A program made the translations under genes and the position numbers. Under the pieces are notes generated by a model. It saw only the letters and a program-made list of their open reading frames with translations, had not been told where the DNA came from and searched no databases. Source: Mesorhizobium sp. 65-26 (GTDB taxonomy: Bacteria > Pseudomonadota > Alphaproteobacteria > Rhizobiales > Rhizobiaceae). From it: a DNA stretch of 64,000 bases. The stretch covers positions 83,150 through 147,149 of the forward strand of contig MKVL01000013.1 of NCBI GenBank assembly GCA_001899205.1, read 5' to 3'. The first letter of the stretch is position 1, and the number at the start of each line of letters is the position of its first letter. This document shows positions 1-64,000 of the stretch, piece after piece.

Positions 1-177
1 TGCCTGTCTCGACGGTCCGGTTGTTCATCTGATGTCATCACGGCGGCTGTTGCCGCCGGCCTTTCCTGCTTGCTCGGATTGCCGTCGATATCGAGGAGCG
101 ACTTTCGCCTGCATGCGCCTCGACAACGCCTTTTGCGCAACTGTATAGGTTACAGAAAGAGGGTCGGTCAATATTCC

Positions 178-194
178 GTAACAAATATTGTTAC
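178..194. promoter_or_regulatory. Palindromic operator candidate upstream of the Rrf2 gene
   Basis: GTAACAA-ATA-TTGTTAC is a perfect 7-bp inverted repeat with a 3-bp spacer, ending 16 bp before the ATG of the Rrf2-type regulator. Its position next to the start codon fits negative autoregulation, and the short AT-rich dyad fits what is known of Rrf2 regulators. Seen directly: the dyad. Inferred: the protein that binds it. Confidence 0.55.
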
Positions 195-210
195 GCTAAA
201 AAGAGGCGGT

Positions 211-678
211 ATGAAGCAAGATAGCCGGCTGGTGCGCATGCTCCACGTCCTCATTCACATAGGGCTGTTGGGTGGGCGAGAGACCTCGGAGACGATTGCG
301 AGGATGTTGAACACCAATCCCGTCGTCGTGCGGCGGACGATGAGTGCTCTCAGGCGAAAAGGTATCGTTGGCTCCGAGGGGGGTCGCGGTGGAGGATGGG
401 TTCTTCTGCGGCCGCTGACCGAATTGACGGTGCTCGACGTGCAGACGGCGCTTCGCGAGGACAAGGTGCTCAGTGCAGGGTTGTCCTCGGATCATCCGGC
501 CTGTCCCGTCGAGCGGGCGGCGAACGCCGCGTTGGTTGAAGCCTTCGCCAGAGCCGAGGAGACCTTGATCGGGGAGTTCGGTCGCCTCAAGCTTTCGATC
601 ATCGCTGACGCCGCGCTGGCTGATGCGAAGAAGCTCCCCGCGCGTGCCGAACCGCCTCGACAGGAGCCGATACGCTGA
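211..678 (+). CDS. Rrf2 family transcriptional regulator
   Basis: A 155-aa winged-helix regulator. The N-terminal half has the Rrf2 pattern: a first helix with LVRMLHVLIHI, a recognition region TNPVVVRRTMSALRRKGIV, and the wing EGGRGGGWVLLRP. The three clustered cysteines of IscR/NsrR iron-sulfur members are missing; only one Cys is visible, in HPACPVERA. It therefore probably senses by another route, as in the YwnA/Rrf2 subgroup next to oxidoreductases. The ATG at 211 was preferred over an upstream in-frame start because the dyad at 178-194 would otherwise lie inside the gene. The target gene is not in this window, unless a divergent gene begins near position 37. Confidence 0.85.
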   Translation: MKQDSRLVRMLHVLIHIGLLGGRETSETIARMLNTNPVVVRRTMSALRRKGIVGSEGGRGGGWVLLRPLTELTVLDVQTALREDKVLSAGLSSDHPACPVERAANAALVEAFARAEETLIGEFGRLKLSIIADAALADAKKLPARAEPPRQEPIR

Positions 679-713
679 AGCGGGCTACCCTGGCCCTGAT
701 CGCCTGTAGCGAG

Positions 714-1565
714 TCAGTAGAAGCTGACCGGGAAGTAGCGCAGGTAGAACTCGGCGAAGATGCCCTTCATCGAGATCTCCTGCAGCGCGTAGTCGAAGGC
801 CGCCGCCAGCGCCGGGTTGTCGACCTTGGTGGCGATGGCCATGCCGGAGCCCAGATATTCGGGCGCCAGGTAAGGGCCGCCGGCGAAGCGGCAGCAGCCG
901 CCGGCGTCCGAGCCGCCGAGCCAGAAAGCGAAACGCATGCCGTCGCCGAAAGCGGCGTCGATCTTGCCGGCTTTCAGGTTGCCGTAGAGGTCTTCCGGCT
1001 TGTCGAAGGGCACGACCTCGACGGTCGCGAAATAGTCGTGCAGCATCTTCTCATGCGCCGAGCCGGCAAGCACCCCGACCCGCTTGCCCCTCAGCTTGCC
1101 GAGAACCGGCTCCGTCAAAGCGGTCCTCTTGGGCATGATGAAGCGCGCCGGGAACTGCAGGTACGAGCGCGAAAAGGCATATTTCTCGCGCGAATCAGCG
1201 GTCACGGCGATGCCCGCAATGATTGCTTCGCCTTCGCCCCTCTGCAACGCGCCGTCGAGTTCGGCCCAGGGCAAGGCCTGGATCTGGCATTTGTCCGCGA
1301 TGTCGAGTTCGGCGCAGATGGCGCGCGCGAGATCGACGTCAAACCCCGACAGGCGACCCTCGCCATCGAGAAAGTTGAAGGGCGGGAAATCGGTGGTGGT
1401 CAGGAACCGCAGCCGGGGCAGGGCGGAAAGGTCGGGTTTGGGCAGCCGTTCCTTGGTGTCCCACAGCGCCGGAACCTGCGGCTCGGCCGCGCGCGCGGTG
1501 GCAAATGGCTGCAGCAACCCTGCCATCGACAGCACCGACGCGATGAAAAACCGCCGAAACGACAC
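714..1565 (-). CDS. Extracellular solute-binding protein, amino-acid ABC type (PBP2)
   Basis: A 283-aa periplasmic protein. It opens with a signal peptide (RRFF, a hydrophobic stretch, ATARA before residue 27). The body has the bacterial family 3 solute-binding pattern: LRFLTTTDFPPFNFLDGEGR, then SGFDVDLARAICAEL, then GKLRGKRVGVLAGSAHE, with a C-terminal YALQEISMKGIFAEFY. This family delivers amino acids or related polar ligands to an ABC permease. No permease or ATPase genes lie beside it, so it may serve a remote transporter or act as a receptor-type binding protein. It is convergent with the Rrf2 gene and divergent from luxR across 233 bp. The ligand cannot be read from the sequence. Confidence 0.85.
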   Translation of the reverse strand: MSFRRFFIASVLSMAGLLQPFATARAAEPQVPALWDTKERLPKPDLSALPRLRFLTTTDFPPFNFLDGEGRLSGFDVDLARAICAELDIADKCQIQALPWAELDGALQRGEGEAIIAGIAVTADSREKYAFSRSYLQFPARFIMPKRTALTEPVLGKLRGKRVGVLAGSAHEKMLHDYFATVEVVPFDKPEDLYGNLKAGKIDAAFGDGMRFAFWLGGSDAGGCCRFAGGPYLAPEYLGSGMAIATKVDNPALAAAFDYALQEISMKGIFAEFYLRYFPVSFY

Positions 1566-1798
1566 GTTCGAGCCTCCGTCCGTTTGAATGGCTTTTCGTA
1601 TGAAAACGACTCAGGCACAACGTTTTTTGATTTTGCCGGAACAGATTCGGGTTGTACCCTGATCGTGGGAGGCAGTGTTACGGCCGGAAGGCCACAACGA
1701 AAGCACGCGCATTTGCAATCGCTGGTTAGTGGCGAAATGTGGTCCGGACGCGGACCATTGGTTTCGATGCGGAATGCGACATGGGGGTAGATGCTGCG

Positions 1799-2530
1799 AT
1801 GAGCCAGTTTGATCGCACATTGGAATTCATGGACCAACTGCAACACGCCGGAACGGCTGCCGCGGTTTGCGAGCGGCTACTCTCCGTCACGTCCAATTTC
1901 GGCCTGACGGCGCTGATGGCCGGAACCGTTCCGCGCCCGGGCACGCCACGCGGCCAGCAGAAGGATCACGTGCTGCTGTGCGACTGGCCGGGCGACTGGC
2001 TGGAGCGCTATGTCCAGCGCAACTATGTCGACCATGATCCGGTCGTCAGCCACATGAAGAACCTTCAGGCTCCCTTCCAGTGGCGCGAGGCGTCGAAGAT
2101 GATCACCATCGATCGCGACAGCGACGAGGTGATGGGCGATGCCCGCGAGTTCAAGTTGCGCGACGGCCTCGCCTTTCCGCTGGTCACGCTCGACGGCGAG
2201 ATCGTCATGGTTTCGCTGGGCGGCGAGGCCGTGCATCTGTCGGAAGCGGAATTCAGCATGGTCTCGCTGGTGTCGACCTATGCGATTGGCCGCGCCATGC
2301 AGCTTCACACCATGGCTGGCAAGACCATCGACCATATCGAGCTGGCGCCGCGCGAGCGCGAATGCCTGCAATGGGCCGCCGTCGGCAAGTCGGAATGGGA
2401 GATTTCGCAGATCCTCGGAATCTCCGAACATACCTCGGAGAAACACCTTCTTAACGCCAAAAGCAAACTCGGTGCCGTCAACAGGGTCCAAGCCGTCGCG
2501 GAAGCGATTAGGCGCGGCTATATTAGTTAG
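1799..2530 (+). CDS. LuxR-type quorum-sensing regulator (autoinducer-binding)
   Basis: A 243-aa LuxR protein. Residues about 20-165 form the autoinducer-binding domain, with the conserved aromatic/Asp set in GDWLERYVQRNYVDHDPVV and a following PFQWRE. The C-terminal GerE helix-turn-helix begins at LAPRERECLQWAAVGKSEWEI and ends GAVNRVQAVAEAIRRGYIS. The luxI-like gene follows 91 bp downstream on the same strand. Alternative starts lie at 1739 and 1781; ATG 1799 gives the usual family length. The order luxR-luxI-crotonase resembles, from memory, the mqsR1-mqsI1-mqsC locus described in Mesorhizobium japonicum R7A; orthology was not tested. Confidence 0.88.
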   Translation: MSQFDRTLEFMDQLQHAGTAAAVCERLLSVTSNFGLTALMAGTVPRPGTPRGQQKDHVLLCDWPGDWLERYVQRNYVDHDPVVSHMKNLQAPFQWREASKMITIDRDSDEVMGDAREFKLRDGLAFPLVTLDGEIVMVSLGGEAVHLSEAEFSMVSLVSTYAIGRAMQLHTMAGKTIDHIELAPRERECLQWAAVGKSEWEISQILGISEHTSEKHLLNAKSKLGAVNRVQAVAEAIRRGYIS

Positions 2531-2557
2531 GTCGGCCGTGCAGGCCTGGAGTCTTGC

Positions 2558-2573
2558 TTACGTGACAGCGTAA
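2558..2573. promoter_or_regulatory. lux-box-like dyad upstream of luxI
   Basis: TTACG-TGACAG-CGTAA is a perfect 5-bp inverted repeat around 6 bp, starting 64 bp before the luxI ATG and inside the only spacer between luxR and luxI. Size and position suit a binding site for the LuxR protein. It is shorter than the 18-20 bp classical lux box, so this is a candidate only. Confidence 0.45.
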
Positions 2574-2621
2574 TTTTCTCGGGAAAGCCCGGCCGTATCT
2601 TCGTTTAACAGGAGACGGTTG

Positions 2622-3260
2622 ATGCTTTTTTCCCTTACCACACAAGAGCTTATGGAACGCCCGGACCTCTGGGAGGCCGTCCATAGGCTTCGCTACAAAA
2701 TCTTCGTCGAAGAGATGGGCTGGAGCGATCTCGCCCGGCCTGATCGCCTTGAGATCGATCAGTTCGACCATGACGAGGCCGAACACCACCTCGTCATCCG
2801 CAACGGCGAACTCGCCGGCTACCAGCGCATGCTGCCGACGACACGGCCGCATCTTCTGAGCGACGTGCTGACGGACCTCTACGAAGGCACGCCGCCTTCC
2901 GGCCCGAAGGTCTGGGAGCTCACCCGCTACGCCGTGGCGCCGGGCCATCGTGACGGCAAGCGTGGCGTCTCGACGGTTGGCACCGAGCTCATCGCGGGCT
3001 TCGTCGAATGGGGCCTGAAGCGTGGCGTCAACCAGGTGATCATCGAGTTCGAGCCGATGTGGGTCCTGCGCGCGCTGCAACTCCACTTCCTGGCGAGGCC
3101 GCTAGGCTATCAGCGCACTTACGGCAACCAGCAGGTCGTCGCCACGTTGCTCACCTTCAACGAGCACACGCTGGAGGTCGTGCGCGAGCGTCGCAACCAC
3201 TTCGCGCCGGTACTGAACAGGGGATACCCCGTCCAGTTCGGCCTGAAGCAGGCTTCGTGA
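2622..3260 (+). CDS. Acyl-homoserine-lactone synthase (LuxI family)
   Basis: A 212-aa autoinducer synthase that joins S-adenosylmethionine to an acyl donor to make an AHL signal. The family's invariant blocks are present: RLRYKIFVEEMGW at 22-34, the acidic FDHDEAEHHLV around 48-58, and WELTRYAV at 98-105 (the ExxR motif). ATG 2622 follows AGGAGA at good spacing. The stop overlaps the crotonase start by one base (TGATG), so the two are translationally coupled. This makes it likely that the crotonase shapes the acyl chain, giving an unsaturated or otherwise modified AHL. Whether the donor is acyl-ACP or acyl-CoA is not visible. Confidence 0.92.
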   Translation: MLFSLTTQELMERPDLWEAVHRLRYKIFVEEMGWSDLARPDRLEIDQFDHDEAEHHLVIRNGELAGYQRMLPTTRPHLLSDVLTDLYEGTPPSGPKVWELTRYAVAPGHRDGKRGVSTVGTELIAGFVEWGLKRGVNQVIIEFEPMWVLRALQLHFLARPLGYQRTYGNQQVVATLLTFNEHTLEVVRERRNHFAPVLNRGYPVQFGLKQAS

Positions 3261-4021
3261 TGGAGGCGACCGTGGGTTTCCATCCCGAACCGGAGCTGCG
3301 CGGCCACACGCTGATCGTGACGGTATCCTCGCATGACGGCCGGCCGGTGCTCGACAGGAGGGCCTATGCCAGCCTGGCGAAGACGCTCCATGAGGCCGCC
3401 GTCAACGACGACGTCCGCGTGGTCATGCTTCGCGGACTGGCGGGCTGCTTCTGTCTTGGCGGTGACTTCTCGGAGTTCCTCGACGCCACCAAGCACCAGC
3501 AGCTCATCGCCGCCGTCACCGACATGTTCCGCATGCTGGCGACGTTCCCGAAGCCGGTGCTGGCCTGTGTCGACGGCGACGCCGTCGGTGTCGGCTGCAC
3601 CATCCTGTTCCATTGCGACATGGTGATCGCATCGGACAAAAGCACCTTCCGCGTGCCCTTCGTCGATTTCGGCCTCGTGCCGGACGCGGCGACCAGCATT
3701 CTGGCCCCCCAGAAGCTCGGCTATGCGGGCGCCTTCCGCTTCTTCTGCCTGGGCGACACGCTTGGGGCAGAGGATGCAAGGGCGCTTGGGCTCGTCGGCG
3801 AGGTCGTGGCGCAAGGCAGTGCCGAGGAGGCGGCGCTGGCGAGGGCAAGGCAACTGGCCAAGAAGCCGGTCGCGGCGCTCATGCAGACACGCGGACTTCT
3901 GAAAGGTGATACGGACGTGCTGTGCGACCGTATCGATCATGAAATATCACTCTTCCAGCAGGCGCTTCAGGACGACACCACCCTGAAACGGCTGCAGAGG
4001 ATCGCCCGTCTGGCTGCGTAA
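3260..4021 (+). CDS. Crotonase (enoyl-CoA hydratase/isomerase family) coupled to luxI
   Basis: A 253-aa crotonase-fold protein. The oxyanion-hole segments are RGLAGCFCLGGDFSEF (about 58-73) and VDGDAVGVGCTILFHCDMVIAS (about 107-128). The PFVDFGLVPDAATS block resembles isomerase-like members, with Asp where many hydratases carry a catalytic Glu. Its start codon overlaps the luxI stop, which makes a role in signal synthesis more likely than general fatty-acid oxidation. By analogy with MqsC of M. japonicum R7A (recalled, not checked), it may be needed to make a doubly unsaturated long-chain AHL. No other fatty-acid genes are adjacent. Confidence 0.87.
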   Translation: MEATVGFHPEPELRGHTLIVTVSSHDGRPVLDRRAYASLAKTLHEAAVNDDVRVVMLRGLAGCFCLGGDFSEFLDATKHQQLIAAVTDMFRMLATFPKPVLACVDGDAVGVGCTILFHCDMVIASDKSTFRVPFVDFGLVPDAATSILAPQKLGYAGAFRFFCLGDTLGAEDARALGLVGEVVAQGSAEEAALARARQLAKKPVAALMQTRGLLKGDTDVLCDRIDHEISLFQQALQDDTTLKRLQRIARLAA

Positions 4022-4054
4022 GGCATTTGCGGCCAGGTGGGTCCACCTGATGCC
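4022..4054 (+). terminator. Hairpin downstream of luxI-crotonase operon
   Basis: Nested stems GGCAT...ATGCC and CAGGTGG-GT-CCACCTG begin one base after the crotonase stop. There is no clear U-run, so it may be a weak terminator or an mRNA 3' end stabiliser between the convergent crotonase and ppk2 genes. Confidence 0.4.
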
Positions 4055-4118
4055 GCGCAATGCTGCTGCTCGGACAGCACGGGACTATCGGCGAAGCGGC
4101 CGTGCCTGGGGAGGAAGC

Positions 4119-5021
4119 CTATTTTTCCAGGAACGACGGCCCTTCGCCGATGATCTTCTTGTCTTCCTTGCCGATGGCGTCGAGATCGCGGCCCTCATAG
4201 GGCAGCGACAGCAGGATCCGTTGCAGCACGGCCAGCCGCGCGCGCCGCTTGTCGTTGGCGCGCACGACGATCCATGGCGCGAACTCCTTGTGCGTGCGTT
4301 CGATCATGATGTCGCGCGCCTTGGTGTAGTCGTCCCATTTGTTGATGCCGGCGATGTCGATCGGCGAGAACTTCCAGTTCTTCAACGGCGACCAGCGGCG
4401 GTCATGGAAGCGCTCGAGCTGCGTCTCGCGGCCGATGTTCAGCCAGAACTTGAAGAAATGGACGCCGTCATTGCTGATCATCCGCTCCAGATGCGGGGTC
4501 TCGTCGAGGAAGCGCTCATACTGCTCGGGCGTGCAGAAACCCATGACCGGCTCGACGCCGGCGCGATTGTACCAGGAGCGGTCGAAGGTCACGAATTCGC
4601 CCGCCGTCGGGAACTGCGCCACGTAGCGCTGGTAATACCATTGGCCGGTCTCGGCCGGGTTCGGCTTGGTCAGCGCCACGTTGCGCGCGGTTCTGGGGTT
4701 GAGGTACTGCCGGACCACGAAGATCGTGCCGCCCTTGCCGGCGGCGTCGCGCCCCTCGAACAGCGCCATCACGCGCTTGCCGGTCGCCTGCAGCCAGGCC
4801 TGCGCCTTGACCAGCTCGATCTGTAGCCGTTCGAGCGTCTTGTCGTACTCCTCGCTCTTCATCTTCTTGTCGTAGGGATAGCCGCCGGCGGTCAGCTTGT
4901 TGTTCTCGATCCAGTCGGGAAGCACCGGGTTGTCGATGTCGAACTCGCGCTCCTTGCCGTCGACCTTGATCTTCAACGGCCCCTGCGGGGCGGTGGCGGC
5001 GTCATCCTCGGGTTTTTTCAT
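4119..5021 (-). CDS. ppk2: Polyphosphate kinase 2 (PPK2)
   Basis: A 300-aa PPK2-family kinase that transfers phosphate between polyphosphate and nucleotides. Walker A is [12 protein letters not shown] (89-100). The second nucleotide-binding block is [17 protein letters not shown] (about 146-162), and the lid contains [15 protein letters not shown]. Length and motifs match class I PPK2, which mainly makes GTP or ATP from polyP; class cannot be fixed by eye. An in-frame start exists at 5069, but ATG 5021 matches the usual MKKP-type N-terminus. It is divergent from phoR, and a Pho-box-like site lies about 92 bp upstream, suggesting phosphate-starvation control. Confidence 0.92.
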
Positions 5022-5112
5022 GCAGGCATACCCTCCCAGTTTCGGGCGCATGCTATTGGCAGCCTCCATGCCGGTCCAGCAGGAAGTTGCCGACGCTGCG
5101 AAAGCAAGCCGG

Positions 5113-5130
5113 CTGTCATCCGGGTGTCAA
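5113..5130 (+). promoter_or_regulatory. Pho-box-like PhoB site
   Basis: CTGTCAT-CCGG-GTGTCAA: the first half is the perfect Pho-box heptamer, and the second, 11 bp on, matches the TGTCA core (5 of 7). It lies between ppk2 and phoR, 92 bp from the ppk2 start and 260 bp from phoR. The double-heptamer 11-bp period is the PhoB hallmark. Which gene it serves is inferred. Confidence 0.55.
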
Positions 5131-5242
5131 ATTCCGGACGCCATAGAGTTCTTTGCGGCCGGGCGGATTCCAGGACAACGGGAACGCGGTTGAACAAGGG
5201 GCGGATGCCACTGCGCCACGTTGGTATTGCGCACGGTCCTTT

Positions 5243-5265
5243 CCGAAAACGATTCCGGTTTTCGG
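5243..5265. repeat. Short REP-like palindrome
   Basis: CCGAAAAC-GATTCCG-GTTTTCGG is an 8-bp perfect inverted repeat with a 7-bp loop. Palindromes of the ccgaaaac...gttttcgg kind are frequent between genes in Mesorhizobium and relatives (family knowledge). Here it may be a dispersed repeat or an RNA hairpin in the phoR leader. Confidence 0.4.
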
Positions 5266-5389
5266 GGCCATGCGCTAGTAGCGTACGGATGCATACCGCC
5301 CTGCATAAGTATATTGGGTTGGCGGCTCTTTGCTTTCCTTGGCAAAGCTGTTGCTGGACTGGGGGCGGATATTGGAATCGGACCACTGG

Positions 5390-6655
5390 ATGGCGGATAC
5401 CGGCACTGAACCGACAGGCCTGTTGCAAGCCTTGGCGGCACGGCTGTGGAATGCCCGCTGGCTGATCGTCGCGGGCGTCGTCGCCCTCATATCCGTCTAT
5501 GTCTTCGCCGCAAGCTCCGTCTTCGTCCTGGTGGCGGCCCTGGCAGTGATGGTGGCGGCCGCTCTGCTGCCGGCCGGCGCCGCGAACCAGTCGGCGGAGC
5601 GCGCCGCCGCGATGGAGGCAAGCGGCCTGCAACGCCTGTCCGGCGAGTACCTGGCCGCCGCCGTCGCCGACCCGCTGATCATCTTCGATCGCACCGCGAC
5701 GATCGTTCATGCCAATGCCGCCGCCTTCGCCGCTTTCGGTGGCATCGCGCCTGGAATGTCGCTGTCGCTCAAGTTCCGCGCGCCGGAGATGCAGAGCCTG
5801 CTCGACAGCGTGCTGGCGGGCACCGTTGCCTCCAGTGTCATCGAATACCTCGAAAAGCTCCCGGTCGAGCGCGCCTACAGGGTAAGCGCCTCGTCGGTCG
5901 GCCACGGCACGGATCTCTATGTGCTGGCGTTCAAGGATCAGAGCGAGTCCCGCCGCATCGATCGCATGCGCGCCGACTTCATCGCCAACGCCAGCCACGA
6001 GTTGCGGACGCCGCTGGCCTCCATCGCCGGCTTCATCGAGACGCTGCGTGGCCCGGCCCGCAACGACCCCGCGGCGCGCGACCAGTTCCTGCAGATCATG
6101 CAGAACCAGACCGGCCGCATGGCGCGCCTCATCGACGACCTCTTGTCCCTGTCCCGGCTGGAGATGAAGCCCTATCTGAGGCCCGGCACCGAGGTCGACC
6201 TGCGGCAGACGGTGGACAGTGTCATCGACTCGCTGGCGCCGCTCGCCACCGAGAACGGCGTCGTCGTGGAACGCGACTTTCCGCAGGGTCGGCTGGCCGT
6301 TCCCGGTGACCGCGACGAACTGTTCCAGGTCTTCGAGAACTTGCTCGAGAATGCCTGCAAATACGGGCAGTCTGGTGGCCGCGTCGCGGTCTCGATCGCA
6401 CGCACGGAAGACGGTCCCGAGCCGGGCATCGACGTCACCATTCGCGATTTCGGCCCAGGCATCCCCGAGGAGCATATTCCGCGCATCACCGAGCGGTTCT
6501 ATCGTGTCGACGTCGAGAGCAGCCGCACCCAGAAGGGCACCGGCCTTGGTCTGTCGATCGTCAAGCATATCCTCACGCGCCACAACGGCCGGCTGTCGAT
6601 CAAGTCGGAAGTCGGCAAGGGCGCGGCGTTTTCGGTTCATTTGCCGGCGCTATAA
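5390..6655 (+). CDS. phoR: Phosphate regulon sensor histidine kinase PhoR
   Basis: A 421-aa membrane histidine kinase. Two closely spaced membrane helices (about 24-42 and 44-62) leave no periplasmic sensor, as in PhoR. A PAS domain (about 85-180) follows. The phospho-acceptor is H203 in NASHELRTPLA, the N-box is ENLLENACKYG, then DFGPGIPEEHIPRITERFYRVD and GTGLGLSIVKHI. PhoR phosphorylates PhoB and receives the Pst/PhoU signal. ATG 5390 is used; a TTG at 5330 would add 20 residues. phoU follows after about 109 bp with no pst genes between them, and phoB is not in the window. Confidence 0.88.
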   Translation: MADTGTEPTGLLQALAARLWNARWLIVAGVVALISVYVFAASSVFVLVAALAVMVAAALLPAGAANQSAERAAAMEASGLQRLSGEYLAAAVADPLIIFDRTATIVHANAAAFAAFGGIAPGMSLSLKFRAPEMQSLLDSVLAGTVASSVIEYLEKLPVERAYRVSASSVGHGTDLYVLAFKDQSESRRIDRMRADFIANASHELRTPLASIAGFIETLRGPARNDPAARDQFLQIMQNQTGRMARLIDDLLSLSRLEMKPYLRPGTEVDLRQTVDSVIDSLAPLATENGVVVERDFPQGRLAVPGDRDELFQVFENLLENACKYGQSGGRVAVSIARTEDGPEPGIDVTIRDFGPGIPEEHIPRITERFYRVDVESSRTQKGTGLGLSIVKHILTRHNGRLSIKSEVGKGAAFSVHLPAL

Positions 6656-6696
6656 AGCGCGCTATCTTTCAAGGGATCGTTTCTTTTTTCTGTCAT

Positions 6697-6717
6697 CCCG
6701 CTAGCGTATCAGCGGGG
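6697..6717 (+). repeat. Hairpin between phoR and phoU
   Basis: CCCGCT-AGCGTATC-AGCGGG is a perfect 6-bp stem in the phoR-phoU spacer, preceded directly by CTGTCAT (6690-6696), which equals one half of a Pho box. It may attenuate phoR read-through or mark the place from which pst genes are absent. The function is not determinable from the sequence. Confidence 0.35.
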
Positions 6718-6764
6718 ATTCGGTGAAACGACTCAGGCAGTGGTTCCGGGAGGGCACTTCGGCC

Positions 6765-7490
6765 ATGCAATCCGTGCACATCGTCAGCGCCTATGACGAG
6801 GAATTGAAATATCTTTCTAAGCGCATCGCGGCGATGGGCGGCCATGCCGAGCGCATGGTCGAACAGGCGATCGCCGCCCTGGTCAATGCCGATCCGGGCC
6901 TTGCGCAGAAGGTTATCCGCGACGACGCGGTGCTCGACGAAGGCCAGCGCGAGATCGACGACAAGGCCATCATCATCATCGCCAGGCGCCAGCCCATGGC
7001 CACGGACCTGCGCGAGATCATCGGCGCCATCCGCATCTCGGCCGACCTCGAGCGGGTCGGCGACCTCGGCAAGAACGTCGCCAAGCGCGTCGTGGCCGTC
7101 ATCGAGGGACGCCAGCCGCCGAGCCTGTTCCGGGGCCTGGAAGCCCTGGCCGACCTTGCCCTGACCCAACTCAAGGAAGTGCTCGACGTATACGCCTCGC
7201 GGTCCGTGGAAAAGATCGGCTTCGTGCGTGACCGCGACGACCAGATCGACGCCATGTACACCTCGCTCTTCCGCGAGCTTCTGACCTACATGATGGAAGA
7301 TCCGCGCAACATCACGCCCTGCACGCATCTGTTGTTCTGCGCCAAGAACATCGAGCGCATCGGCGACCACGCCACCAACATCGCCGAGACGATCTACTAC
7401 ATCGTCACCGGCGACCAGATGCCGGCCGAGCGGCCGAAGGGCGACAAGACGGACAAGGTCGTGCTTTCCGGATTGCAATCGGGAAAATGA
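6765..7490 (+). CDS. phoU: Phosphate signalling protein PhoU
   Basis: A 241-aa PhoU with the two-repeat helical structure of the family. Repeat 1 contains DEELKYLSKRIAAMGGHAERM and RQPMATDLREIIGAIRISADLERVGDLGKNVAKR. Repeat 2 contains TYMMEDPRNITPCTHLLFCAKNIERIGDHATNIAETIYY. The DLERVGD/NIERIGDHATNIAE motifs are the metal-binding signatures. PhoU restrains PhoR when phosphate is plentiful and regulates Pst uptake. ATG 6765 gives the family N-terminus; an upstream GTG at 6723 adds 14 unlikely residues. It ends at an intrinsic terminator rather than continuing into phoB. Confidence 0.92.
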   Translation: MQSVHIVSAYDEELKYLSKRIAAMGGHAERMVEQAIAALVNADPGLAQKVIRDDAVLDEGQREIDDKAIIIIARRQPMATDLREIIGAIRISADLERVGDLGKNVAKRVVAVIEGRQPPSLFRGLEALADLALTQLKEVLDVYASRSVEKIGFVRDRDDQIDAMYTSLFRELLTYMMEDPRNITPCTHLLFCAKNIERIGDHATNIAETIYYIVTGDQMPAERPKGDKTDKVVLSGLQSGK

Positions 7491-7501
7491 TGCCGTGATT
7501 G

Positions 7502-7532
7502 GTCCCGACGCCGGCCTGGCCGGTGTCGGGAC
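7502..7532 (+). terminator. Intrinsic terminator of phoR-phoU
   Basis: GTCCCGACGCCGG-CCTGG-CCGGTGTCGGGAC is a 13-bp stem with one G-T wobble, 12 bp after the phoU stop. The run of T after it is weak. Confidence 0.65.
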
Positions 7533-7566
7533 TGTTCGTCATGCGCTTCATTGGCGCCTGGAAACG

Positions 7567-7600
7567 ACAACGCCGGCATCGAGGACGATGCCGGCGTTGT
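7567..7600 (-). terminator. Terminator of gcrA (probably bidirectional)
   Basis: ACAACGCCGGCATCG-AGGA-CGATGCCGGCGTTGT is a perfect 15-bp stem with a 4-base loop, 23 bp beyond the gcrA stop and between convergent phoU and gcrA. Confidence 0.7.
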
Positions 7601-7623
7601 GAATTCGTGACCTTGCCGCCGGC

Positions 7624-8145
7624 TTACCGGCTGCGCCGGCGCTCCGCCGCGGGCTGGAAGGCGATGCGGGAGTGATACTTGCAGTAGGGACCGGTTTCGG
7701 CGGCATCATTGCCGCAGAAGTGGAAGTCCTCGGACAGCGGGTCGCCATTCGGCCACTTGCAGGTTCGCTCGGTCAGTTCCACCAGCATCAGGTGCCGCGA
7801 GATCGGCACCACGACGTTTTCCGCGACGGGGCGGATGTAGTGACGGACCTCCGGCTCGGCGTCGAACTGCGCCTGCAGCGCGGTGGCGCCGATCGAGGTG
7901 GTGACATGGCGGGCGGCGGTCGCCGCGCGCGAAACGGATTTCTGCACCGTGGTGCCCTGCACGGCCTTCTTCTGACGCGCCGGCGCCGCCGTGGCGCGAC
8001 CGCGGCCCGACAACTTCAACCGATGCACCTTGCCGATTACCGCGTTGCGGCTGACACCGCCGAGCTGCGCCGCGATCTGGCTCGCGCTCAGACCTTCCGA
8101 CCACAATTTTCTGAGAAGTTCGACCCGCTCGTCAGTCCAGTTCAT
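7624..8145 (-). CDS. gcrA: Cell-cycle regulator GcrA
   Basis: A 173-aa GcrA. The N-terminal DNA-binding helix-turn-helix is unmistakable: NWTDERVELLRKLW followed by SASQIAAQLGGVSRNAVIGK and VHRLKLSGR. The C-terminal part, WPNGDPLSEDFHFCGN and GPYCKYHSRIAF, is the sigma70-interacting region. GcrA binds sigma70 RNA polymerase at promoters carrying CcrM-methylated GANTC sites and drives S-phase transcription in Alphaproteobacteria. ATG 8145 matches the canonical MNWT start; the reading frame extends upstream without support. It is expected to be essential or nearly so. Confidence 0.95.
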   Translation of the reverse strand: MNWTDERVELLRKLWSEGLSASQIAAQLGGVSRNAVIGKVHRLKLSGRGRATAAPARQKKAVQGTTVQKSVSRAATAARHVTTSIGATALQAQFDAEPEVRHYIRPVAENVVVPISRHLMLVELTERTCKWPNGDPLSEDFHFCGNDAAETGPYCKYHSRIAFQPAAERRRSR

Positions 8146-8498
8146 GAGACCGCGCTCCTGCTGAAATGTGCGGCGGTCGGAATCCATTCACGCCCCGGCT
8201 CCCGCCGGGCAGACACCACATATATCGGGTGATTAGGTCCGCCGCACGAAATCTAGTTATTTCTCGATTACAACTACCTTAAGCGCTGACTCGGTGACAA
8301 GAGTCCGAGGTGCAACACGATTCGGTTTTTTCGGTTTTCCCCAACTTGCCCCGTTGCTTATGAGCTGGCGTTCCGTTGGGGAGCAGTCGCGCGCCTTGCA
8401 CGACCTTTTCGTTGACTTCATGGCCGAAAAACACGATAAGCCGCAAAGGCCGCCGCTTTGGCGGCTTTTTTGATTTTCCGGTTCCGGAGACGCATATA
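8146..8498. other. gcrA-argD divergent intergenic region, possible leader RNA
   Basis: A 353-bp spacer without a supported gene. It holds a long-range inverted repeat, CCCCAAC (8339-8345) with GTTGGGG (8375-8381), and a strong terminator-type hairpin at 8449-8471, only 27 bp before the argD start. A structured argD leader or a small RNA ending at 8471 are both possible. Confidence 0.4.
8449..8471 (+). terminator. Intrinsic terminator or attenuator in the argD leader
   Basis: GCCGCC-GCTTT-GGCGGC followed at once by six T residues is a textbook rho-independent terminator. It lies 27 bp before the argD ATG on the same strand, so it must end an upstream transcript (leader or small RNA) or attenuate argD. 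Confidence 0.65.
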
Positions 8499-9695
8499 AT
8501 GAGCGGTTCGGCGCTTTACGAGACCTTTGCTCGCGCACCCCTTGCATTCGACCACGGGGAGGGCACCTGGCTGGTGACCGAAAAGGGCGAGCGATATCTG
8601 GATTTCGCCGGCGGCATCGCCGTGAATTCGCTCGGCCATGGCCACCCGCACCTGGTTGCCGCGCTCACCGAGCAGGCATCCAAACTGTGGCACGTCTCCA
8701 ATCTCTACGAGATCCCTGGGCAGGCACGGCTCGGTGAACGGCTGGCGGACGCCACCTTCGCCGACAAGGTGTTCTTCACCAATTCCGGCGCCGAGGCGCT
8801 GGAATGCGCCATCAAGACTGCGCGGCGCTATCATTTCGTCAAGGGCCATCCCGAGCGCTTCCGCATCATCACCTTCGAAGGCGCCTTCCACGGCCGCACC
8901 CTGGCCACCATCGCGGCCGGCGGGCAATACAAGTACCTTGAGGGCTTCGGCCCCAAGGTCGACGGTTTCGACCAGGTGCCGTTCGACGACATGGAAGCCG
9001 CCGAGAAGGCGATCACGCCGGAGACGGCGGCGATCCTGATCGAGCCGGTGCAGGGCGAGGGCGGCATACGCCCGGTGCCGACCCAGTCGCTGAAGAAGCT
9101 GCGGCAGCTCTGCGAGCAGCACGGGCTGCTGCTCATCTATGACGAGGTTCAGTGCGGCATCGGCCGTACCGGCAAGCTTTTCGCCTATGAATGGTCCGGC
9201 GTCGCGCCCGATATCATGGCCATCGCCAAGGGCATCGGCGGCGGTTTCCCGATGGGCGCCTGCCTCGCCACCAATGAAGCCGCTGTCGGCATGACCGCCG
9301 GCGTGCACGGCACCACCTTCGGCGGCAATCCGCTGGCCATGGCGGTCGGCAACGCGGTGCTCGACGTGGTGCTGGAGGACGGCTTCCTGCAGGACGTGCA
9401 GCGCAAGGCGCTGCTGCTGAAGCAGGGCCTGGCCGCGATTTCCGACGAATTCCCCGAAGTCATCGAAGGTATTCGCGGTACCGGCCTCATGCTCGGCCTC
9501 AAATGCGCGATGCCCAACGGCAAGGTCAACATGGCGCTGCGTGACCAGCATCTGCTGACGGTTCCGGCCGGCGACAACGTTATCCGCCTGCTGCCGCCGC
9601 TCACGGTCACCGATGCCGAAATCCACGAGGCGCTGGAGCGCATCCGCGCCGGCGCCAAGGGCCTGGCGGCCGAGATCGCCGCCGCCGCGAACTGA
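8499..9695 (+). CDS. argD: Acetylornithine aminotransferase ArgD
   Basis: A 398-aa class III PLP aminotransferase that converts N-acetylglutamate semialdehyde to N-acetylornithine in arginine biosynthesis. Motifs: [18 protein letters not shown] near the N-terminus, [15 protein letters not shown] (PLP phosphate binding), [24 protein letters not shown], and the Schiff-base lysine in [14 protein letters not shown]. The start is ATG 8499 after GGAG. argF follows after 14 bp, so the two form an arginine operon; hslO lies further on the same strand. Distinguishing ArgD from succinylornithine or ornithine transaminase rests mainly on the argF linkage. Confidence 0.93.
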
Positions 9696-9709
9696 GCCTG
9701 GAAGTCCTG

Positions 9710-10621
9710 ATGTCGCTTCGTCATTTCACCGATCTTTCCACCGTTTCCGCGGGCGAGCTGCGTTTCATGCTCGACGACGCCGTGGCGCGAAAGGCGCGAC
9801 TGAAGGCAGGCGAACGCACCAAGCCGCTCGAGGGCAAGGTACTGGCGATGATCTTCGACAAGCCGTCGACCCGCACGCGCGTCTCGTTCGACGTCGGCAT
9901 GCGCCAGCTCGGTGGCGAGACCATCATGCTGACCGGCACGGAAATGCAGCTCGGCCGCTCCGAGACCATCGCCGACACGGCGAAGGTGCTGTCGCGCTAT
10001 GTCGACGCCATCATGATCCGCACCACTTCGCACGACAGGCTGCTTGAGCTTACCGGCAATGCCACCGTGCCGGTGATCAACGGTCTCACCGATGACACCC
10101 ATCCCTGCCAGCTGATGGCCGACATCATGACCTACGAGGAACATCGCGGTCCGGTGGCTGGCAAGACCTTTGCCTGGACCGGGGACGGCAACAACGTGCT
10201 GCATTCGCTGCTGGAAGCGTCCGCGCGGTTCCGTTTCAATCTCAACGTGGCCGTGCCGCAAGGCAGCGAGCCGTTCGAGAAATATGTCGACTGGTCGAGA
10301 GCCAATGGCGGCAAGGTGCGGTTCACAGGCACCGCCGAGGAGGCGGTCGACGAGGCCGACTGTGTCGTCACCGACAGCTGGGTGTCGATGGGCCAGGAGC
10401 ATCGCGCGCGCGGCCACAACGTCTTCTCGCCCTACCAGGTCAATGCCGCGCTGATGGCGAGGGCCAAGCCCGATGCGCTGTTCATGCATTGCCTGCCGGC
10501 CCACCGCGGCGAGGAAGTCACCGACGAGGTCATCGACGGCCCGCACTCGGTGGTGTTCGACGAAGCCGAGAACCGGCTGCATGCCCAGAAGGCGGTTCTC
10601 GCCTGGTGCCTGGGCGCTTGA
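9710..10621 (+). CDS. argF: Ornithine carbamoyltransferase, anabolic
   Basis: A 303-aa enzyme that makes citrulline from ornithine and carbamoyl phosphate. It carries the carbamoyl-phosphate signature [12 protein letters not shown] (about 52-63), the HPCQ loop, the ornithine-binding DSWVSMGQE, and the C-terminal [11 protein letters not shown] with the catalytic Cys. It starts 14 bp after argD, which defines a two-gene argDF unit; hslO follows about 100 bp later. Length and context indicate the anabolic form. Confidence 0.96.
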
Positions 10622-10723
10622 TCTCCGGCTGCGTGATGCCTATCTGCGCCGCATCACGCAAAAATAGGGCGTCTCGAGGCATGTTCCCAATCGGGTTGCA
10701 TGGCCGCGCCCCGGAGCTTTGTC

Positions 10724-11737
10724 ATGCTGGAAACCCGTCAAGTGGCTGAACATCACCACCCCAAGCTAGGCGAATTCGACTTTGCCGGCGACGATCATGT
10801 CGTGCCTTTCGAGGTCGGCCCGCTGGACGTGCGCGGACGTACCGTCCAGCTCGGACCGATGCTGGATGCGATCCTGGCGCGTCACGACTATCCCGAGCCG
10901 GTCGCGCGCCTGCTGGCGGAAGCCTGCGTGCTGACGGTGCTGCTCGGCACATCGCTCAAGTTCGAAGGCAAGTTCATCCTGCAGACCCGTACCGATGGGC
11001 CGGTCGACATGCTGGTGGCGGATTTCTCTACCCCGCATGCGCTGCGCGGCTATGCGCGCTTCGATGCCGGCAGGCTCGAGGCGCTCGCCGCCGCGGGCGA
11101 GGTGTCGCCGCGGACGTTGCTCGGCAACGGCGTGCTGGCCCTGACTATCGACCAGGGCGCGCACACGCAGCGCTATCAGGGCATCGTCCAGCTTGATGGC
11201 GTCTCGCTTGAGCAGGCCGCGCGTGTCTACTTCCGCCAGTCGGAGCAGATACCGACCGATCTCAGGCTGTCGGTGGCCAAGCTGCTGACGCCGGCCGTGG
11301 GCGGCGCCCGCGAGCAGTGGCGCGCCGGCGGCATCCTGGCGCAGTTCCTGCCCCAGGCTCCGGAGCGCATGCGCGTGCCCGATATTTCGGGCGGCGACGG
11401 CGACCCGCGCGACGACGTGCATGATCCGGCCGACAATTCCTGGCAGGAGCTGCTGGCGCTGATCGGCACGATCGAACCGGCGGAGCTCATCGACCCGACG
11501 GTCGGTGCCGAGCGGCTGCTCTACCGGCTGTTCCACGAGCACGGCGTGCGCGTGTTCCCGGGCGTGCCGGTCGCGGACCAGTGCTCGTGCTCGCGCGAGA
11601 AGATCCGTGGCATCCTGGAAGGCTTCTCGGCCGAGGAGATCCAGCAGAGCACCGAGGATGGCGGCATCCACGTTGCCTGCGAGTTCTGCTCCACCCAGTA
11701 CGATTTCGACCCGACCGAATTCGCGGCGGCGAAATGA
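10724..11737 (+). CDS. hslO: Redox-regulated chaperone Hsp33
   Basis: A 337-aa Hsp33 holdase activated by oxidation and unfolding. The C-terminal zinc/redox centre is present as CSC in DQCSCSREKI and CEFC in VACEFCSTQY, the CXC-X27-32-CXXC pattern. The N-terminal domain holds MLDAILARHDYPEPVARLLAEA and the substrate-binding YQGIVQLDG. ATG 10724 follows GGAG; an earlier in-frame start adds only eight residues. It sits downstream of argDF, as commonly found in Rhizobiales (family knowledge). Confidence 0.95.
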   Translation: MLETRQVAEHHHPKLGEFDFAGDDHVVPFEVGPLDVRGRTVQLGPMLDAILARHDYPEPVARLLAEACVLTVLLGTSLKFEGKFILQTRTDGPVDMLVADFSTPHALRGYARFDAGRLEALAAAGEVSPRTLLGNGVLALTIDQGAHTQRYQGIVQLDGVSLEQAARVYFRQSEQIPTDLRLSVAKLLTPAVGGAREQWRAGGILAQFLPQAPERMRVPDISGGDGDPRDDVHDPADNSWQELLALIGTIEPAELIDPTVGAERLLYRLFHEHGVRVFPGVPVADQCSCSREKIRGILEGFSAEEIQQSTEDGGIHVACEFCSTQYDFDPTEFAAAK

Positions 11738-11744
11738 CACTCCA

Positions 11745-11910
11745 CCTTCTCCCCGTTCTACGGGGAGAAGGTGCCCGAAGGGCGTATGAGGGGCAGCGTT
11801 GCCGCTGGCAATGTCGGCACCGGTCGCCTCGTCCGAAAGAAAATCTCAAAAGCTCGGCGCCGCCCCTCATTGCCCTGCGGGGGCATTTCTCCCCGTCAAA
11901 CGGGGAGAAA
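11745..11910. repeat. RIME/REP-like inverted repeat pair
   Basis: Two copies of one short element face each other. The left copy begins with the palindrome CCTTCTCCCCGT-TCT-ACGGGGAGAAGG (11745-11771); the right ends with TTTCTCCCCGT-CAA-ACGGGGAGAAA (11886-11910). The following GTGCCCGAAGGGCGTATGAGGGGC matches the reverse complement of the other copy. The architecture is that of rhizobial intergenic mosaic elements. Lying between convergent hslO and apaG, it probably also serves as a transcription barrier. Confidence 0.7.
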
Positions 11911-11928
11911 GAAGGCAATCGCCGACGT

Positions 11929-12321
11929 CTAGTTCACCGTCCGCCTGGTGCCCGGCATGTCCAGCGAGAAGGCGGGGATGGCGATGTCGAACAGCTCGCC
12001 GCGCTGGTTGCGCATCGTGTAGCGGCCGACCATGATCCCTGAAGGCGTGGAGAGCGGGCAGCCGGACGTGTACTGATAGCTGTCGCCCGGATTGAGCTCT
12101 GGCTGTTCGCCGACCACGCCGGCGCCGCGCACTTCCTCGACGCGGCCTGCGCCGTCGGTGATGTGCCAGTAGCGCGACACGAGCTGTACGAACTCGTCCG
12201 ACTGGTTGTCGATCGTGACCTGATAGCCCCAGACATAGCGGTTCTCGGAGGGATCGGAGCGATCCTCGAGGAAGAACGGCCTGACCTGCACTTCGATCTT
12301 GCGCGTCACGGCGCGGTACAT
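11929..12321 (-). CDS. apaG: ApaG protein
   Basis: A 130-aa single-domain ApaG (DUF525) beta-sandwich. Diagnostic segments: [46 protein letters not shown] and [22 protein letters not shown], ending in [14 protein letters not shown]. Mutants in enterobacteria show cobalt and magnesium efflux phenotypes; the biochemical role is unsettled. ATG 12321 gives the family start; the open frame runs further upstream without resemblance. It is convergent with hslO across the repeat pair. Confidence 0.93.
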
Positions 12322-12518
12322 GGCCTGCTCCCCAACAATCCGGCGCCGTGGGCGCCAACGCCCGCTCGGCGGCATCCACGCCGCCTTCAAGCGCAAGTGC
12401 CGGTAAACAATGTCATTTAAGTGACATATGACAATGATGGTGTGCGAGGGGCGACTCGGGCCCCTGGCGCGCGGTGAAGGCGTCGGGCTGATCGGTATTC
12501 TGGAGTGACCGGATCTCG

Positions 12519-13661
12519 ATGGAACTGACGCTTCTTGCCGCCTTGCCCGCAGCCCTCATCGCCTCCAACCTCGCCAGCATCGCGCTCGCCGCCTCGCGGC
12601 TGCGGCGGCGAAAGCCCATCGCTCCGCCTGACAGAGAGGCCGCCGCGGTCTCCATCGTCGTGCCGGCGCGCGGCATCGAACCCTTCACCGCCGAAACGCT
12701 GGAACGGGCCTTTTCGCTCGACTGGCCGTGCTATGAGCTGGTCTTCTGCGTCGCCCAGCCGGACGATCCCGTCGCCTTGATGATCACGGACGCAATGGCG
12801 CGGTTTCCGGCCGTCCCGGCGCGGCTGTTGATCGGCGACGACCGCTTCAGCGCCAACCCGAAGCTCAACAACTGCATCAAGGGGTGGGAAGCGGCGCGCC
12901 ACGATTGGGTGATCCTGGCCGATTCCAACGTGCTGATGCCAGCGGACTACATCCAGCATCTCATGGCGGCCTGGCGCGAGGGTACCGGCCTCGTCTGTTC
13001 GACCCCGATCGGCTCCCGGCCGGCCGGCTTCTGGGCGGAGGTCGAGTGCGCGTTCCTCAACACGCTGCAGGCACGCTGGCAGTATGCGGGCGAGGCGCTG
13101 GGCCTTGGCTTCGCGCAGGGCAAAAGCATGCTGTGGAACAAGCCGATGCTTGACGCCAACGGCGGCATCCGCGCTCTTGCGGCCGAGATCGCGGAGGACG
13201 CTGCCGCCACCAAGCTGGTCAATGGCATCGGCCTGCGCGTCAATCTCGTCGCGGCCCCGTTCGAGCAGCCGCTCGGCCGCCGCTCGCTCGGCGATATCTG
13301 GTCACGGCAGGCGCGCTGGGCGCGCCTGCGCCGCGTCACCTTTCCGCTGTTCTTCTTGCCGGAGATCCTGACCGGCGTTGCCGTGCCGCTCGCCCTGGCG
13401 CTGGTTGCGGCCGACGCGGCTGGCTTCAGCCTGGCGGCCACGGCTGTCGCCGTGCTTGCCGCAGCCTATCTGCCGGAGTGTGCCCTCGCATGGACCAAGG
13501 GCTGGTACATGTCGCCGCGCATGGTCGCGGCGATGATGGTGCGCGACCTTCTTCTGCCGGCCATCTGGGCGCGCGGTTGGCTCGGCGGCGCCGTCGACTG
13601 GCGCGGCAATGCCATGACCATAAGCACCAAGGCGATGACCGAACTGGAAGGGGGCGCCTAG
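12519..13661 (+). CDS. Membrane glycosyltransferase, GT21 (ceramide glucosyltransferase-like)
   Basis: A 380-aa GT-A enzyme with an N-terminal membrane helix (about 3-25) and two or three C-terminal helices. The catalytic layout is that of GT21: VSIVVPARG, then the D,D,D,(Q/R)xxRW set seen as [25 protein letters not shown] and [12 protein letters not shown]21 enzymes glucosylate ceramide or related lipids; rhizobia use such enzymes for glycolipids, often under phosphate limitation (family knowledge, inferred here). It stands alone, convergent with metZ. Confidence 0.8.
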
Positions 13662-13709
13662 GGCTCCTTCCGACGGACCACGTGGACCCGAAACACGGTC
13701 AATCAAACC

Positions 13710-13739
13710 GATGGGGCGGGGGCGCGGCCCCGCTCCATC
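13710..13739. terminator. Bidirectional terminator between GT21 gene and metZ
   Basis: A 12-bp GC-rich stem, GATGGGGCGGGG with CCCCGCTCCATC (one G-T pair), around a 6-base loop in the 91-bp gap between two convergent genes. Confidence 0.6.
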
Positions 13740-13752
13740 GCGAAGGCAGGGG

Positions 13753-14943
13753 TTAGCGGGCCGCCTTCAGTGCCTGGTCGATGTCTTCCAGCAGATCGTC
13801 CGTATCCTCGAGCCCGACCGACAGGCGAAGCGTACCCGGACCGATGCCGAGCTCGGCGCGCGCTTCGTCGGTGAGATTCTTGTGCGTCGTCGTTGCGGGA
13901 TGGGTAATCAGGCTCTTGGCGTCGCCGAGATTGTTCGAGATCAGCACGATGTCGAGCGCGTTCTGGAGGGCGAAGGCCGCCTGCTTGCCGCCCTTGACGT
14001 CGAGGCAGATGAGCGTCGAGCCGCCCAGCATCTGCTTCTTGACGATATCGGCCTGCGGATGGTCGGCGCGGCCGGGATAGACGACGCGCGCGATTTCAGG
14101 CCGTCCGGCGAGGAAGTCGGCGATCTTGCCCGCGCTCTCCGTCTGCTGGCGCACGCGCAGAGGAAGGGTCTCCAGCCCTTTCAGCAAGGTCCAGGCGTTG
14201 AAGGGTGACAGGCTCGGGCCGGTATGGCGGAAATAGTCGTGCAGGTTTTCGTCGATCCACTTCTTGTCCGACAGGATGACGCCACCCAGGCAACGTCCCT
14301 GGCCATCGATATGCTTGGTGGCCGAGTAGACCACCACATGGGCGCCGAGCTGCAGCGGCTTCTGCTGCAATGGCGTGGCGAAGACGTTGTCGACGACAAC
14401 CCGGGCGCCGATCGAATTGGCCAGCGCGGCGACGGCAGCGATATCGACCACTTCCAGCGTCGGGTTGGTCGGGCTTTCCAGGAAGAACAGCTTGGTGTTG
14501 GGCCGCACCGCTTTTTCCCAGTTGCCGATGTCACGGCCGTCGACCAGGGTCGCTTCGATACCGTATCTCGGCGCCAGCGTCTCGACCACCCACCGACAGG
14601 AGCCGAACAGGGCGCGCGCGGCCACGATGTGGTCGCCGGCCTTCACGCTGCACAGGATGGCGGCACTTACCGCCGCCATGCCGGACGCTGTGGCGCGCGC
14701 ATCCTCGGCGCCCTCCAGCGCGCACATGCGCTTCTCGAACATGTCCACGGTAGGGTTGGCGTAGCGCGAATAGATGAAGCCCGGCTCCTCGCCCTTGAAG
14801 CGCGCCTCCGCGGCCTGCGCCGTCTCGTAGACATAGCCCTGGGTCAGGTACATCGCCTCGGCGGTCTCGCCGAAGCCGGAACGCAGGGTTCCGCCGTGCA
14901 CGAGTGCGGTTTGAGGCTTCCAGTTACGCTTCTTGGTGGTCAT
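13753..14943 (-). CDS. metZ: O-succinylhomoserine sulfhydrylase MetZ
   Basis: A 396-aa Cys/Met-metabolism PLP enzyme that turns O-succinylhomoserine plus sulfide into homocysteine. Visible: TQGYVYETAQAAEARF and YSRYANPTVDMFEKRM at the N-terminus, the PLP lysine in VYSATKHIDGQGR, and a C-terminal THPATTTHKNL followed by LRLSVGLED. Length, context and the upstream SAM-II riboswitch fit metZ rather than metB or metC. ATG 14943 lies just after the riboswitch terminator; an upstream in-frame start would fall inside that terminator. Confidence 0.93.
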   Translation of the reverse strand: MTTKKRNWKPQTALVHGGTLRSGFGETAEAMYLTQGYVYETAQAAEARFKGEEPGFIYSRYANPTVDMFEKRMCALEGAEDARATASGMAAVSAAILCSVKAGDHIVAARALFGSCRWVVETLAPRYGIEATLVDGRDIGNWEKAVRPNTKLFFLESPTNPTLEVVDIAAVAALANSIGARVVVDNVFATPLQQKPLQLGAHVVVYSATKHIDGQGRCLGGVILSDKKWIDENLHDYFRHTGPSLSPFNAWTLLKGLETLPLRVRQQTESAGKIADFLAGRPEIARVVYPGRADHPQADIVKKQMLGGSTLICLDVKGGKQAAFALQNALDIVLISNNLGDAKSLITHPATTTHKNLTDEARAELGIGPGTLRLSVGLEDTDDLLEDIDQALKAAR

Positions 14944-14960
14944 CGCTTTGTTCCAGACAC

Positions 14961-14990
14961 AAAAAAACCGGCCGCGAAGTCGCAACCGGT
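14961..14990 (-). terminator. Riboswitch expression-platform terminator of metZ
   Basis: On the minus strand a stem ACCGGTTGCG-ACTT-CGCGGCCGGT (two G-T wobbles) is followed by TTTTTTT. It lies between the SAM-II aptamer and the metZ ATG, so transcription is probably stopped here when S-adenosylmethionine is bound. Confidence 0.8.
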
Positions 14991-15015
14991 CCATATGGCC
15001 TCATGGGCCGACGGT

Positions 15016-15080
15016 CCTTTAGCGACTTGTTTAACGTGGCTGCAAGCCGACCGGCCAAATCACCACGGGATAACGACCCT
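15016..15080 (-). promoter_or_regulatory. SAM-II riboswitch aptamer
   Basis: The minus strand carries the SAM-II (metA) consensus in order: AAAGGGTCGTTATCCCGTGG, then TGATTTGGCCGGTCGGCTTG, CAGCCACGTTAAACAAGTCG and CTAAAGG. This forms the class's H-type pseudoknot. It is 73-137 bases upstream of the metZ start, with a terminator between. Control of metZ or metA by SAM-II is well established in Alphaproteobacteria. Confidence 0.93.
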
Positions 15081-15212
15081 TTAGACCCGCGCCACGCTTG
15101 CGTCAATTGCCGGCTTCATTAAGAGGTTTGTACCAGGCAGGGTCCGCCCCATATTTGCGGCAGGCGCCAGTGGCGCGAAAGGACCCCGCCGGCCTTCGAG
15201 CGGAGCCAGACT

Positions 15213-16307
15213 GTGCGGCACACAGGCATTCTTCCCGATCAGGACATAGCGGCGCTGTTTCAGTCGGGTGCGCTGAAGTCGCCGCGCGCGCGAGACACCG
15301 ACCAGATCCAGCCGGCAAGCCTCGACCTCAGGCTGGGCGACAAGGCCTACCGCGTGCGCGCCTCCTTCCTGCCCGGGCCGAACCACAAGGTCGCCGACAA
15401 GCTGGAGCGGCTGAAGCTGCACGAGATCAGCCTTGCCGACGGCGCGGTGCTGGAGACCGGCTGCGTCTACATCGTTCCGCTGCTGGAGAGCCTGGCGCTG
15501 CCGGCGCATGTCTCCGCATCGGCCAACCCCAAGAGCTCCACGGGGCGGCTGGACATCTTCACCCGTGTCATGACCGACCGTGGCCATGAGTTCGACAAGA
15601 TCGTCGCCGGCTATCATGGCCCGCTCTATCTCGAGGTCAGCCCGCGCACCTTCCCGATCGTCGTGCGCGCCGGTTCGCGGCTTTCGCAGATCCGCTTCCG
15701 CATGGGCAACGCGCTTCTGTCGGAGAGCGAACTGCACGAATTGCATCGCGCCGAGACGCTGGTGGCGACCGATCCGCCGAATATTTCGGGCGGTGGCATC
15801 GCGCTGTCGATCGACCTCAAGGGCGACAAGAATGGTCTGGTCGGCTATCGCGGCAAGCACCACACCGGTCTCGTCGACGTCGACAAGCGCGGGGCGCAGG
15901 ATATCGTCGATTTCTGGGAGCCGCTCTACAAGAGCGGTGCCGGCGAGTTGGTGCTCGACCCGGACGAATTCTACATCCTGGTCAGCCAGGAAGCCGTGCA
16001 CGTGCCGCCGCTCCATGCCGCCGAGATGACGCCCTTCGATCCGCTGGTCGGCGAATTCCGAGTCCACTATGCCGGGTTCTTCGATCCCGGTTTTGGCCAC
16101 TCGGCCGCCGGCGGCACCGGCAGTCGTGCCGTGCTCGAGGTGCGCAGCCACGAAGTGCCCTTCATCCTCGACCATGGCCAGATCGTTGGCCGCCTCGTCT
16201 ACGAACATATGCTCAAGCGTCCGAACGCGCTTTACGGCACCGATCTCGGCTCGAATTACCAGGCGCAGGGGCTGAAGCTCTCCAAGCACTTCCGAGCCGC
16301 GCGCTGA
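15213..16307 (+). CDS. dcd: 2'-deoxycytidine 5'-triphosphate deaminase (long rhizobial form)
   Basis: A 364-aa deaminase that makes dUTP for thymidylate synthesis. The N-terminal half has GILPDQDIAALFQSG, QIQPASLDLRLGDKAYRVR and SASANPKSSTGRLDIFTRV, the Dcd/dUTPase-fold nucleotide-binding blocks. The C-terminal half repeats the fold (for example SGGGIALSIDLKG and LDPDEFYILVSQEAVHVPP). It is about twice the size of E. coli Dcd, as usual in Rhizobiales. The start is GTG 15213 after GGAG. It is divergent from metZ. Confidence 0.88.
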   Translation: MRHTGILPDQDIAALFQSGALKSPRARDTDQIQPASLDLRLGDKAYRVRASFLPGPNHKVADKLERLKLHEISLADGAVLETGCVYIVPLLESLALPAHVSASANPKSSTGRLDIFTRVMTDRGHEFDKIVAGYHGPLYLEVSPRTFPIVVRAGSRLSQIRFRMGNALLSESELHELHRAETLVATDPPNISGGGIALSIDLKGDKNGLVGYRGKHHTGLVDVDKRGAQDIVDFWEPLYKSGAGELVLDPDEFYILVSQEAVHVPPLHAAEMTPFDPLVGEFRVHYAGFFDPGFGHSAAGGTGSRAVLEVRSHEVPFILDHGQIVGRLVYEHMLKRPNALYGTDLGSNYQAQGLKLSKHFRAAR

Positions 16308-16322
16308 GGCTCGCCGGGTCCG

Positions 16323-16775
16323 TCAGTGGCGAAAGAGATATTCTCCCGCTGCGGCGAGGCAAGCATGAAAATGGCCGATAAAGAGCAGCTCTCGCGTGGT
16401 CAGAAGCTTCCTGCCCCAAAATCCCTTGGTTCGCTTCGTTTCATCAAGCGGAGAGCTTGAGCCCGCGCCCAATGGGAACAATTGCCTGTCGAGGCATCCA
16501 AGGACGTGGGCTCTCGCGGAGTCGATGCCGCAAGCCTGGCCGCTGTCGTTCAGCGCGGTTGCGGGCAGCGCGGATGTCATGCGATCCGCATTGCGCATGA
16601 GAAAGTCCGCCTGCGCCTTTGAGTATCCGGTGGCCAGAAGACGGCTCGACATTGCCGACCGGGCTTCACGGTAGGTTTTTGGGCTGCATTTTCCGGCAGC
16701 GTAAGCGGTCAGGGAGGAGCAGGCGAGCGCCAGTACCAAGCCTGTGAACGCCAGGCTCTGCCGGATGCGTTTCAT
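16323..16775 (-). CDS. Hypothetical secreted protein, cysteine-containing
   Basis: A 150-aa protein with a clear signal peptide (MKRIRQSLAFTGLVLALACS, then a likely cut after TAYA near residue 26). The mature part is mainly helical, with Cys in GKCSPK, QACGID, LGCLDR and FHACLAA, which could form two disulfide bonds. No family was recognised. It ends 15 bp from the convergent dcd gene and lies 26 bp downstream of gguC on the same strand, so it might be cotranscribed with the sugar locus. Confidence 0.6.
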   Translation of the reverse strand: MKRIRQSLAFTGLVLALACSSLTAYAAGKCSPKTYREARSAMSSRLLATGYSKAQADFLMRNADRMTSALPATALNDSGQACGIDSARAHVLGCLDRQLFPLGAGSSSPLDETKRTKGFWGRKLLTTRELLFIGHFHACLAAAGEYLFRH

Positions 16776-16801
16776 TCCTTCCCCCAAATCTTGGTCCTGT
16801 T

Positions 16802-17791
16802 CTACAACGCCTTGACCGCCACTTTCACCGGCTTTTCGATCTCCAGCGGATTGCGAAGGGGCAGGCCGAAGTCCGCCGCCTCGATCTCGAACACGTCGCC
16901 GGCCTCGGTCCTTACGCCGTCTGCGAAGGACAGCGTCGCGGTTCCGAACATGTGGACATGCACATCGCCCGGCTGGCGGAAGGCCGAGTATTTGAAGTGG
17001 TGATGCTCGAGATTGGCGATGGTGTGGGACATGTTCGCCTCGCCCGAGAGGAACGGCTTCTCCCAAAGCTTCTCGCCGTCGCGCCATATGCGCGATGAGC
17101 CCCTGATGTCGGCGGGCAGGTCGCCGATCAGGATCTCCGGGCCGAACGAGGCGTTGCGCAGCTTGGAGTGGGCGAGGAACAGGTAATTCACCCGCTCCGT
17201 CACATGGTCGGAGAACTCGTTCGACAGGGTGAAGCCGACCCGGAACGGCGCGCCATCGTCGCCGATGATGTAGATGCCGGCAATCTCCGGCTCCTCGCCG
17301 GCATCCTGCGCGAAGGCGGGCGACATCAACGGCGCGCCGGGCGCAACCGCCATGGTGCCATTGCCCTTGTAGAACCATTCCGGCTGCACGCCGACCTGAC
17401 CCTTGCCGGGCTTGCCGCCCTCAAGCCCCATGCGGAACATCTTCATGGAATCGGTGAGCTGCTCCTCGCCGTCGCTGAGCTTCTTGTGCATGGAATCGCG
17501 CGTCGCCGCGGAGCCGAGATGCGTGAGGCCGGTGCCGGTAAGGTGGAGATGCGCTGGATCCGGATGGTTGATCGGCGAGACCAGCCGGCCCTTTTTGTAG
17601 GCGGCTTCGAGATCGACCGTTTCGCCATAGCCCTTGCGCTCGATCAACGCCTCCAGGCCAGTGCCCGTCCGCGCGGCTTCCATCGCCAGCGAATAGACGC
17701 TGCGCGCGCCGTTGATGGTTCTGGTCTTGCCGCCATTGCGGGCAACGACGCGGATCGTCTCGGCGTCGTCGAGGATCTGGGAGATCAGCAT
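16802..17791 (-). CDS. gguC: GguC, AraD1/FAH-family protein
   Basis: A 329-aa fumarylacetoacetate-hydrolase-fold protein. The metal and substrate blocks include LVSPINHPDPAHLHLTGTGL, EPEIAGIYIIGDDG, RVGFTLSNEFSDHVTE and LRNASFGPEIL. The AraD1 subgroup acts as a 2-keto-3-deoxy-L-arabonate-type dehydratase. In Agrobacterium, gguC lies with chvE-gguAB and takes part in sugar-linked functions. Here it follows gguB on the same strand after 205 bp, consistent with arabinose or galactose catabolism joined to transport. The exact reaction is inferred. Confidence 0.82.
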   Translation of the reverse strand: MLISQILDDAETIRVVARNGGKTRTINGARSVYSLAMEAARTGTGLEALIERKGYGETVDLEAAYKKGRLVSPINHPDPAHLHLTGTGLTHLGSAATRDSMHKKLSDGEEQLTDSMKMFRMGLEGGKPGKGQVGVQPEWFYKGNGTMAVAPGAPLMSPAFAQDAGEEPEIAGIYIIGDDGAPFRVGFTLSNEFSDHVTERVNYLFLAHSKLRNASFGPEILIGDLPADIRGSSRIWRDGEKLWEKPFLSGEANMSHTIANLEHHHFKYSAFRQPGDVHVHMFGTATLSFADGVRTEAGDVFEIEAADFGLPLRNPLEIEKPVKVAVKAL

Positions 17792-17996
17792 GTTGAACCC
17801 TCTCTCATTTCGCCTGGTCTGGTCGCCGATCGGGCAAACCTTGACCGGCGTGGCGCGAAGGAGTCCGCGCCACGGTTGAAACTCTTCGTCCGGATTGCGC
17901 TCGCGAGCCCGGTCCTTGCTGGGGCTTCTTGGCGCCGACGGGTTGCCGGCGGCGTCGCGATCTGGAACCCGTATGCCTCCTGAACCCCGGCCGCCC

Positions 17997-19289
17997 TCAG
18001 GCCTTGTTCTTGTTGTAGACGTCGAAGATCACGGCGCCGAGCAGCACCAGGCCCTTGACGACCTGCTGCCAGTCGACGTTGACGCCCATGATCGACATGC
18101 CGTTGTTCATCACGCCCATGATGAAGCCACCGACGACGGCGCCGATGACCTGGCCGACGCCGCCCATCGCAGAGGCGCCGCCGATGAAGACGGCCGCGAT
18201 GACGTCGAGCTCGCTGCCCAGACCCGCCGCTGGCACGGCCTGGCCGAGGCGCGCCGCGATGATCAGGCCGCCGAGCGCCGACAGCACGCCCATGTTGATG
18301 AAGACGAGCAGCGTCAGCCGCTCGGTGTTGATGCCCGAGAGCTGCGCGGCCTTGGCGTTGCCGCCCATGGCGTAGATGCGCCGGCCGATGGTCATGCGCT
18401 TGGTGACGAAGACGAACAGCGAGATCAGCACGCCCATCACCAGCAGCACGACCGGCAGGCCCCTGTAGCTCGCGAACTGGAACACCAGGAACAGCGCCAA
18501 TGCGCTGCCCACCAGCGTCTTGATGACGAACAGCGCGAAAGGCTCGGCCTCATAGCCGTGGCGCTCGCGCTTGCGCCGCGTCCGGAAGCCGAAATAGGCA
18601 TAGGCGAGCACCGCGATCAGGCCCAGCACGACGGTTGTCATGTGCAGCGTGAGCCCGCTGCCGACGATGGTCTTGCCAGCGGCGTTCACTGTCGGCGGGA
18701 TGAGCGTCAGCGGTCCGATGACGTCGGGAATGAAGCCGGAGCTCAACGCCTTGAAGCTGTCCGGCAGCGGACCGACCGAGGAGCCGCCGCCAAGCAGCGC
18801 CTGGCAGATGCCGCGGAAGATCAGCATGCCCGCCAGCGTGACGATGAAGCTCGGTATCTTGTGATAGGCGATCCAATAGCCTTGCGCCGCGCCGATCAGG
18901 CCGCCGACGATCAGGCAGACGATCGAAACGACCAGCGGATTGCTGAGAAAGCCGAGCGGCCAGATGACCATCATCATCGCCGCCAGCGCGCCGATGAAGC
19001 CCGCGACCGACCCGACGCTGAGATCGATATAGCCGGCCACGATGACCAGCAGCATGCCCAGGGCCATGACGATGATGAAGGAGTTCTGCTGAACCAGGTT
19101 CGAGAGGTTGACCGGTTTGAACAGCGTTCCCGATGTCGTGTACTGGAAGAACAGCATGATGACGATCAGCGCGATGATCAGTCCGTATTCGCGCAGGTTG
19201 GTCGTCAGCGCCGAGACGGCGACGCGCGGTCGCTGCTTGACGTCCTCGGCGACGCCGCTTTGCGGTGCGGGAGCGCTTTCCGTGCTCAT
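17997..19289 (-). CDS. gguB: GguB, multiple-sugar ABC transporter permease
   Basis: A 430-aa inner-membrane permease of the ribose/xylose/galactose class (BPD_transp_2), with about ten hydrophobic helices including [38 protein letters not shown] and [21 protein letters not shown]. The extended loop with [18 protein letters not shown] is typical of the GguB/XylH type. Its start overlaps the gguA stop (ATGA). It works with GguA and ChvE to import sugars such as galactose, arabinose, xylose and glucose. Confidence 0.92.
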
Positions 19290-20818
19290 GATGCTTTTCC
19301 TTCTCCCCGGACGATGGCGCGCATGATTTTTTCCTGGCTTGCGTCGCTTGCAGCCATCTCGCCGACGATGCGGCCCTCGTTCATCACATAGATGCGATCG
19401 GAGATGCCGAGCAGCTCCGGCATCTCCGACGAGATGACGATGATCGCTTTGCCTTCCGCCGCGAGGCGGGCGATGATTGTATAGATTTCGTACTTGGCGC
19501 CGACGTCAATGCCGCGCGTCGGCTCGTCGAGGATCAGGACTTCGGGATCGGCGAACAGCCATTTCGACAGCACCACCTTCTGCTGGTTGCCGCCCGAAAG
19601 GTTGCCGGTGAGCTGGTAGACGCTGGAAGCGCGGATGTTGGTCTTCTTGCGGTATTCGTTCGCCACGCTCATTTCGCGCATGTCGTCGATCACGCCGCCA
19701 CTGGAGACGCCGCCGAGATTGGCCAGCGTCACATTGTGCTTGATGTGGTCGATGAGGTTGAGCCCGTAGGTCTTGCGGTCCTCGGTGACATAGGCGATGC
19801 GGTTCTGCGCCGCCCTGCTCACCGTCGAGAGATCGAGGGGCTTGCCTCTCAGCAGGACCTCGCCGCTGATGCGCCGGCCATAGGAGCGGCCGAACAGGCT
19901 CATGGCGAATTCGGTGCGGCCGGCGCCCATGAGCCCCGCTATGCCGACCACCTCGCCCTTACGCACATTGAGGTTGATGTTCTTGATCACCTGCCGCTCG
20001 GCATGGATCGGATGGAAGACCGACCAGTCCTTGACCTCGAAGATGACGTCGCCGATCTGCGGTTCACGCGGCGGATAGCGGTCGTCGAGCGAACGGCCGA
20101 CCATCGAGGTGATGATGCGATCCTCGCTGATGTCCTTGCGGGGAAGCGTCTCGATCGTGCGCCCGTCGCGGATCACCGTGACCTTGTCGGCGACCCGGTT
20201 CACCTCGTTGAGCTTGTGCGAGATGAGGATCGAGGTCATGCCCTGGCGCTTGAACTCAAGCAGGAGATCGAGCAGCGCCTGGCTGTCCTTCTCGCTGAGC
20301 GACGCGGTCGGCTCGTCAAGGATCAACAGCTTCACTTCCTTGCTGAGCGCCTTGGCGATCTCGACCAGCTGCTGCTTGCCGACGCCGATATTGGTGATCA
20401 GCGTCTTGGGGTCTTCCTTGAGGCCAACCTTTTGCAGCAGGGCGCTGGTGCGCTTCTCGTTGGCGTCCCAGTCGATGACGCCGTAGCTGGCGTTCTCGTT
20501 GCCGAGGAAGATGTTTTCCGTGATCGACAGCATCGGCACCAGGGCAAGCTCCTGGTGGATGATGACGATGCCGATATGCTCGCTGTCATGGATGCCCTTG
20601 AAGTGGCATTCCTGGCCGCGAAAGATGATGCTGCCATCATACGTGCCCGAGGGATAGACACCCGACAGCACCTTCATGAGCGTCGACTTGCCGGCGCCGT
20701 TCTCGCCGACGATGGCGTGGATTTCTCCTTCCTCGACGCTGAGATTGACGTTCGACAGGGCTTTCACGCCGGGGAACGTCTTGGTGATGTCGCGCATCTC
20801 CAAAATCGTCGAAGTCAT
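19286..20818 (-). CDS. gguA: GguA, sugar ABC transporter ATPase (two nucleotide-binding domains)
   Basis: A 510-aa tandem ABC ATPase. The first domain has Walker [10 protein letters not shown] and [15 protein letters not shown]. The second has a degenerate Walker A ([17 protein letters not shown]), signature [15 protein letters not shown] and Walker [15 protein letters not shown]. This duplicated form is characteristic of monosaccharide importers (MglA, XylG, GguA). It is coupled to gguB by a 4-base overlap and lies 195 bp downstream of chvE, with a hairpin between. Confidence 0.94.
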
Positions 20819-20973
20819 CAGGAATTCACTCCCTGGCGCATCACCCCGAACCGGAGTCTAATCCGGAAAGGGCCATGCACGAAATCAACACGCTGCCACG
20901 TCTCTCCGCGCCGGAAGAGCACGGGATGCCGCGGAGCAGGCAAAACAATACCGGGGGCGCGCGCGGACGAAAA

Positions 20974-20998
20974 GGGGCCCCGCATCGCGCGGGACCCC
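20974..20998 (-). terminator. Hairpin between chvE and gguA
   Basis: On the minus strand GGGGTCCCGC-GCGAT-GCGGGGCCCC (one mismatch) is followed by TTTTCG. It lies 15 bp after the chvE stop and upstream of gguA on the same strand. Partial termination or 3' protection here would give more binding protein than ATPase and permease, as is common for such operons. Confidence 0.6.
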
Positions 20999-21013
20999 GA
21001 TTCCGGACCTGGC

Positions 21014-22084
21014 TTACTTCAGGTCTTCAGCCTTGATGTAGCCGGAGTCGACGACCAGCTTCTGGTAGTTCGACTTGTCGACCTCATGCGGCGTCAGCAG
21101 GATCGAGGGAACGACCTTGACGTCGTTGTTGTAGGTCTTGGTGTCGAGACCGTCGGGCTTGCCGCCGGACAGCACCTTGTCGACCAGCTGCACCGTGGCC
21201 TTGGCCAGGTCGCGGGTATCCTTGAACACCGTCGAGTACTGCTCGCCCGAGATGATCAGCTTGACCGAGGCGGTCTCGGCATCCTGGCCGGTGACGATCG
21301 GCCAGGGCTGGGCTTCGGTGCCGTAGCCGACGGCACGGAGCGAGGCGGTGATGCCGCGCGACAGGCCGTCATAGGGCGACAGGACGCCATCGACGCGGCT
21401 GCCGTCCGAGTAGTTGGCCGAGAGCAGGTTGTCCATGCGCGCCTGGGCGGTGGCGGCGAGCCAGCGCAGCGTGCCGACCTTGTCCATGCCCATCTGGCCG
21501 GACTTGATCTTGATCGCGCCGCTGTCTATCAGCGGCTGCAGGACCGACATCGCGCCATTGTAGAAGAAGAAGGCGTTGTTGTCGTCCGGCGAGCCGCCGA
21601 ACAGCTCGACGTTCCACGGCTTGGTGTTCGGGAAGCGCTCCTTGAGGCCCTTGACCAGGGAGTTGGCCTGGATCACGCCGACGCCGAAATTGTCGAAGGT
21701 GGTGTAGTAGTCGACGTTCGGGGTCTTCTTGATCAGGCGGTCATAGGCGATGGTGACGACACCGGCGTCATTGGCCTTCTGCAGCGCGTCGGCCATGGTG
21801 GTGCCGTCGATGGAGGCGATGATCAGCGCCTTCGGGCCCTTGGTGATCTCGTTTTCGAGCTGGCTGAGCTGGTTGGGGATGTCGTCCTGCGCATACTGCA
21901 GGTCGACCGTGTAGCCCAGCGCCTCGAGCTGCGACTTGACGGCGTCGCCGTCGTTGATCCAGCGCTGCGAGGTCTTGGTCGGCATCAGCACGCCGACGAG
22001 GCCCTTGTCGGCTGCGTGAGCCGAATAGGTCATGGCGGCGATACCAAGGGCCGCGACGGCGGCCAGCGTCTTGATGATCTTCAC
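21014..22084 (-). CDS. chvE: ChvE-type periplasmic sugar-binding protein
   Basis: A 356-aa periplasmic binding protein with a signal peptide ([20 protein letters not shown], cleaved after SAHA near residue 24). The mature protein begins [18 protein letters not shown] and carries the type I sugar-binding fold: [70 protein letters not shown]. In Agrobacterium ChvE binds aldoses and signals to VirA besides feeding GguAB. The start is GTG 22084 with AGGGAGAG upstream. It is the first gene of the locus and divergent from gbpR. Confidence 0.93.
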
Positions 22085-22398
22085 GTCTACTCTCCCTGGT
22101 TGATGGACGCGGCGCCCCGGGGTTTCGCGGGCCGCGCAATCGTGCAGAAGCGCAAGCGCACTGCTGCCGTAATATCGATCTCCGGTATTCCTCCCTACGG
22201 TCCCGGGCGCTGGTTTAAATCGATGCGATTTTTCATCGTCGTCGATCGGCAGGTCCCAGGACACGCTAACGTTGTGGCCCTTTGCCATAACTGTCAAATG
22301 CGATCTTTGGTGGTTGCTATACCAAATTCGGTATATTCAGTGTCGTCACCTTGGCGCTCCGGGAGGGGAGTGTGGCATCGTGGCCGCGGGAGGAGAAG
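22085..22398. other. chvE-gbpR divergent regulatory region
   Basis: A 314-bp spacer between divergent chvE and gbpR. It contains one perfect LysR-type dyad (22318-22335). No gene is supported. It is the expected place for galactose/arabinose-responsive control of chvE by GbpR. Confidence 0.6.
22318..22335. promoter_or_regulatory. LysR-type operator candidate for GbpR
   Basis: TATACC-AAATTC-GGTATA is a perfect 6-bp inverted repeat with a 6-bp AT-rich core. It includes the T-N11-A motif of LysR regulators and lies 64 bp before the gbpR ATG in the divergent spacer. Confidence 0.6.
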
Positions 22399-23388
22399 AT
22401 GGTGGCATCGAGGAACATCGGAGCCGCGACGGGCGGTGAGGGCGGCTTGCCCGGCGACGGCGAGACCCTGCTGCGCAGCGGCCTCAGCCTGCGCCACATG
22501 CGCATGATCGTCGCCCTCGACGACCATGGGCGCGTCAGCGCGGCGGCTCAGGTCATGAACATATCGCAACCGGCCGCCTCGCGCATGATCGCCGAGATGG
22601 AGGCTGTGCTCGACGTCAAGCTTTGCGAGAGACTGCCGCGCGGCATCACGCTCACGCCCTATGGCAAGGCGCTGGCCCGTCGGGCGCGCTCGATCCTGCT
22701 CGAGATGCGCGAGGCCGACCGCGAGATTTCCGAACTCAAGGTTGGCAAGGGCGGCTCGGTCTTCCTCGGCGCCGTCACCGCGCCGGCGATCGAGCTTGCG
22801 GTGCCGGCGATCCGCGAGATCCGCCGCATCTACCCGCGCATCGAGATCACGATGCAGGTCGAGACGTCGAACGTGCTGGCGCGCGAACTGCTCGCCACGC
22901 GCCACGATTTCATCATCGCCCGCATCCCCGACGACCTCAATCCGCGCCTGTTCGAATCGCGCGTCATCGGCGTCGAGAAGGCCTGCCTCATCGTGCGGCG
23001 CGGCCATCCGCTGACCAGGGGCAAGGCGGTGGGGCTGGAAGAGACAGCGGCCTATGACTGGGTCTTCCAGTCCGGCGGCTCTCCCCTGCGCCAGGCGATG
23101 GAGAGCAATTTCCTCAATCGGAACATCGCCTTGCCGGACCGCATCCTGAACACCAGCTCGCTGTTGCTCACCCTGGTGATGGTCGCCCAGTCCGATGCCA
23201 TCGCGCCGGTTTCGATCCAGGTCGCCAAATTCATCCAGAGCCCGGAAGGTCTCGCCGGCGCGATCGACGTCGTCCAGACGGAGTTCGACATCGAGGTCCG
23301 GCCCTACAGCCTGATCACGGTGAAGAACCGCGTGCTTTCGCCAGCCGCCAAGATGCTGCACGACTTCATCCTCCGCGAGGTGGGATAG
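22399..23388 (+). CDS. gbpR: LysR family regulator GbpR
   Basis: A 329-aa LysR regulator divergent from chvE, the arrangement of gbpR-chvE in Agrobacterium and rhizobia. The N-terminal helix-turn-helix reads LRHMRMIVALDDHGRVSAAA then MNISQPAASRMIAEMEAVL (about 32-75). The C-terminal half is the periplasmic-binding-like effector domain starting GSVFLGAVTAPAIELAV. GbpR responds to galactose and arabinose in Agrobacterium. ATG 22399 follows GGAGGAGA; an upstream in-frame start at 22351 is less likely. Confidence 0.9.
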   Translation: MVASRNIGAATGGEGGLPGDGETLLRSGLSLRHMRMIVALDDHGRVSAAAQVMNISQPAASRMIAEMEAVLDVKLCERLPRGITLTPYGKALARRARSILLEMREADREISELKVGKGGSVFLGAVTAPAIELAVPAIREIRRIYPRIEITMQVETSNVLARELLATRHDFIIARIPDDLNPRLFESRVIGVEKACLIVRRGHPLTRGKAVGLEETAAYDWVFQSGGSPLRQAMESNFLNRNIALPDRILNTSSLLLTLVMVAQSDAIAPVSIQVAKFIQSPEGLAGAIDVVQTEFDIEVRPYSLITVKNRVLSPAAKMLHDFILREVG

Positions 23389-23595
23389 CGCCGTCCGGCT
23401 TCCAACGGCTGAGCGGCAACACCCTGGGCTCCGTCGGGCCGGCCGGTTAGAAAAACCTTGAATTTCCGGCAGCCATGCTGTTGAGATGCTCCCGGGCAGC
23501 GGGCGAACCTTGGCGTTCAGCGTTCGCGAGGCTGCCGGTTGTTAACCATCCTGGTGCTAGCGTTGACGTCGCGAGATGACCGCGAGGCTAGTCGG

Positions 23596-24054
23596 ATGGA
23601 CAGCAGTTTGCGACCCGTAAGGGTTGGGTTGAAGCTTTTGGCCAGGGCGATTGCGTTCCTCGCCGCCGTGTCGCTGGCGCTGCCCGCCAGCGCGGAGACG
23701 GTGCGGGGAAACCCCGGTGGCCAGATCGTCGTCTTCGCCCTGCATGTCGCCGAACTGCGCGCCGCCGCTGAGCAGGTGCGTTTCGAGGGCGCATGCGACA
23801 GCGCCTGTACGCTCTACCTCTCCTTGCCCGCCGACCAGCTTTGCATCACCGCGCGCGCATCCTTCGGCTTCCATCTCCCCTACGGCGTCGGCGCACAGCA
23901 GAATGCGGTCGCTGCCAACTACCTGATCTCGCAATATCCCGACTGGGTCAGGCAGTGGATCGATGCGCATGGCGGCCTCTCGCACGGCATTATCCGGATG
24001 GGTGCCGAAGAGGCGGCCGATCATATTCCCCTGTGTCCCGGAGCCCTCGCGTAG
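23596..24054 (+). CDS. Hypothetical periplasmic protein, ClpP-like (COG3904 type)
   Basis: A 152-aa exported protein with a signal sequence (about residues 1-33, ALPASAETV at the cut). The mature part has a block like periplasmic ClpP-fold proteins: GGQIVVFALHVAELRAAAEQ followed by EGACDSACTLYLSLPADQLC and ASFGFHLPYG. In that family the ACxSACxL segment carries the nucleophile, and here Ser is present (CDSAC). This suggests a short serine-hydrolase-like or pseudoenzyme member. It stands alone between gbpR and a His-rich secreted protein. Confidence 0.6.
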   Translation: MDSSLRPVRVGLKLLARAIAFLAAVSLALPASAETVRGNPGGQIVVFALHVAELRAAAEQVRFEGACDSACTLYLSLPADQLCITARASFGFHLPYGVGAQQNAVAANYLISQYPDWVRQWIDAHGGLSHGIIRMGAEEAADHIPLCPGALA

Positions 24055-24262
24055 CCCGGGTTTCGGCGCGTCCGAGGCCGTCCGGTTCTGTTAGGCGCAT
24101 GATGGACGTCACTGATCGCGGGTGACGGTGGCGCGCCTTTCTGTCACAATCCCGCCCGGCGCGATGGAACGGCTATCCGATCCGCGCGTTCAAGCCGTTC
24201 GGCGTCAACGGGTCCATTTCGACCCGGGGAATGACGCCGGTGACCAGTTTGGGAGGTTTTCT

Positions 24263-24577
24263 ATGGAACGCCGGTTGTTTCTTACTGGAATGCTCGGGCT
24301 TGCCGGGGCGGCGGCGCTTGCCGGCCTGGCCGGGCCTGGCAAGGCTGTCGCGGGTATTCCCAGCGGCAATGGAATACTCGACCAACTCGACAAGCCGGAC
24401 CAGGCCTTCATCGACGAAAGTGGCGATGGCGCCGAAGTCGTGCAGGTTTCCCATCGCCGTGGCCACCATCACCATCATCGCCGGCGGCCGCGGCATGGCT
24501 GGAGAAGGGTCTGCCGCAGCTACTGGCACCGCGGCCGGCGTCATGTCCGCTGCTGGCGCACGCGCGTCTGGCTCTGA
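24263..24577 (+). CDS. Small His/Arg-rich exported protein with Tat-like signal
   Basis: A 104-aa protein starting MERRLFLTGMLGLAGAAALA, a twin-arginine-like or Sec signal. A middle region resembles helical secreted proteins (QLDKPDQAFIDESGDGAEVV). The tail is very basic, with HHHHH, RRRPRHGWRR and WHRGRRHVR. Such protamine-like or metal-binding tails occur in small rhizobial periplasmic proteins of unknown function. GGAGG lies 7 bp before the ATG, and a terminator hairpin follows at 24598. It is the last core gene before the integrated island. Confidence 0.6.
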   Translation: MERRLFLTGMLGLAGAAALAGLAGPGKAVAGIPSGNGILDQLDKPDQAFIDESGDGAEVVQVSHRRGHHHHHRRRPRHGWRRVCRSYWHRGRRHVRCWRTRVWL

Positions 24578-24597
24578 TCCACACTCGACGCCTTAAG

Positions 24598-24623
24598 AAC
24601 CGGCCACGACAATGTGGCCGGTT
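24598..24623 (+). terminator. Terminator after the His-rich protein gene
   Basis: AACCGGCCAC-GACAAT-GTGGCCGGTT is a perfect 10-bp stem, 20 bp after the stop codon. A T-run is lacking. Confidence 0.55.
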
Positions 24624-24647
24624 GCCGAGCCTGTATGAGGGTTTTGC

Positions 24648-24695
24648 TGGAGCGGGTAGCGGGAATCGAACCCGCGCGTTCAGCTTGGGAAGCTG
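24648..24695. repeat. attL: 48-bp direct repeat of the tRNA-Gly 3' end
   Basis: 48 bases identical to 47420-47467. They equal the tRNA-Gly(CCC) anticodon stem-loop through CCA on the minus strand, with no 5' half beside them. This is the remnant left when a tRNA-targeting recombinase inserts an element that brings its own 3' end. Identity stops sharply on both sides. Confidence 0.93.
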
Positions 24696-24713
24696 GACGT
24701 GATCCAGATATTT

Positions 24714-24790
24714 CAATGGCTTGGCTGTAAAACAGCGCCATTGTTCGTCAGAAATTCCTCAATGAAATCAATGGCTGTGTAAAACCATTG
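24714..24790. repeat. Candidate recombinase arm sites at the left end
   Basis: Two imperfect copies of one motif lie just inside attL. The first is CAATGGC (24714-24720) with GCCATTG (24737-24743), enclosing CTGTAAAAC. The second is CAATGG (24769-24774) with CCATTG (24785-24790), enclosing TGTAAAAC. CTGTAAAAC also occurs twice at the right end (47348 and 47360). Placement at both ends fits arm-type binding sites for the integrase or its excisionase. Confidence 0.5.
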
Positions 24791-24902
24791 TGTCACCCGG
24801 CCGGCTACGCTGCCGTGCCATCCGGCGCCGGAGTTTGGGCCCTATGCCTCACCGCTGGTGAGATAGGCGCTGGCTGGCTCATGGCTGCGCAGGGTGTTTC
24901 CG

Positions 24903-26150
24903 TCATAGTGCCAGCGCCCGCTTGAGATCATCGTGCTCGAAGGCGCTGGCCATGCGGTTGATCTCGGTCGAGCGGGCACCGGCCGCCTTGGCGGTATCGC
25001 GCCAGGTCGCGGTCACGGTTGCGACTTCTTTGATGATCGCGCGGGCCTGCGGCAGCGTGAGCGCGAAAAATTCCGATGCCGCTTCCAGCAAATCGAGCGA
25101 ACAGGTGCCCTCGTCGAGATTGATGTTCGTCGTCAACATCCGTGGCTTGAGATCGGTCGGAACGGGATTGAGATCGTATGCTGGCGAAAGAGACCATCCC
25201 GCCCGTCCCAGCCACAGGAAACCGTGATTGCGGAGATGGTCATCGACATTGGAGATCAGAACGTTGAAGACGACACGCCGATAGAGGGCGTGAGCGTCCG
25301 TCTTTCCCCGGGCGCCGTGCTGCGCAAGAACATCGACGATCTCCGGGTAGCTGCCGCGCTCGCCATCCTTGGCGCCCATCATTGCCATCGCCGACAGGAA
25401 TGGGATGCGGATCGTGCCATCGCGGTCGAAGCGTCGCGACAGCATGACCGCCTTGCCGGCGACGTCGACAAGTTCGTGCCGAGGCGTGGCGATACCAGCC
25501 TGGCCGGCCAGTCGCAGTGCGATCTCTTCCCAGGTCTCCATGCTGTAGTCGTCGATCTCCTTCGGGAATTTCGCTATGGAGAGGTGGCCATGTTGGTCGG
25601 TGACCGACGCCTTCGGACGCGCGCCGCCGAGGGAGGAGCCGGGGGCGAAGATGAGTTGGAGGTCCTCATCCGTTTCTTCGTCGCGGAGAATCCGCTCTGT
25701 GATTTCAAGCAAACGGCCAAGCTCAATGAGTGCGGGAACGCCAGCACGGATCGGTGCCTGGAAAACCTCGTCGCCAACCCAGCGGAAGCGCAGCGCGCCA
25801 AGCCGGGTCTCGTCGGCGACGCCGAGCAGGTAGTCGCTTTCCACGAGTGTGCGAACGGCGCGCCCTTCGCGCTCGGCGAGGCGGCGCTGGACGCGCTGCA
25901 TGAGCCGGCGACCCCAGGTATCCGGCGCCGAGTCGCCGATCGAGCCGAAGGTCGCCAGCCCGGCAAGAGGAGCGAAGGCGCCACGGGTCAATTGAAGTGC
26001 TGGCTCCAGCGAGAAACGATCGGGATCCTCAAGCCATGCTCCGTCGTATTCGAAGAGGATGGTCTCGGCGCCGCGGACGCGATTGGTCCTCGCCAGTCCG
26101 ATCGGGCGCGTGCGACCGTCCAGATCGATATGGACCTCGAAGTCAGCCAT
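24903..26150 (-). CDS. hipA: HipA-family serine/threonine kinase toxin
   Basis: A 415-aa HipA-type protein with the N-terminal subdomain (GAFAPLAGLATFGSIGDSAPDTWGRRLM) and the kinase domain. The ATP-binding region is GSSLGGARPKASV. The catalytic loop appears as LISNVDDHLRNHGFLW and the metal-binding triad as LSPAYDLNPV. E. coli HipA phosphorylates glutamyl-tRNA synthetase and causes persistence; the target here is unknown. Its start overlaps the end of the HTH antitoxin gene by 8 bp, so the two are coupled. It probably helps keep the island in the population. Confidence 0.9.
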   Translation of the reverse strand: MADFEVHIDLDGRTRPIGLARTNRVRGAETILFEYDGAWLEDPDRFSLEPALQLTRGAFAPLAGLATFGSIGDSAPDTWGRRLMQRVQRRLAEREGRAVRTLVESDYLLGVADETRLGALRFRWVGDEVFQAPIRAGVPALIELGRLLEITERILRDEETDEDLQLIFAPGSSLGGARPKASVTDQHGHLSIAKFPKEIDDYSMETWEEIALRLAGQAGIATPRHELVDVAGKAVMLSRRFDRDGTIRIPFLSAMAMMGAKDGERGSYPEIVDVLAQHGARGKTDAHALYRRVVFNVLISNVDDHLRNHGFLWLGRAGWSLSPAYDLNPVPTDLKPRMLTTNINLDEGTCSLDLLEAASEFFALTLPQARAIIKEVATVTATWRDTAKAAGARSTEINRMASAFEHDDLKRALAL

Positions 26151-26478
26151 CGTGGGATGATCCGGTTGTACGCTTGAGATGAACGTGCTTGGGCAGGTTG
26201 GCGCTGGCCAGCGCCCGCCCGACGCTGTCGTTGTTGATATCGGCTACCTGGCCGAGACCGTCGAGCAGGCCGAGCGCCTGCAGGACACCGGCATAAATGC
26301 CGATGCTGACGTTGGTGTCGCCAGCTTCGACCCTTTGTAGTGTCGAGCGAGACGTGAAGGCACGCTCGGCCACGACCGCCATCGGCAGTCGACGCCGCCG
26401 GCGGGCATCGTGAATGTCCGCTCCAAGCTTGCGCAGCGCACGCCGCACGACTGCAGGAGGGTTATGGGGGGTAGGCAT
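26143..26478 (-). CDS. hipB: HipB-like HTH antitoxin
   Basis: A 111-aa XRE-type DNA-binding protein directly upstream of hipA. The helix-turn-helix is LGADIHDARRRRRLPMAVVAERAFTS followed by STLQRVEAGDTNVSIGIYAG. It would neutralise HipA and repress the operon. ATG 26478 has AAGG upstream; a TTG at 26508 would add ten residues. The CGTGCT...AGCACG dyad at 26490-26520 lies just before the start, a good place for autorepression. Confidence 0.85.
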   Translation of the reverse strand: MPTPHNPPAVVRRALRKLGADIHDARRRRRLPMAVVAERAFTSRSTLQRVEAGDTNVSIGIYAGVLQALGLLDGLGQVADINNDSVGRALASANLPKHVHLKRTTGSSHDG

Positions 26479-26489
26479 CTTGACACCTT

Positions 26490-26520
26490 CGTGCTTCAAA
26501 TTAATCAAATATGTAGCACG
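26490..26520. promoter_or_regulatory. hipBA operator candidate
   Basis: CGTGCT (26490-26495) and AGCACG (26515-26520) form a perfect 6-bp inverted repeat separated by 19 AT-rich bases, directly upstream of the hipB start. The spacing of two helical turns suits a dimeric HipB-type repressor. Confidence 0.45.
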
Positions 26521-26919
26521 AAGATTACAATTTCTCTAGTCCACCAACTGCGCTGGCTGAGCAAGGGGCGGGGCGTTCGATTTTTAACGCCTTCGCGGCG
26601 GCGGCTTCGAAAATTCCGAATGGAGCCAGTGGCGCGGACCGGGCTCGAAACCGGCTGGTGGATGGGCTTAGCGCACCGAGCCATTACGCCGCTGCCTTCT
26701 CGTCACCATCTCGGACCTTTGCTGGCCGTGTGTCCTTCCACACCGCCGCAGCGAAGTTTTCCTACGTTCTCGGTAGCCTTCAATCAACCGCAACGCCTGC
26801 GCTAATGGGGCTAAAATGTCCCCAAATCCCCTGCGCTGATCCCGCGAAATCCCCATCAGGCCGTCGCTATAAAGAAATCAGTAGCGCATCGAAGCTGTGA
26901 TTTCAGAAGGAAGACGACG
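26521..26919. other. Non-coding stretch between hipB and the XRE gene
   Basis: About 400 bp between divergent hipB and the XRE gene. Short open frames exist, but none has a ribosome binding site or family resemblance. It must contain both promoters. Nothing else is recognisable. Confidence 0.5.
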
Positions 26920-27330
26920 ATGACCAACCGTCAGGGGAAACCCTACGCGGGCACCAGGCTCGCCAAGTATCTTGATAAGCGCATCCTGGAGCTGAGGCCG
27001 AAGAAGACCCAGATCGCCATCGCCAGTGAGGCGGGGTTCGTCAATCCGAACATGCTCGCGATGATCAAGGCCGGAACGGCCAAGCTGCCGCTCGACAGGG
27101 TGTCGGCTCTGGCAACCTCCCTCGAGTGCGATCCGGTAATGCTCTTTCAACTGGCGATCGAACAGCTCGGCGGCGACACCACCGAGCTTGCCGTCAGGCA
27201 GATCTTCGGGACGCTGGTCACCGAGAACGAAGTGGCGTGGCTCGAGGAAATCCGCCGGGCATCGGATCACTCCAACCCGAACCTCACCTCGAAGGCACGA
27301 TCCGCCATTCGCGGGATATTCGGCAAATGA
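26920..27330 (+). CDS. XRE-family helix-turn-helix regulator
   Basis: A 136-aa protein with an N-terminal HTH (about 15-70): YLDKRILELRPKKTQIAIAS then EAGFVNPNMLAMIKAGTAKL and LDRVSALATSLECDPVML. The C-terminal 60 residues (LGGDTTELAVRQIFGTLVTE) are helical and of unknown role. AAGGAAGA lies 9 bp before the ATG. Its stop overlaps the start of a 62-aa gene (ATGA), so the pair is coupled. A regulator of island genes or a phage-sensing repressor are both possible. Confidence 0.8.
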   Translation: MTNRQGKPYAGTRLAKYLDKRILELRPKKTQIAIASEAGFVNPNMLAMIKAGTAKLPLDRVSALATSLECDPVMLFQLAIEQLGGDTTELAVRQIFGTLVTENEVAWLEEIRRASDHSNPNLTSKARSAIRGIFGK

Positions 27331-27515
27331 GCGGTGAGCAGGACCAATCCGCCGAGAGCTGGCGGCGGATCGCCGATAATCGGGACCGCGAGATCACCCC
27401 CAACGAGCGTTTCTGGCTTGAGGTGATCAGGCTCGCTTCCTGGGATTCGGATCCGGCGCCCACGCTCGAAAAGGTGCAGAAGCTAAGGCGGATTTTTCAG
27501 TCGACACCTCCGTGA
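27327..27515 (+). CDS. Hypothetical 62-aa protein coupled to the XRE gene
   Basis: A very small, charged protein (MSGEQDQSAESWRRIADNRD, then EITPNERFWLEVIRLASWDS) whose ATG overlaps the XRE stop by 4 bases. No family was recognised. The pairing suggests it modulates the regulator, or is a small cargo protein, rather than being a chance frame. Confidence 0.6.
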   Translation: MSGEQDQSAESWRRIADNRDREITPNERFWLEVIRLASWDSDPAPTLEKVQKLRRIFQSTPP

Positions 27516-27591
27516 ACATGACATCTCCCCGGGCCGACAATTTCTTTTGTCCGTGCCTCCCTCGCTCCTCAAAAAATATGGTTGATTGTCG

Positions 27592-27945
27592 ATGCCAGAT
27601 AGCGATTCCCCTAAACCGAATTCGCCAAACACTTTTTCTTTCGACGCCGTGGTGCAGCACATGCGCATCCATCACCCGGGTTGTCCGAAGAAGACGTGCC
27701 TCACGATAGCTGCACGGGTTAGCTCAAGAGACTGGAAAGGCTTAAAGCTGGGAGCGGCAGTCGGTATCGAATTGCAGAAACACATCCGGCATTCCTATAC
27801 CGATTACGATGAGTTGCTCGGATCCAAGATGATGACTCGCGAGGAGTCTCGGGCTTTCATTGCGCCGCAGGTCGAAGAGATTCTTCGCGCATGGCGCAAG
27901 CCTAGCCTCAAACTTCGTCTGGTGCGCAGGATTGGTGATAACTGA
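27592..27945 (+). CDS. DUF2293 domain protein
   Basis: A 117-aa protein with the DUF2293 pattern: VVQHMRIHHPGCPKKTCLTI then a helix and VGIELQKHIRHSYTDYDELL, with a C-terminal ESRAFIAPQVEEILRAW. The domain's function is not established. It is found in many actinobacteria and proteobacteria, often near mobile or plasmid genes. ATG 27592 is preferred; a TTG two codons upstream also fits. It is convergent with zorD, 68 bp away. A link to Zorya is possible but unproven. Confidence 0.72.
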   Translation: MPDSDSPKPNSPNTFSFDAVVQHMRIHHPGCPKKTCLTIAARVSSRDWKGLKLGAAVGIELQKHIRHSYTDYDELLGSKMMTREESRAFIAPQVEEILRAWRKPSLKLRLVRRIGDN

Positions 27946-28013
27946 ATATGTGAGTGTTTCGCGCCAAGGTCGGCTCAGATGACGCCTAAGACTACGGCGA
28001 TTTTTCACAACGA

Positions 28014-31000
28014 TCATTTATACTCCCAAGCACCCTCGGCGTTCGGTGCAGCCAAGCTAATCCCATCGCGTCTCATCATCGCCGCCATGGCGTCGTCGAT
28101 AGTGCGACCGGATATTGGTCCGCCTTCCTCCCGCAACATATGCTGGAGATGAGCTGCATCGTCCGCGGAATCGCCCATTGGCCAAAGCGCGGAACTGGCG
28201 AGCCTGCGTTTCTTCTGCATGAGGCTCTGAAGAAGCAGGTCGAAAGAGTGTTCGCGGTATTCTGGATGGACTGCCATGGGCACGTGGACTGTTATTGGTC
28301 TGGTTTGACCAAGGCGATGAACACGGTCGTTGCACTGTTCCTCAACGGCCGGATTCCACCAGCGAGACAGGTGGATCACATGGGTGGCGGCCGTTAGGGT
28401 AAGACCGGTTCCCGCTGCTTTTGGACCGAGAACCAGCAGGTCGAATCCGCCATCTTTGGTGAGGTGCTCCTGAAAACGGTTCACGATCGCCTGACGCTTC
28501 TGGATGGGCGTGTCGCCATTGATGAGATCAACCCGCGCTAAGCCGAACTCGGCACGCACCAGTTCCATGAAGCGGAACTGCATCTGCCGGCTCTCAATGA
28601 AGACCAGCGCTCGCTCACGCGCCGACCTGATGCGCCGCAATATGTCGAAAGTTGCTGCCAGTCGTCCTGACGCGTCAATAAATTCCTGCGCGTCTTCTTG
28701 CGCGTCAATTGCTGGATGCACCGAAACGGAACGAATATGGTGCAGCATCTTCAACGCAGCGCCAGGGCCGCCACTTGCGAGCTTGACACGAGCCTCCTCA
28801 TAGCGGTCTGCCTGAAGCGGTGGCATTGCTCGTGGATGCATGAAACGTGACTTTGTGGGAAGGTCGCGGGCAACGGTTTCCTTAAGGCGTCGAAAGGCTA
28901 GCGGTGGCAAACCGGTCTGCGTCTTGAACACGCGAGAGTGGAGTTCCGCCATGTTGTCTTCGTCCGGGGCTCCATATCGATCGCGGAACTCCCGTAATGA
29001 CCCCAGCGCGCCAGGAGTCAGCTGATCCATAATCGCCCAAAGATCGACGGTCGAATTCTCGATCGGCGTTCCCGTTAGGCCAATACGAAAGTCGGCGTTC
29101 ATTGCCCTGGCTGCGTTCGCCGCCAGGGTGCCTGGATTCTTAATATTCTGAATCTCGTCGAAAACGGCAACCGCGAACGGGATGTTGCCGAGCGAATGCT
29201 GATAGTTGGTTAGCGTGGTATAGGTTGTCAGAATCCAGGTAAGGTGCCCCGCTCCTGCATTGAGTGCACCACGGATATCAGAGAAGTCCAACCTGGAGTC
29301 GCCGTCCAAGGTATCGCGCCCGTTCGCCCCCGCAAGTTTCCTAGCTCCCGTAGCGGATCCATAGAGCCGTATGAGATGTCCGAGGCCCGGCGACTCGACG
29401 TGTTGACTAACCTCCAGTTCCCAGTTCTCAAGCAACGACGTCGGAGCAACAATCAGCATTGGGCCGCGGCCTGCCGTCCCGTCACGCTTCATGTGCTCGT
29501 TTAGCCACGTCAGGAATGCGATTGTCTGCAGCGTCTTGCCCAGGCCTTGTTCATCGGCATTCAGGATGCCTGGCATTCCCGCCTTCCAGGATTCAATCTG
29601 CAAGCCTAAGCTCTCGACCTGATGATCTTTCAACCTGGTCTTGATCGCATAAGGCACCCCGTCTCCGAGATTTGAATGCCGAGGCCCTCGGGTTGGACGC
29701 CAAGAGACATCGTCGAAGTTGACCTCGGTCTTCAGTATTATGGGGCCGTTTCTGCCTACATCACCGTGATCAGGTTCCTGTTCTGCGAGACTCCGCGACT
29801 GGAGACGACCCTCAAGGACATGAAGCGTCTGGCTGTTTGCGGGAAGTTCAATGTCTTCGAACGACAGAGTTGCAGCCCCTCCATCGATAGCCGTTTGCAA
29901 CCGATCACGCAGTTCTTCTAGTTCGGGTGTCCGGAGTTCATCCAGGCGCTTGAGCACCGCGTCGGTGAAGGCCTCGGGCAGCCATGTCGTGCCACTTGAT
30001 GCAAATTCCGCTACCGGGTTTCCTGAGTAGGCCTCAATGCCCGTCACGCGTTCGGAAAATCGGGAATACTCTTCGGTCTCGATGAAAAGTGGTCCTGCTG
30101 CGGCCTCAACAGCTTCTTCCTGCGCAGCTGAAGACAATTCCTGAAAACCGCGTTGCCTGCGCAGATGCGCCTCGACTGCCTCGGTAATTCGTGCGCGAGG
30201 ATTGCGCACGAATGCCCTGCGCTCCTCCAGAGCCGCTCGCTGCATTTCGGCCATGACTTTAAGCGCGGCCCCCGCGCTGCGATCGACGACCAAGAACTTA
30301 CCCGGTGCAAGTCGAAAGGCATTGAGCGCTCCGCGCTCACGCAATCGTCGCTGAAATTGGGCGAGGTCAGGACCTGCGAGCTCGGCCATGGCCTCATTTG
30401 TGACCTCGTCAGGATTGAGCCTTTCATTGGCAAAGGGCAACACCTCGAAGTCGTCACCATCGTGCGTCGGACTGATTGAGAATCCGTCGGCGAGCGATAT
30501 CTCGAGTCCGGAAAGGAAATCCGTCATCGAAAGCCGAGCCATCGCACTATCCGCTGACATATCTACACCTGGCTCAAGCGCCTTGCGAAAGCGCGCTAAA
30601 GCCTCCCAGTGCTCAGCGTCGTCCTTGGACTTACGAAACCCTTCTGCAACCTGGATTGCCTCGAGCATCCATAATGGCAGCCGCTGCAGGCCTCGATCCG
30701 TCTCTAGAATCGATCCAGTTCTCTTCGGAGTTCGTTGCTGGCCGGATCGTTGCCACTGGACTTGGAGGCGAAAGCCCTCTGTCCCGAGCACGCCCTCTGC
30801 GTCGGTGCGCAAGGTCAGGTCCGTCAGCGGAGGCAACCCGATCTCAACTGCGGTGGAGTTGTCCAGTGCTGCGGCCAGACGATGTCCGAGCGTGATGTGG
30901 TCGGCAGATATCTGGACAGTTTCGCCAAGGCCGTCGGCCGTGGATTTGAGATCCGCGAGAGCCAGCACTAGCCGACGATCGGCGCCCGAAAGCGTTTCGA

Positions 31001-31103
31001 GATCAACCTTCTTGACGCGCATGAAACGCCCCAGCAGACCAGAGCGGTCGGCTGAGAGGCGCAGCGTGATCTTGGAAGCGTCGTAGCTGAGTTCAAATGT
31101 CAT
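28014..31103 (-). CDS. zorD: ZorD, SNF2-like helicase/nuclease of type I Zorya
   Basis: A 1029-aa SF2/SNF2 protein. Walker A is DEQGLGKT (517-524) in ADEQGLGKTLQTIAFLTWL, the DExx box is FDEIQNIKNP (about 648-657), then GLTGTPIENS (about 675), and motif VI is NDRVHRLGQTRPI in the last quarter. The first 480 residues are a long helical region as in ZorD. In type I Zorya, ZorD is the DNA-degrading effector recruited when ZorAB senses membrane attack. It is coupled to zorC by a 4-base overlap (ATGA) and is the last gene of the operon. Confidence 0.9.
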   Translation of the reverse strand: MTFELSYDASKITLRLSADRSGLLGRFMRVKKVDLETLSGADRRLVLALADLKSTADGLGETVQISADHITLGHRLAAALDNSTAVEIGLPPLTDLTLRTDAEGVLGTEGFRLQVQWQRSGQQRTPKRTGSILETDRGLQRLPLWMLEAIQVAEGFRKSKDDAEHWEALARFRKALEPGVDMSADSAMARLSMTDFLSGLEISLADGFSISPTHDGDDFEVLPFANERLNPDEVTNEAMAELAGPDLAQFQRRLRERGALNAFRLAPGKFLVVDRSAGAALKVMAEMQRAALEERRAFVRNPRARITEAVEAHLRRQRGFQELSSAAQEEAVEAAAGPLFIETEEYSRFSERVTGIEAYSGNPVAEFASSGTTWLPEAFTDAVLKRLDELRTPELEELRDRLQTAIDGGAATLSFEDIELPANSQTLHVLEGRLQSRSLAEQEPDHGDVGRNGPIILKTEVNFDDVSWRPTRGPRHSNLGDGVPYAIKTRLKDHQVESLGLQIESWKAGMPGILNADEQGLGKTLQTIAFLTWLNEHMKRDGTAGRGPMLIVAPTSLLENWELEVSQHVESPGLGHLIRLYGSATGARKLAGANGRDTLDGDSRLDFSDIRGALNAGAGHLTWILTTYTTLTNYQHSLGNIPFAVAVFDEIQNIKNPGTLAANAARAMNADFRIGLTGTPIENSTVDLWAIMDQLTPGALGSLREFRDRYGAPDEDNMAELHSRVFKTQTGLPPLAFRRLKETVARDLPTKSRFMHPRAMPPLQADRYEEARVKLASGGPGAALKMLHHIRSVSVHPAIDAQEDAQEFIDASGRLAATFDILRRIRSARERALVFIESRQMQFRFMELVRAEFGLARVDLINGDTPIQKRQAIVNRFQEHLTKDGGFDLLVLGPKAAGTGLTLTAATHVIHLSRWWNPAVEEQCNDRVHRLGQTRPITVHVPMAVHPEYREHSFDLLLQSLMQKKRRLASSALWPMGDSADDAAHLQHMLREEGGPISGRTIDDAMAAMMRRDGISLAAPNAEGAWEYK

Positions 31104-32428
31104 CGGGATAGCGCCATCAGAACACGGGATTGCCAGTCGCCCTGGTGAGCAATCGCGTCGAGATTTGGGAGTTCTCGGATTTCTGCCACGTCGTAGCGCT
31201 GTCGATAAAGCTCAGGGGTGCGTAGCTGATCGGCCCTGAAGAAATGGACTCTAAAGCTGAATGTTCCTTCAATGACGATTTTGTTGCGGATACGCATGAT
31301 AAGTAGAGACTTGTCGCGCTCGCCGACCTGCCGGCCGAAACGCCGCCCATGTTGACGAGCATCCGTGGGCAGCTTCGACATCGCCGCACGATGTCCATCA
31401 TCGTTGAAGGCGATCCAGACTTCATCGATGCGCCCCTGCTCATGGAGTGTCCACCAGAACTTCTCCCGGTCGGCCCACATGTGACCGCGTTCGACTTCCG
31501 TTAGAACCCGGAACAAGAACCGGATGTCCGCACCCATTAGCCAGCGCAGGAAGATCTGAACCAAAGCTGGGTCGACCTCATTCCAGGCAGGATGAGGGTT
31601 GACACGAGGATGACTGTAGAGCTGCGTTAATCGATCAACCAGCAGGCTCTGAATTTCTGCGGGAGGGTTGCGTGTCCGCCAGTGACCCAGCAGAACTTCG
31701 ATCGCCTTACCTGCGCCAACCTGTCTGAGCGCACGATCATCCGGTCTAAGCCACCCCAGCAATCGCTCAATTTCATCAAGCGATGTGAGTCGGGGCCCGA
31801 TGATATTGAGGAATTCGAGATGAGCCGCGTCCATTAGACCGGGCGCGTGCGGCTGATGAAGTCCCAACGCCCGAAGGCCATGCCAAGGATCCGGCATCAG
31901 GTCCATTTTGGCGGCAAGCGCCGAGGGCGCATGGTGCGCGTCGAGCAACTCCGGGACGTTCTCCAGAAGAGGCTGCCAACGTGCTCCGATCTTGGAGCGA
32001 GAGTATTGCAGCGCCTCAGCCAACTCCAGCGTGTGGGCCTTACCCGTCTCGTAGCTCTCAATATAGATCCGCAGCATCGGGTTGATAAAACCATGGCGTA
32101 TCGTTGCGCGAATCTCGGCGCACAGGAAGCGGCGAATGTCGGCCAGGTCGTCACGAACCCGGTGTGCTGCCGCGTAGACGAGAGAAGCTACGCGCGTCAC
32201 GAAACTCATTGGCACCTTGTGCCAATCGTGTTCTCTGATCCTGCGCAGCATCTCGGAGAAGAGCCGTTCAGCGTCCCGTTCCGGAGGTTTGTCGGGTGCG
32301 TCGTATCTGTCGAGAACCCGACGGATGTTCCGCTCGATCAACTCGAAAGATGGCAGGGAAGGCGTCTCAAGCGGTCGTAGATCGTCGAGTTGGTGGGCCA
32401 AGGACCGTTGGTGCGCTTCGTGGGTCAC
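31100..32428 (-). CDS. zorC: ZorC, EH-signature protein of type I Zorya
   Basis: A 442-aa protein between zorB and zorD, matching the EH_Signature type. Helical segments include HDWHKVPMSFVTRVASLVYAAA and LGWLRPDDRALRQVGAGKAIE. The C-terminal SFRVHFFRADQLRTPELYRQ is rich in aromatics. In Zorya type I, ZorC binds DNA and, with ZorD, acts downstream of the ZorAB motor. Starts and stops overlap on both sides (ATGA with zorB, ATGA with zorD). Identification rests mostly on position and the conserved EH pattern. Confidence 0.88.
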   Translation of the reverse strand: MTHEAHQRSLAHQLDDLRPLETPSLPSFELIERNIRRVLDRYDAPDKPPERDAERLFSEMLRRIREHDWHKVPMSFVTRVASLVYAAAHRVRDDLADIRRFLCAEIRATIRHGFINPMLRIYIESYETGKAHTLELAEALQYSRSKIGARWQPLLENVPELLDAHHAPSALAAKMDLMPDPWHGLRALGLHQPHAPGLMDAAHLEFLNIIGPRLTSLDEIERLLGWLRPDDRALRQVGAGKAIEVLLGHWRTRNPPAEIQSLLVDRLTQLYSHPRVNPHPAWNEVDPALVQIFLRWLMGADIRFLFRVLTEVERGHMWADREKFWWTLHEQGRIDEVWIAFNDDGHRAAMSKLPTDARQHGRRFGRQVGERDKSLLIMRIRNKIVIEGTFSFRVHFFRADQLRTPELYRQRYDVAEIRELPNLDAIAHQGDWQSRVLMALSR

Positions 32429-33393
32429 GGGCGACTCATCCGAGATCCGATGAGCAGCGCATCCCGCACCTTCTCGATCTCATCGGTGTCTCGGGGAACG
32501 TGCATGATAATGCGCAGGTCTATGCGTCGGTTTGATGCCTTGTGCTCGACCGTGTCGTTAGGCGCGATCGGACGCATCCGGCCATAGCCGGCGACCGACA
32601 GAACCGGCTGTCGCTGGAAATTGAGGTAGCTCAACAGCTGTTGGTGGGTGGTCATCGCACGGAACGTGGTCGTGGCGCGATTGGTGGACAGCACAAGATT
32701 CGCCATATCGTCGCCGTCTGAGTCTGTGTGGCCTTCGATCTGGACAGCCTCGATAAGGGCGAACCCGGAATTGCAATTCGTGTCGAACCTGGCATCAGCG
32801 CCCAGCGTGTAGCAAGGCACTATATCGTGCAGGCGATCTGCTAACACCTGGACGAGGCGCAGCCCGTCGGGGAGAAGTGTATACTCCCCCCGCTTGAAAA
32901 GCCCTTCGCCCTGGAAGCGAAGCGACTCCTCACTTAGCATCAGCTGGAGATCCGGAAAGTCGAGCGCAATTCGGTCACGCAACTGCTGAAGGATGCGACG
33001 CCGAGTCTCCATGCTGTTGTTGATATAGGCTTCAAGAGGATTGGGTTTTCTTAGCCTTTCCAGCTCAGCCTCGAGCTGCGCGATCCGGGCCTTCAGCACG
33101 GCAATTTCCTTCTCCGCTTTCTCGCGGGCTGCGATGGCCGCGTCGCGCTCGGTTTCCAATTGCACAATGCGTTGCTGTAGGCGTTTGAGTTCTTCAGCTA
33201 ACGCGTCTCGTTCGTTCAACACCTGCTCGTATTGGGAACGAGGCACCATCTCTGACCGATTGTATCGACTCGCGAAGAAAGCAAGCAGCAGGATGACGAT
33301 GAAGAGGAAACCAACCGTCATGTCTGTCATCGACACGAAGGCGGACTCTTCTTCTTCCTCATGCCGGCGACGACGCATGGAGCTGGCACGCAT
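32425..33393 (-). CDS. zorB: ZorB, MotB/OmpA-like stator subunit
   Basis: A 322-aa MotB-like protein. One membrane helix, TVGFLFIVILLLAFFAS (about 26-42), follows a Met-Thr-Asp turn (SMTDMT) in which D24 is the ion-translocating Asp of MotB-type stators. A long coiled-coil (about 60-125, LAEELKRLQQRIVQLETERD) leads to an OmpA-type peptidoglycan-binding domain with QIEGHTDSDGDDMANLVLST and MTTHQQLLSYLNFQR. It anchors the ZorAB motor to the wall. Its start overlaps the zorA stop by one base (TAATG). Confidence 0.93.
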   Translation of the reverse strand: MRASSMRRRRHEEEEESAFVSMTDMTVGFLFIVILLLAFFASRYNRSEMVPRSQYEQVLNERDALAEELKRLQQRIVQLETERDAAIAAREKAEKEIAVLKARIAQLEAELERLRKPNPLEAYINNSMETRRRILQQLRDRIALDFPDLQLMLSEESLRFQGEGLFKRGEYTLLPDGLRLVQVLADRLHDIVPCYTLGADARFDTNCNSGFALIEAVQIEGHTDSDGDDMANLVLSTNRATTTFRAMTTHQQLLSYLNFQRQPVLSVAGYGRMRPIAPNDTVEHKASNRRIDLRIIMHVPRDTDEIEKVRDALLIGSRMSRP

Positions 33394-35420
33394 TAGCTAC
33401 GTCCCTGCTGTGGTTGGAACTCCTGCAGTCCGTCAAGGATCGTCTGAAGCGTCGACAGCGCCGTGTTCAGTTGACCCGCCATACTCTGAACATGGCTGCG
33501 AACGGCCTGCATCGCCTGTTCAGTCTGGCTGGAGTAAAGATCGAACGCATGGCCAAGCTTGTCGTCGATCGTATCCATGCGGTCGCCCTGACCACGCAGC
33601 CGTTCAAGCATGGTTGTGACTGCGGCAAGCGAGCTTTCGACGCCCTGGCGTTCTGCAGCAATCGTCTCACGCGCCACTTCCAATGTCCGGGCAGCCGCCT
33701 CCGCGGTCGCGAGCGAGCTTTCCCGGACGGTTGCGACGGCATCCCGCGTGCCGTCCGCAAACTGACGTAGCGAGCCCTCGATGCGCTCCGAGGTCGCGCG
33801 GACAGGCGCGGCTGCGGCCACGAGTTCCTGGGAGGCCCCGCGGAACGTGCCTGCGGCTTCGGCACTGGCCGATGCACCGTCGCGCACAGCATCCGCGAGT
33901 CTGCGCATTTGGTCGGCGCCGCCCGTGAGCGAAGTCACCATGCCGTCGAGTTGGTGCGCAATCGCCTCGATCGGAGCAATCAGATCATCACCCGCCTTCG
34001 AAGAAAGCGCTTGGGTCATTCCAGCTATGTCGGCACCCGCCTTGCTGAAAGCATCCAACATTGTCTGCCCGGCCGCGCCAATCGCTTTGCCCGCATCTTC
34101 GCCCGCAAGTTCCAGCCGAGCTTTTGCCGCATCGGCGCCACTGCGCGCTGCGGTCTCAATTTCGCTACGCATGGCGACAGCAGCGTCGCGCATGTCCACC
34201 GCGGCGGCCGAAATCGCCCGGGCACCTTCGCCGGTGTTGTCGCGAATGCTTTCCAGCGTCCGGTTCATGGCACCGAGAAGTTGCTCCGCGCCTTGGTTGA
34301 ATACGCCGGTTGCGGATTGTGCAGAGGCAGACATTGCTCCGCGCAGCTCATCCACCGCCTGGGCGACACGAGCAACGGCTTGCTCCATTTCGCTCCCCAT
34401 GCGGCCGGAGGACTGGTCCATGCGGTCGGCCAGCTGGCTTATCTTGTCGCCAGCGTGCGCCAAGTGCTCGCTTGCCTGCCCAAGCGCACCGGCGACCCCT
34501 TGTGTCACCTGCTGCGACAGATCCGTCGCCATAGTCGCAATGCTATCGGTGCCCTGTTGGCTCACCTTGTCCATAATGGGCTGCATGGCCGTCGTGATGG
34601 AGGACGAAATTGCCTGCGGCAGTTCAGTTTTGAGAGGCCCACCGATCTCAGCGATCATTTGCAGGGTAAGTTGTCGCTGGTGCTCGCGACTTTCTATCGT
34701 CGCACGCAGTTGGTCGACCGCAATCTGCTCCAGGCTGGCGAAATTTATCCGGCCTTCGACCGTCCTGCAAAGCCGATGCAACTGTTCATCAAGGCTGCCG
34801 ACGAAAATCCGGAGCACGATCGTCAACACGATCGAACAGACCAAACCCGTCAGGGACATGATGAACTTGGCCGATGCGATCCGCAGGAGATTGGCCATAG
34901 CCGCATCGTCGATATGCTTTCCAGACAACGCATTCAGCGCTGCGATAAGGCCAAGAAAGGTGAGCGCCAGACCGATCGAGACGAACAGGCCTGGCCAGAT
35001 TCGATAGAAGCCCTGGCCAAAGTGCAGATCGTCGATGTTGAAGAACGCTGATGGACGCACGGAATTGCGAAGCAGCGGCTCGTCACCTGAGTTGTCGATG
35101 AACAGCGTCTCGTCGAACTCGCTCCAAGCTTCGCGAAGAGCCTCCTGCTCTTTGCCGCCTTTCTGGCTGTTAAACCACGCACTGATCTTTTCGCGGCCTT
35201 GCAGCAGCGGTGAGTCGCCACTCCCAAGTTCGCGGCGCAACCGTTTGATTGAGCTGATCCGCATCTGGAAGGTATGCCACGCAAACGCCAGGATGAGGGC
35301 AAGTGCAACCAGCAGCAGGATCACAACGATGCCCGGCGCCGCGTCACCTGTCAGGAATGACGCAGCGGAAAGAACCAGGTCCTTTACCAAGGTCCCCAGA
35401 TCAAGAACTGAACCAAACAT
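33393..35420 (-). CDS. zorA: ZorA, MotA-like membrane motor with long tail
   Basis: A 675-aa MotA/TolQ/ExbB-type membrane protein. Hydrophobic segments are at about 30-50 (PGIVVILLLVALALILAFAW), 145-165 and 178-205. A periplasmic/cytoplasmic core with RIWPGLFVSIGLALTFLGLI is followed by about 450 residues of Ala-rich heptad-like sequence (the ZorA tail). The tail carries the signal from the ZorAB membrane motor inward in published type I Zorya. Here it repeats patterns such as AGDKISQLADRMDQSSGRMG. It is the first gene of the operon, whose promoter lies in the 243-bp spacer shared with hsdM. Confidence 0.93.
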   Translation of the reverse strand: MFGSVLDLGTLVKDLVLSAASFLTGDAAPGIVVILLLVALALILAFAWHTFQMRISSIKRLRRELGSGDSPLLQGREKISAWFNSQKGGKEQEALREAWSEFDETLFIDNSGDEPLLRNSVRPSAFFNIDDLHFGQGFYRIWPGLFVSIGLALTFLGLIAALNALSGKHIDDAAMANLLRIASAKFIMSLTGLVCSIVLTIVLRIFVGSLDEQLHRLCRTVEGRINFASLEQIAVDQLRATIESREHQRQLTLQMIAEIGGPLKTELPQAISSSITTAMQPIMDKVSQQGTDSIATMATDLSQQVTQGVAGALGQASEHLAHAGDKISQLADRMDQSSGRMGSEMEQAVARVAQAVDELRGAMSASAQSATGVFNQGAEQLLGAMNRTLESIRDNTGEGARAISAAAVDMRDAAVAMRSEIETAARSGADAAKARLELAGEDAGKAIGAAGQTMLDAFSKAGADIAGMTQALSSKAGDDLIAPIEAIAHQLDGMVTSLTGGADQMRRLADAVRDGASASAEAAGTFRGASQELVAAAAPVRATSERIEGSLRQFADGTRDAVATVRESSLATAEAAARTLEVARETIAAERQGVESSLAAVTTMLERLRGQGDRMDTIDDKLGHAFDLYSSQTEQAMQAVRSHVQSMAGQLNTALSTLQTILDGLQEFQPQQGRS

Positions 35421-35663
35421 AATTTCTATTTCACCCCACCACCGGAAGAACGTCCGGCATTACCCAGCTAAGAACGTTCCGACATTCGTCAGTAAATTTC
35501 TACTGTTGTTCGAATTTATCCACCGTCACGTGCCTTGCGTTTATCCAATCAACGATATCGACGGCAAGTCCAGCCAATCTGTTCAGGCCGCACACGGGCT
35601 GGTTCCATCTCAAGCGAACTCGACCTAGTGTCATGCCGTTGGCACGAATCGAGTGGGACGGGA
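35421..35663. promoter_or_regulatory. Divergent promoter spacer between zorA and hsdM
   Basis: A 243-bp spacer from which zorABCD runs left and the hsd operon runs right. It is AT-richer than its surroundings (for example TAAATTTCTACTG near 35490). No other gene lies here, so both operons must be initiated from it. No clear repressor dyad was seen. Confidence 0.7.
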
Positions 35664-37238
35664 ATGATCACTGGTGAATTGCGTTCGAAAATCGATGCCG
35701 TCTGGAACGCCTTCTGGGCGGGTGGCATCGCCAATCCGCTCGAGGTGATCGAGCAGATCACCTATCTGCTGTTCATGCGCGGGCTGGACGAAGCCGAGCA
35801 GCTCGAGGAGAACCGCTCGATGCGCACCGGCCAGCCTATGCGTCGTCGCATCTTCAAGGGTGGCAAGGACGGCATCGGCGAGGGCGGCGGCGTCGCCTAT
35901 GCGGACCTGCGGTGGTCGCGGCTGAAGAACAGGGATGCCGGCACCATGTTCAAGATCGTGTCGGAGCACGTCTTCCCCTTCCTGCGCAACATGGCGGAGG
36001 ACGGCACTGCGCACGCCACGCATATGAAGGGCGCGCGCTTCACCATTCCCTCGCCGGCGCTGCTGGTGAAGGTGGTCGACCTCATCGACAAGCTGCCGAT
36101 GCAGGACCGCGACACGAAGGGCGATCTCTACGAATACATGCTGGGCAAGATCGCCACCGCCGGCCAGAACGGTCAGTTCCGGACACCGCGCCACATCATC
36201 GCGCTGATGGTGGAGATGACGGCGCCGACGCCGAAGGACATCATTTGCGATCCTGCCTGCGGCACCTGCGGCTTCCTGGTCGCGGCGGGCGAATATCTGC
36301 GCGACAACCATCCGAGGATGTTCCACGACCAGGAGAGCCGCGACCATTTCAACGAGGAGATGTTCCACGGCTTCGACTTCGACAACACCATGCTGCGCAT
36401 CGGTTCGATGAATATGACGTTACACGGCGTCGAGGATCCCGATATCCGCTACAAGGATTCGCTCAGCCAGGAACATGCCGGCGACGAGGACCGCTATTCG
36501 CTCGTGCTCGCCAATCCACCCTTCGCGGGCTCGCTTGACGCCGATCAGGTCGCCAAGGATCTGCAGGCAATCGTCAAGACCAAGAAGACCGAGCTTCTGT
36601 TCATGGCGCTGTTCCTGAAGCTCTTGAAGCCCGGTGGGCGGGCGGCAGTGATCGTGCCGGACGGCGTGCTGTTCGGCTCCTCCACCGCGCACAAGGAAAT
36701 CCGCCGCATGCTGGTCGAGGACCATCGGCTCGACGGCATCGTCAAGCTGCCGTCGGGCGTCTTCCGGCCCTATGCCGGCGTCTCGACGGCGATCGTGCTA
36801 TTCACCAAGACTAATTCCGGCGACACGGATCACGTCTGGTTCTACGACTGCCAGGCCGACGGCTTTTCGCTGGACGACAAGCGCAATGCCCTGCTGCCGG
36901 CCGAGAAGATCGGGCCGACGCCGGGTTACCGCGAGGCAGGCCATTTCGTAAACCTGACCTTGACCGACGAGGAACTGGCGAAAAACAACCTGCCCGACAT
37001 CGCCGCGCGCTGGGCTGAGCGCAACAGTGCCGAACGCGACCGGCCCCGAACGGCGCAAAGCTTCCGCGTGCCGAAAGCCGAGATCGCGGCAACCGGCTAC
37101 GACCTTTCCATCAACCGCTACAAGGAGATGGTGCACGAGGCGCAGGATCACCGCCCGCCGAAAGAGATCATCGCTGAACTGAAGGCACTGGAGAAGGAGA
37201 TCGCCGACGGACTACAAGAGCTGGAGGCGATGCTGTGA
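35664..37238 (+). CDS. hsdM: Type I restriction-modification DNA methyltransferase HsdM
   Basis: A 524-aa N6-adenine methyltransferase. AdoMet motif I is DPACGTCGFLVAA (196-208) and catalytic motif IV is NPPF (284-287). The N-terminal helical domain contains VWNAFWAGGIANPLEVIEQI and a C-terminal SINRYKEMVHEAQDHR. It modifies host DNA and is needed, with HsdS, for cleavage by HsdR. ATG 35664 is used; an earlier frame start at 35535 would intrude into the promoter spacer. It overlaps hsdS by 4 bases. Confidence 0.95.
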   Translation: MITGELRSKIDAVWNAFWAGGIANPLEVIEQITYLLFMRGLDEAEQLEENRSMRTGQPMRRRIFKGGKDGIGEGGGVAYADLRWSRLKNRDAGTMFKIVSEHVFPFLRNMAEDGTAHATHMKGARFTIPSPALLVKVVDLIDKLPMQDRDTKGDLYEYMLGKIATAGQNGQFRTPRHIIALMVEMTAPTPKDIICDPACGTCGFLVAAGEYLRDNHPRMFHDQESRDHFNEEMFHGFDFDNTMLRIGSMNMTLHGVEDPDIRYKDSLSQEHAGDEDRYSLVLANPPFAGSLDADQVAKDLQAIVKTKKTELLFMALFLKLLKPGGRAAVIVPDGVLFGSSTAHKEIRRMLVEDHRLDGIVKLPSGVFRPYAGVSTAIVLFTKTNSGDTDHVWFYDCQADGFSLDDKRNALLPAEKIGPTPGYREAGHFVNLTLTDEELAKNNLPDIAARWAERNSAERDRPRTAQSFRVPKAEIAATGYDLSINRYKEMVHEAQDHRPPKEIIAELKALEKEIADGLQELEAML

Positions 37239-38419
37239 CATTGCATATTGCTCGCCTTGACGAGGTCTGCGAAATCAACCCCCGCATGCCGAGGTCGATC
37301 TCCGACATCGATATTGCTTCTTTCCTTCCGATGGCGGCAGTGTCTGAGGATGGACTGATCAGCTTTGAGGAGGAGCGGTCCGTTCGGGAAGTCAAGAAGG
37401 GCTATACCTATTTCGAGCGTGGCGATATTTTGGTGGCCAAGATCACACCCTGCTTCGAGAATGGGAAGGCGACGCGAACGAGTGCGCTAACGAAGCCCTT
37501 TGGATTCGGTTCGACCGAGTTTCATGTCTTGCGTGCTGGTAAGGAACTCGATCCGTCGTATCTTTTCCAACTAGTTTGGAACTCGAAGTTCCGCGAAGTT
37601 GGCGCCAGCAATATGACAGGCAGCGCCGGCCAGAAACGCGTTCCGGCTGACTTCCTGAAGCGCCTCGAAATCCCCCTCCCACCTCTCCGCGAACAGCAGC
37701 GAATTGCTGCGATCCTGGACAAGGCTGATGCGCTACGCCGCAAGCGCAAACGCGCCATCGAGTTGCTCGACAGCCTCACGCAGTCGATCTTTCTGGAGAT
37801 GTTTATTTCGGGAGAGCAAAAATCTTGGCCAATCGCTACGGTCGAGTCACTGTCCGTAAGCATGCGAACCGGCCCGTTCGGTAGCCAACTCCTTCATTCG
37901 GAGTTCGTTGAGAAGGGTATACCCGTGCTTGGGATCGACAACGCCGTAAGCAACGAATTCCGTTGGGTTGAACGGCGTTATATCACGCCCCGAAAATACG
38001 AGGAACTGCGTCGCTATACCGTGTTGCCTCGCGATGTCCTCATTACGATCATGGGAACGTGTGGCCGTTGCGCGGTAGTGCCTGATGACATTCCCATAGC
38101 GATAAATACGAAGCACCTCTGCTGTATCACATTGGATGCCGGTAAATGCCTGCCTGAATTTCTCCAGGCCGCGTTCCTGCAACATCCTTCTATACTCCGG
38201 CAGTTGGGCGTTGAGGCTAAAGGTGCGGTGATGCCGGGGCTAAACATGGGCATCATCAAGGGACTTTCTTTGCCCCTTCCCCCGATCGAGATTCAGGTTG
38301 AATTCGCTCGTTCGGTGCGTCGCCTCGGTATTCAGCGGTCCTCGGGAATTGAGGCTCATTCTTCAGCGGATAGCCTCTTCTCGTCCCTTCAATTTCGCGC
38401 TTTCTCAGGCCAGCTTTGA
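37235..38419 (+). CDS. hsdS: Type I restriction specificity subunit HsdS
   Basis: A 394-aa specificity protein with two target-recognition domains. The first begins LHIARLDEVCEINPRMP and the second SVSMRTGPFGSQLLHSEF, separated by the conserved helical linkers IPLPPLREQQRIAAILDKAD and LPLPPIEIQVEFARSVRRLG. The protein sets the bipartite DNA target for both modification and cleavage. It overlaps hsdM (ATGA), and the next gene starts 2 bp after its stop. Confidence 0.94.
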   Translation: MTLHIARLDEVCEINPRMPRSISDIDIASFLPMAAVSEDGLISFEEERSVREVKKGYTYFERGDILVAKITPCFENGKATRTSALTKPFGFGSTEFHVLRAGKELDPSYLFQLVWNSKFREVGASNMTGSAGQKRVPADFLKRLEIPLPPLREQQRIAAILDKADALRRKRKRAIELLDSLTQSIFLEMFISGEQKSWPIATVESLSVSMRTGPFGSQLLHSEFVEKGIPVLGIDNAVSNEFRWVERRYITPRKYEELRRYTVLPRDVLITIMGTCGRCAVVPDDIPIAINTKHLCCITLDAGKCLPEFLQAAFLQHPSILRQLGVEAKGAVMPGLNMGIIKGLSLPLPPIEIQVEFARSVRRLGIQRSSGIEAHSSADSLFSSLQFRAFSGQL

Positions 38420-38421
38420 TT

Positions 38422-39255
38422 ATGGCCGACGCGCCAGCCGGCAGTGACTGGTTGGATCGCGAGATCGACCTGATCGTCGCCGACTACTTCGACATGCTGT
38501 CGCTGGAACTGGCGGGCCGTGCGTTCGTGAAGGCGCAGCGCAATGCGGCGCTTCAGGAACTCACTGGCCGCAGCCGCGGCTCGATCGAATTCAAGCATCA
38601 GAATATCAGCGCGGTGCTCTATCGGCTCGGCATGCCATGGATCGCCGGTTACAAGCCGATGGCCAATTACCAGCGGGCGCTGGTCGACGGCGTCGAGCGC
38701 CATATCGCCCGCGATCAGGCGCTTTTCGAGAACCCGATGCCTGCGGCGTCCGCACCCGGCCTGCACGAGCCCCAACAAATCTTCTTCGAAGCGCCGCCTA
38801 TCACGAATTTCGAAGCTGTGCCGCCGGCGCTGGAGCGGATCGTGCGGAAATTCGACCCTGCTCTACGGGATGCCCGCAATCGACAACTGGGCAAGAACGG
38901 AGAGGAGTGCGTCTTCGTCGCCGAGCAGTCAACCTTGCGCGCTGCGGGGCGTGAAGATCTTGCCCGCAAGGTGCGCTGGGTTTCAGCGGAGGACGGCGAC
39001 GGCGCCGGCTACGACATTCGTTCGTTCGATCCGGCCGGCAGGGAACGCCTCATCGAGGTGAAGACTACCATTGGTCACAAGCAGACCCCGTTTCTGCTCT
39101 CGGAGAATGAACGGGCCTTCTCGGAGGAGCGCCCGGATGCGTTCAGGCTGATGCGGTTGTTCGACTTCGCCAGCCAGCCGCGCGCCTTCGAACTCACGCC
39201 ACCGCTGGACAAATCCTTGCTGCTGAAAGCTGCGACCTGGCGGGCGCAGTTCTGA
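38422..39255 (+). CDS. DUF3883 nuclease-like protein within the hsd operon
   Basis: A 277-aa protein. The C-terminal half has the DUF3883/PD-(D/E)xK pattern GAGYDIRSFDPAGRERLIEV followed by KTT: the Asp of YDI and the ExK of EVKT form the usual catalytic triad. The N-terminal half (DWLDREIDLIVADYFDMLSL, then FKHQNISAVLYRLGMPWIAG) is a helical domain seen with DUF3883 in restriction-like loci. The start is ATG 38422, 2 bp past hsdS. Its place between hsdS and hsdR suggests an added nuclease or regulator of this RM system. Confidence 0.82.
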   Translation: MADAPAGSDWLDREIDLIVADYFDMLSLELAGRAFVKAQRNAALQELTGRSRGSIEFKHQNISAVLYRLGMPWIAGYKPMANYQRALVDGVERHIARDQALFENPMPAASAPGLHEPQQIFFEAPPITNFEAVPPALERIVRKFDPALRDARNRQLGKNGEECVFVAEQSTLRAAGREDLARKVRWVSAEDGDGAGYDIRSFDPAGRERLIEVKTTIGHKQTPFLLSENERAFSEERPDAFRLMRLFDFASQPRAFELTPPLDKSLLLKAATWRAQF

Positions 39256-39269
39256 GGAGACACACACGA

Positions 39270-39803
39270 ATGGCCGACATCGGCACTTTCCGCCTTACGC
39301 TACCAGGCCAAATGCTGCGGCGCGGCTTTTGGCTCTATGTTTGGAAGGTCGCAGCCGCCGACGGTCGCGAACTTCTCTATGTCGGGCGGACAGGTGACAA
39401 CTCCAGTCCCAACGCCTCGCCACCATATATTCGGATGGGGCAGCACCTCGGCTCAATGAAGAACCAGAACGCACTACGTCGCCATCTCACGAGCCGTGGA
39501 ATCGAACCCGAGACGTGTGGGTCCTTTGAGCTAATCGCCCATGGCCCCATCCACCCAGAAGTCGTTAAGCCCGAAGATTTCGATCATGCTGATAAGCTCA
39601 CGCGAGATTCTCTTATGAAATTACACACGCCTTTCCGAAATAGTGTGGGCGCGATGGAAAAGCAGCTGGAAAAAGATCTTCGTTCTGCCGGCTACGTCGT
39701 CATGAATGAGGTGAAATGGAAGCACAGTGTCAATGACGCGGAGTGGATTCCGATCCGACTGGCATTTGCAACTGATTTCCCAAAGCTCAAGGACTTGAAG
39801 TGA
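39270..39803 (+). CDS. GIY-YIG-like nuclease superfamily protein within the hsd operon
   Basis: A 177-aa protein whose N-terminus contains FWLYVWKVAAADGRELLYVG followed by RTGDNSS, resembling the GIY-(x)10-YIG core. Downstream residues (YIRMGQHL, ALRRHLTSRG, then MEKQLEKDLRSAGY) could supply the Arg and Glu of that fold. No larger domain is recognised. It starts 14 bp after the DUF3883 gene, and its stop overlaps the hsdR start (GTGA), so it is tightly coupled. It may be an accessory nuclease of the RM system or a regulator; the exact catalytic set needs structural modelling. Confidence 0.62.
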   Translation: MADIGTFRLTLPGQMLRRGFWLYVWKVAAADGRELLYVGRTGDNSSPNASPPYIRMGQHLGSMKNQNALRRHLTSRGIEPETCGSFELIAHGPIHPEVVKPEDFDHADKLTRDSLMKLHTPFRNSVGAMEKQLEKDLRSAGYVVMNEVKWKHSVNDAEWIPIRLAFATDFPKLKDLK

Positions 39804-42800
39804 CGTCCAACTTCACCTTCCTCGCCGCAGAGTTTCCAACCGTCCACGAGGCGGCGGTGGAGGCAGAACGGCAGGCGGGTGTGTCGCCGACGGCGGCGGC
39901 GTTCTTTGCCGGCAAGACAGTCGAGCTCGCGGTCAAATGGGCATTCCGCAACGATCCTGGCCTGAAGCTGCCCTACCAGGACAATATCGCCGCACTGCTG
40001 CATGAACCGAGCTTTCGCCGCGCGGCGGGCGATGCGGTGTTCGCCAAGGCGAAATTCATCAACACGCTGCGCAATCGCGCCGTGCACGAGGAAAAGACCA
40101 TCCGGCCAGGCGACGCCGTCGGCGCGGTCAAGGAACTGTTCCACGTCTGCTTCTGGCTGGCGCGCACCTACGCGCGCAAGGCAAAGCCGGCGGACGGCAT
40201 GGCTTTCGACGCCTCGGTGCTGGCGCGCCGCGACGAGACGCTGAAGAAGGCCTTCGCGCATCTGAAGGCGCAGCAAGCCGAGCTCGACGCCAAGAACGGC
40301 GAACTGACCAAACTGCTTTCCGACAACCAGAACCTCGACGCCGAACTGCAGCGCCTGCGCGCCGAAGTGTCGGCGGCCCGTCATGCGGCAGAGGCGACGC
40401 CTTCCACGCATGACTACAATGAGGCCGAAACTCGCGACCGCTTCATCGACCTTCTGCTGCGCGAGGCGGGCTGGGCGCTGGACAGGCCGGAAGACACTGA
40501 GTTCCGCGTCGAGGGCATGCCGAACGAGCAGGGCATCGGCTTCGTCGACTATGTGTTGTGGGGCGCGGATGGCAAGCCGCTGGGCCTGGTCGAGGCCAAG
40601 CGCACGCGCAAGGATGCCCGCCAGGGCCAGCAGCAGGCAAAACTCTATGCCGATCGGCTGGAGGCCCGCTACGGCCAACGGCCGGTGATCTTCTATTCGA
40701 ATGGCTATGAGCACTGGATCTGGGACGATGTGCGCTATCCGCCGCGCCAGATCGGCGGCTTCTACAAGCGCGACGAGTTGGAACTCCTGATCCAGCGCCG
40801 CACAAGCCGCAGGAAGCTCGCCGAGACAAGGCTCAACACGAAGATTGCCGGCGACAAGCGCCCCTACCAGCAGCGCGCCATCCGTGCCATCGGCAAGGCC
40901 TTCGAGGACGAGGGCGAGCGCAAGGCACTGCTCGTGATGGCCACGGGCTCCGGCAAGACGCGCACCGTCATAGCGTTGGTCGATCTTTTGATGCGCGCTG
41001 GCTGGGTGAAGCGCGTGCTGTTCCTTGCGGATCGCGTGGCCCTGGTGAACCAGGCGGCTGGTGCCTTCAAGGCGCATCTGCCGGATTCGGCGCCAGTCAA
41101 TCTCGTCACAGAGCGGTCCATCGAGGGCCGCGTGTTCCTGTCCACCTATCCGACGATGATGAACCTCATCGATGGCAGGCAGGAGGGCAAGGCCAAGTTC
41201 GGCCCTGGGCATTTCGACCTCATCGTCATCGATGAGGCGCACCGGTCGGTCTACCAGCGCTATCGCGCGATCTTCGAGTATTTTGACTCGTTCCTCGTCG
41301 GCCTGACCGCGACGCCCAAGGACGAGATCGACAAGAATACCTATTCGCTCGTCGACCTGGAAGACGGCGTGCCCACCGACGCCTACAGCCTCGAAGAAGC
41401 TGTTGCCGACGGCCATCTCGTGCCGCCCGTGGCGATCTCTGTGCCGCTGAAGATCGTGCGCTCCGGCTTGCGCTATGACGATCTCTCCGAGGAGGAGAAG
41501 GACCAGTGGGACATGCTGGAGTGGGGCGAGGACGAGATCCCCGATACGGTCGAGGCGGCCGAGGTGAACAAGCGCCTGTTCAACCAGGACACCGTTGACC
41601 GGGTCATTGCGCACTTGATGCAGAACGGGTTGAAGGTCGAAGGCGGCGACCGGCTCGGCAAGACCATCATCTTCGCCAAGAACCAGGCACACGCTGTTTA
41701 CATCGAGGCTCGCTTCAACGCGGCCTATCCGTCGCTTGCTGGACACTTCGCGCGCGTCATCACCTACGAGAGCGGTGCCTACGCACAGACGCTGATCGAC
41801 GACTTCTCCAAGAAGGGCAAGGCCCCGCACATCGCCATCTCGGTCGATATGCTGGACACCGGCATCGACGTGCCGGAGGTGGTGAATCTTGTTTTCTTCA
41901 AACAGGTGCGGTCGAAGACCAAGTTCTGGCAGATGATGGGCCGCGGCACGCGTCTCTGCCCCGACCTGTTTGGCCCTGGCCAGGACAAGGAATTCTTTCG
42001 CGTCTTCGACTATTGCCAGAATCTCGAGTTCTTCGGCGCAAATCCGGAGATCAAGGAAGCCAGCGTTGCCAAATCCCTATCGGCCCGCCTGTTCGCCGCC
42101 CGGCTCGATCTTGTGCGTGCGGTAGATGACAAGGGTGGCAAGGCGGGCGGCTTTGCCGCGCCCGAACAGCAACCTTACGAAGCGCCCGGCAGCCACGTAG
42201 ACCCGCCGAGTATGGAAGAGGTGCGTGCGAGCGCGCTGGCCGTTCTGCGCGAGACCGTCGCTGGCCTGAACCTCGAGAACTTCATCGTGCGCCAGAAGCG
42301 CCGGATGGTCGAAAAATACCAGGCCGACCAGGCTTGGAATGACATCGACGATGAGGCGCGGGATGAGCTGGTGAGCGACATTGCGCCGCTTCCATCGTCG
42401 CGTGAACTGGGAACCGAGGAAGCGAAGCGCTTCGACCTGCTGATGTTCCAGCTGCAGCTTGCCCTTCTCAAAGGCTCCAAGCGCTTCGATACGCTGAAGA
42501 AGCAACTCCTCGAATTCGCATCCGCGCTCGAGGACCAGACAGCCATTCCAGGCATCGCAGCGCAGGCGGTGCTCATCGAAGAGATCCAGACCTCGCAATG
42601 GTGGGAAGGCGTGAGCGTTCCTCTGCTGGAGCTGGTCCGGCTGCGCCTGCGCAATCTGATTCAGCACATCGAGAAAGGCCGTCGGTCGATCGTCTACTCG
42701 AACTTCGCCGACGAGATCGGCGCCGGCGAGGAGATCGACCTGCCGCAGGTCGGCGAGGCCGATTTCGCCCGCTTCAAGGCGAAGGCACGGCACTTCCTCC

Positions 42801-43231
42801 GTGGACTCTCCGGCAATCAGGTTCTCGACAAGTTGCGCCAGGGCAGGGCACTAACCGCATACGATCTGGCGGAGCTGGAACGGCTGCTGCTGGAGGCAGG
42901 GATTGCCGGTCCGCAGGATATCGAGCGCGCCCGGGAGGCCAGCCGCGGCTTCGGTCGCTTCGTGCGCTCGCTGGTCGGGCTCGACCGTTCAGCGGTAAGT
43001 GACGCCTTCGGTGAATTCCTATCGCATGGCGCCGCCGCGCATCAGCAGATCGAGTTCATCGGCCTGGTCATCGAGCACATGACCGAAGCCGGCTCGATGG
43101 ATCCCGCACTGCTCTATGAGGCGCCGTTTACCGACATCGCTCCGACGGGACCGGAACAGGTATTCGACGAAGGCCAGGTGGCTGCCCTTGTCGCGCGCAT
43201 CCGAGAGATCAGCGAGAGCGCTGCGGTTTAG
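39800..43231 (+). CDS. hsdR: Type I restriction endonuclease HsdR
   Basis: A 1143-aa motor-nuclease. The N-terminal DUF4145-like helical region (AAFFAGKTVELAVKWAF) precedes the nuclease site D250...E265-x-K267 in FVDYVLWGADGKPLGLVEAK. The helicase motor has Walker A MATGSGKT (380-387) and DEAH (478-481), with QMMGRGTRLCPDL as motif VI. The C-terminal region couples to HsdMS. The start is GTG 39800, overlapping the GIY-YIG-like stop. It translocates DNA and cuts unmodified targets. It is the last gene of the five-gene operon. Confidence 0.96.
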   Translation: MTSNFTFLAAEFPTVHEAAVEAERQAGVSPTAAAFFAGKTVELAVKWAFRNDPGLKLPYQDNIAALLHEPSFRRAAGDAVFAKAKFINTLRNRAVHEEKTIRPGDAVGAVKELFHVCFWLARTYARKAKPADGMAFDASVLARRDETLKKAFAHLKAQQAELDAKNGELTKLLSDNQNLDAELQRLRAEVSAARHAAEATPSTHDYNEAETRDRFIDLLLREAGWALDRPEDTEFRVEGMPNEQGIGFVDYVLWGADGKPLGLVEAKRTRKDARQGQQQAKLYADRLEARYGQRPVIFYSNGYEHWIWDDVRYPPRQIGGFYKRDELELLIQRRTSRRKLAETRLNTKIAGDKRPYQQRAIRAIGKAFEDEGERKALLVMATGSGKTRTVIALVDLLMRAGWVKRVLFLADRVALVNQAAGAFKAHLPDSAPVNLVTERSIEGRVFLSTYPTMMNLIDGRQEGKAKFGPGHFDLIVIDEAHRSVYQRYRAIFEYFDSFLVGLTATPKDEIDKNTYSLVDLEDGVPTDAYSLEEAVADGHLVPPVAISVPLKIVRSGLRYDDLSEEEKDQWDMLEWGEDEIPDTVEAAEVNKRLFNQDTVDRVIAHLMQNGLKVEGGDRLGKTIIFAKNQAHAVYIEARFNAAYPSLAGHFARVITYESGAYAQTLIDDFSKKGKAPHIAISVDMLDTGIDVPEVVNLVFFKQVRSKTKFWQMMGRGTRLCPDLFGPGQDKEFFRVFDYCQNLEFFGANPEIKEASVAKSLSARLFAARLDLVRAVDDKGGKAGGFAAPEQQPYEAPGSHVDPPSMEEVRASALAVLRETVAGLNLENFIVRQKRRMVEKYQADQAWNDIDDEARDELVSDIAPLPSSRELGTEEAKRFDLLMFQLQLALLKGSKRFDTLKKQLLEFASALEDQTAIPGIAAQAVLIEEIQTSQWWEGVSVPLLELVRLRLRNLIQHIEKGRRSIVYSNFADEIGAGEEIDLPQVGEADFARFKAKARHFLRGLSGNQVLDKLRQGRALTAYDLAELERLLLEAGIAGPQDIERAREASRGFGRFVRSLVGLDRSAVSDAFGEFLSHGAAAHQQIEFIGLVIEHMTEAGSMDPALLYEAPFTDIAPTGPEQVFDEGQVAALVARIREISESAAV

Positions 43232-43966
43232 TTCAGCTTTGGACGCCGGTGCGCACTTGGATACAAAGCCTCTCGTCTAATCGTCTCGCATTGGCTGCAC
43301 GATATCCCTGCATAGATTGGCTTTCCCCCTACCGGATCGCGCACTACTATGGCGGCCATCCAGCAAGGGGGTCTTGTTCGATTCTGCATCGACAGTGTTG
43401 AAGAGCTTAGCCTTGTCATGGCGGCCAGGTGGGATGCGTAACCTGGCCATAACTCCGAATCCCGGGCCATGAGGCCCCATCCGGTTAGGGGGCATTTCCT
43501 CGCCGCCCATCATCGTGCCCGGCTTAACTTCAACCGGCGCACGACACGCGGTCGTAGTTCTCACTACGGTGCCGCGATCTTTTCTTTGCGTCCTTTGATA
43601 GCTGGCGACAACCAGGAGCGGGCGTCCGGATTTCTCCGGGAGCGATCGTCCTGATCTTCCGGTCGGCTGCGGCTGCCTCATAGTGTCCTCACGGTATAAG
43701 GACGGGCCGTCTCCATCGAGGCCGCTATGTTCGCATTCCCACTGGGAAGAGGCACGCCGTCTATTCGACTGATATCGGCGTTCGCTTTGTCGGCAGGTCG
43801 TTGGTGGCTTCGGCTTTGAGCGGGGTGCTGCCTTGATGGCGAGAGTCGTGGAGCCGCATGGCATGGCGGGATGCCCTTGCACGACTAATCAATAGTAAGC
43901 GAACGCTTACTATCCGTCAAGACGAACCGCAAGTCCTCAGGAATTGAGTCGATCAGTCTTCCCAGA
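43232..43966. other. Non-coding stretch after hsdR
   Basis: 735 bp with no supported gene. A minus-strand frame of about 200 codons (43277-43882) has no ribosome binding site and no recognisable family. A perfect 22-bp palindrome lies at 43892-43913. The rest appears empty. Confidence 0.5.
43892..43913. promoter_or_regulatory. Operator-like 22-bp palindrome
   Basis: ATAGTAAGCG-AA-CGCTTACTAT has two 10-bp arms with a 2-bp centre, 54 bp before the small coupled genes. Perfect dyads of this size are typical of TetR-type or similar repressor sites. No matching regulator is adjacent. Confidence 0.6.
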
Positions 43967-44191
43967 ATGTGCGCATGGGGAGGTTGTCACGCCATCACAA
44001 CCGAACCGCACAAGCACGGCTGGAGCAGTATGCTTCTCTATAGGGGCGAACCGAAGCTCGATTTCATGGAAATCGACCCTCGATTGATGGCGCGGGATTG
44101 CGTGCTTTGCCCGGAACACGCGCGACATCTGGACGAACACCTTCTCCTGGACATCGGAAGCCGTCTTCGCACTGTCGAGGGGGTGGCCTGA
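43967..44191 (+). CDS. Hypothetical 74-aa protein with Cys/His pairs
   Basis: A small protein starting MCAWGGCHAITTEPHKHGWS with a later DCVLCPEHARHLDEHLL. The C-x4-CH and CxxCPEH pairs could form a zinc site. Downstream of a 22-bp palindrome. Its stop overlaps the start of the next gene by one base (TGATG). No family was recognised. Coupling and spacing make it a plausible gene rather than a random frame. Confidence 0.5.
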   Translation: MCAWGGCHAITTEPHKHGWSSMLLYRGEPKLDFMEIDPRLMARDCVLCPEHARHLDEHLLLDIGSRLRTVEGVA

Positions 44192-44409
44192 TGCCGATCA
44201 TTCCTCTGGGAGCGCATGAACCGGATCCGCGCGATATGCTGATCTATGATATCGCGGATACCATCGGAGCGGCTTTGTCCGATCCTGCTGATATTGGAGT
44301 TCTCGAAGTCGCGGAAATGATCATTGATCAGGTCGAGGAGAGCCCGATCTTTGGTGAAAAGGCACGCATCAGGATGAAGGCCAAGTCTCGGCCGAGGCCT
44401 AACCCCTAG
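44191..44409 (+). CDS. Hypothetical 72-aa acidic protein, coupled
   Basis: A small acidic protein (MPIIPLGAHEPDPRDMLIYD, then IADTIGAALSDPADIGVLEV) with predicted helices and a basic tail (RMKAKSRPRPNP). Its ATG overlaps the previous stop (TGATG). A hairpin follows at 44435. No family was recognised. The pair may form a toxin-antitoxin-like, regulatory or anti-phage unit; this is inference from size and coupling only. Confidence 0.5.
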   Translation: MPIIPLGAHEPDPRDMLIYDIADTIGAALSDPADIGVLEVAEMIIDQVEESPIFGEKARIRMKAKSRPRPNP

Positions 44410-44434
44410 CTGGCTCCGCCCGTCGACGACTCAG

Positions 44435-44459
44435 GAGGCTGCTGCCGATCTGCAGCCTC
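44435..44459 (+). terminator. Terminator hairpin after the small gene pair
   Basis: GAGGCTGC-TGCCGATCT-GCAGCCTC is a perfect 8-bp stem, 26 bp after the stop. The following TGTCGTT is T-rich but not a run. Confidence 0.5.
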
Positions 44460-44859
44460 TGTCGTTATCATCGGAGGTTGGGCAATTACCCAATCAAAGC
44501 CAAGCATACGGTCGGCGCCCCCGGAATACCTCCTTTGCCAAGTTGGCGGATTTCTGGGACGCTTAGGATCGTTCAATGAGAGCCAGCCATCTTCTCGGCT
44601 GGAATGAACTGTTTCTCTCGACCATGCTCACGCTTGAGGCGCGAGTTGCGCGGTGGTTGAAAATGTATTCGCCCTTGTAGGGCAAGGAGTTTCGTCGATC
44701 ACGGCTCCGTGTTTCGGTAACCGGCGCATCGGCCCAAGTGATGTTCCTGCTTTCGGGCTTCTTCGGCCGGCCAGAGCGGTTCCCGGCTCGTCTATGCAGA
44801 TCCAGTGCACGCCTCTTGATGTTGTCACCGAGTCAAAAAAGCCCGTTTCGGGGTCAAAG

Positions 44860-45004
44860 CGTCAACGAACGTCAACGTCCGTCAACCTGGACACTGAAAT
44901 CATTGGCTTTTTGTTGTCGGAGAAGTTGACAGCGCAACGCTCCAAGTTGGCATTTTGGGCCAATTTGCCTCTGAAAAGTTGACTGTTCCGCTTAGAATGT
45001 CAAC
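44860..45004. repeat. GTCAAC/GTTGAC motif cluster with 10-bp phasing
   Basis: CGTCAAC occurs at 44860, 44870 and 44880 in exact 10-bp period, then GTTGAC at 44925 and 44978 and GTCAAC at 44999. Six copies lie in 145 bp, many more than the roughly 0.07 expected for a 6-mer on both strands. The helical phasing suggests a protein-binding array such as iterons or recombination-directionality sites. Confidence 0.6.
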
Positions 45005-45061
45005 AAGATCGGTTGCGGTGTCAGCTTTCCGTAACCAACTTCAGGTTGCATATGCCCGGTA

Positions 45062-45177
45062 GAGGAGGATTGGAACTCGGGATATCGGTGGTGCCCCAAC
45101 GCATCCCCATGGCATCTCGATATCCCGCCTAGGACTTCGACGGTCTCTCACGGGGACCCACCGCACTGGTCCTCCTC
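45062..45177. repeat. Nested inverted repeat, possible structured RNA
   Basis: Outer arms GAGGAGGA (45062-45069) and TCCTCCTC (45170-45177) enclose inner arms GGGATATCG (45079-45087) and CGATATCCC (45118-45126). The 116-bp unit could fold as a two-tier hairpin in DNA or RNA. No known RNA family was recognised. Confidence 0.45.
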
Positions 45178-45399
45178 AGCGGATGCTAGCCATTCCCCGG
45201 ATTTTCCCAGACCAGGTTTCGAATTGGATTAACATGACGGACCTATTCCAGTCTCGAGTTTGAACCCAATTGACGCCGCGTAAAGCGTAGTCCGCTTTCT
45301 ATTTCGCTATACATAAAATTACGCATCACCGCGCGCGCCTCCCTTGACGCTTTCTCTCACTCCAACGTGCACCTCGAAGCTCTGGTCCAACTGAACGCC

Positions 45400-45687
45400 A
45401 TGCAGATCGTCGCCTCCCTCATCCACGCCCTTCCTGCCACTGAACGCAGGTGTTTCGACCGCAAGGAAGCAGCGTCATATCTGGGCGTGAGCCCCGCGCA
45501 TCTCGACAAGCTTGTGAGGAATGGCTTGGCGCCCCAGCCAATTGGGTTCCTGGGCCGCAAAGTCTGGGACAAGGCGGTGCTCGACCGTCTGCTTGATACC
45601 CACTCCGAGGTTGCCGGCTCTTACGGCGTTTCCGACGTTCTCGACCGTGAGCTCGCTGAGTTCGAGGCGAAGCATGGTCGCGCTTGA
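45400..45687 (+). CDS. AlpA/excisionase-like HTH protein
   Basis: A 95-aa protein with a MerR/AlpA-type helix-turn-helix: FDRKEAASYLGVSPAHLDKL then VRNGLAPQPIGFLGRKVWDK and AVLDRLLDT. Small HTH proteins of this kind in front of integrase genes usually act as recombination directionality factors. Its coding end overlaps the integrase start by 14 bp. A GTG at 45367 is an alternative start; neither has a strong ribosome binding site. Confidence 0.75.
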   Translation: MQIVASLIHALPATERRCFDRKEAASYLGVSPAHLDKLVRNGLAPQPIGFLGRKVWDKAVLDRLLDTHSEVAGSYGVSDVLDRELAEFEAKHGRA

Positions 45688-46690
45688 ACTGAAAGGTCTC
45701 CACCGGGTCAGATCCAAGGGGAGGGTCTGGTATGCCTGGCGCGGCGGTCCGAGAATCGCCGGCGAGCCCGGAACGCCCGAGTTCATCGCTTCATACAACG
45801 ATGCGATCGCCAGCGTCACGACACCCGACAACAGCCGCTTTCGATCCCTGGTGGCACTCTACAAGGCCAGCCCCGACTATCAGAAGCTTGCCCACTCGAC
45901 GCGGCGCAATTGGGGACCTTGGCTCGACCGCATCGCTGACCATTTCGGCGAGTTGCGGATCGCGCAGTTCGATCGGCCTAAAAGGATCAGGCCGATCATC
46001 CGGCAGTGGCGAGCCAAATATGCCGAGAAGCCGCGGACGGCGGACTATGGTGTGCAGGTATTGTCCCGCGTGCTCTCCTACGCCGTAGATCCGCTGGGCA
46101 AGATCGCCTCCAACCCATGCGAGGGGATCAAGCAACTCTATAGCGGCTCTCGCTCGGAAATAATCTGGACGGACAACGATATTGCGCACCTCAAGGTCAC
46201 TTGTTCGGTGGAGATTGCCCATGCCGTCGACCTGGCGGCGCATACTGGTCTGCGCGTTGGTGATCTCGTGCGGCTGTCGTGGTCGCATGTCGGCGAGGAC
46301 GCCATCATCGTCACGACCGGCAAGAGCAGGCATAAACGCGAGGCTGTGATTCCGCTTTATCAGGAGTTGCGCGACGTTCTCGCGCGAATTCCGAGGCGCT
46401 CGCCGGTCGTCCTGACCGGCAGCAGGAAGCGTCCGTGGACTGTCAACGGTCTGGCCAGTTCGTTCTCCGACGCGAAAAAGATAGCCTGGCCGAAAGGTGA
46501 CAATCTACATTTTCACGATCTGCGTGGCACTGCGGCGACGAAGTTCTATGTCGCCGGCATGACCGAGCGTGAGATCGCTGAGATCATGGCCTGGGAAGAA
46601 GACCAGGTCGCCCGCATCATCCGCCGCTACGTCAGCCGCGGCGCCGCGATCAAGGAACGGATCCGGAAGTTGAATGGGGCCGCCAAGTAG
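45674..46690 (+). CDS. int: Tyrosine recombinase (site-specific integrase)
   Basis: A 338-aa phage-type integrase. The catalytic residues are visible: Arg in HTGLRVGDLVRLSW, the HxxR in FHDLRGTAATKF, and the nucleophile Tyr near the end in IIRRYVSRGAAI. The N-terminal half holds an arm-binding and core-binding region (STRRNWGPWLDRIADHFGEL). It sits about 0.7 kb inside the right attachment site, as expected for an enzyme that integrates at tRNA-Gly. The start is ATG 45674, within the end of the AlpA-like gene. Confidence 0.93.
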   Translation: MVALELKGLHRVRSKGRVWYAWRGGPRIAGEPGTPEFIASYNDAIASVTTPDNSRFRSLVALYKASPDYQKLAHSTRRNWGPWLDRIADHFGELRIAQFDRPKRIRPIIRQWRAKYAEKPRTADYGVQVLSRVLSYAVDPLGKIASNPCEGIKQLYSGSRSEIIWTDNDIAHLKVTCSVEIAHAVDLAAHTGLRVGDLVRLSWSHVGEDAIIVTTGKSRHKREAVIPLYQELRDVLARIPRRSPVVLTGSRKRPWTVNGLASSFSDAKKIAWPKGDNLHFHDLRGTAATKFYVAGMTEREIAEIMAWEEDQVARIIRRYVSRGAAIKERIRKLNGAAK

Positions 46691-46849
46691 CTATCCACGC
46701 AATTCACAGGCATTTCGACATCGAATGTAGTGGTCACTGGCACCATTGCGGCCATCTGCTGACAAGGCTTGTTTGTGCCAAAAACGCCATATCTTACAGT
46801 TATTTGAAGCCAATCGCCGGCCTACAAAGGCAGGAGAAAAGGTTCTGTT

Positions 46850-46867
46850 AACACTATATTTAGTGTT
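46850..46867. promoter_or_regulatory. Dyad upstream of the small HTH gene
   Basis: AACACTA-TATT-TAGTGTT is a perfect 7-bp inverted repeat with a 4-bp spacer, 205 bp before the HTH start. It could be a regulator site or a promoter-linked hairpin. Confidence 0.4.
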
Positions 46868-46900
46868 TGCACCAGGGCGCATGATACGAAATCATCGCAG

Positions 46901-46927
46901 CGTTTGAGAGAGTGATTCTTTCAAACG
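46901..46927. promoter_or_regulatory. Second dyad upstream of the small HTH gene
   Basis: CGTTTGA (46901-46907) and TCAAACG (46921-46927) form a perfect 7-bp inverted repeat around 13 bp, 145 bp before the HTH start. Confidence 0.35.
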
Positions 46928-47071
46928 AGTAGACCGGCCCCTCCTGGCAGAGGGAACCGGTCTTGGTAGAAGCCGCCGGGTAAGGGCGGAATTTGTTGCA
47001 ACGAAACGACCATTGTCGTGTTCGCGGCGCAAGTCAACCCTTGCCCGGCTATTTCAAACGGAGAAATAGCA

Positions 47072-47269
47072 ATGACACCACCGAGCCACAAGCTCACCTT
47101 TGACGAAGCGATCCGGGTTCACTTGATGATCTGGAATGGCGAGTTGCAGAGCCGGATCGCCGCGCATTTCGATACCAACAGCGGTCGGATTTCCGAAGTC
47201 AACACCGGCAAAAGGCATCCCGGCAGTCGTCAGGCAGCCTTGAACATTCTCACTGCCACAGCAGCTTAA
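47072..47269 (+). CDS. Small HTH protein at the right end of the island
   Basis: A 65-aa protein with a short helix-turn-helix-like pattern: KLTFDEAIRVHLMIWNGELQ then SRIAAHFDTNSGRISEVNTG and KRHPGSRQAALNIL. Small proteins of this kind are frequent in rhizobial chromosomes and phage-like regions. It starts at ATG 47072 after GGAG, lies 151 bp inside the right att site, and ends at a clear terminator. It may be a second recombination or regulatory factor of the element. Confidence 0.68.
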   Translation: MTPPSHKLTFDEAIRVHLMIWNGELQSRIAAHFDTNSGRISEVNTGKRHPGSRQAALNILTATAA

Positions 47270-47281
47270 ACGTCATGGATT

Positions 47282-47315
47282 GGGCGGCGACATCCAATAC
47301 GCCGCCGCCCTTTTT
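47282..47315 (+). terminator. Terminator after the small HTH gene
   Basis: GGGCGGC (47282-47288) and GCCGCCC (47304-47310) form a 7-bp stem followed by TTTTT. It lies 12 bp after the stop of the small HTH gene. Confidence 0.75.
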
Positions 47316-47347
47316 CTGCCTTGCGCAGACCAGAACCGGAACGGAGC

Positions 47348-47368
47348 CTGTAAAACTGCCTGTAAAAC
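47348..47368. repeat. CTGTAAAAC repeats, candidate arm sites at the right end
   Basis: CTGTAAAAC occurs at 47348-47356 and 47360-47368 in direct repeat, 52 bp inside the right core. The same 9-mer stands at 24725-24733 at the left end, and an 8-mer of it at 24778. This fits arm-type integrase sites on both ends. Confidence 0.55.
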
Positions 47369-47419
47369 CGCCAACTTTCGACCAGCGCTAGTTCAAGCGC
47401 AAACCCTTGTGGCGCAAGT

Positions 47420-47467
47420 TGGAGCGGGTAGCGGGAATCGAACCCGCGCGTTCAGCTTGGGAAGCTG
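47420..47467. repeat. attR: 48-bp direct repeat inside the intact tRNA-Gly
   Basis: The 48-bp copy identical to 24648-24695. It covers the anticodon stem-loop to the CCA end of the tRNA on the minus strand. Identity ends at its inner border in the 5' strand of the anticodon stem, which fits crossover in or near the anticodon loop, the usual place for tRNA-targeting integrases. Confidence 0.93.
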
Positions 47468-47493
47468 ACAGGCTACCATTACATCATACCCGC
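47420..47493 (-). tRNA. tRNA-Gly (CCC anticodon)
   Basis: A 74-nt tRNA on the minus strand: GCGGGTA acceptor, D-arm TGTAATGGTA, anticodon stem TCAGC with loop TTCCCAA (anticodon CCC at 47459-47461), TpsiC arm GCGGG-TTCGATT-CCCGC, acceptor TACCCGC, then TCCA including encoded CCA. It is intact because the element brought an identical 3' end, and serves as the attachment gene of the island. Confidence 0.95.
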
Positions 47494-47550
47494 GCGATGC
47501 CTCGTTAGCATGGCGGCCCCGTCTCGGGCAATCGGCAACGCACGCAAAGA

Positions 47551-48576
47551 ATGGCTGGCCTGGCGCGAGCTTTGATGCCGCGCGCCGGCGTGGTAGAAGC
47601 ACGGCGGCGCGCAGGGTGGGGACCCAGCTTGAAGATCACCATTCGGAAGCGGAAGCGGATTTCCCGCTCCGAAACGTTCTTCACATCGGACGATGCCGGC
47701 TTCCTGATTCGACTGCCTGTCTTCGCCCTGGTTTCACTTCTCGTGCCCGAGAAGCGATGGCATGGGGTCTGCCATTGGCTTGAGCGGCGCAAAGGCTCTC
47801 CAGCGCCGGCTGGTGCCGCCGGACGCGATCTTGCCGCCTTTGGCGTGGCCGGCGCCGAGGACAGACGGCGCATCGCCGCGACACGAAGCGAGCACAACAT
47901 CCAGATAATTCGGGAGCGCCTCGCCGGCTGGAAGCCTAAGATCGAGTTGCATGGGCTCGATCATCTCGATGCGGCCCGGGCAGGGGGCCGGGGGGCTGTC
48001 TTGTGGATCGCTCATTTCGCCTTCAACGCGCTTGCCGCCAAGATGGCGTTCGCCCGCGCCGGCTTCGATGTCTTCCACGTCAGCAGACCGGAGCATGGCT
48101 TCTCCAAATCGCGCTTCGGCATGCGCTGGCTCAATCCGATCAGGACCGGCGCGGAGTTGAAATACGCCGCAGGCCGCGTGGTGATAGATCGCGCCAATCC
48201 CGCCGCCAGCATGAACGAGGCCCGGCGCCTGCTTCGCGCCAACAAATTTGTTTCGATCACCGCCGGCGCCTGGGAAGGTGAATTGCTGGTCAGCGCGCGC
48301 ATCGGTCAATCGGCGGTGGAGATTGCCAGCGGCGCGCCGCGCCTGGCGAAGGTGGCCGGCGCTCCCCTGCTGCCGGTCTTCGTCGGGCGCGACGATGGCA
48401 CCGGCACGATCAAAGTGGTGGTGGAGCCTCCGATCGATCTCGATGCCCATGACGACAAGGCCGCCCTGATCCAAGGCGCGGCGCAGGATTTCGCGGACCG
48501 CCATCTTGCTTATCTCAGGGCCTATCCTCACCAGTGGCGCGACTGGGAGAAGCTCGTCGCCCTCGAAGCGCCCTGA
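47551..48576 (+). CDS. LpxL/HtrB-like lysophospholipid acyltransferase
   Basis: A 341-aa LPLAT-fold protein of the lipid A lauroyl/myristoyl acyltransferase type. Segments AVLWIAHFAFNALAAKMAFA, DVFHVSRPEHGFSKSRFGMR and KVAGAPLLPVFVGRDDGTGT follow the family order. The usual HX4D/E catalytic motif is seen only as HFAFNA, lacking the acidic partner, so catalysis may be altered. The start could be 47551 or an inner ATG at 47575. It begins just beyond the tRNA and is followed after 17 bp by a glycosyltransferase-like gene on the same strand. Confidence 0.72.
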   Translation: MAGLARALMPRAGVVEARRRAGWGPSLKITIRKRKRISRSETFFTSDDAGFLIRLPVFALVSLLVPEKRWHGVCHWLERRKGSPAPAGAAGRDLAAFGVAGAEDRRRIAATRSEHNIQIIRERLAGWKPKIELHGLDHLDAARAGGRGAVLWIAHFAFNALAAKMAFARAGFDVFHVSRPEHGFSKSRFGMRWLNPIRTGAELKYAAGRVVIDRANPAASMNEARRLLRANKFVSITAGAWEGELLVSARIGQSAVEIASGAPRLAKVAGAPLLPVFVGRDDGTGTIKVVVEPPIDLDAHDDKAALIQGAAQDFADRHLAYLRAYPHQWRDWEKLVALEAP

Positions 48577-48593
48577 AGCCATAGGAGATGGCG

Positions 48594-49343
48594 ATGCCGC
48601 TGTTCAGCATTCTCCTGACCGACCGCGAGGACGAGGAACTGTCGGACCTCGTCTCGGAAAACATCCGCTCGCTCAGGAGCCGCCATCCGGGCGAAGAACA
48701 CCTGCTCTGGCGTGAAACCATGCTGACGGATTTCATCGCGAGCCATTTCGACGCCGAGGTGCTTTCGGCTTTCCGGACACTGCGGCCCTACGCCTACAAG
48801 GCCGATCTCGCCAAATATTGCCTGCTGTATGAGCACGGCGGCCTCTATGCCGATCTCTCCTACTTCTTCCTGCGCGCCGTGCCTCGCGCCGATGGGAAGC
48901 TCTCGATCTTTCGCGATTTCTTGAGCTCCACCCCTTGGGACACGAGCATCGGCGTGGTTGCCGCGCCGCCGCGTCACCGGGCGTTTGAGAAGGCCATCGA
49001 GATGGTCTGCGCGAACGTGAAACGCGAATATTACGGGCCGACGGCGTTGTGCCCGACGGGGCCGACCCTGTTCGGCAAGGCCGTCGCGCTAACCTGCGAT
49101 CCCGAGAACCTCGTGGTCGGAGAGGCGGTTCAGTTGCCGCCATCGCCGGAAAATGCCGGCGGCGGGCCGGGCCACGGCCTCCTCTACAAGGGAGAGCCGG
49201 TGGCGATCAAACGCAAGCGCGGCGGCGGGCCGATGTCGCAGCTCGGCATTGTCGGGGGCAATCGCTACAACAGGCTGTGGCGATCGAGAGAGGTCTATCG
49301 CGATCGACCCTTCTGGGCCCGGATCTTCCGCTGGCGGATCTGA
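48594..49343 (+). CDS. Glycosyltransferase-like protein (Och1/Gly_transf_sug type)
   Basis: A 249-aa protein resembling the alpha-1,6-mannosyltransferase Och1-like family. AYKADLAKYCLLYEHGGLYA followed by DLSYFF occupies the position of the nucleotide-sugar DXD. Here the second Asp is replaced (ADLS), so the enzyme may be altered or use another ligand. ATG 48594 has AGGAG 6 bp upstream; ATG 48588 is too close to that site. It follows the acyltransferase gene and likely belongs to the same envelope-modification unit. Confidence 0.68.
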   Translation: MPLFSILLTDREDEELSDLVSENIRSLRSRHPGEEHLLWRETMLTDFIASHFDAEVLSAFRTLRPYAYKADLAKYCLLYEHGGLYADLSYFFLRAVPRADGKLSIFRDFLSSTPWDTSIGVVAAPPRHRAFEKAIEMVCANVKREYYGPTALCPTGPTLFGKAVALTCDPENLVVGEAVQLPPSPENAGGGPGHGLLYKGEPVAIKRKRGGGPMSQLGIVGGNRYNRLWRSREVYRDRPFWARIFRWRI

Positions 49344-49355
49344 TGGATCGAGCCG

Positions 49356-50789
49356 TCATCCCGCCAGCACCGGCAGTTCCAGGCGCACGCGGGTGCCCCT
49401 CCACGCGCCATCCAGAATGCCGACGCTGCCGCCATGCAGCTCGACGATCTGCCGGGTGAGGTTGAGGCCGAGGCCCGCGCCGCGCGATTGCGGATGCAGG
49501 CGGTAGAACGGCTCGAAGACGTTGTCGCGCTCGTCCGACGGGATACCGGGACCTTCGTCGCGGACCTCGATGCCACCATTGCCGGTCACCACCAGCGTGA
49601 TGGTGCCGGAGCCGCCGCCATGGTCGATGGCGTTGCGCACGACATTCGCCAGCGCGCGCTCGAGCTGCAGCGCGTTCGCCTCCACAAACAGTTTGCGCGG
49701 CGGCGGCTCGAAGGCGAGGTCGTAGCCGGCTTCGATGGCGAGCGGCGCGAAATCGGCGGCGACGCGGCTGACGAGTTCCTTGAGATCCACCACCTCGCGC
49801 TCGCTTGCAGGGCGCTCCAGCATCTGGTGGTCGAGCAGTTGCTGCGCCAGATGCGACAGGCGCTCGATGTCCTGCAGCAGCCGCGCGCCTTGCGGCTCCT
49901 TACCGAGCAACTCGGCGCGCGTGCGCAGGATGGCGATCGGCGTGCGCAGTTCGTGCGCGGCATCGGTGAGGAAGCGGTTGTGCCGGTCGTAGCCCTGGGC
50001 AAGGCGCGTCAGCGTCTGGTTGAAGGCTTGCACCAGCGGCGTGATCTCTTGCGGCACATGCTTCAGCGGAAGTTGCATGGCCCTGTTGTTTATGTCGATG
50101 CGCGCCGCTTGCCGGGCCGTGTCGAGCAGTCCGGAGAAGGATCGCCGCACCACGGCCGGAGTGGTGACGAGCGTGGTGATGCCCATGACAATGGCTATCG
50201 GCAGCACCACCATGACGACGATCAGGGCGAGCGCGGGCAAGGCGCGCTCCCAGTCGCGGCTGCCGTCCGGGTTCTTGGCCACCTCCACCGTGGCCGAGAT
50301 GCTGACCTCCAGCCCGTCGGTAGCCTCGCGCGAGGAGCGGGTCGAGGCGATGATCTGCAGCGGTCCGGCCTTGCTGTCGACGTTTTCCATGAAGGCGCCG
50401 GACGGGAGGTCGTCCCTGGAGGATTCGAGCGTTACGCGATCCACCGCGGCCAGCAGGTCGCCGGGCGTGCGGGTGTAGATGTCGGGAATGGTACCGTCGC
50501 GCACGCTTTGGCCCGTCCGGTCGCGGATGATGTACCACACATGCGGAAAGCTCTCGCGGAACGTCCGCAATTCGTCGGTCTCGCGCACGACCAGCCGCCC
50601 GTCAGGCCCCCGCTCCACCGCGTTCTTCAAAGCGGCGACAGCGGCCTCGTTGTCGACCAGAAGCCTCGGGTTGGCGATCCAGAGGGCGGCCGCGCAGAGT
50701 GCGATGAAGATGAGCAGCATCGCCGCCTGCAGCAGGATCAGCCGCCGCACCAGCACCCATTGCAGCGAGCGTGTCCGCGCCTTCTTCAC
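49356..50789 (-). CDS. Two-component sensor histidine kinase
   Basis: A 477-aa membrane sensor kinase. The first helix is at about 12-33 (LVRRLILLQAAMLLIFIALC) and the second at about 187-212 (LPALALIVVMVVLPIAIVMG), with a periplasmic sensor of about 150 residues between. HAMP is followed by the phospho-acceptor His in AAHELRTPIAIL, NVVRNAIDHGGG, VRDEGPGIPSDERD and GAGLGLNLTRQIV. The response-regulator gene overlaps its start (ATGA) on the upstream side. The signal is unknown. Confidence 0.9.
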   Translation of the reverse strand: MKKARTRSLQWVLVRRLILLQAAMLLIFIALCAAALWIANPRLLVDNEAAVAALKNAVERGPDGRLVVRETDELRTFRESFPHVWYIIRDRTGQSVRDGTIPDIYTRTPGDLLAAVDRVTLESSRDDLPSGAFMENVDSKAGPLQIIASTRSSREATDGLEVSISATVEVAKNPDGSRDWERALPALALIVVMVVLPIAIVMGITTLVTTPAVVRRSFSGLLDTARQAARIDINNRAMQLPLKHVPQEITPLVQAFNQTLTRLAQGYDRHNRFLTDAAHELRTPIAILRTRAELLGKEPQGARLLQDIERLSHLAQQLLDHQMLERPASEREVVDLKELVSRVAADFAPLAIEAGYDLAFEPPPRKLFVEANALQLERALANVVRNAIDHGGGSGTITLVVTGNGGIEVRDEGPGIPSDERDNVFEPFYRLHPQSRGAGLGLNLTRQIVELHGGSVGILDGAWRGTRVRLELPVLAG

Positions 50790-51460
50790 GGGATGGCCCG
50801 CAACAGGTAGCCGATGTTGCGGATAGCCCTGATCTCGATGCCGGCGGCGACATCCTCCAGCTTGCGGCGCAGTCGCGATATATGGGCGTCGAGCGCGTTG
50901 GAACCGATCTCGTCGTCCAGCGCGTAGACGGCCTCTTCGAGGGTGCCGCGCATGACGGCGCGTCCGGGCCGGCGGATCAGCGTTTCCAGTACCAGGCGCT
51001 CGCGCCGCGGCAGGTCCAGTGTCTGGTCGCCGACCAGCGCTTCGCGGTGGCGGAAGTCGTAGGTGAGGCGACCGATCATCGTGTGCTCCGCCCGCAGCGT
51101 GAACTGGCGCCTGTGCAGCGCGCGCAGCCGCGCGACGAGTTCTTCCGTCGCGAACGGCTTGACCATGTAGTCGTCGGCTCCGGCATTGAGGCCACTGATC
51201 CGGTCGTCGAGGCCGCCCATGGCGGTCAGCGCGAGGACCGGCGCATCGACATGCAGGGCCCGCAGGCGCGGTATCAGGCTCAGCCCTTCGCCATCCGGCA
51301 GGCGACGGTCCAGCACCACGGCATCATAGGATCCGACCTTTGCCATCATCTCGGCGTCGGCCAGGGTCGACACCTGGTCGACGATGATGTCCTGCCTCTG
51401 CAAGGCCGTCTTGAGGACGGACGCCATCTCGGGCTCGTCCTCGATCAGCAGGATACGCAT
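50786..51460 (-). CDS. OmpR/PhoB-family response regulator
   Basis: A 224-aa regulator. The receiver has the acidic pocket IEDEPEM, phospho-acceptor Asp in VVLDRRLPDGEG, and Lys in MVKPFATEEL. The C-terminal winged helix (LTYDFRHREALVGDQTLDLP then RRERLVLETLIRRPGRAV) is of the OmpR type and ends with SRLRRKLEDVAAGIEI. It is first in the operon, overlapping the sensor kinase gene by 4 bases. A TctD/QseB-like role is possible but not fixed. Confidence 0.92.
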   Translation of the reverse strand: MRILLIEDEPEMASVLKTALQRQDIIVDQVSTLADAEMMAKVGSYDAVVLDRRLPDGEGLSLIPRLRALHVDAPVLALTAMGGLDDRISGLNAGADDYMVKPFATEELVARLRALHRRQFTLRAEHTMIGRLTYDFRHREALVGDQTLDLPRRERLVLETLIRRPGRAVMRGTLEEAVYALDDEIGSNALDAHISRLRRKLEDVAAGIEIRAIRNIGYLLRAIP

Positions 51461-51588
51461 GTCCAGTCTCCGTCAGCGGCCAAGGCCGGCTGTCTCGTTC
51501 TCGAGCATTGCCGGTTCCTGCCGCAACGGTCGGCGCGCGGCAAGGTCCGGCGGTGTGCTCGCGTCAGCGGGCATGTGCTTCCCGACCG

Positions 51589-51978
51589 TTATTCGCATTC
51601 CAGCTTCGGCTTGCGGAAATTGGTGATCAACCAGCGCCCCGACGACTGGCGGGCATAGAAGGTGTAGAAGCACTCCTGCCGCTCGACATAGCCCGGCGTC
51701 TCGGTCGTCTCGTACTTGGTGCCATGCCTGGTCTCGCGGATCTCTCCGCTCGAAGAACCAGACACGACATTGGTCGAAATCCTGCGCCATTGATAGGCGC
51801 GCTCGCCCGGCGCTAGGTCGACCATGGTGGTCGGTGGGCCGTAGTCGAGGATGACGGATTCGACGGGCTGGCCGACATAGTTCTTCATGATGTCGGATGC
51901 GCACGCCGCCAGCATCAAGATCGCGGCGGCGGTGGCTCCGAGAGCCCATCTGCGCCTGGCGGTACCGGATCTGGGCAT
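51589..51978 (-). CDS. Small lipoprotein
   Basis: A 129-aa exported protein with a lipobox: a hydrophobic signal (ALGATAAAILMLAACAS) with Cys near residue 26. The mature part, MKNYVGQPVESVILDYGPPT then TMVDLAPGERAYQWRRIST, fits small conserved rhizobial lipoproteins. It ends ECFYTFYARQSSGRWLITNF. It lies 128 bp upstream of the two-component operon on the same strand; a functional link is not evident. Confidence 0.72.
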   Translation of the reverse strand: MPRSGTARRRWALGATAAAILMLAACASDIMKNYVGQPVESVILDYGPPTTMVDLAPGERAYQWRRISTNVVSGSSSGEIRETRHGTKYETTETPGYVERQECFYTFYARQSSGRWLITNFRKPKLECE

Positions 51979-52303
51979 GGTCGGCTCCTATCTCTGAGGC
52001 GGCGGCGCGCCGTGGCGGACGACGCTCTAGGTCGCCAACATTGCCTCGACATTACGCGTCCTGGCTCGCCAACCCGCCTGATCCCAAGCGTAGATGGGGG
52101 GCCTCTTTTCCGATTGTTCCGGGTTCGATGGCCCCCGGTGAATCGCCTGGAGGCTTCATCATGAAAGTGGCCCTGAAAACCGGTAGGGTCTTCAGGGCCG
52201 TGCATCGGCACCGCGGAGTGGGGTCAGCACACCGGTAGGGGCATTCCGGTTCCGATGCATCAGTGGACGTCCGGCGCGGGAAGGCCGCCGCCTCGATCAC
52301 GCC
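51979..52303. other. Non-coding stretch between lipoprotein and barrel genes
   Basis: 325 bp. On the plus strand, GGAGG leads to a 25-codon frame (52161-52238, MKVALKTGRVFRAVHRHRGV, then GSAHR) that may be a small ORF. A hairpin CCCTGAA...TTCAGGG lies within it. Nothing else is seen. Confidence 0.4.
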
Positions 52304-52915
52304 CTAGAAGCGGTAGTTGATGCCCGCCTTGAGTTCCTGGCTGTTGATGTCTTTCTTCGACTGGCCGTAGATCGAGGTGGTCTCCACGTCAGGCGTGCGG
52401 ACGTAGTTGTATTCGAGCCGTGCCGACAGGCCACCGGCGAAGCCCTGCTCGACGCCCGCGCCGACCAGGTAGCCGATCCTGCGTTCGTCGGCGCTGTTCA
52501 GGCTGTCGCTCTTGTCGAACTTGGTCAGCGCCACGCCGGCCGTGCCATAGACCAGCGTCTGGTCGAAGCTCAGGCCGGCCTTCGCCTTTGCCGCGGCGCG
52601 CCACTTCTCCTTGAGCGTGCCGCCGGTGACGTCGTGCCTGGTCCCACCCAGGTACGAGCCCTCGATCTCGGCGCCGAACACCGCGGGCCCGGCCTGAATA
52701 TTGTAGCCGGCCTGGATGCCGCCGTCGAAGCCGTTGCCACTCCGGAAGGGGTTCGGTGCCTTCGCGGATGCGATGCCGCCATGAGCGCCGATATAGGCGC
52801 CGCTCCACTGGAAGGCCGGCGGATCATTGTAGGTGGACGTCAGGTCGGCGGCGCGTGCCGCCCCGCTGGAAACGATGGCAAGGCTTGCCAGCACGATCAT
52901 CGTGCGAAAGGACAT
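52304..52915 (-). CDS. Omp25/RopB-like outer-membrane beta-barrel protein
   Basis: A 203-aa protein with a signal peptide (MSFRTMIVLASLAIVSSGAA, cut after ARA). The mature part shows the OMP_b-brl pattern: FQWSGAYIGAHGGIASAKAP then GIQAGYNIQAGPAVFGAEIE and RLEYNYVRTPDVETT, and ends with the aromatic YRF typical of outer-membrane insertion. Related Brucella and rhizobial proteins are abundant surface porin-like or structural barrels. ATG 52915 was chosen over 52942 because it gives the signal peptide. No operon neighbours. Confidence 0.88.
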   Translation of the reverse strand: MSFRTMIVLASLAIVSSGAARAADLTSTYNDPPAFQWSGAYIGAHGGIASAKAPNPFRSGNGFDGGIQAGYNIQAGPAVFGAEIEGSYLGGTRHDVTGGTLKEKWRAAAKAKAGLSFDQTLVYGTAGVALTKFDKSDSLNSADERRIGYLVGAGVEQGFAGGLSARLEYNYVRTPDVETTSIYGQSKKDINSQELKAGINYRF

Positions 52916-53420
52916 GTCAAAACTCCAAACATGCTGGCGCAAGGGACCCCCGATGCGCGCGTTGACTCCCGAGGAGCGTGACCTCTTGGGTGGTCATGCT
53001 CCGGTTCGATGTCTTCCGGCAGCCGCTGCGATCGGCGCTTGCCCGCCCCCGCGCCCTGGGTTCGTCGGTGGCGCGTCCCTGGAAGACGGGCCGTTTCTGA
53101 CAAGTGAAAATTGCGGGCACATTGCGCAAATCCGCAAAGCAAAGAATTTTCCTAGTATTTTCAATAAATTATAGAGAAGTTGTTTACTGTTTCTTAACCA
53201 ATTGCTCGGGGCGCGTCGCCGAACGCCCACGCGCAGTCGTGTCTTCCTGGCCCCTGGGGAACGGGAGGACACGACAAGGAGTTGGTCTTGAGAGCGAATT
53301 GGCACGGCGAGGGCAGCGGCGACGCTCCGCTAACGGTCCGGCAAGAAGAGTATTTTCGTTTCTCGGCGGCTTGTTCCGCGCAATGCCGGCTGTCAGCTGG
53401 CCCGAACAAACAGCCGGATT
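52916..53420. other. Non-coding stretch between barrel and radical SAM genes
   Basis: 505 bp with an AT-rich centre (53130-53190). No gene, RNA or strong dyad is recognised. It contains the barrel gene promoter region. Confidence 0.5.
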
Positions 53421-54518
53421 CTAGACCGATTGCAGTTCTGGAAACTCGGCCTCGCTCACCTCCAGGGACTGTCCCTTGAACCTCGCGAGATTGCCCAAAT
53501 AGACGACGGACTCGTCGAACATGGAGTCGTCGAGTACCGACAGAAATTCCTTATGGTTCTCGTTTCCCTTCAGATGAACCGATCTGCGTCGAAATTCATC
53601 GTCATCGAACGTGCCCCAATTCACCAACTGGCTGAAATAGACGTAGTCGGCGCCGAAGCGGAGCCCGAGCCTTACGAAGTCCGGCATCTCTCTAAAATTG
53701 TTGTTTTGGACGACCATGCTGAACGTCAAGCGCTTCAGGGGCCCATCACGACGAAGGCTCTGCACGAATTCCAGATTCTCCATCAGCCTTTCGAAGCTGC
53801 CACCGCGGCGATTGACCACATAAGTGCCGGCTGTTGCCGCATCGATCGAAATCTCAGCGCTGAGGATCTTGCTCCGGACAGGTTCCGGAATCCGGTCCCA
53901 CATGCGCGGCGTCCACAATTGCGCGTTGGTGTGAATATGCAGGTGCTGGAGCTTGGGCGCGTCCCCCAGCCGCATCGTGCGAAGCCACTGGTTGAAGAAC
54001 GGGCTCCCGAACGCATCACCGGAACCGGTGATGTAGAGATATCTGGCCCCGGGGAGAGCTTCTTTCTCCAGCTTGCTTTGAATGAGGCGAATGGGAACAG
54101 ACTGATCCGATTCAATAATGCGTTCGTGCCGGCAGCTTGGGCAAGAAAGATTGCATGACTTGTCAAACGCACAGTTGATCTCCTGCGGCCCCCAGGGGAG
54201 ATCGGTCAACTCCTGCTCTATGGCCATGCGCATCATCGGGTCCGTAACGTCCTCGGACAACTGTACAGGACCGGATTCCGATTGAAGGAATGGGCATCGG
54301 ATCTTGTGGCAATATGAAAATGAGCCATCCAGGATGGAATGGCGGATCGCCTGCGCTTTCTCGCCGTTCCAGATCTCTGCAACCGACTGTTCTTGCAGAT
54401 TGCCAACCGGCGTTTCCAGCCAGGTTGGGCAACACAGATAGACGTCCCCCTGGGGTTTCTGCCAGCCTGTTACTTCAAACCAAGAGAATGGCTTCGAGCA
54501 AAACAGTCTTGCTGTCAT
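53421..54518 (-). CDS. Radical SAM protein with N-terminal SPASM-like domain
   Basis: A 365-aa protein. The radical SAM cluster motif is CNLSCPSC (CxxxCxxC, about residues 121-128). Before it, residues 8-85 have a SPASM-like pattern: GDVYLCCPTWLETPVGNLQE then SVAEIWNGEKAQAIR and YCHKIRCPFLQ, with Cys for an extra iron-sulfur cluster. In most SPASM proteins that domain follows the radical SAM domain, so its N-terminal place is unusual. It is divergent from two glycosyltransferase-like genes, suggesting a glycan or small-molecule modification role. Confidence 0.8.
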   Translation of the reverse strand: MTARLFCSKPFSWFEVTGWQKPQGDVYLCCPTWLETPVGNLQEQSVAEIWNGEKAQAIRHSILDGSFSYCHKIRCPFLQSESGPVQLSEDVTDPMMRMAIEQELTDLPWGPQEINCAFDKSCNLSCPSCRHERIIESDQSVPIRLIQSKLEKEALPGARYLYITGSGDAFGSPFFNQWLRTMRLGDAPKLQHLHIHTNAQLWTPRMWDRIPEPVRSKILSAEISIDAATAGTYVVNRRGGSFERLMENLEFVQSLRRDGPLKRLTFSMVVQNNNFREMPDFVRLGLRFGADYVYFSQLVNWGTFDDDEFRRRSVHLKGNENHKEFLSVLDDSMFDESVVYLGNLARFKGQSLEVSEAEFPELQSV

Positions 54519-54820
54519 TGCAGTTCTTTCTCAAGGCAGGAGAGAAGACTACATGGTCAGACGGAACTCAGCCGCGACTTTTGCAGCCGGCAAATGAGCT
54601 TTGGGCCGAATATCAGTCCGCGATAATGGATTGTCAATCCGGCAGCCGCCGCACTGCCTGCAAGGGATGGCCGGCCCGGCGTGGCCCCTGGTGCCGTGCG
54701 CAGGAGCGTCGTCGTTGCCCTGACCCCATCGAATGGCGTAGACAGGACAGGGGTTTGGTCTTGGGGACATGCTGGCGCGTGACGCGCGGTGGCGGCGCCC
54801 GAGGCCTTCGGGAGCGGGCC
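54519..54820. other. Divergent spacer between radical SAM gene and glycosyltransferase genes
   Basis: 302 bp of divergent intergenic sequence with no gene. It should contain both promoters. No clear dyad was recognised. Confidence 0.45.
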
Positions 54821-55756
54821 TTGCGAATAGTCTATTTCCACTCGGATACCCATCCCTACGACAAGGCGATCTATCCTGGCGTCGGGCCGGCCTTCGCCAG
54901 GCCTCTCGGCTGGGAGACCAGGCCCATCAGCCGCATCGGCGAGGATGACTACGACCTGGCTGTTGTCGATCACCGTATCGAAGCCGGCGACGCCGAGCGG
55001 CTGCGAATGCATCTTTCGCTTCCCGCCGGCCAGCGCCAGCCGATCTTCTTCCGTGTCAGCGACTCGGTCATGCCCGAGACCAGCAATCCCAATGTCAGGC
55101 TCATCTTCGATCATGCCGATCATCCCGGCGTTCACTACGCCACCACCTACGAGCCGGCGGGTCCGATGCTGGCGTTCACCAGGACGCTCGCCGTCTCCCG
55201 CGTCGCCCTTCTGCCTTACGCCTACGACGTCACGCGCGAGGTCGAGCTTCCCCTTGATACGCGACGGCGGAGGATCTTCCTGTCCGGCAGCAATTCGTCA
55301 CGCCTCTATCCGCCCCGGCATGCCTTGCGGCGTGCCCGTCGCTGGAACCCGGTGCTGCGATGGTGTGTCTTCGATCTGAAGCATCCCGGCTATCCCGAAC
55401 ACGGCAGGCCGCCACGGCATGATGTCACCCACGCCCGCTTCATCGGCCTTGCGTCGCGCTTCACGCACTTCTTCCTGTGCGGCACCCGCTACAATGTCGA
55501 GCTGATGAAATATGTCGAATGCGCCTATGCGGGGTGCGTGCCGGTGGGCATTCCAGCCGGGTCGCTGAGCGCGGCCGCCATGCAGCCGTTTCGACCCTAC
55601 ACGGCGCGCACGTTCGATCTGGTGGCCGACATCAGGGAGGCGCTGTCCGCGCTCGAGCGGCGCGCGGCGGCTTACCGGGCCGCGATGCGCGCGCTGCGCG
55701 CTCCGGAACGGATCGTCGACGATTTCGTCGCCCAGGCGACGGGACCTCGCGCATGA
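54821..55756 (+). CDS. Putative glycosyltransferase (exostosin-like)
   Basis: A 311-aa protein. A C-terminal half with RFIGLASRFTHFFLCGTRYN, VELMKYVECAYAGCVPVGIP and AGSLSAAAMQPF resembles the nucleotide-sugar region of exostosin or group 1-like transferases. The N-terminal part, RIVYFHSDTHPYDKAIYPGV, is a Rossmann-like start. The assigned start is TTG 54821 after GGAGCGGG; longer frames upstream have no support. Its end overlaps the next gene (ATGA). Substrate is unknown. Confidence 0.62.
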   Translation: MRIVYFHSDTHPYDKAIYPGVGPAFARPLGWETRPISRIGEDDYDLAVVDHRIEAGDAERLRMHLSLPAGQRQPIFFRVSDSVMPETSNPNVRLIFDHADHPGVHYATTYEPAGPMLAFTRTLAVSRVALLPYAYDVTREVELPLDTRRRRIFLSGSNSSRLYPPRHALRRARRWNPVLRWCVFDLKHPGYPEHGRPPRHDVTHARFIGLASRFTHFFLCGTRYNVELMKYVECAYAGCVPVGIPAGSLSAAAMQPFRPYTARTFDLVADIREALSALERRAAAYRAAMRALRAPERIVDDFVAQATGPRA

Positions 55757-56589
55757 CGGAGACGATCGCGAGGGACGGCCCGGCACCAGCCATCGAACCT
55801 GTCGTCAACGCTTTGTGGATCGGCGATGCCCTGCATGACATCCATGCGGCCTGCCTGCGTTCCTTCGTCCTGGCGGGCCATCGCATGGTGCTGCACTGCT
55901 ACGATATTCCCGGCAATGTGCCGTCGGGCGTGGAACTCGCCGACGCATCGAGGCTGATGCCCAGGGAACGGATTGTCTACTACCGGTCGAACGGTAGCCC
56001 GTCGCTGTTCTCCAACCTCTACCGGATGAAGATCCTCGAGGCCGGGCTGGGGCTCTACGTCGATTGCGACGTGTTCTGTCTCAAGCCTATCCCGCGGCAG
56101 GACTACATATTCGGCTATCAGGCGAACGACCAGCTCAACGGCGCCGTGCTTAAGCTGCCCGTGGAATGCCCGATGCTGGTCGAGGGTCTCAAGATGACGG
56201 AGGATCCCCACTACATCGCACCGTGGCTTGGACGTGAGAGACGCGCATGGTACCGCCTGCGCAAGGCGGTCGGCCTTCCGGTCCACATTTCGCACTATCC
56301 CTGGGGCAAGCTTGGACCGGAAGCGGTCACCCACCTCGCCAAGACCACCGGCGCCATCAGCCACGCGGCGCCCATCGACGTCTTCTATCCGATCCTCCAC
56401 TCACAGGTCACGCTGCTGCTCGACCCGCAACTTGCGCTGTCTGACATCGCGACGTCGCGGACCTTGTGTATCCATCTGTTCGACAACGTTCTCGCCAAGT
56501 GGATGGGAGGACGCGCCGTGCCGCCGACCTCGCCGCTTGGCCGGATGCTCGATCGCTGCGGCATTCCGGTCGCTGCCGGAGGGCGCTGA
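55753..56589 (+). CDS. Glycosyltransferase with DXD (Gly_transf_sug family)
   Basis: A 278-aa glycosyltransferase. The DXD is intact in GLYVDCDVFCLKPI, preceded by LFSNLYRMKILEAG, as in the Gly_transf_sug/Och1-like family. It has no membrane helix, so it is probably cytoplasmic and acts on lipid-linked or nucleotide-linked sugars. ATG 55753 overlaps the previous stop (ATGA). Together with the upstream gene and the divergent radical SAM protein it may build or modify a surface glycan. Confidence 0.76.
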   Translation: MTETIARDGPAPAIEPVVNALWIGDALHDIHAACLRSFVLAGHRMVLHCYDIPGNVPSGVELADASRLMPRERIVYYRSNGSPSLFSNLYRMKILEAGLGLYVDCDVFCLKPIPRQDYIFGYQANDQLNGAVLKLPVECPMLVEGLKMTEDPHYIAPWLGRERRAWYRLRKAVGLPVHISHYPWGKLGPEAVTHLAKTTGAISHAAPIDVFYPILHSQVTLLLDPQLALSDIATSRTLCIHLFDNVLAKWMGGRAVPPTSPLGRMLDRCGIPVAAGGR

Positions 56590-56682
56590 TCCGCTGCGGG
56601 TCACCGTTCGGCTTGATGCCGGGCGGCCGAGTGCGTATCTCTGGTCCGTGTTCCCGAATCGGGAATTGTCCGGAGGCAGGCC

Positions 56683-56946
56683 TTGTCCGCATTGACGCGC
56701 TTTCTCGGCGACACGCCGTTCAGGGTGCTCCTGAAGCTGCTGGTGGTGTCGTTTCTCGTTGGCATCGTCATGACCACGTTCGGCTGGACGCCGTACGATG
56801 TGCTCTATGGCATCCGCAAGTTCTTCGTCGATCTGTGGAACCTTGGCTTCCACGCCATCGACCGTTTCCTCGGCTATATCCTGCTCGGCGCGGCGATCGT
56901 CGTGCCGGCCTTCGTCCTGCTCAGGATCGCCAATTATCGGAAGTAG
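56683..56946 (+). CDS. DUF6460-like small membrane protein
   Basis: An 87-aa membrane protein with two hydrophobic segments (LLKLLVVSFLVGIVMTTFGW and FLGYILLGAAIVVPAFVLLR). Known as a conserved rhizobial hypothetical type (DUF6460). The start is TTG 56683. Function is unknown. It is convergent with the histone-deacetylase-family gene. Confidence 0.66.
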   Translation: MSALTRFLGDTPFRVLLKLLVVSFLVGIVMTTFGWTPYDVLYGIRKFFVDLWNLGFHAIDRFLGYILLGAAIVVPAFVLLRIANYRK

Positions 56947-56961
56947 GGCGGACGCCGTTCT

Positions 56962-57864
56962 TCAGGCGTGGCTGGACGCCGCCTCGAACAGGATGGCGTG
57001 ACGGGCCGCGAGCGCCGCGACATCGGTCGAATAGCCGCCGCCGATGACGCCGCACACGGGTATGCCGATCCGCTGGAAATAGCCGATCACCATGCTGTCG
57101 CGGGCCCGCAAGCCCGCGTCGGTTAGCGCCAGTCGGCCCAGCCGATCCTCGGCGTGGACGTCGACGCCGGCATTGTAGAAGACAATGTCCCAGGGCCCGC
57201 CCTCGCCGAGGCGCGGCAGAATATCCTCCAGCCGATCGAGATAGGCGGCATCGCCGGTGCCGTCGGGCAGCGCGATGTCGAGGTCGGACGCGATCTTGCG
57301 GACGGGATAGTTGCGATCGCCATGCATCGAGAAGGTGAAGACGCGCGGATCGCCGGCGAGTATGTCGGCGGTGCCGTCGCCCTGGTGCACGTCGAGGTCG
57401 ACGACCAGCACCTTGCGGACGGCGCCCTCGGCCAGAAGTGTGAGCGACGCGACGGCAACGTCGTTGAAGGTGCAGAAGCCAGCGCCTTGCGCGCGCCTGG
57501 CATGGTGGCTGCCGCCGGCGGCGTTGCAGGCGATGCCGTGCAGTAGCGCCAGCCGCGCCGCCAGCAGCGTGCCGCCGGTGGCCAACTGCGCGCGCAGCGA
57601 AACGCGCTCGCTGACTGGAAAGCCGATCTCGCGCTCGATCGTCCTCGGCACCGTGCAGGCCAGCACCTGTTCGACGTAGTCCGTCGCATGGGCAAGCCCC
57701 AAAGAGGCGACGGGCGCCGGCTCGGGCATGCTCAGCGCCCCGGGTACCGCCAGTCCGCGCGCCAGCAACGTCTCCATCAGCAGTGGATACTTGCTCATCG
57801 GGAAGCGATGGTTGACGGCGAAGCCGGCATCGTAGTCGGGGTGATGGACGATCTGCAGCGGCAT
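56962..57864 (-). CDS. Histone deacetylase family amidohydrolase
   Basis: A 300-aa arginase-fold zinc hydrolase. Active-site blocks: GGSHHARRAQGAGFCTFND (His-His and cavity), VLVVDLDVHQGDGTADILAG (zinc Asp and His), FTFSMHGDRNYP and GVIGGGYS. In bacteria the family includes acetoin-utilisation AcuC, acetylpolyamine hydrolases and acylamide hydrolases; substrate is not determinable. ATG 57864 gives MPLQIVHHPDYDAGF, the typical start. It is divergent from a MATE exporter. Confidence 0.85.
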   Translation of the reverse strand: MPLQIVHHPDYDAGFAVNHRFPMSKYPLLMETLLARGLAVPGALSMPEPAPVASLGLAHATDYVEQVLACTVPRTIEREIGFPVSERVSLRAQLATGGTLLAARLALLHGIACNAAGGSHHARRAQGAGFCTFNDVAVASLTLLAEGAVRKVLVVDLDVHQGDGTADILAGDPRVFTFSMHGDRNYPVRKIASDLDIALPDGTGDAAYLDRLEDILPRLGEGGPWDIVFYNAGVDVHAEDRLGRLALTDAGLRARDSMVIGYFQRIGIPVCGVIGGGYSTDVAALAARHAILFEAASSHA

Positions 57865-57970
57865 GAAGTGGTGGAATTCGTTTGGCCGCTCGGGTAGGCG
57901 ATTGCGCGGTAACGCCAAATTGGGGCAGATCGACTGTCCGATCAAGCCGCAATCAGCCAGGAAGCAGTCC

Positions 57971-59311
57971 TTGAACGAGGGACCGACCCAAGCCACCGCG
58001 AGACATTTCATCGTCACCAACAGATCGGTGCTGGCCATCGCCGTGCCGATGACGCTCGCCTATCTGACGACGCCGCTTCTCGGCATTGTCGACACGGCGG
58101 TGGTCGGCCAGTTCGGCGACGCCGCGCTGCTCGGCGGCCTTGCCGCCGGCGCGCTGGCGTTCGACCTGGTCTTCACCACCTTCAACTTTCTGCGCTCGGG
58201 AACGACGGGCTTGGTCGCGCAAGCCTTCGGACGGGGCGACCAGTTGGAGGAGCAGGCGGTGTTCTGGCGTGCCGTGCTGGTCGCGGTCGTCGCCGGGGTC
58301 ATATTGGCTGCGCTGGCTCCGCTCCTTGCCGAGGCCGGTCGATGGTTCATGGGTGCGGGCCCTCGTGTCAGCGAGGCGATGAGCGTCTACATCCACATCC
58401 GCATGCTGGCCACGCCCTTCTCGCTGATCAATTACGCCGTGCTCGGTTATGTGCTGGGCAGGGGTGAGGGCAGGCTCGGCCTGATGCTCCAGGCGGTGCT
58501 CAACGGCGTCAACATAGTGCTCTGCTTCCTGCTCGGGCTGGAGCTCGGCTGGGGCGTCGCCGGTGTCGCCTGGGCAACGGTCATCGGCGAGTTCGCCGCC
58601 ACCATCCTGGGCCTAGCGATCGTCATCCGGCGGTTCCGGTCAGCCCCGCCATTGCCGCGCGGCCGGATCCTCGACATGCCGGCCTTGCGGCGCATGCTGT
58701 CGCTCAACCGCGACATCATGATCCGCTCCTTCTCGCTGCTTGCCGCTTTCGCGCTGTTCACACGTCAGGGCGCGCAGTTCGGTACGGTGACGCTCGCCGC
58801 CAATGCGGTGCTGATGAATTTCTTCCTCATCGCCGGCTATTTCCTCGACGGCTTCGCCACCGCCGCCGAACAGCTCGCCGGCCGCGCCATCGGCGCCCAT
58901 GCCGCGGCCCCCTTCCGTCAGGCCGTGCGGCTGACGCTGATCTGGGGGTTCGGCCTCGCGGCTACTGCGACGCTGGTGCTGCTGTTCGGCGGCGCCCCTT
59001 TGGTCGCGCTGGTCACGACGTCAGCGGAGGTACGTTCCGTCGCCGATACCTATCTGCCATGGGCCGCGTTCACGGCGTTGAGCGGCGTGCTGGCCTTTCA
59101 GATGGATGGCGTCTTCATCGGCGCGACGTGGTCGCGAGACATGCGCAACATGATGCTGCTGTCGTTGCTGGCCTTCGTCGCCGCGCTGGTCTCGCTGGCC
59201 CCGGCTTTCGGCAACAGCGGCCTCTGGGCGGCACTGCACGTCTTCCTGCTGACCCGTGGCTTCAGCCTGTTCGCCATACTCAGGTTGCGGGTTCGCACAG
59301 CCTTCAGCTGA
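57971..59311 (+). CDS. MATE family efflux transporter (DinF-like)
   Basis: A 446-aa inner-membrane exporter of twelve helices. VLAIAVPMTLAYLTTPLLGI then VDTAVVGQFGDAALLGGLAA is the first MATE block, and the second half repeats it (HAAAPFRQAVRLTLIWGFGL). The reading frame begins at 57863, but TTG 57971 gives the usual family length and leaves a promoter gap to the divergent amidohydrolase gene. It would export cationic drugs or metabolites in exchange for Na+ or H+. It is convergent with pyrD. Confidence 0.82.
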   Translation: MNEGPTQATARHFIVTNRSVLAIAVPMTLAYLTTPLLGIVDTAVVGQFGDAALLGGLAAGALAFDLVFTTFNFLRSGTTGLVAQAFGRGDQLEEQAVFWRAVLVAVVAGVILAALAPLLAEAGRWFMGAGPRVSEAMSVYIHIRMLATPFSLINYAVLGYVLGRGEGRLGLMLQAVLNGVNIVLCFLLGLELGWGVAGVAWATVIGEFAATILGLAIVIRRFRSAPPLPRGRILDMPALRRMLSLNRDIMIRSFSLLAAFALFTRQGAQFGTVTLAANAVLMNFFLIAGYFLDGFATAAEQLAGRAIGAHAAAPFRQAVRLTLIWGFGLAATATLVLLFGGAPLVALVTTSAEVRSVADTYLPWAAFTALSGVLAFQMDGVFIGATWSRDMRNMMLLSLLAFVAALVSLAPAFGNSGLWAALHVFLLTRGFSLFAILRLRVRTAFS

Positions 59312-60377
59312 GCGGCCTGGACACCCATTTATCGAGGCCGGTGTCGCGCAGCTCGCTGATCGATTTCAGTCCCTCGCGAGCGGCGAAGCGGGTGAGACCG
59401 GCCACGATGCGGCCGGGCAATGCCGGCCCGGCATAGATCATGCCGGTATAGAGTTGGACGAGATCGGCGCCGGCGCGGATCTTCTCCAGCGCGGTGTCGG
59501 CGCTGTCGACGCCGCCGACACCGATGATGGCCATGTCCGGCCCGAGCAGCCTGCGCATCCTGGCCAGCACCGCCGTCGAGCGCTCGAACAACGGCTTTCC
59601 GGAAAGGCCGCCGGTTTCGGCGCTGGCTTGGCGCAGTCCGGCGCGGGAAAGCGTGGTGTTGGAGACGATGACGCCGTCGAGTCGCTTGTCCGCCACCTCG
59701 GCGGCGATGTCTTCCAGTTCGGCCTCGACGAGGTCCGGCGCGATCTTCAGGAAGACCGGAGGTCTCGTCGTGGCAGAGGCACGCGCCGCCATCACGCGCG
59801 TCAGCAATTCGTCGAGCTGCTCGCGCGCCTGCATGTTGCGCAGGCCGGGCGTGTTCGGCGAGGAGATGTTGACGGTGAGATAGCTGGCATGGGGTGCGAA
59901 ACGACGGACGCCGCGCTCATAGTCGCCGACGCGATCAGCGCTATCCTTGTTGGCGCCGATATTGACCCCGACTATGCCCGGCCTGCCCTTGCGCGCGGCA
60001 AGGCGCCGCTCGGCGGCGTCATGGCCCTCATTGTTGAAGCCCAGGCGGTTGATCACCGCGTCGTCGGCCGTCAGCCGGAAGATGCGCGGCTTCGGATTGC
60101 CTGCCTGCGGCAGCGGCGTGATCGTGCCGACCTCGGCGAAACCGAAGCCGAGGCCGAGCAGCGCGTCCGGCACCTCGGCGTTCTTGTCGTAGCCGGCCGC
60201 CATGCCGAGCGGGTTCGGGAAATCGAGGCCGCACAGCCGCACCTTGAGGCGCGCATCCGCGGGCGCGCGGCCGGCAACCGGCAGGCCGCATTTCAGCGCC
60301 TTGATCGACAGGCCGTGCGCGGTTTCTGGATCGAACGCGAAAAGCAGCGTCCGGCCGAGCCTGTCGAGCGCGCTCAT
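59304..60377 (-). CDS. pyrD: Dihydroorotate dehydrogenase, quinone-dependent (class 2)
   Basis: A 357-aa FMN enzyme for pyrimidine synthesis. The N-terminal helical membrane-binding extension (MSALDRLGRTLLFAFDPETA) is class 2. FMN and substrate blocks: NPLGMAAGYDKNAEVPDALL, TPLPQAGNPKPRIFRL, INRLGFNNEG, YLTVNISSPNTPGLR, VIVSNTT and IIGVGGVDSA. The start is ATG 60377, overlapping the DUF952 stop (ATGA). It overlaps the MATE gene end by 8 bp. Confidence 0.95.
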   Translation of the reverse strand: MSALDRLGRTLLFAFDPETAHGLSIKALKCGLPVAGRAPADARLKVRLCGLDFPNPLGMAAGYDKNAEVPDALLGLGFGFAEVGTITPLPQAGNPKPRIFRLTADDAVINRLGFNNEGHDAAERRLAARKGRPGIVGVNIGANKDSADRVGDYERGVRRFAPHASYLTVNISSPNTPGLRNMQAREQLDELLTRVMAARASATTRPPVFLKIAPDLVEAELEDIAAEVADKRLDGVIVSNTTLSRAGLRQASAETGGLSGKPLFERSTAVLARMRRLLGPDMAIIGVGGVDSADTALEKIRAGADLVQLYTGMIYAGPALPGRIVAGLTRFAAREGLKSISELRDTGLDKWVSRPLS

Positions 60378-60724
60378 TCGGCCTCCAGCGCGGAGAAGCG
60401 GTGGGCTCCGTCGTCGCCGAGCGGCATTGGCCTGACCCAGAGAACGGCGCCGAGGTCGAGCGGGGCATAGAGATGCGGGAACAGCGCGCCGCCGCGCGAG
60501 ACCTCGTATTTCAGCGCGTCGCCCAGTCGTGCGCCGTCGATGGCGATCAGCAGCAGGTCGGCCTGGCCGGCGAAATGCCGGGCCGCGGTCTCGCGGACCT
60601 GGCTCGCGGTCGAGAAATGGATGAAGCCGTCGGCGACGTCGATCGGTGCGCCTGTAAAGCGGCCGATGCTTTCGGCTTCGCGCCAAAGGGCTTCGGGGGC
60701 GATCTTGTAGACAATCCGGGACAT
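60374..60724 (-). CDS. DUF952 family protein
   Basis: A 116-aa protein with the DUF952 pattern: YKIAPEALWREAESIGRFTG then DGFIHFSTASQVRETAARHF and KYEVSRGGALFPHLYAPLDL. The family is related to ADP-ribosyl transferase-like folds but has no settled function. It is upstream of pyrD with a 4-base overlap, a common pairing in Rhizobiales (family knowledge). ATG 60724. Confidence 0.88.
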   Translation of the reverse strand: MSRIVYKIAPEALWREAESIGRFTGAPIDVADGFIHFSTASQVRETAARHFAGQADLLLIAIDGARLGDALKYEVSRGGALFPHLYAPLDLGAVLWVRPMPLGDDGAHRFSALEAE

Positions 60725-60880
60725 GGCAGCGCTATAGTCCGAACAGGGCGTGCCGGGAAGGGCATGCAACTCCGAAAAAGTCGCGCCACCGCGGGGCGCC
60801 CAGCTGCAAGGAGCGGAACGCCTTCGCATTTCCGGCGCAAAACTGTGGTACGTTGCCTCAACAGCACATGGAGGAACGAC

Positions 60881-61315
60881 ATGCGTCTGCAGCACATCCT
60901 GATTCCCGCCGCGCTGGTTTCGATGGTGGCGGCATCGGCCCAGTCCGAGGAAACCGAACGCTACCGGCTCGAGAAATCGGCCACGGGTTACGTGCGCATG
61001 GACACCCAGACCGGCGCGATGTCGCTTTGCGAGGAGCGCTCCGGCCAGCTCGTCTGCAAGATGGCCGCCGATGAACGCGCGGCCTTCCAGGATGAGATCG
61101 ACCGTCTGCAGACCTCGGTCAAGGCCTTGGACGATCGGGTCGCCAAGCTCGAGAATTCACTTTCCGCGCGTGTCGAATCCTCCCTGCCCAGCGAGGAGGA
61201 TTTCAACAAGACGATGAGCTACATGGAGCGCTTCATGCGCGGCGTCATGGGCATAGTGAAGGACATGAACAAGGACAGCGGCGACAGCGCCAAGCCTGAT
61301 CCGCAAAAGACCTGA
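60881..61315 (+). CDS. Hypothetical exported coiled-coil protein
   Basis: A 144-aa protein with a signal peptide (MRLQHILIPAALVSMVAASA, cut after SAQS). The mature N-terminus, RYRLEKSATGYVRMDTQTGA then MSLCEERSGQLVCKMAADER, is a conserved small block with two Cys. A coiled coil follows (DEIDRLQTSVKALDDRVAKL). GGAGG precedes the ATG by 6 bp. Such proteins are conserved in rhizobia without known function. Confidence 0.7.
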   Translation: MRLQHILIPAALVSMVAASAQSEETERYRLEKSATGYVRMDTQTGAMSLCEERSGQLVCKMAADERAAFQDEIDRLQTSVKALDDRVAKLENSLSARVESSLPSEEDFNKTMSYMERFMRGVMGIVKDMNKDSGDSAKPDPQKT

Positions 61316-61433
61316 AGCTGGGGAAAAGACAGGCCCCGGCCGTTGCCGCTTGAAAAGCGCGCGCATCGCCGCATAATCTTCGACTGGTCCCGTAAAAACA
61401 GAAGCTTATCAATGGGATTCGGGGGAGGAATAC

Positions 61434-62093
61434 GTGCCGTCAGGCTATACATTCGTCATTGCCGACGACCATCCGCTGTTTCGTGGAGCGCTGAGGGAGG
61501 CGCTGGCCGGCCTGGGTGATGTCGCGACCATCCACGAGGCCGGCGATTTCGAGAGCGCCAAGGCGCTCGTCGTCGCCGGCGAGGATGTCGATCTCGTCCT
61601 GCTGGATCTGTCCATGCCTGGCGCCAGCGGCCTGTCCGGGCTGATATCGCTGCGCGGCATCCACCCGGCCGTGCCGATGATGGTGGTCTCTGCGCATGAC
61701 GATCCGGTGACCATTCGCCGGGCGCTCGATCTCGGCGCGTCGGGCTTCATTTCCAAGTCCGCGAGCATGGACGAGATCCGCCACGCCGTGCGCACGGTGC
61801 TGGCTGGCGACATTGCAGCGCCGGTGGGCATAGACCTCGGCGTCGAACGCGATCCCGAGATATCCGACCTGATCAAGCGTCTCCAGTCGCTGACGCCGCA
61901 GCAGACGCGCGTGCTCGGCATGCTGGCCGAGGGCCTGCTCAACAAGCAGATCGCCTACGAACTCGGCGTGTCGGAGGCGACGATCAAGGCGCATGTCTCC
62001 GCGATCCTGCAGAAGCTCGGCGTCGACAGCAGGACCCAGGCGGTGATCCTGCTGTCGAAGATCGGCGGCGATCCGTTGCAGGCCGCCAGCTGA
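61434..62093 (+). CDS. NarL/FixJ-type response regulator, orphan
   Basis: A 219-aa regulator. The receiver has IADDHPLFR, the phospho-acceptor in LVLLDLSMPGAS, and SKSASMDE as the Lys block. A GerE-type helix-turn-helix, LTPQQTRVLGMLAEGLLNKQ then IAYELGVSEATIKAHVSAIL, follows. No histidine kinase gene is adjacent. The start is GTG 61434. It is convergent with the dihydroxyacetone kinase gene. Confidence 0.9.
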   Translation: MPSGYTFVIADDHPLFRGALREALAGLGDVATIHEAGDFESAKALVVAGEDVDLVLLDLSMPGASGLSGLISLRGIHPAVPMMVVSAHDDPVTIRRALDLGASGFISKSASMDEIRHAVRTVLAGDIAAPVGIDLGVERDPEISDLIKRLQSLTPQQTRVLGMLAEGLLNKQIAYELGVSEATIKAHVSAILQKLGVDSRTQAVILLSKIGGDPLQAAS

Positions 62094-62103
62094 GCCTGGC
62101 GCC

Positions 62104-63801
62104 TCAGGCCCGACTGCTGATCGCCTGGGCGATGGCGCGCATCCAGATCGCAACCGCGACGGCGCCTCCGTCGGGAGTGCCGATAGCCCGGTCGCCGAGA
62201 TAACTTGCCCTGCCGAGTCGTGGTGACATCGAGGCGGTGGCCTCGGCCCCTGCCGCCGCGGCGTCCGCCGCCAGGGAGCAGCGTTCCCTGGGCGGCAGGC
62301 CGGCGGTCGATTTCAGCGAGCGAACCGCGGGCTCCAGGGCATCCACCATGGTGCGGTCGCCGGGCTTGGCACCGCCGGCTTCGGTAACGGCGGCGACGGC
62401 GAGTTCGAATGCTTCCACCCAGTTCTCGGCCGTCAGCGTTCGCTGCTGCGCAAGGTGGCGTCCGGCGCGTGCCAGGGCAATGGCGTAGAATGGCCCAGAA
62501 CTGCCGGCGATCGCGCGGCGCAAGGCCGTCGAGATGTCGAGGATTGCCCTTGACGGGCTTGACCAGGCCGATTCCGGCAGGGCGCGAACGGCTTGTGCGC
62601 CGCGCACCATGCTCGCGCCCAGATCGCCGTCACCCGCCTTGCTGTCGAGGTCGGTCAGCTGGACCTCGGCTGCCTCCAGAGCGTCCGCCGCTGCCATGAT
62701 GATGCCGCGCAGGCTGGAATCGGCCGCATCCAGATGTGTCTCGGCCGGACCGGCGATTGGTGCGGTGGCGGCGATGATCGACCGGCTGGCTGGAATGTGT
62801 CCGGAGCCCGGCCACGCACTCGCCTCCGTGGGGGCATCGAGGAACTGCAGCTCGTTGCCGTCGAGCTTCAGCACGGAAAGCGAACAGCCAGGCATTTCGA
62901 GGGCCGTCAGCAGGTTGTCGTTCCAGGCGCGTTCGATCGTGATGCCGCGCTGGCGCAGGACAGCCAGCGCATGACGCGCCACGATGGCGAGCTCCAGGGG
63001 CGGCGTCGCGCCGAGGCCGTTGACGAGCAGCGCGACGCGATCTCCCGTCTGGAGCCCGCACTCCTCGGCGATCCTGGCGATCATCTGTTCGACCAGCTCA
63101 TTCGCCGGCCTGATCTCTCCGCGCTCGACACCCTTCTCGCCGTGAATTCCGAGACCCAGCTCGATCTCGCGTTCGCCCAGCGTGAAGCCCGGCTTGCCTG
63201 CGGTGGGGACGGTGCAGGCGCCAAGCGCGACACCCATCGTGCCGATCCGGGCAGCCGCGGATCGCGCCTTTTCCGACACCACGGCCAAGGGGAGGGCAGC
63301 CGCCGCCGCGGCTCCGGCGATCTTGTGGACGAGAACCGTGCCGGCGATGCCGCGCCGCCTTTCCGGGGCGACGACGCCCGCGAGGGCGACGTCGTCGGCC
63401 ACCACGGCTATCTCGACAGGGATTCCCTCCGCTCGCGCGAGTTCCGCGGCAATGCCGAAATTCAGGCGGTCGCCGGTGTAGTTCTTGATGATGAGCAGGG
63501 CGCCGGCCGGTCCGGCGGTCGCGCGGATCGCCGCGAGGACTGCATCCGAGCTGGGCGAGGTGAACACGTCCCCCGTCACCGCCGCGCTCAGCATGCCCGG
63601 TCCGACATAGCCCGCGTGAGCCGGTTCATGCCCGGCGCCGCCGCCGGAGATCACCGCCACGGGCCGCTCCGCGACGGCCGGCAGGCCGGCGCGCAGGGCG
63701 ACATTCTCGGTATCCAGAAGCGCAAGGTGCGGCGTCAGGTCGGCGATGCCCTCGAGCATCTCGCGAACGACGTTACGCGGGTCGTTGATCAATTTCTTCA
63801 T
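62104..63801 (-). CDS. Dihydroxyacetone kinase, fused DhaK-DhaL type
   Basis: A 565-aa ATP-dependent kinase. The DhaK half has MKKLINDPRNVVREMLEGI, SGGGAGHEPAHAGYVGPGML and the substrate His in LGLGIHGEKGVERGE. The DhaL half has LDSKAGDGDLGASMVRGAQA (Mg-ATP Asp cluster) and GDRTMVDALEPAV. It phosphorylates dihydroxyacetone or related trioses with ATP, unlike the PTS form. ATG 63801 is the family start. The downstream aminotransferase is transcribed in the same direction and ends 5 bp before it. Confidence 0.9.
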   Translation of the reverse strand: MKKLINDPRNVVREMLEGIADLTPHLALLDTENVALRAGLPAVAERPVAVISGGGAGHEPAHAGYVGPGMLSAAVTGDVFTSPSSDAVLAAIRATAGPAGALLIIKNYTGDRLNFGIAAELARAEGIPVEIAVVADDVALAGVVAPERRRGIAGTVLVHKIAGAAAAAALPLAVVSEKARSAAARIGTMGVALGACTVPTAGKPGFTLGEREIELGLGIHGEKGVERGEIRPANELVEQMIARIAEECGLQTGDRVALLVNGLGATPPLELAIVARHALAVLRQRGITIERAWNDNLLTALEMPGCSLSVLKLDGNELQFLDAPTEASAWPGSGHIPASRSIIAATAPIAGPAETHLDAADSSLRGIIMAAADALEAAEVQLTDLDSKAGDGDLGASMVRGAQAVRALPESAWSSPSRAILDISTALRRAIAGSSGPFYAIALARAGRHLAQQRTLTAENWVEAFELAVAAVTEAGGAKPGDRTMVDALEPAVRSLKSTAGLPPRERCSLAADAAAAGAEATASMSPRLGRASYLGDRAIGTPDGGAVAVAIWMRAIAQAISSRA

Positions 63802-63806
63802 GGCGT

Positions 63807-64000
63807 TCAGGCGACCTTCCTGAGGAAATCGACAAGGCGGTGGGCGCCTTCCTGGATGAGCTTTGGATCGACCGCGAAACATACCCGCAGATAGGCCTCG
63901 CCGCCACGGCCGAAGGCCGAGCCTGGAGCCACGCCGACGCCCGCCTCGCGCAGGATGCGCCGCGCCATGTCGTAGCCACTGTTCATGCCGTGGACCGAGA
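63807..64000 (-). CDS. Class I aminotransferase, C-terminal part (cut by window edge)
   Basis: The minus strand from 64000 to the stop at 63807-63809 encodes MARRILREAGVGVAPGSAFG followed by RGGEAYLRVCFAVDPKLIQE and GAHRLVDFLRKVA. The GVAPGSAFG...YLRVCFA segment is the C-terminal substrate-binding end of class I PLP aminotransferases. The gene starts beyond the window. Five bases separate it from the kinase start, so they probably share an operon. Confidence 0.82.
   Translation of the reverse strand, partial: SVHGMNSGYDMARRILREAGVGVAPGSAFGRGGEAYLRVCFAVDPKLIQEGAHRLVDFLRKVA

What the first reader, a model, noticed from the sequence alone, without database searches (positions are those of the whole stretch)
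35664..43231. Type I RM operon with two nuclease-like genes inserted between hsdS and hsdR
Seen: hsdM-hsdS-DUF3883-GIY-YIG-like-hsdR, with ATGA or GTGA overlaps or gaps of 2-14 bp at every junction. The DUF3883 protein carries D and ExK residues; the next has a GIY/YIG-like core. Known type I systems need only HsdR, M and S. Inference: the added genes may restrict a different DNA form or control HsdR, making a composite defence system that may be undescribed.
Basis: partly seen in the sequence, partly recalled or inferred. Interest (0 to 1): 0.78.

Follow-up and report, generated by a model that had tools for sequence, protein, structure and literature searches.

The report
Extra nuclease genes inside restriction operon
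A common bacterial DNA-restriction operon carries two extra nuclease-like genes in a slot that often holds add-on defence genes; one is an already listed, mostly free-living candidate defence gene, the other belongs to a small family without a database model that usually travels with restriction systems.

Summary
In detail: hsdM-hsdS-DUF3883-GIY-hsdR form one packed operon at 35664-43231. The hsdS-hsdR gap is a cargo slot: of 397 genomes of the order, 18 carry this HsdR lineage; 11 of 18 hold cargo there, from at least five families, 7 hold none. Such embedding is known (RloF, TgvAB, DarTG2, PrrC). The two cargo genes differ in kind. DUF3883 matches PADLOC candidate PDC-S36 and mostly lives without hsd; hsd-resident copies form one clade. 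The 177-aa GIY protein belongs to a rare family without Pfam, PADLOC or NCBIfam model; of 27 loci found, 21 lie in type I operons and 2 beside MmeI-type or ZacABC genes. Its GIY-YIG-type residues are invariant in 24 of 24 aligned members, close pairs show purifying selection, and it diverges with HsdM/HsdR, not with HsdS among M-S-R loci. Fold searches gave weak or no support. Best reading: a site-independent accessory endonuclease serving the restriction complex, plus a separate PD-(D/E)XK passenger. Function is inferred.

The parts
35664..37238 (+). hsdM, type I methyltransferase subunit
   Evidence: Pfam N6_Mtase/HsdM_N; PADLOC MTase_I E 7e-191
37235..38419 (+). hsdS, specificity subunit
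   Evidence: Pfam Methylase_S; PADLOC Specificity_I E 1.8e-99
38416..39255 (+). DUF3883/NOV_C protein (PDC-S36), PD-(D/E)XK nuclease-like cargo gene; ATG at 38422 gives a 2-bp gap after hsdS
   Evidence: PF13020; PADLOC PDC-S36 E 2e-113 over nearly full length; D200/E214/K216 invariant in 19 of 19
39270..39803 (+). GIY gene: 177-aa minimal GIY-YIG-like nuclease of a family without a database model
   Evidence: No Pfam or PADLOC family and only two chance NCBIfam hits at E <= 0.1; invariant Y23, Y37, G39, R55, H59, E130 in 24 of 24; model pLDDT 91.6 with b-b-a-a-b-a order
39800..43231 (+). hsdR, type I restriction subunit with its own D-ExK nuclease (D250, E265, K267) and Walker motif
   Evidence: Pfam ResIII, HSDR_N, EcoEI_R_C; motifs
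28014..35420 (-). neighbouring type I Zorya operon with all four genes (ZorA 33393-35420, ZorB 32425-33393, ZorC 31100-32428, ZorD 28014-31103), divergent from hsdM
   Evidence: PADLOC ZorA1/B1/C1/D1, E 1.8e-290, 9.6e-112, 3.3e-174 and 0; NCBIfam Zorya models match A, B and D below their cut-offs, none matches C
45521..46690 (+). tyrosine-recombinase-like integrase of the island (domain name recalled, not scanned)
   Evidence: ORF; lies beside tRNA-Gly 47420-47493
24648..24695 (.). 48-bp copy of the tRNA-Gly 3' end (47420-47467): probable left end of the island
   Evidence: exact repeat

Best explanation
This is an ordinary type I restriction-modification operon whose hsdS-hsdR gap serves as a cargo slot for extra nucleases. 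The GIY protein is most likely an accessory endonuclease that serves the restriction complex: a minimal GIY-YIG-like domain without a recognisable DNA-reading domain, co-inherited with HsdM and HsdR, indifferent to the target sequence chosen by HsdS, and cutting foreign DNA that the complex has engaged (or its products). The DUF3883 protein is a separate PD-(D/E)XK nuclease, a portable candidate defence gene (PDC-S36) that probably entered this hsd lineage once and then stayed; it most likely restricts on its own, perhaps DNA that type I enzymes miss. Shown: operon, family relations, conserved residues, selection in close pairs, linkage and co-divergence. Inferred: nuclease activity, partner contact, substrate, order of events.
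For: GIY: 21 of 27 loci are in type I operons (16 between hsdS and hsdR, 4 after hsdS in hsdR-M-S order, 1 after hsdR), 2 others beside MmeI or ZacABC; the GIY-hsdR junction is coupled in several (window -4, L014 -4, L018 -4, L012 -1, L019 -1 bp). GIY identities track HsdM (r 0.70, 0 of 5000 permutations, 16 loci) and HsdR (r 0.76, 0 of 5000, 16 loci), but not HsdS within the 11 M-S-R loci (r -0.11, 4009 of 5000). Pairs L023/L025 and L024/L026 share 94 and 97% GIY, 95 and 99% HsdM but only 31 and 29% HsdS. dN/dS of GIY 0.06-0.17 in 4 close pairs. The 18 GIY-linked HsdR sequences examined show their own ExK and Walker motifs, so GIY does not replace the HsdR nuclease. DUF3883: found in 35 of 397 genomes of the order; of 31 of these whose loci were looked at, 4 have it in an hsd slot; 20 of 20 re-fetched other loci show no Hsd relative in their 6-12 kb; the 4 intact hsd copies form one clade, support 100/99.
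Against: No experiment and no complex prediction was possible. Foldseek against PDB gave no GIY-YIG hit among the 50 rows shown for the GIY model (best E 0.2), and against viral models only weak hits (best E 0.018); profile support is weak in absolute terms. A partner swap (MmeI in L003, ZacABC in L028) and two viral contigs without hsd (L034, L035) argue against a subunit dedicated to HsdMSR. Co-divergence with M and R is also expected from mere operon co-inheritance, and HsdM too shows no correlation with HsdS within the M-S-R loci (r -0.10), so the HsdS result may only show that hsdS is exchanged often; over all 15 loci GIY and HsdS do correlate (r 0.28, 63 of 5000). In L030 GIY differs far more from the window's (53 and 43% in two pieces) than HsdM and HsdR do (92 and 90.5%) and is broken, so it is dispensable; in L025 it is hsdR that lies in two frames beside an open GIY.
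Confidence: 0.42

Rival explanations
1. Both genes are independent restriction systems for another DNA form, in particular modified phage DNA, parked in the hsd operon for shared expression, as TgvAB and BrxU complement their host systems.
For: The same slot holds a GmrSD type IV enzyme in 2 of 18 genomes (GmrSD_N and GmrSD_C); other cargo beside GIY carries MUG113 with a sub-threshold EVE match (L024) or T5orf172 (L020); TgvAB protects against T-even phages without HsdR activity (PMC11411939, passages; the same passages say that tgvAB alone protected 10- to 100-fold less than the whole cluster against several phages). DUF3883 mostly lives without hsd.
Against: The GIY protein has no recognisable reader domain, and no solo locus with intact surroundings in a cellular genome was found; without a restriction or defence neighbour it appears only in two viral contigs and in L029 near a contig end.
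Confidence: 0.28
2. Guard model as for PrrC: the Hsd complex holds the GIY (or DUF3883) nuclease silent and releases it when a phage anti-restriction protein blocks HsdR.
For: PrrC is embedded in a type IC hsd locus and is released when T4 Stp blocks the enzyme (PMC12707154, PMC3710099, passages); GIY is often coupled to hsdR and co-diverges with HsdM/R.
Against: No sensor or ATPase domain found; DUF3883 lives mostly without hsd; GIY also occurs beside MmeI and ZacABC, where no HsdR relative was found.
Confidence: 0.15
3. Hitch-hiking only: the slot is an insertion hotspot and the genes have no working link with hsd.
For: Slot cargo is diverse (at least five families) and 7 of 18 operons have none; DUF3883 is away from hsd in most genomes looked at; L030 GIY, and DUF3883 in G573 and G492, are broken.
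Against: For GIY: 21 of 27 in type I operons, coupled junctions, purifying selection. For DUF3883 this remains plausible, although the hsd copies form one retained clade.
Confidence: 0.1
4. The extra proteins regulate or restrain HsdR.
For: Position next to hsdR only.
Against: 7 of 18 operons of the same lineage lack cargo; broken copies coexist with an open hsdR frame (L030 GIY; G573 and G492 DUF3883); nuclease residues are conserved.
Confidence: 0.05

Closest known systems
R-linked ORFs (rlo) and PrrC in type I loci
   Same: Accessory genes inside hsd operons; RloF of Campylobacter lies between hsdS and hsdR (passages of PMC4619093, PMC11411939), PrrC is embedded in the EcoPrrI locus (passages of PMC12707154, PMC3710099; its exact place is recalled)
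   Different: Different families: RloF is DUF262/GmrS, PrrC an ABC-HEPN tRNA nuclease; neither is GIY-YIG or DUF3883
[quoted passage not shown]
   Same: Two restriction genes embedded in a five-gene T1RM operon
   Different: DUF262/DUF1524 type IV enzyme with a predicted nucleotide-binding sensor; no GIY-YIG or PD-(D/E)XK. L088/L092 carry a GmrSD in the same slot of the lineage studied here
PADLOC PDC-S36 (DUF3883 candidate defence gene)
   Same: Window protein matches the model over residues 8-279 of 279, E 2e-113
   Different: Listed among candidates; here an hsd-resident clade. What its authors wrote could not be read (preprint not held; no held paper names PDC-S36)
GIY-YIG nucleases (UvrC N-domain, small GIY-YIG proteins, phage homing endonucleases, SNIPE)
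   Same: GIY...YIG hairpin, R, H, E; b-b-a-a-b-a order
   Different: Family-specific loop GDNSSPxAxxPY of about 8 extra residues between YIG and the catalytic R (canonical spacing recalled); no extra domain found; below Pfam level of proof
DarTG2 in a type I locus (RRDM island, PMC12255303, passages)
   Same: Defence module between hsdS and hsdR, a site its authors propose as potential recombination hotspot
   Different: Toxin-antitoxin pair, not nucleases

Membership tests
Type I restriction-modification system | HsdM, HsdS and HsdR with methylase, TRD and DEAD/nuclease domains in one operon | tested here: met
Type I restriction-modification system | active methylation and restriction | not testable with these tools
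   needs methylome and phage or plasmid tests
GIY-YIG nuclease superfamily | catalytic Tyr/Tyr/Arg/His/Glu in GIY-YIG order (set recalled) | tested here: met
   Y23, Y37, G39, R55, H59, E130 invariant in 24 of 24; N146 replaced in L031, L034, L035
GIY-YIG nuclease superfamily | profile match to known GIY-YIG families | tested here: inconclusive
   PF01541 in 6 of 24 members, best E only 0.024, and none for the window protein; hhalign against 25 GIY-YIG sequences together 31.8%, E 5e-4, over 21 columns, against small and UvrC groups apart 8.5 and 12.2%; DUF3883 controls 0.08, 0.09, 0.14 and 1.9%; the two true GIY-YIG groups against each other 3.7%
GIY-YIG nuclease superfamily | fold match to solved or predicted GIY-YIG structures | tested here: inconclusive
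   element order b-b-a-a-b-a fits; PDB search: none among the 50 rows shown; viral models: 18 of the 50 rows shown named homing/GIY-YIG/intron/Orf172 proteins, none at E <= 0.001, low TM-scores
PDC-S36 / DUF3883 | full-length profile match | tested here: met
   E 2.1e-113; PF13020
PD-(D/E)XK nuclease | D...(D/E)xK | tested here: met
   D200, E214, K216 invariant in 19 of 19
PD-(D/E)XK nuclease | fold match | tested here: inconclusive
   model pLDDT 74.9; PDB rows include many nucleases that I recall as having that fold, but all E > 0.1
Type IV modification-dependent enzyme | cuts modified DNA only | not testable with these tools
   no reader domain found in either window protein by Pfam
PrrC-type guard | ABC ATPase plus HEPN nuclease | tested here: not met
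   no such domain in either protein

The most novel reading that the evidence does not exclude
The GIY protein founds a family of portable, target-site-independent co-nucleases: a fourth component that joins the type I restriction complex (and, in relatives, MmeI-type and ZacABC systems) and cuts the DNA these machines have engaged, so that restriction no longer depends on HsdR cleavage alone.
Probability: 0.25. Interest if true: 0.72.

Novelty: new variant of a known kind. Interest (0 to 1): 0.5.

Why it matters
Type I enzymes are taught as three-subunit machines. A nuclease family that is co-inherited with HsdM/HsdR but not tied to HsdS suggests that some are four-part, or carry a built-in second line of attack. 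The comparison also separates two kinds of embedded gene: mostly free-living passengers (DUF3883) and restriction-bound partners (GIY), which helps to decide which embedded genes are worth testing together with their host operon.

Tried and rejected
Sequence searches of the GIY protein against PDB and PHROGs gave nothing useful. Order and class surveys by single-protein search found GIY only in the own genome (1 of 397; 1 of 385), so rarity there is at that sensitivity. The DUF3883 searches against PDB gave only chance hits. I considered that GIY replaces a decayed HsdR nuclease and rejected it (18 sequences; L020 with a cut hsdR, L025 with hsdR in two frames and L015 of another lineage were not in that set). 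I set aside a UDG-like role from weak Pfam hits in 2 of 24 members as noise. Mantel results for HsdS contained a wrongly framed hsdS of L012 (17 stops); I repeated them without L012. The Mantel tests used 15-16 loci; L003, L004 and L030 are absent from the GIY alignment. Of 30 PF01541 loci fetched, one with a stop inside was left out and 4 more gave no sequence by my motif filter, leaving 25. The greedy ORF choice sometimes picked the wrong strand; codon scoring and frame listing still missed some genes, so the search for Hsd relatives around DUF3883 was repeated on all open frames. Of 35 genomes with DUF3883, four (G746, G708, G509, G437) were not looked at.
Full report
What is there. The operon hsdM-hsdS-DUF3883-GIY-hsdR at 35664-43231 is real. 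HsdM, HsdS and HsdR match type I families strongly. The third gene matches NOV_C/DUF3883 (E 7.6e-21) and, over residues 8-279, the PADLOC candidate PDC-S36 (E 2.1e-113). The fourth, 177 aa, has no family in Pfam or PADLOC at E <= 0.1 and two chance NCBIfam hits (E 0.068 and 0.096). A type I Zorya operon with all four genes by PADLOC is transcribed away from hsdM (NCBIfam's Zorya cut-offs are not reached). Both lie on what looks like an island of about 22.8 kb between tRNA-Gly with an adjacent integrase-like gene and a 48-bp copy of the tRNA end.

The fourth gene is GIY-YIG-like. In 24 aligned homologues Y23, Y37, V38, G39, R55, H59 and E130 are invariant. The AlphaFold2 model is confident (pLDDT 91.6, pTM 0.88) with the strand-strand-helix-helix-strand-helix order that I recall for the GIY-YIG core. 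Profile comparison with 25 GIY-YIG sequences gives 31.8% over only 21 columns, low in absolute terms, against 0.08 and 0.09% for DUF3883 controls; two true GIY-YIG groups compared with each other reach only 3.7%. Against this, Foldseek showed no GIY-YIG structure among its 50 PDB rows and only weak matches among viral models, although 18 of the 50 rows shown bear homing, GIY-YIG, intron-endonuclease or Orf172 names; Pfam GIY-YIG appears in 6 of 24 members with best E 0.024 and not in the window protein. I therefore call it GIY-YIG-like with fair but not final support.

Where its relatives live. I found 27 loci: the window, 2 plasmids, 20 genome contigs (48 stretches matched the pattern, 20 were confirmed) and 4 viral contigs; none in 50,697 phage records. 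21 of 27 lie in type I operons: 16 between hsdS and hsdR (in L017 and L022 hsdM lies beyond the contig end or the stretch held), 4 after hsdS in R-M-S order (L024, L026, L032, L033), 1 after hsdR of another type I lineage (L015, its hsdS judged by position). In 13 of the 21 GIY follows hsdS directly, in 7 one gene stands between, in 1 it follows hsdR. Of the other 6, L003 sits beside an MmeI-type enzyme; L028 touches the start of a ZacABC system; in L031, near a contig end, the next gene weakly matches a type II restriction model (E 2.8e-10); L029, near a contig end, shows no hsd gene; L034 and L035 are viral contigs without hsd. The family is rare: 1 of 385 genomes in the class and 1 of 397 in the order, both times only the own genome.

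It is a maintained gene that follows M and R. dN/dS is 0.065, 0.070, 0.062 and 0.169 in four close pairs; for the window and L012 synonymous change is saturated. Identity matrices correlate with HsdM (r 0.70) and HsdR (r 0.76; 0 of 5000 permutations each, 16 loci). With HsdS r is 0.28 over 15 loci (63 of 5000) and -0.11 within the 11 M-S-R loci (4009 of 5000); HsdM against HsdS gives -0.10 within 12 M-S-R loci, so hsdS is exchanged freely against the whole operon. Pairs with nearly the same GIY and HsdM have unrelated HsdS. An autonomous site-specific nuclease protected by the operon's own methylation would need to change with HsdS; this one does not. The 18 GIY-linked HsdR sequences looked at keep ExK and Walker motifs. 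This supports a target-independent helper. Plain operon co-inheritance would also give the correlation, and the divergence and loss of GIY in L030 shows that it is dispensable; in L025 hsdR itself is split over two frames.

DUF3883 is another kind of cargo. It occurs in 35 of 397 genomes of the order and in 1206 of 72,556 plasmid records. In 20 of 20 re-fetched loci away from the slot no Hsd relative was found in any open frame of the 6-12 kb held. Of 31 genomes looked at, 4 have it in the hsd slot, two of these with broken frames. In a 30-row tree the four intact hsd copies (window, L012, L030, G615) form one clade (100/99). So it is a portable gene that probably entered this hsd lineage once. 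D200, E214 and K216 are invariant in 19 of 19; the model is moderate (pLDDT 74.9) and its PDB hits are weak, though they include many nucleases that I recall as PD-(D/E)XK. A survey paper already calls DUF3883 a novel REase domain (PMC3710099, table passage).

The slot. Of 18 genomes with this HsdR lineage, the slot holds DUF3883 in 4 (with GIY only in the own genome), a 310-aa PDC-S32-like protein in 3, GmrSD in 2, PDC-S18 in 1, an unknown protein in 1, nothing in 6, and one locus has R-M-S order without cargo. The GmrSD and PDC-S18 proteins share a DUF5655 domain, so the families are not all unrelated. The PDC-S32 link is weak by profile (hits for L014, L021 and L086 but not L085, L087) while the five proteins match each other at 33-55%. 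GIY-bearing loci add AbiE genes (L027), DUF5655/PDC-S18 (L024, L026) and GIY-YIG-clan proteins, one with a sub-threshold EVE match (L020, L024).

What is known. Accessory genes in type I operons are documented: RloF and DarTG2 between hsdS and hsdR, TgvAB in a similar place, PrrC within the locus (passages read in PMC4619093, PMC11411939, PMC12255303, PMC12707154, PMC3710099). The preprint by Payne and colleagues on embedded defence genes was seen only as a reference and in one paper's description. Full-text searches for GIY-YIG with hsd or anti-phage terms and the passages opened from them (not all listed papers were opened) showed no description of this family; one Lactococcus plasmid paper lists a 277-aa GIY-YIG protein beside hsdS, whose relation to this family I did not test (PMC4420470). 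The library lacks preprints and most subscription papers, so absence from print is not shown.

Verdict. The slot and the DUF3883 gene are known in kind; the GIY family as a recurrent partner of type I operons appears to be a new variant. Its mechanism remains inference.

Noticed in passing
window 28014-35420 (-): Type I Zorya operon (ZorABCD by PADLOC) divergent from the hsd operon on the same tRNA-Gly island.
   Followed up: partly
window 24648-24695 and 47420-47467: 48-bp exact direct repeat of the tRNA-Gly 3' end, marking probable ends of a 22.8-kb defence island with an integrase-like gene at 45521-46690.
   Followed up: partly
window 24903-26150 (-): HipA-like protein just inside the left island end (name recalled, not scanned).
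   Followed up: no
L088 4241-6340, L092 3986-6085: GmrSD type IV enzyme with a C-terminal DUF5655 domain embedded between hsdS and hsdR; DUF5655 is also the C-terminal domain of PDC-S18 cargo in the same slot.
   Followed up: partly
L028 9956-16779: GIY gene overlaps by one base the start of a ZacABC defence operon in a WOR-3 bacterium MAG.
   Followed up: partly
L030 9953-10515: In Mesorhizobium sp. AR07 both hsdS and GIY differ strongly from the window's while HsdM and HsdR are 90% or more identical; the GIY frame is broken.
   Followed up: partly
L025 10513-13912: hsdR lies in two overlapping frames beside an open GIY gene (Phaeobacter sp. J2-8).
   Followed up: no
L020 10521-11393; L024 10494-11486: A second, different GIY-YIG-clan protein (T5orf172, or MUG113 with a weak EVE match) is the next gene after GIY.
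   Followed up: no
L005 9710-10846: A DUF3883 relative (43% identity) is present on many enterobacterial plasmids; in this record it lies between an aminoglycoside-resistance gene region and an IS1182-like element.
   Followed up: no
L006, L011 about 7300-8855: DUF3883 directly follows a HEPN-domain gene on two plasmids of Sphingomonadales; in L007, L009 and L010 it follows a RelE/HTH pair.
   Followed up: no
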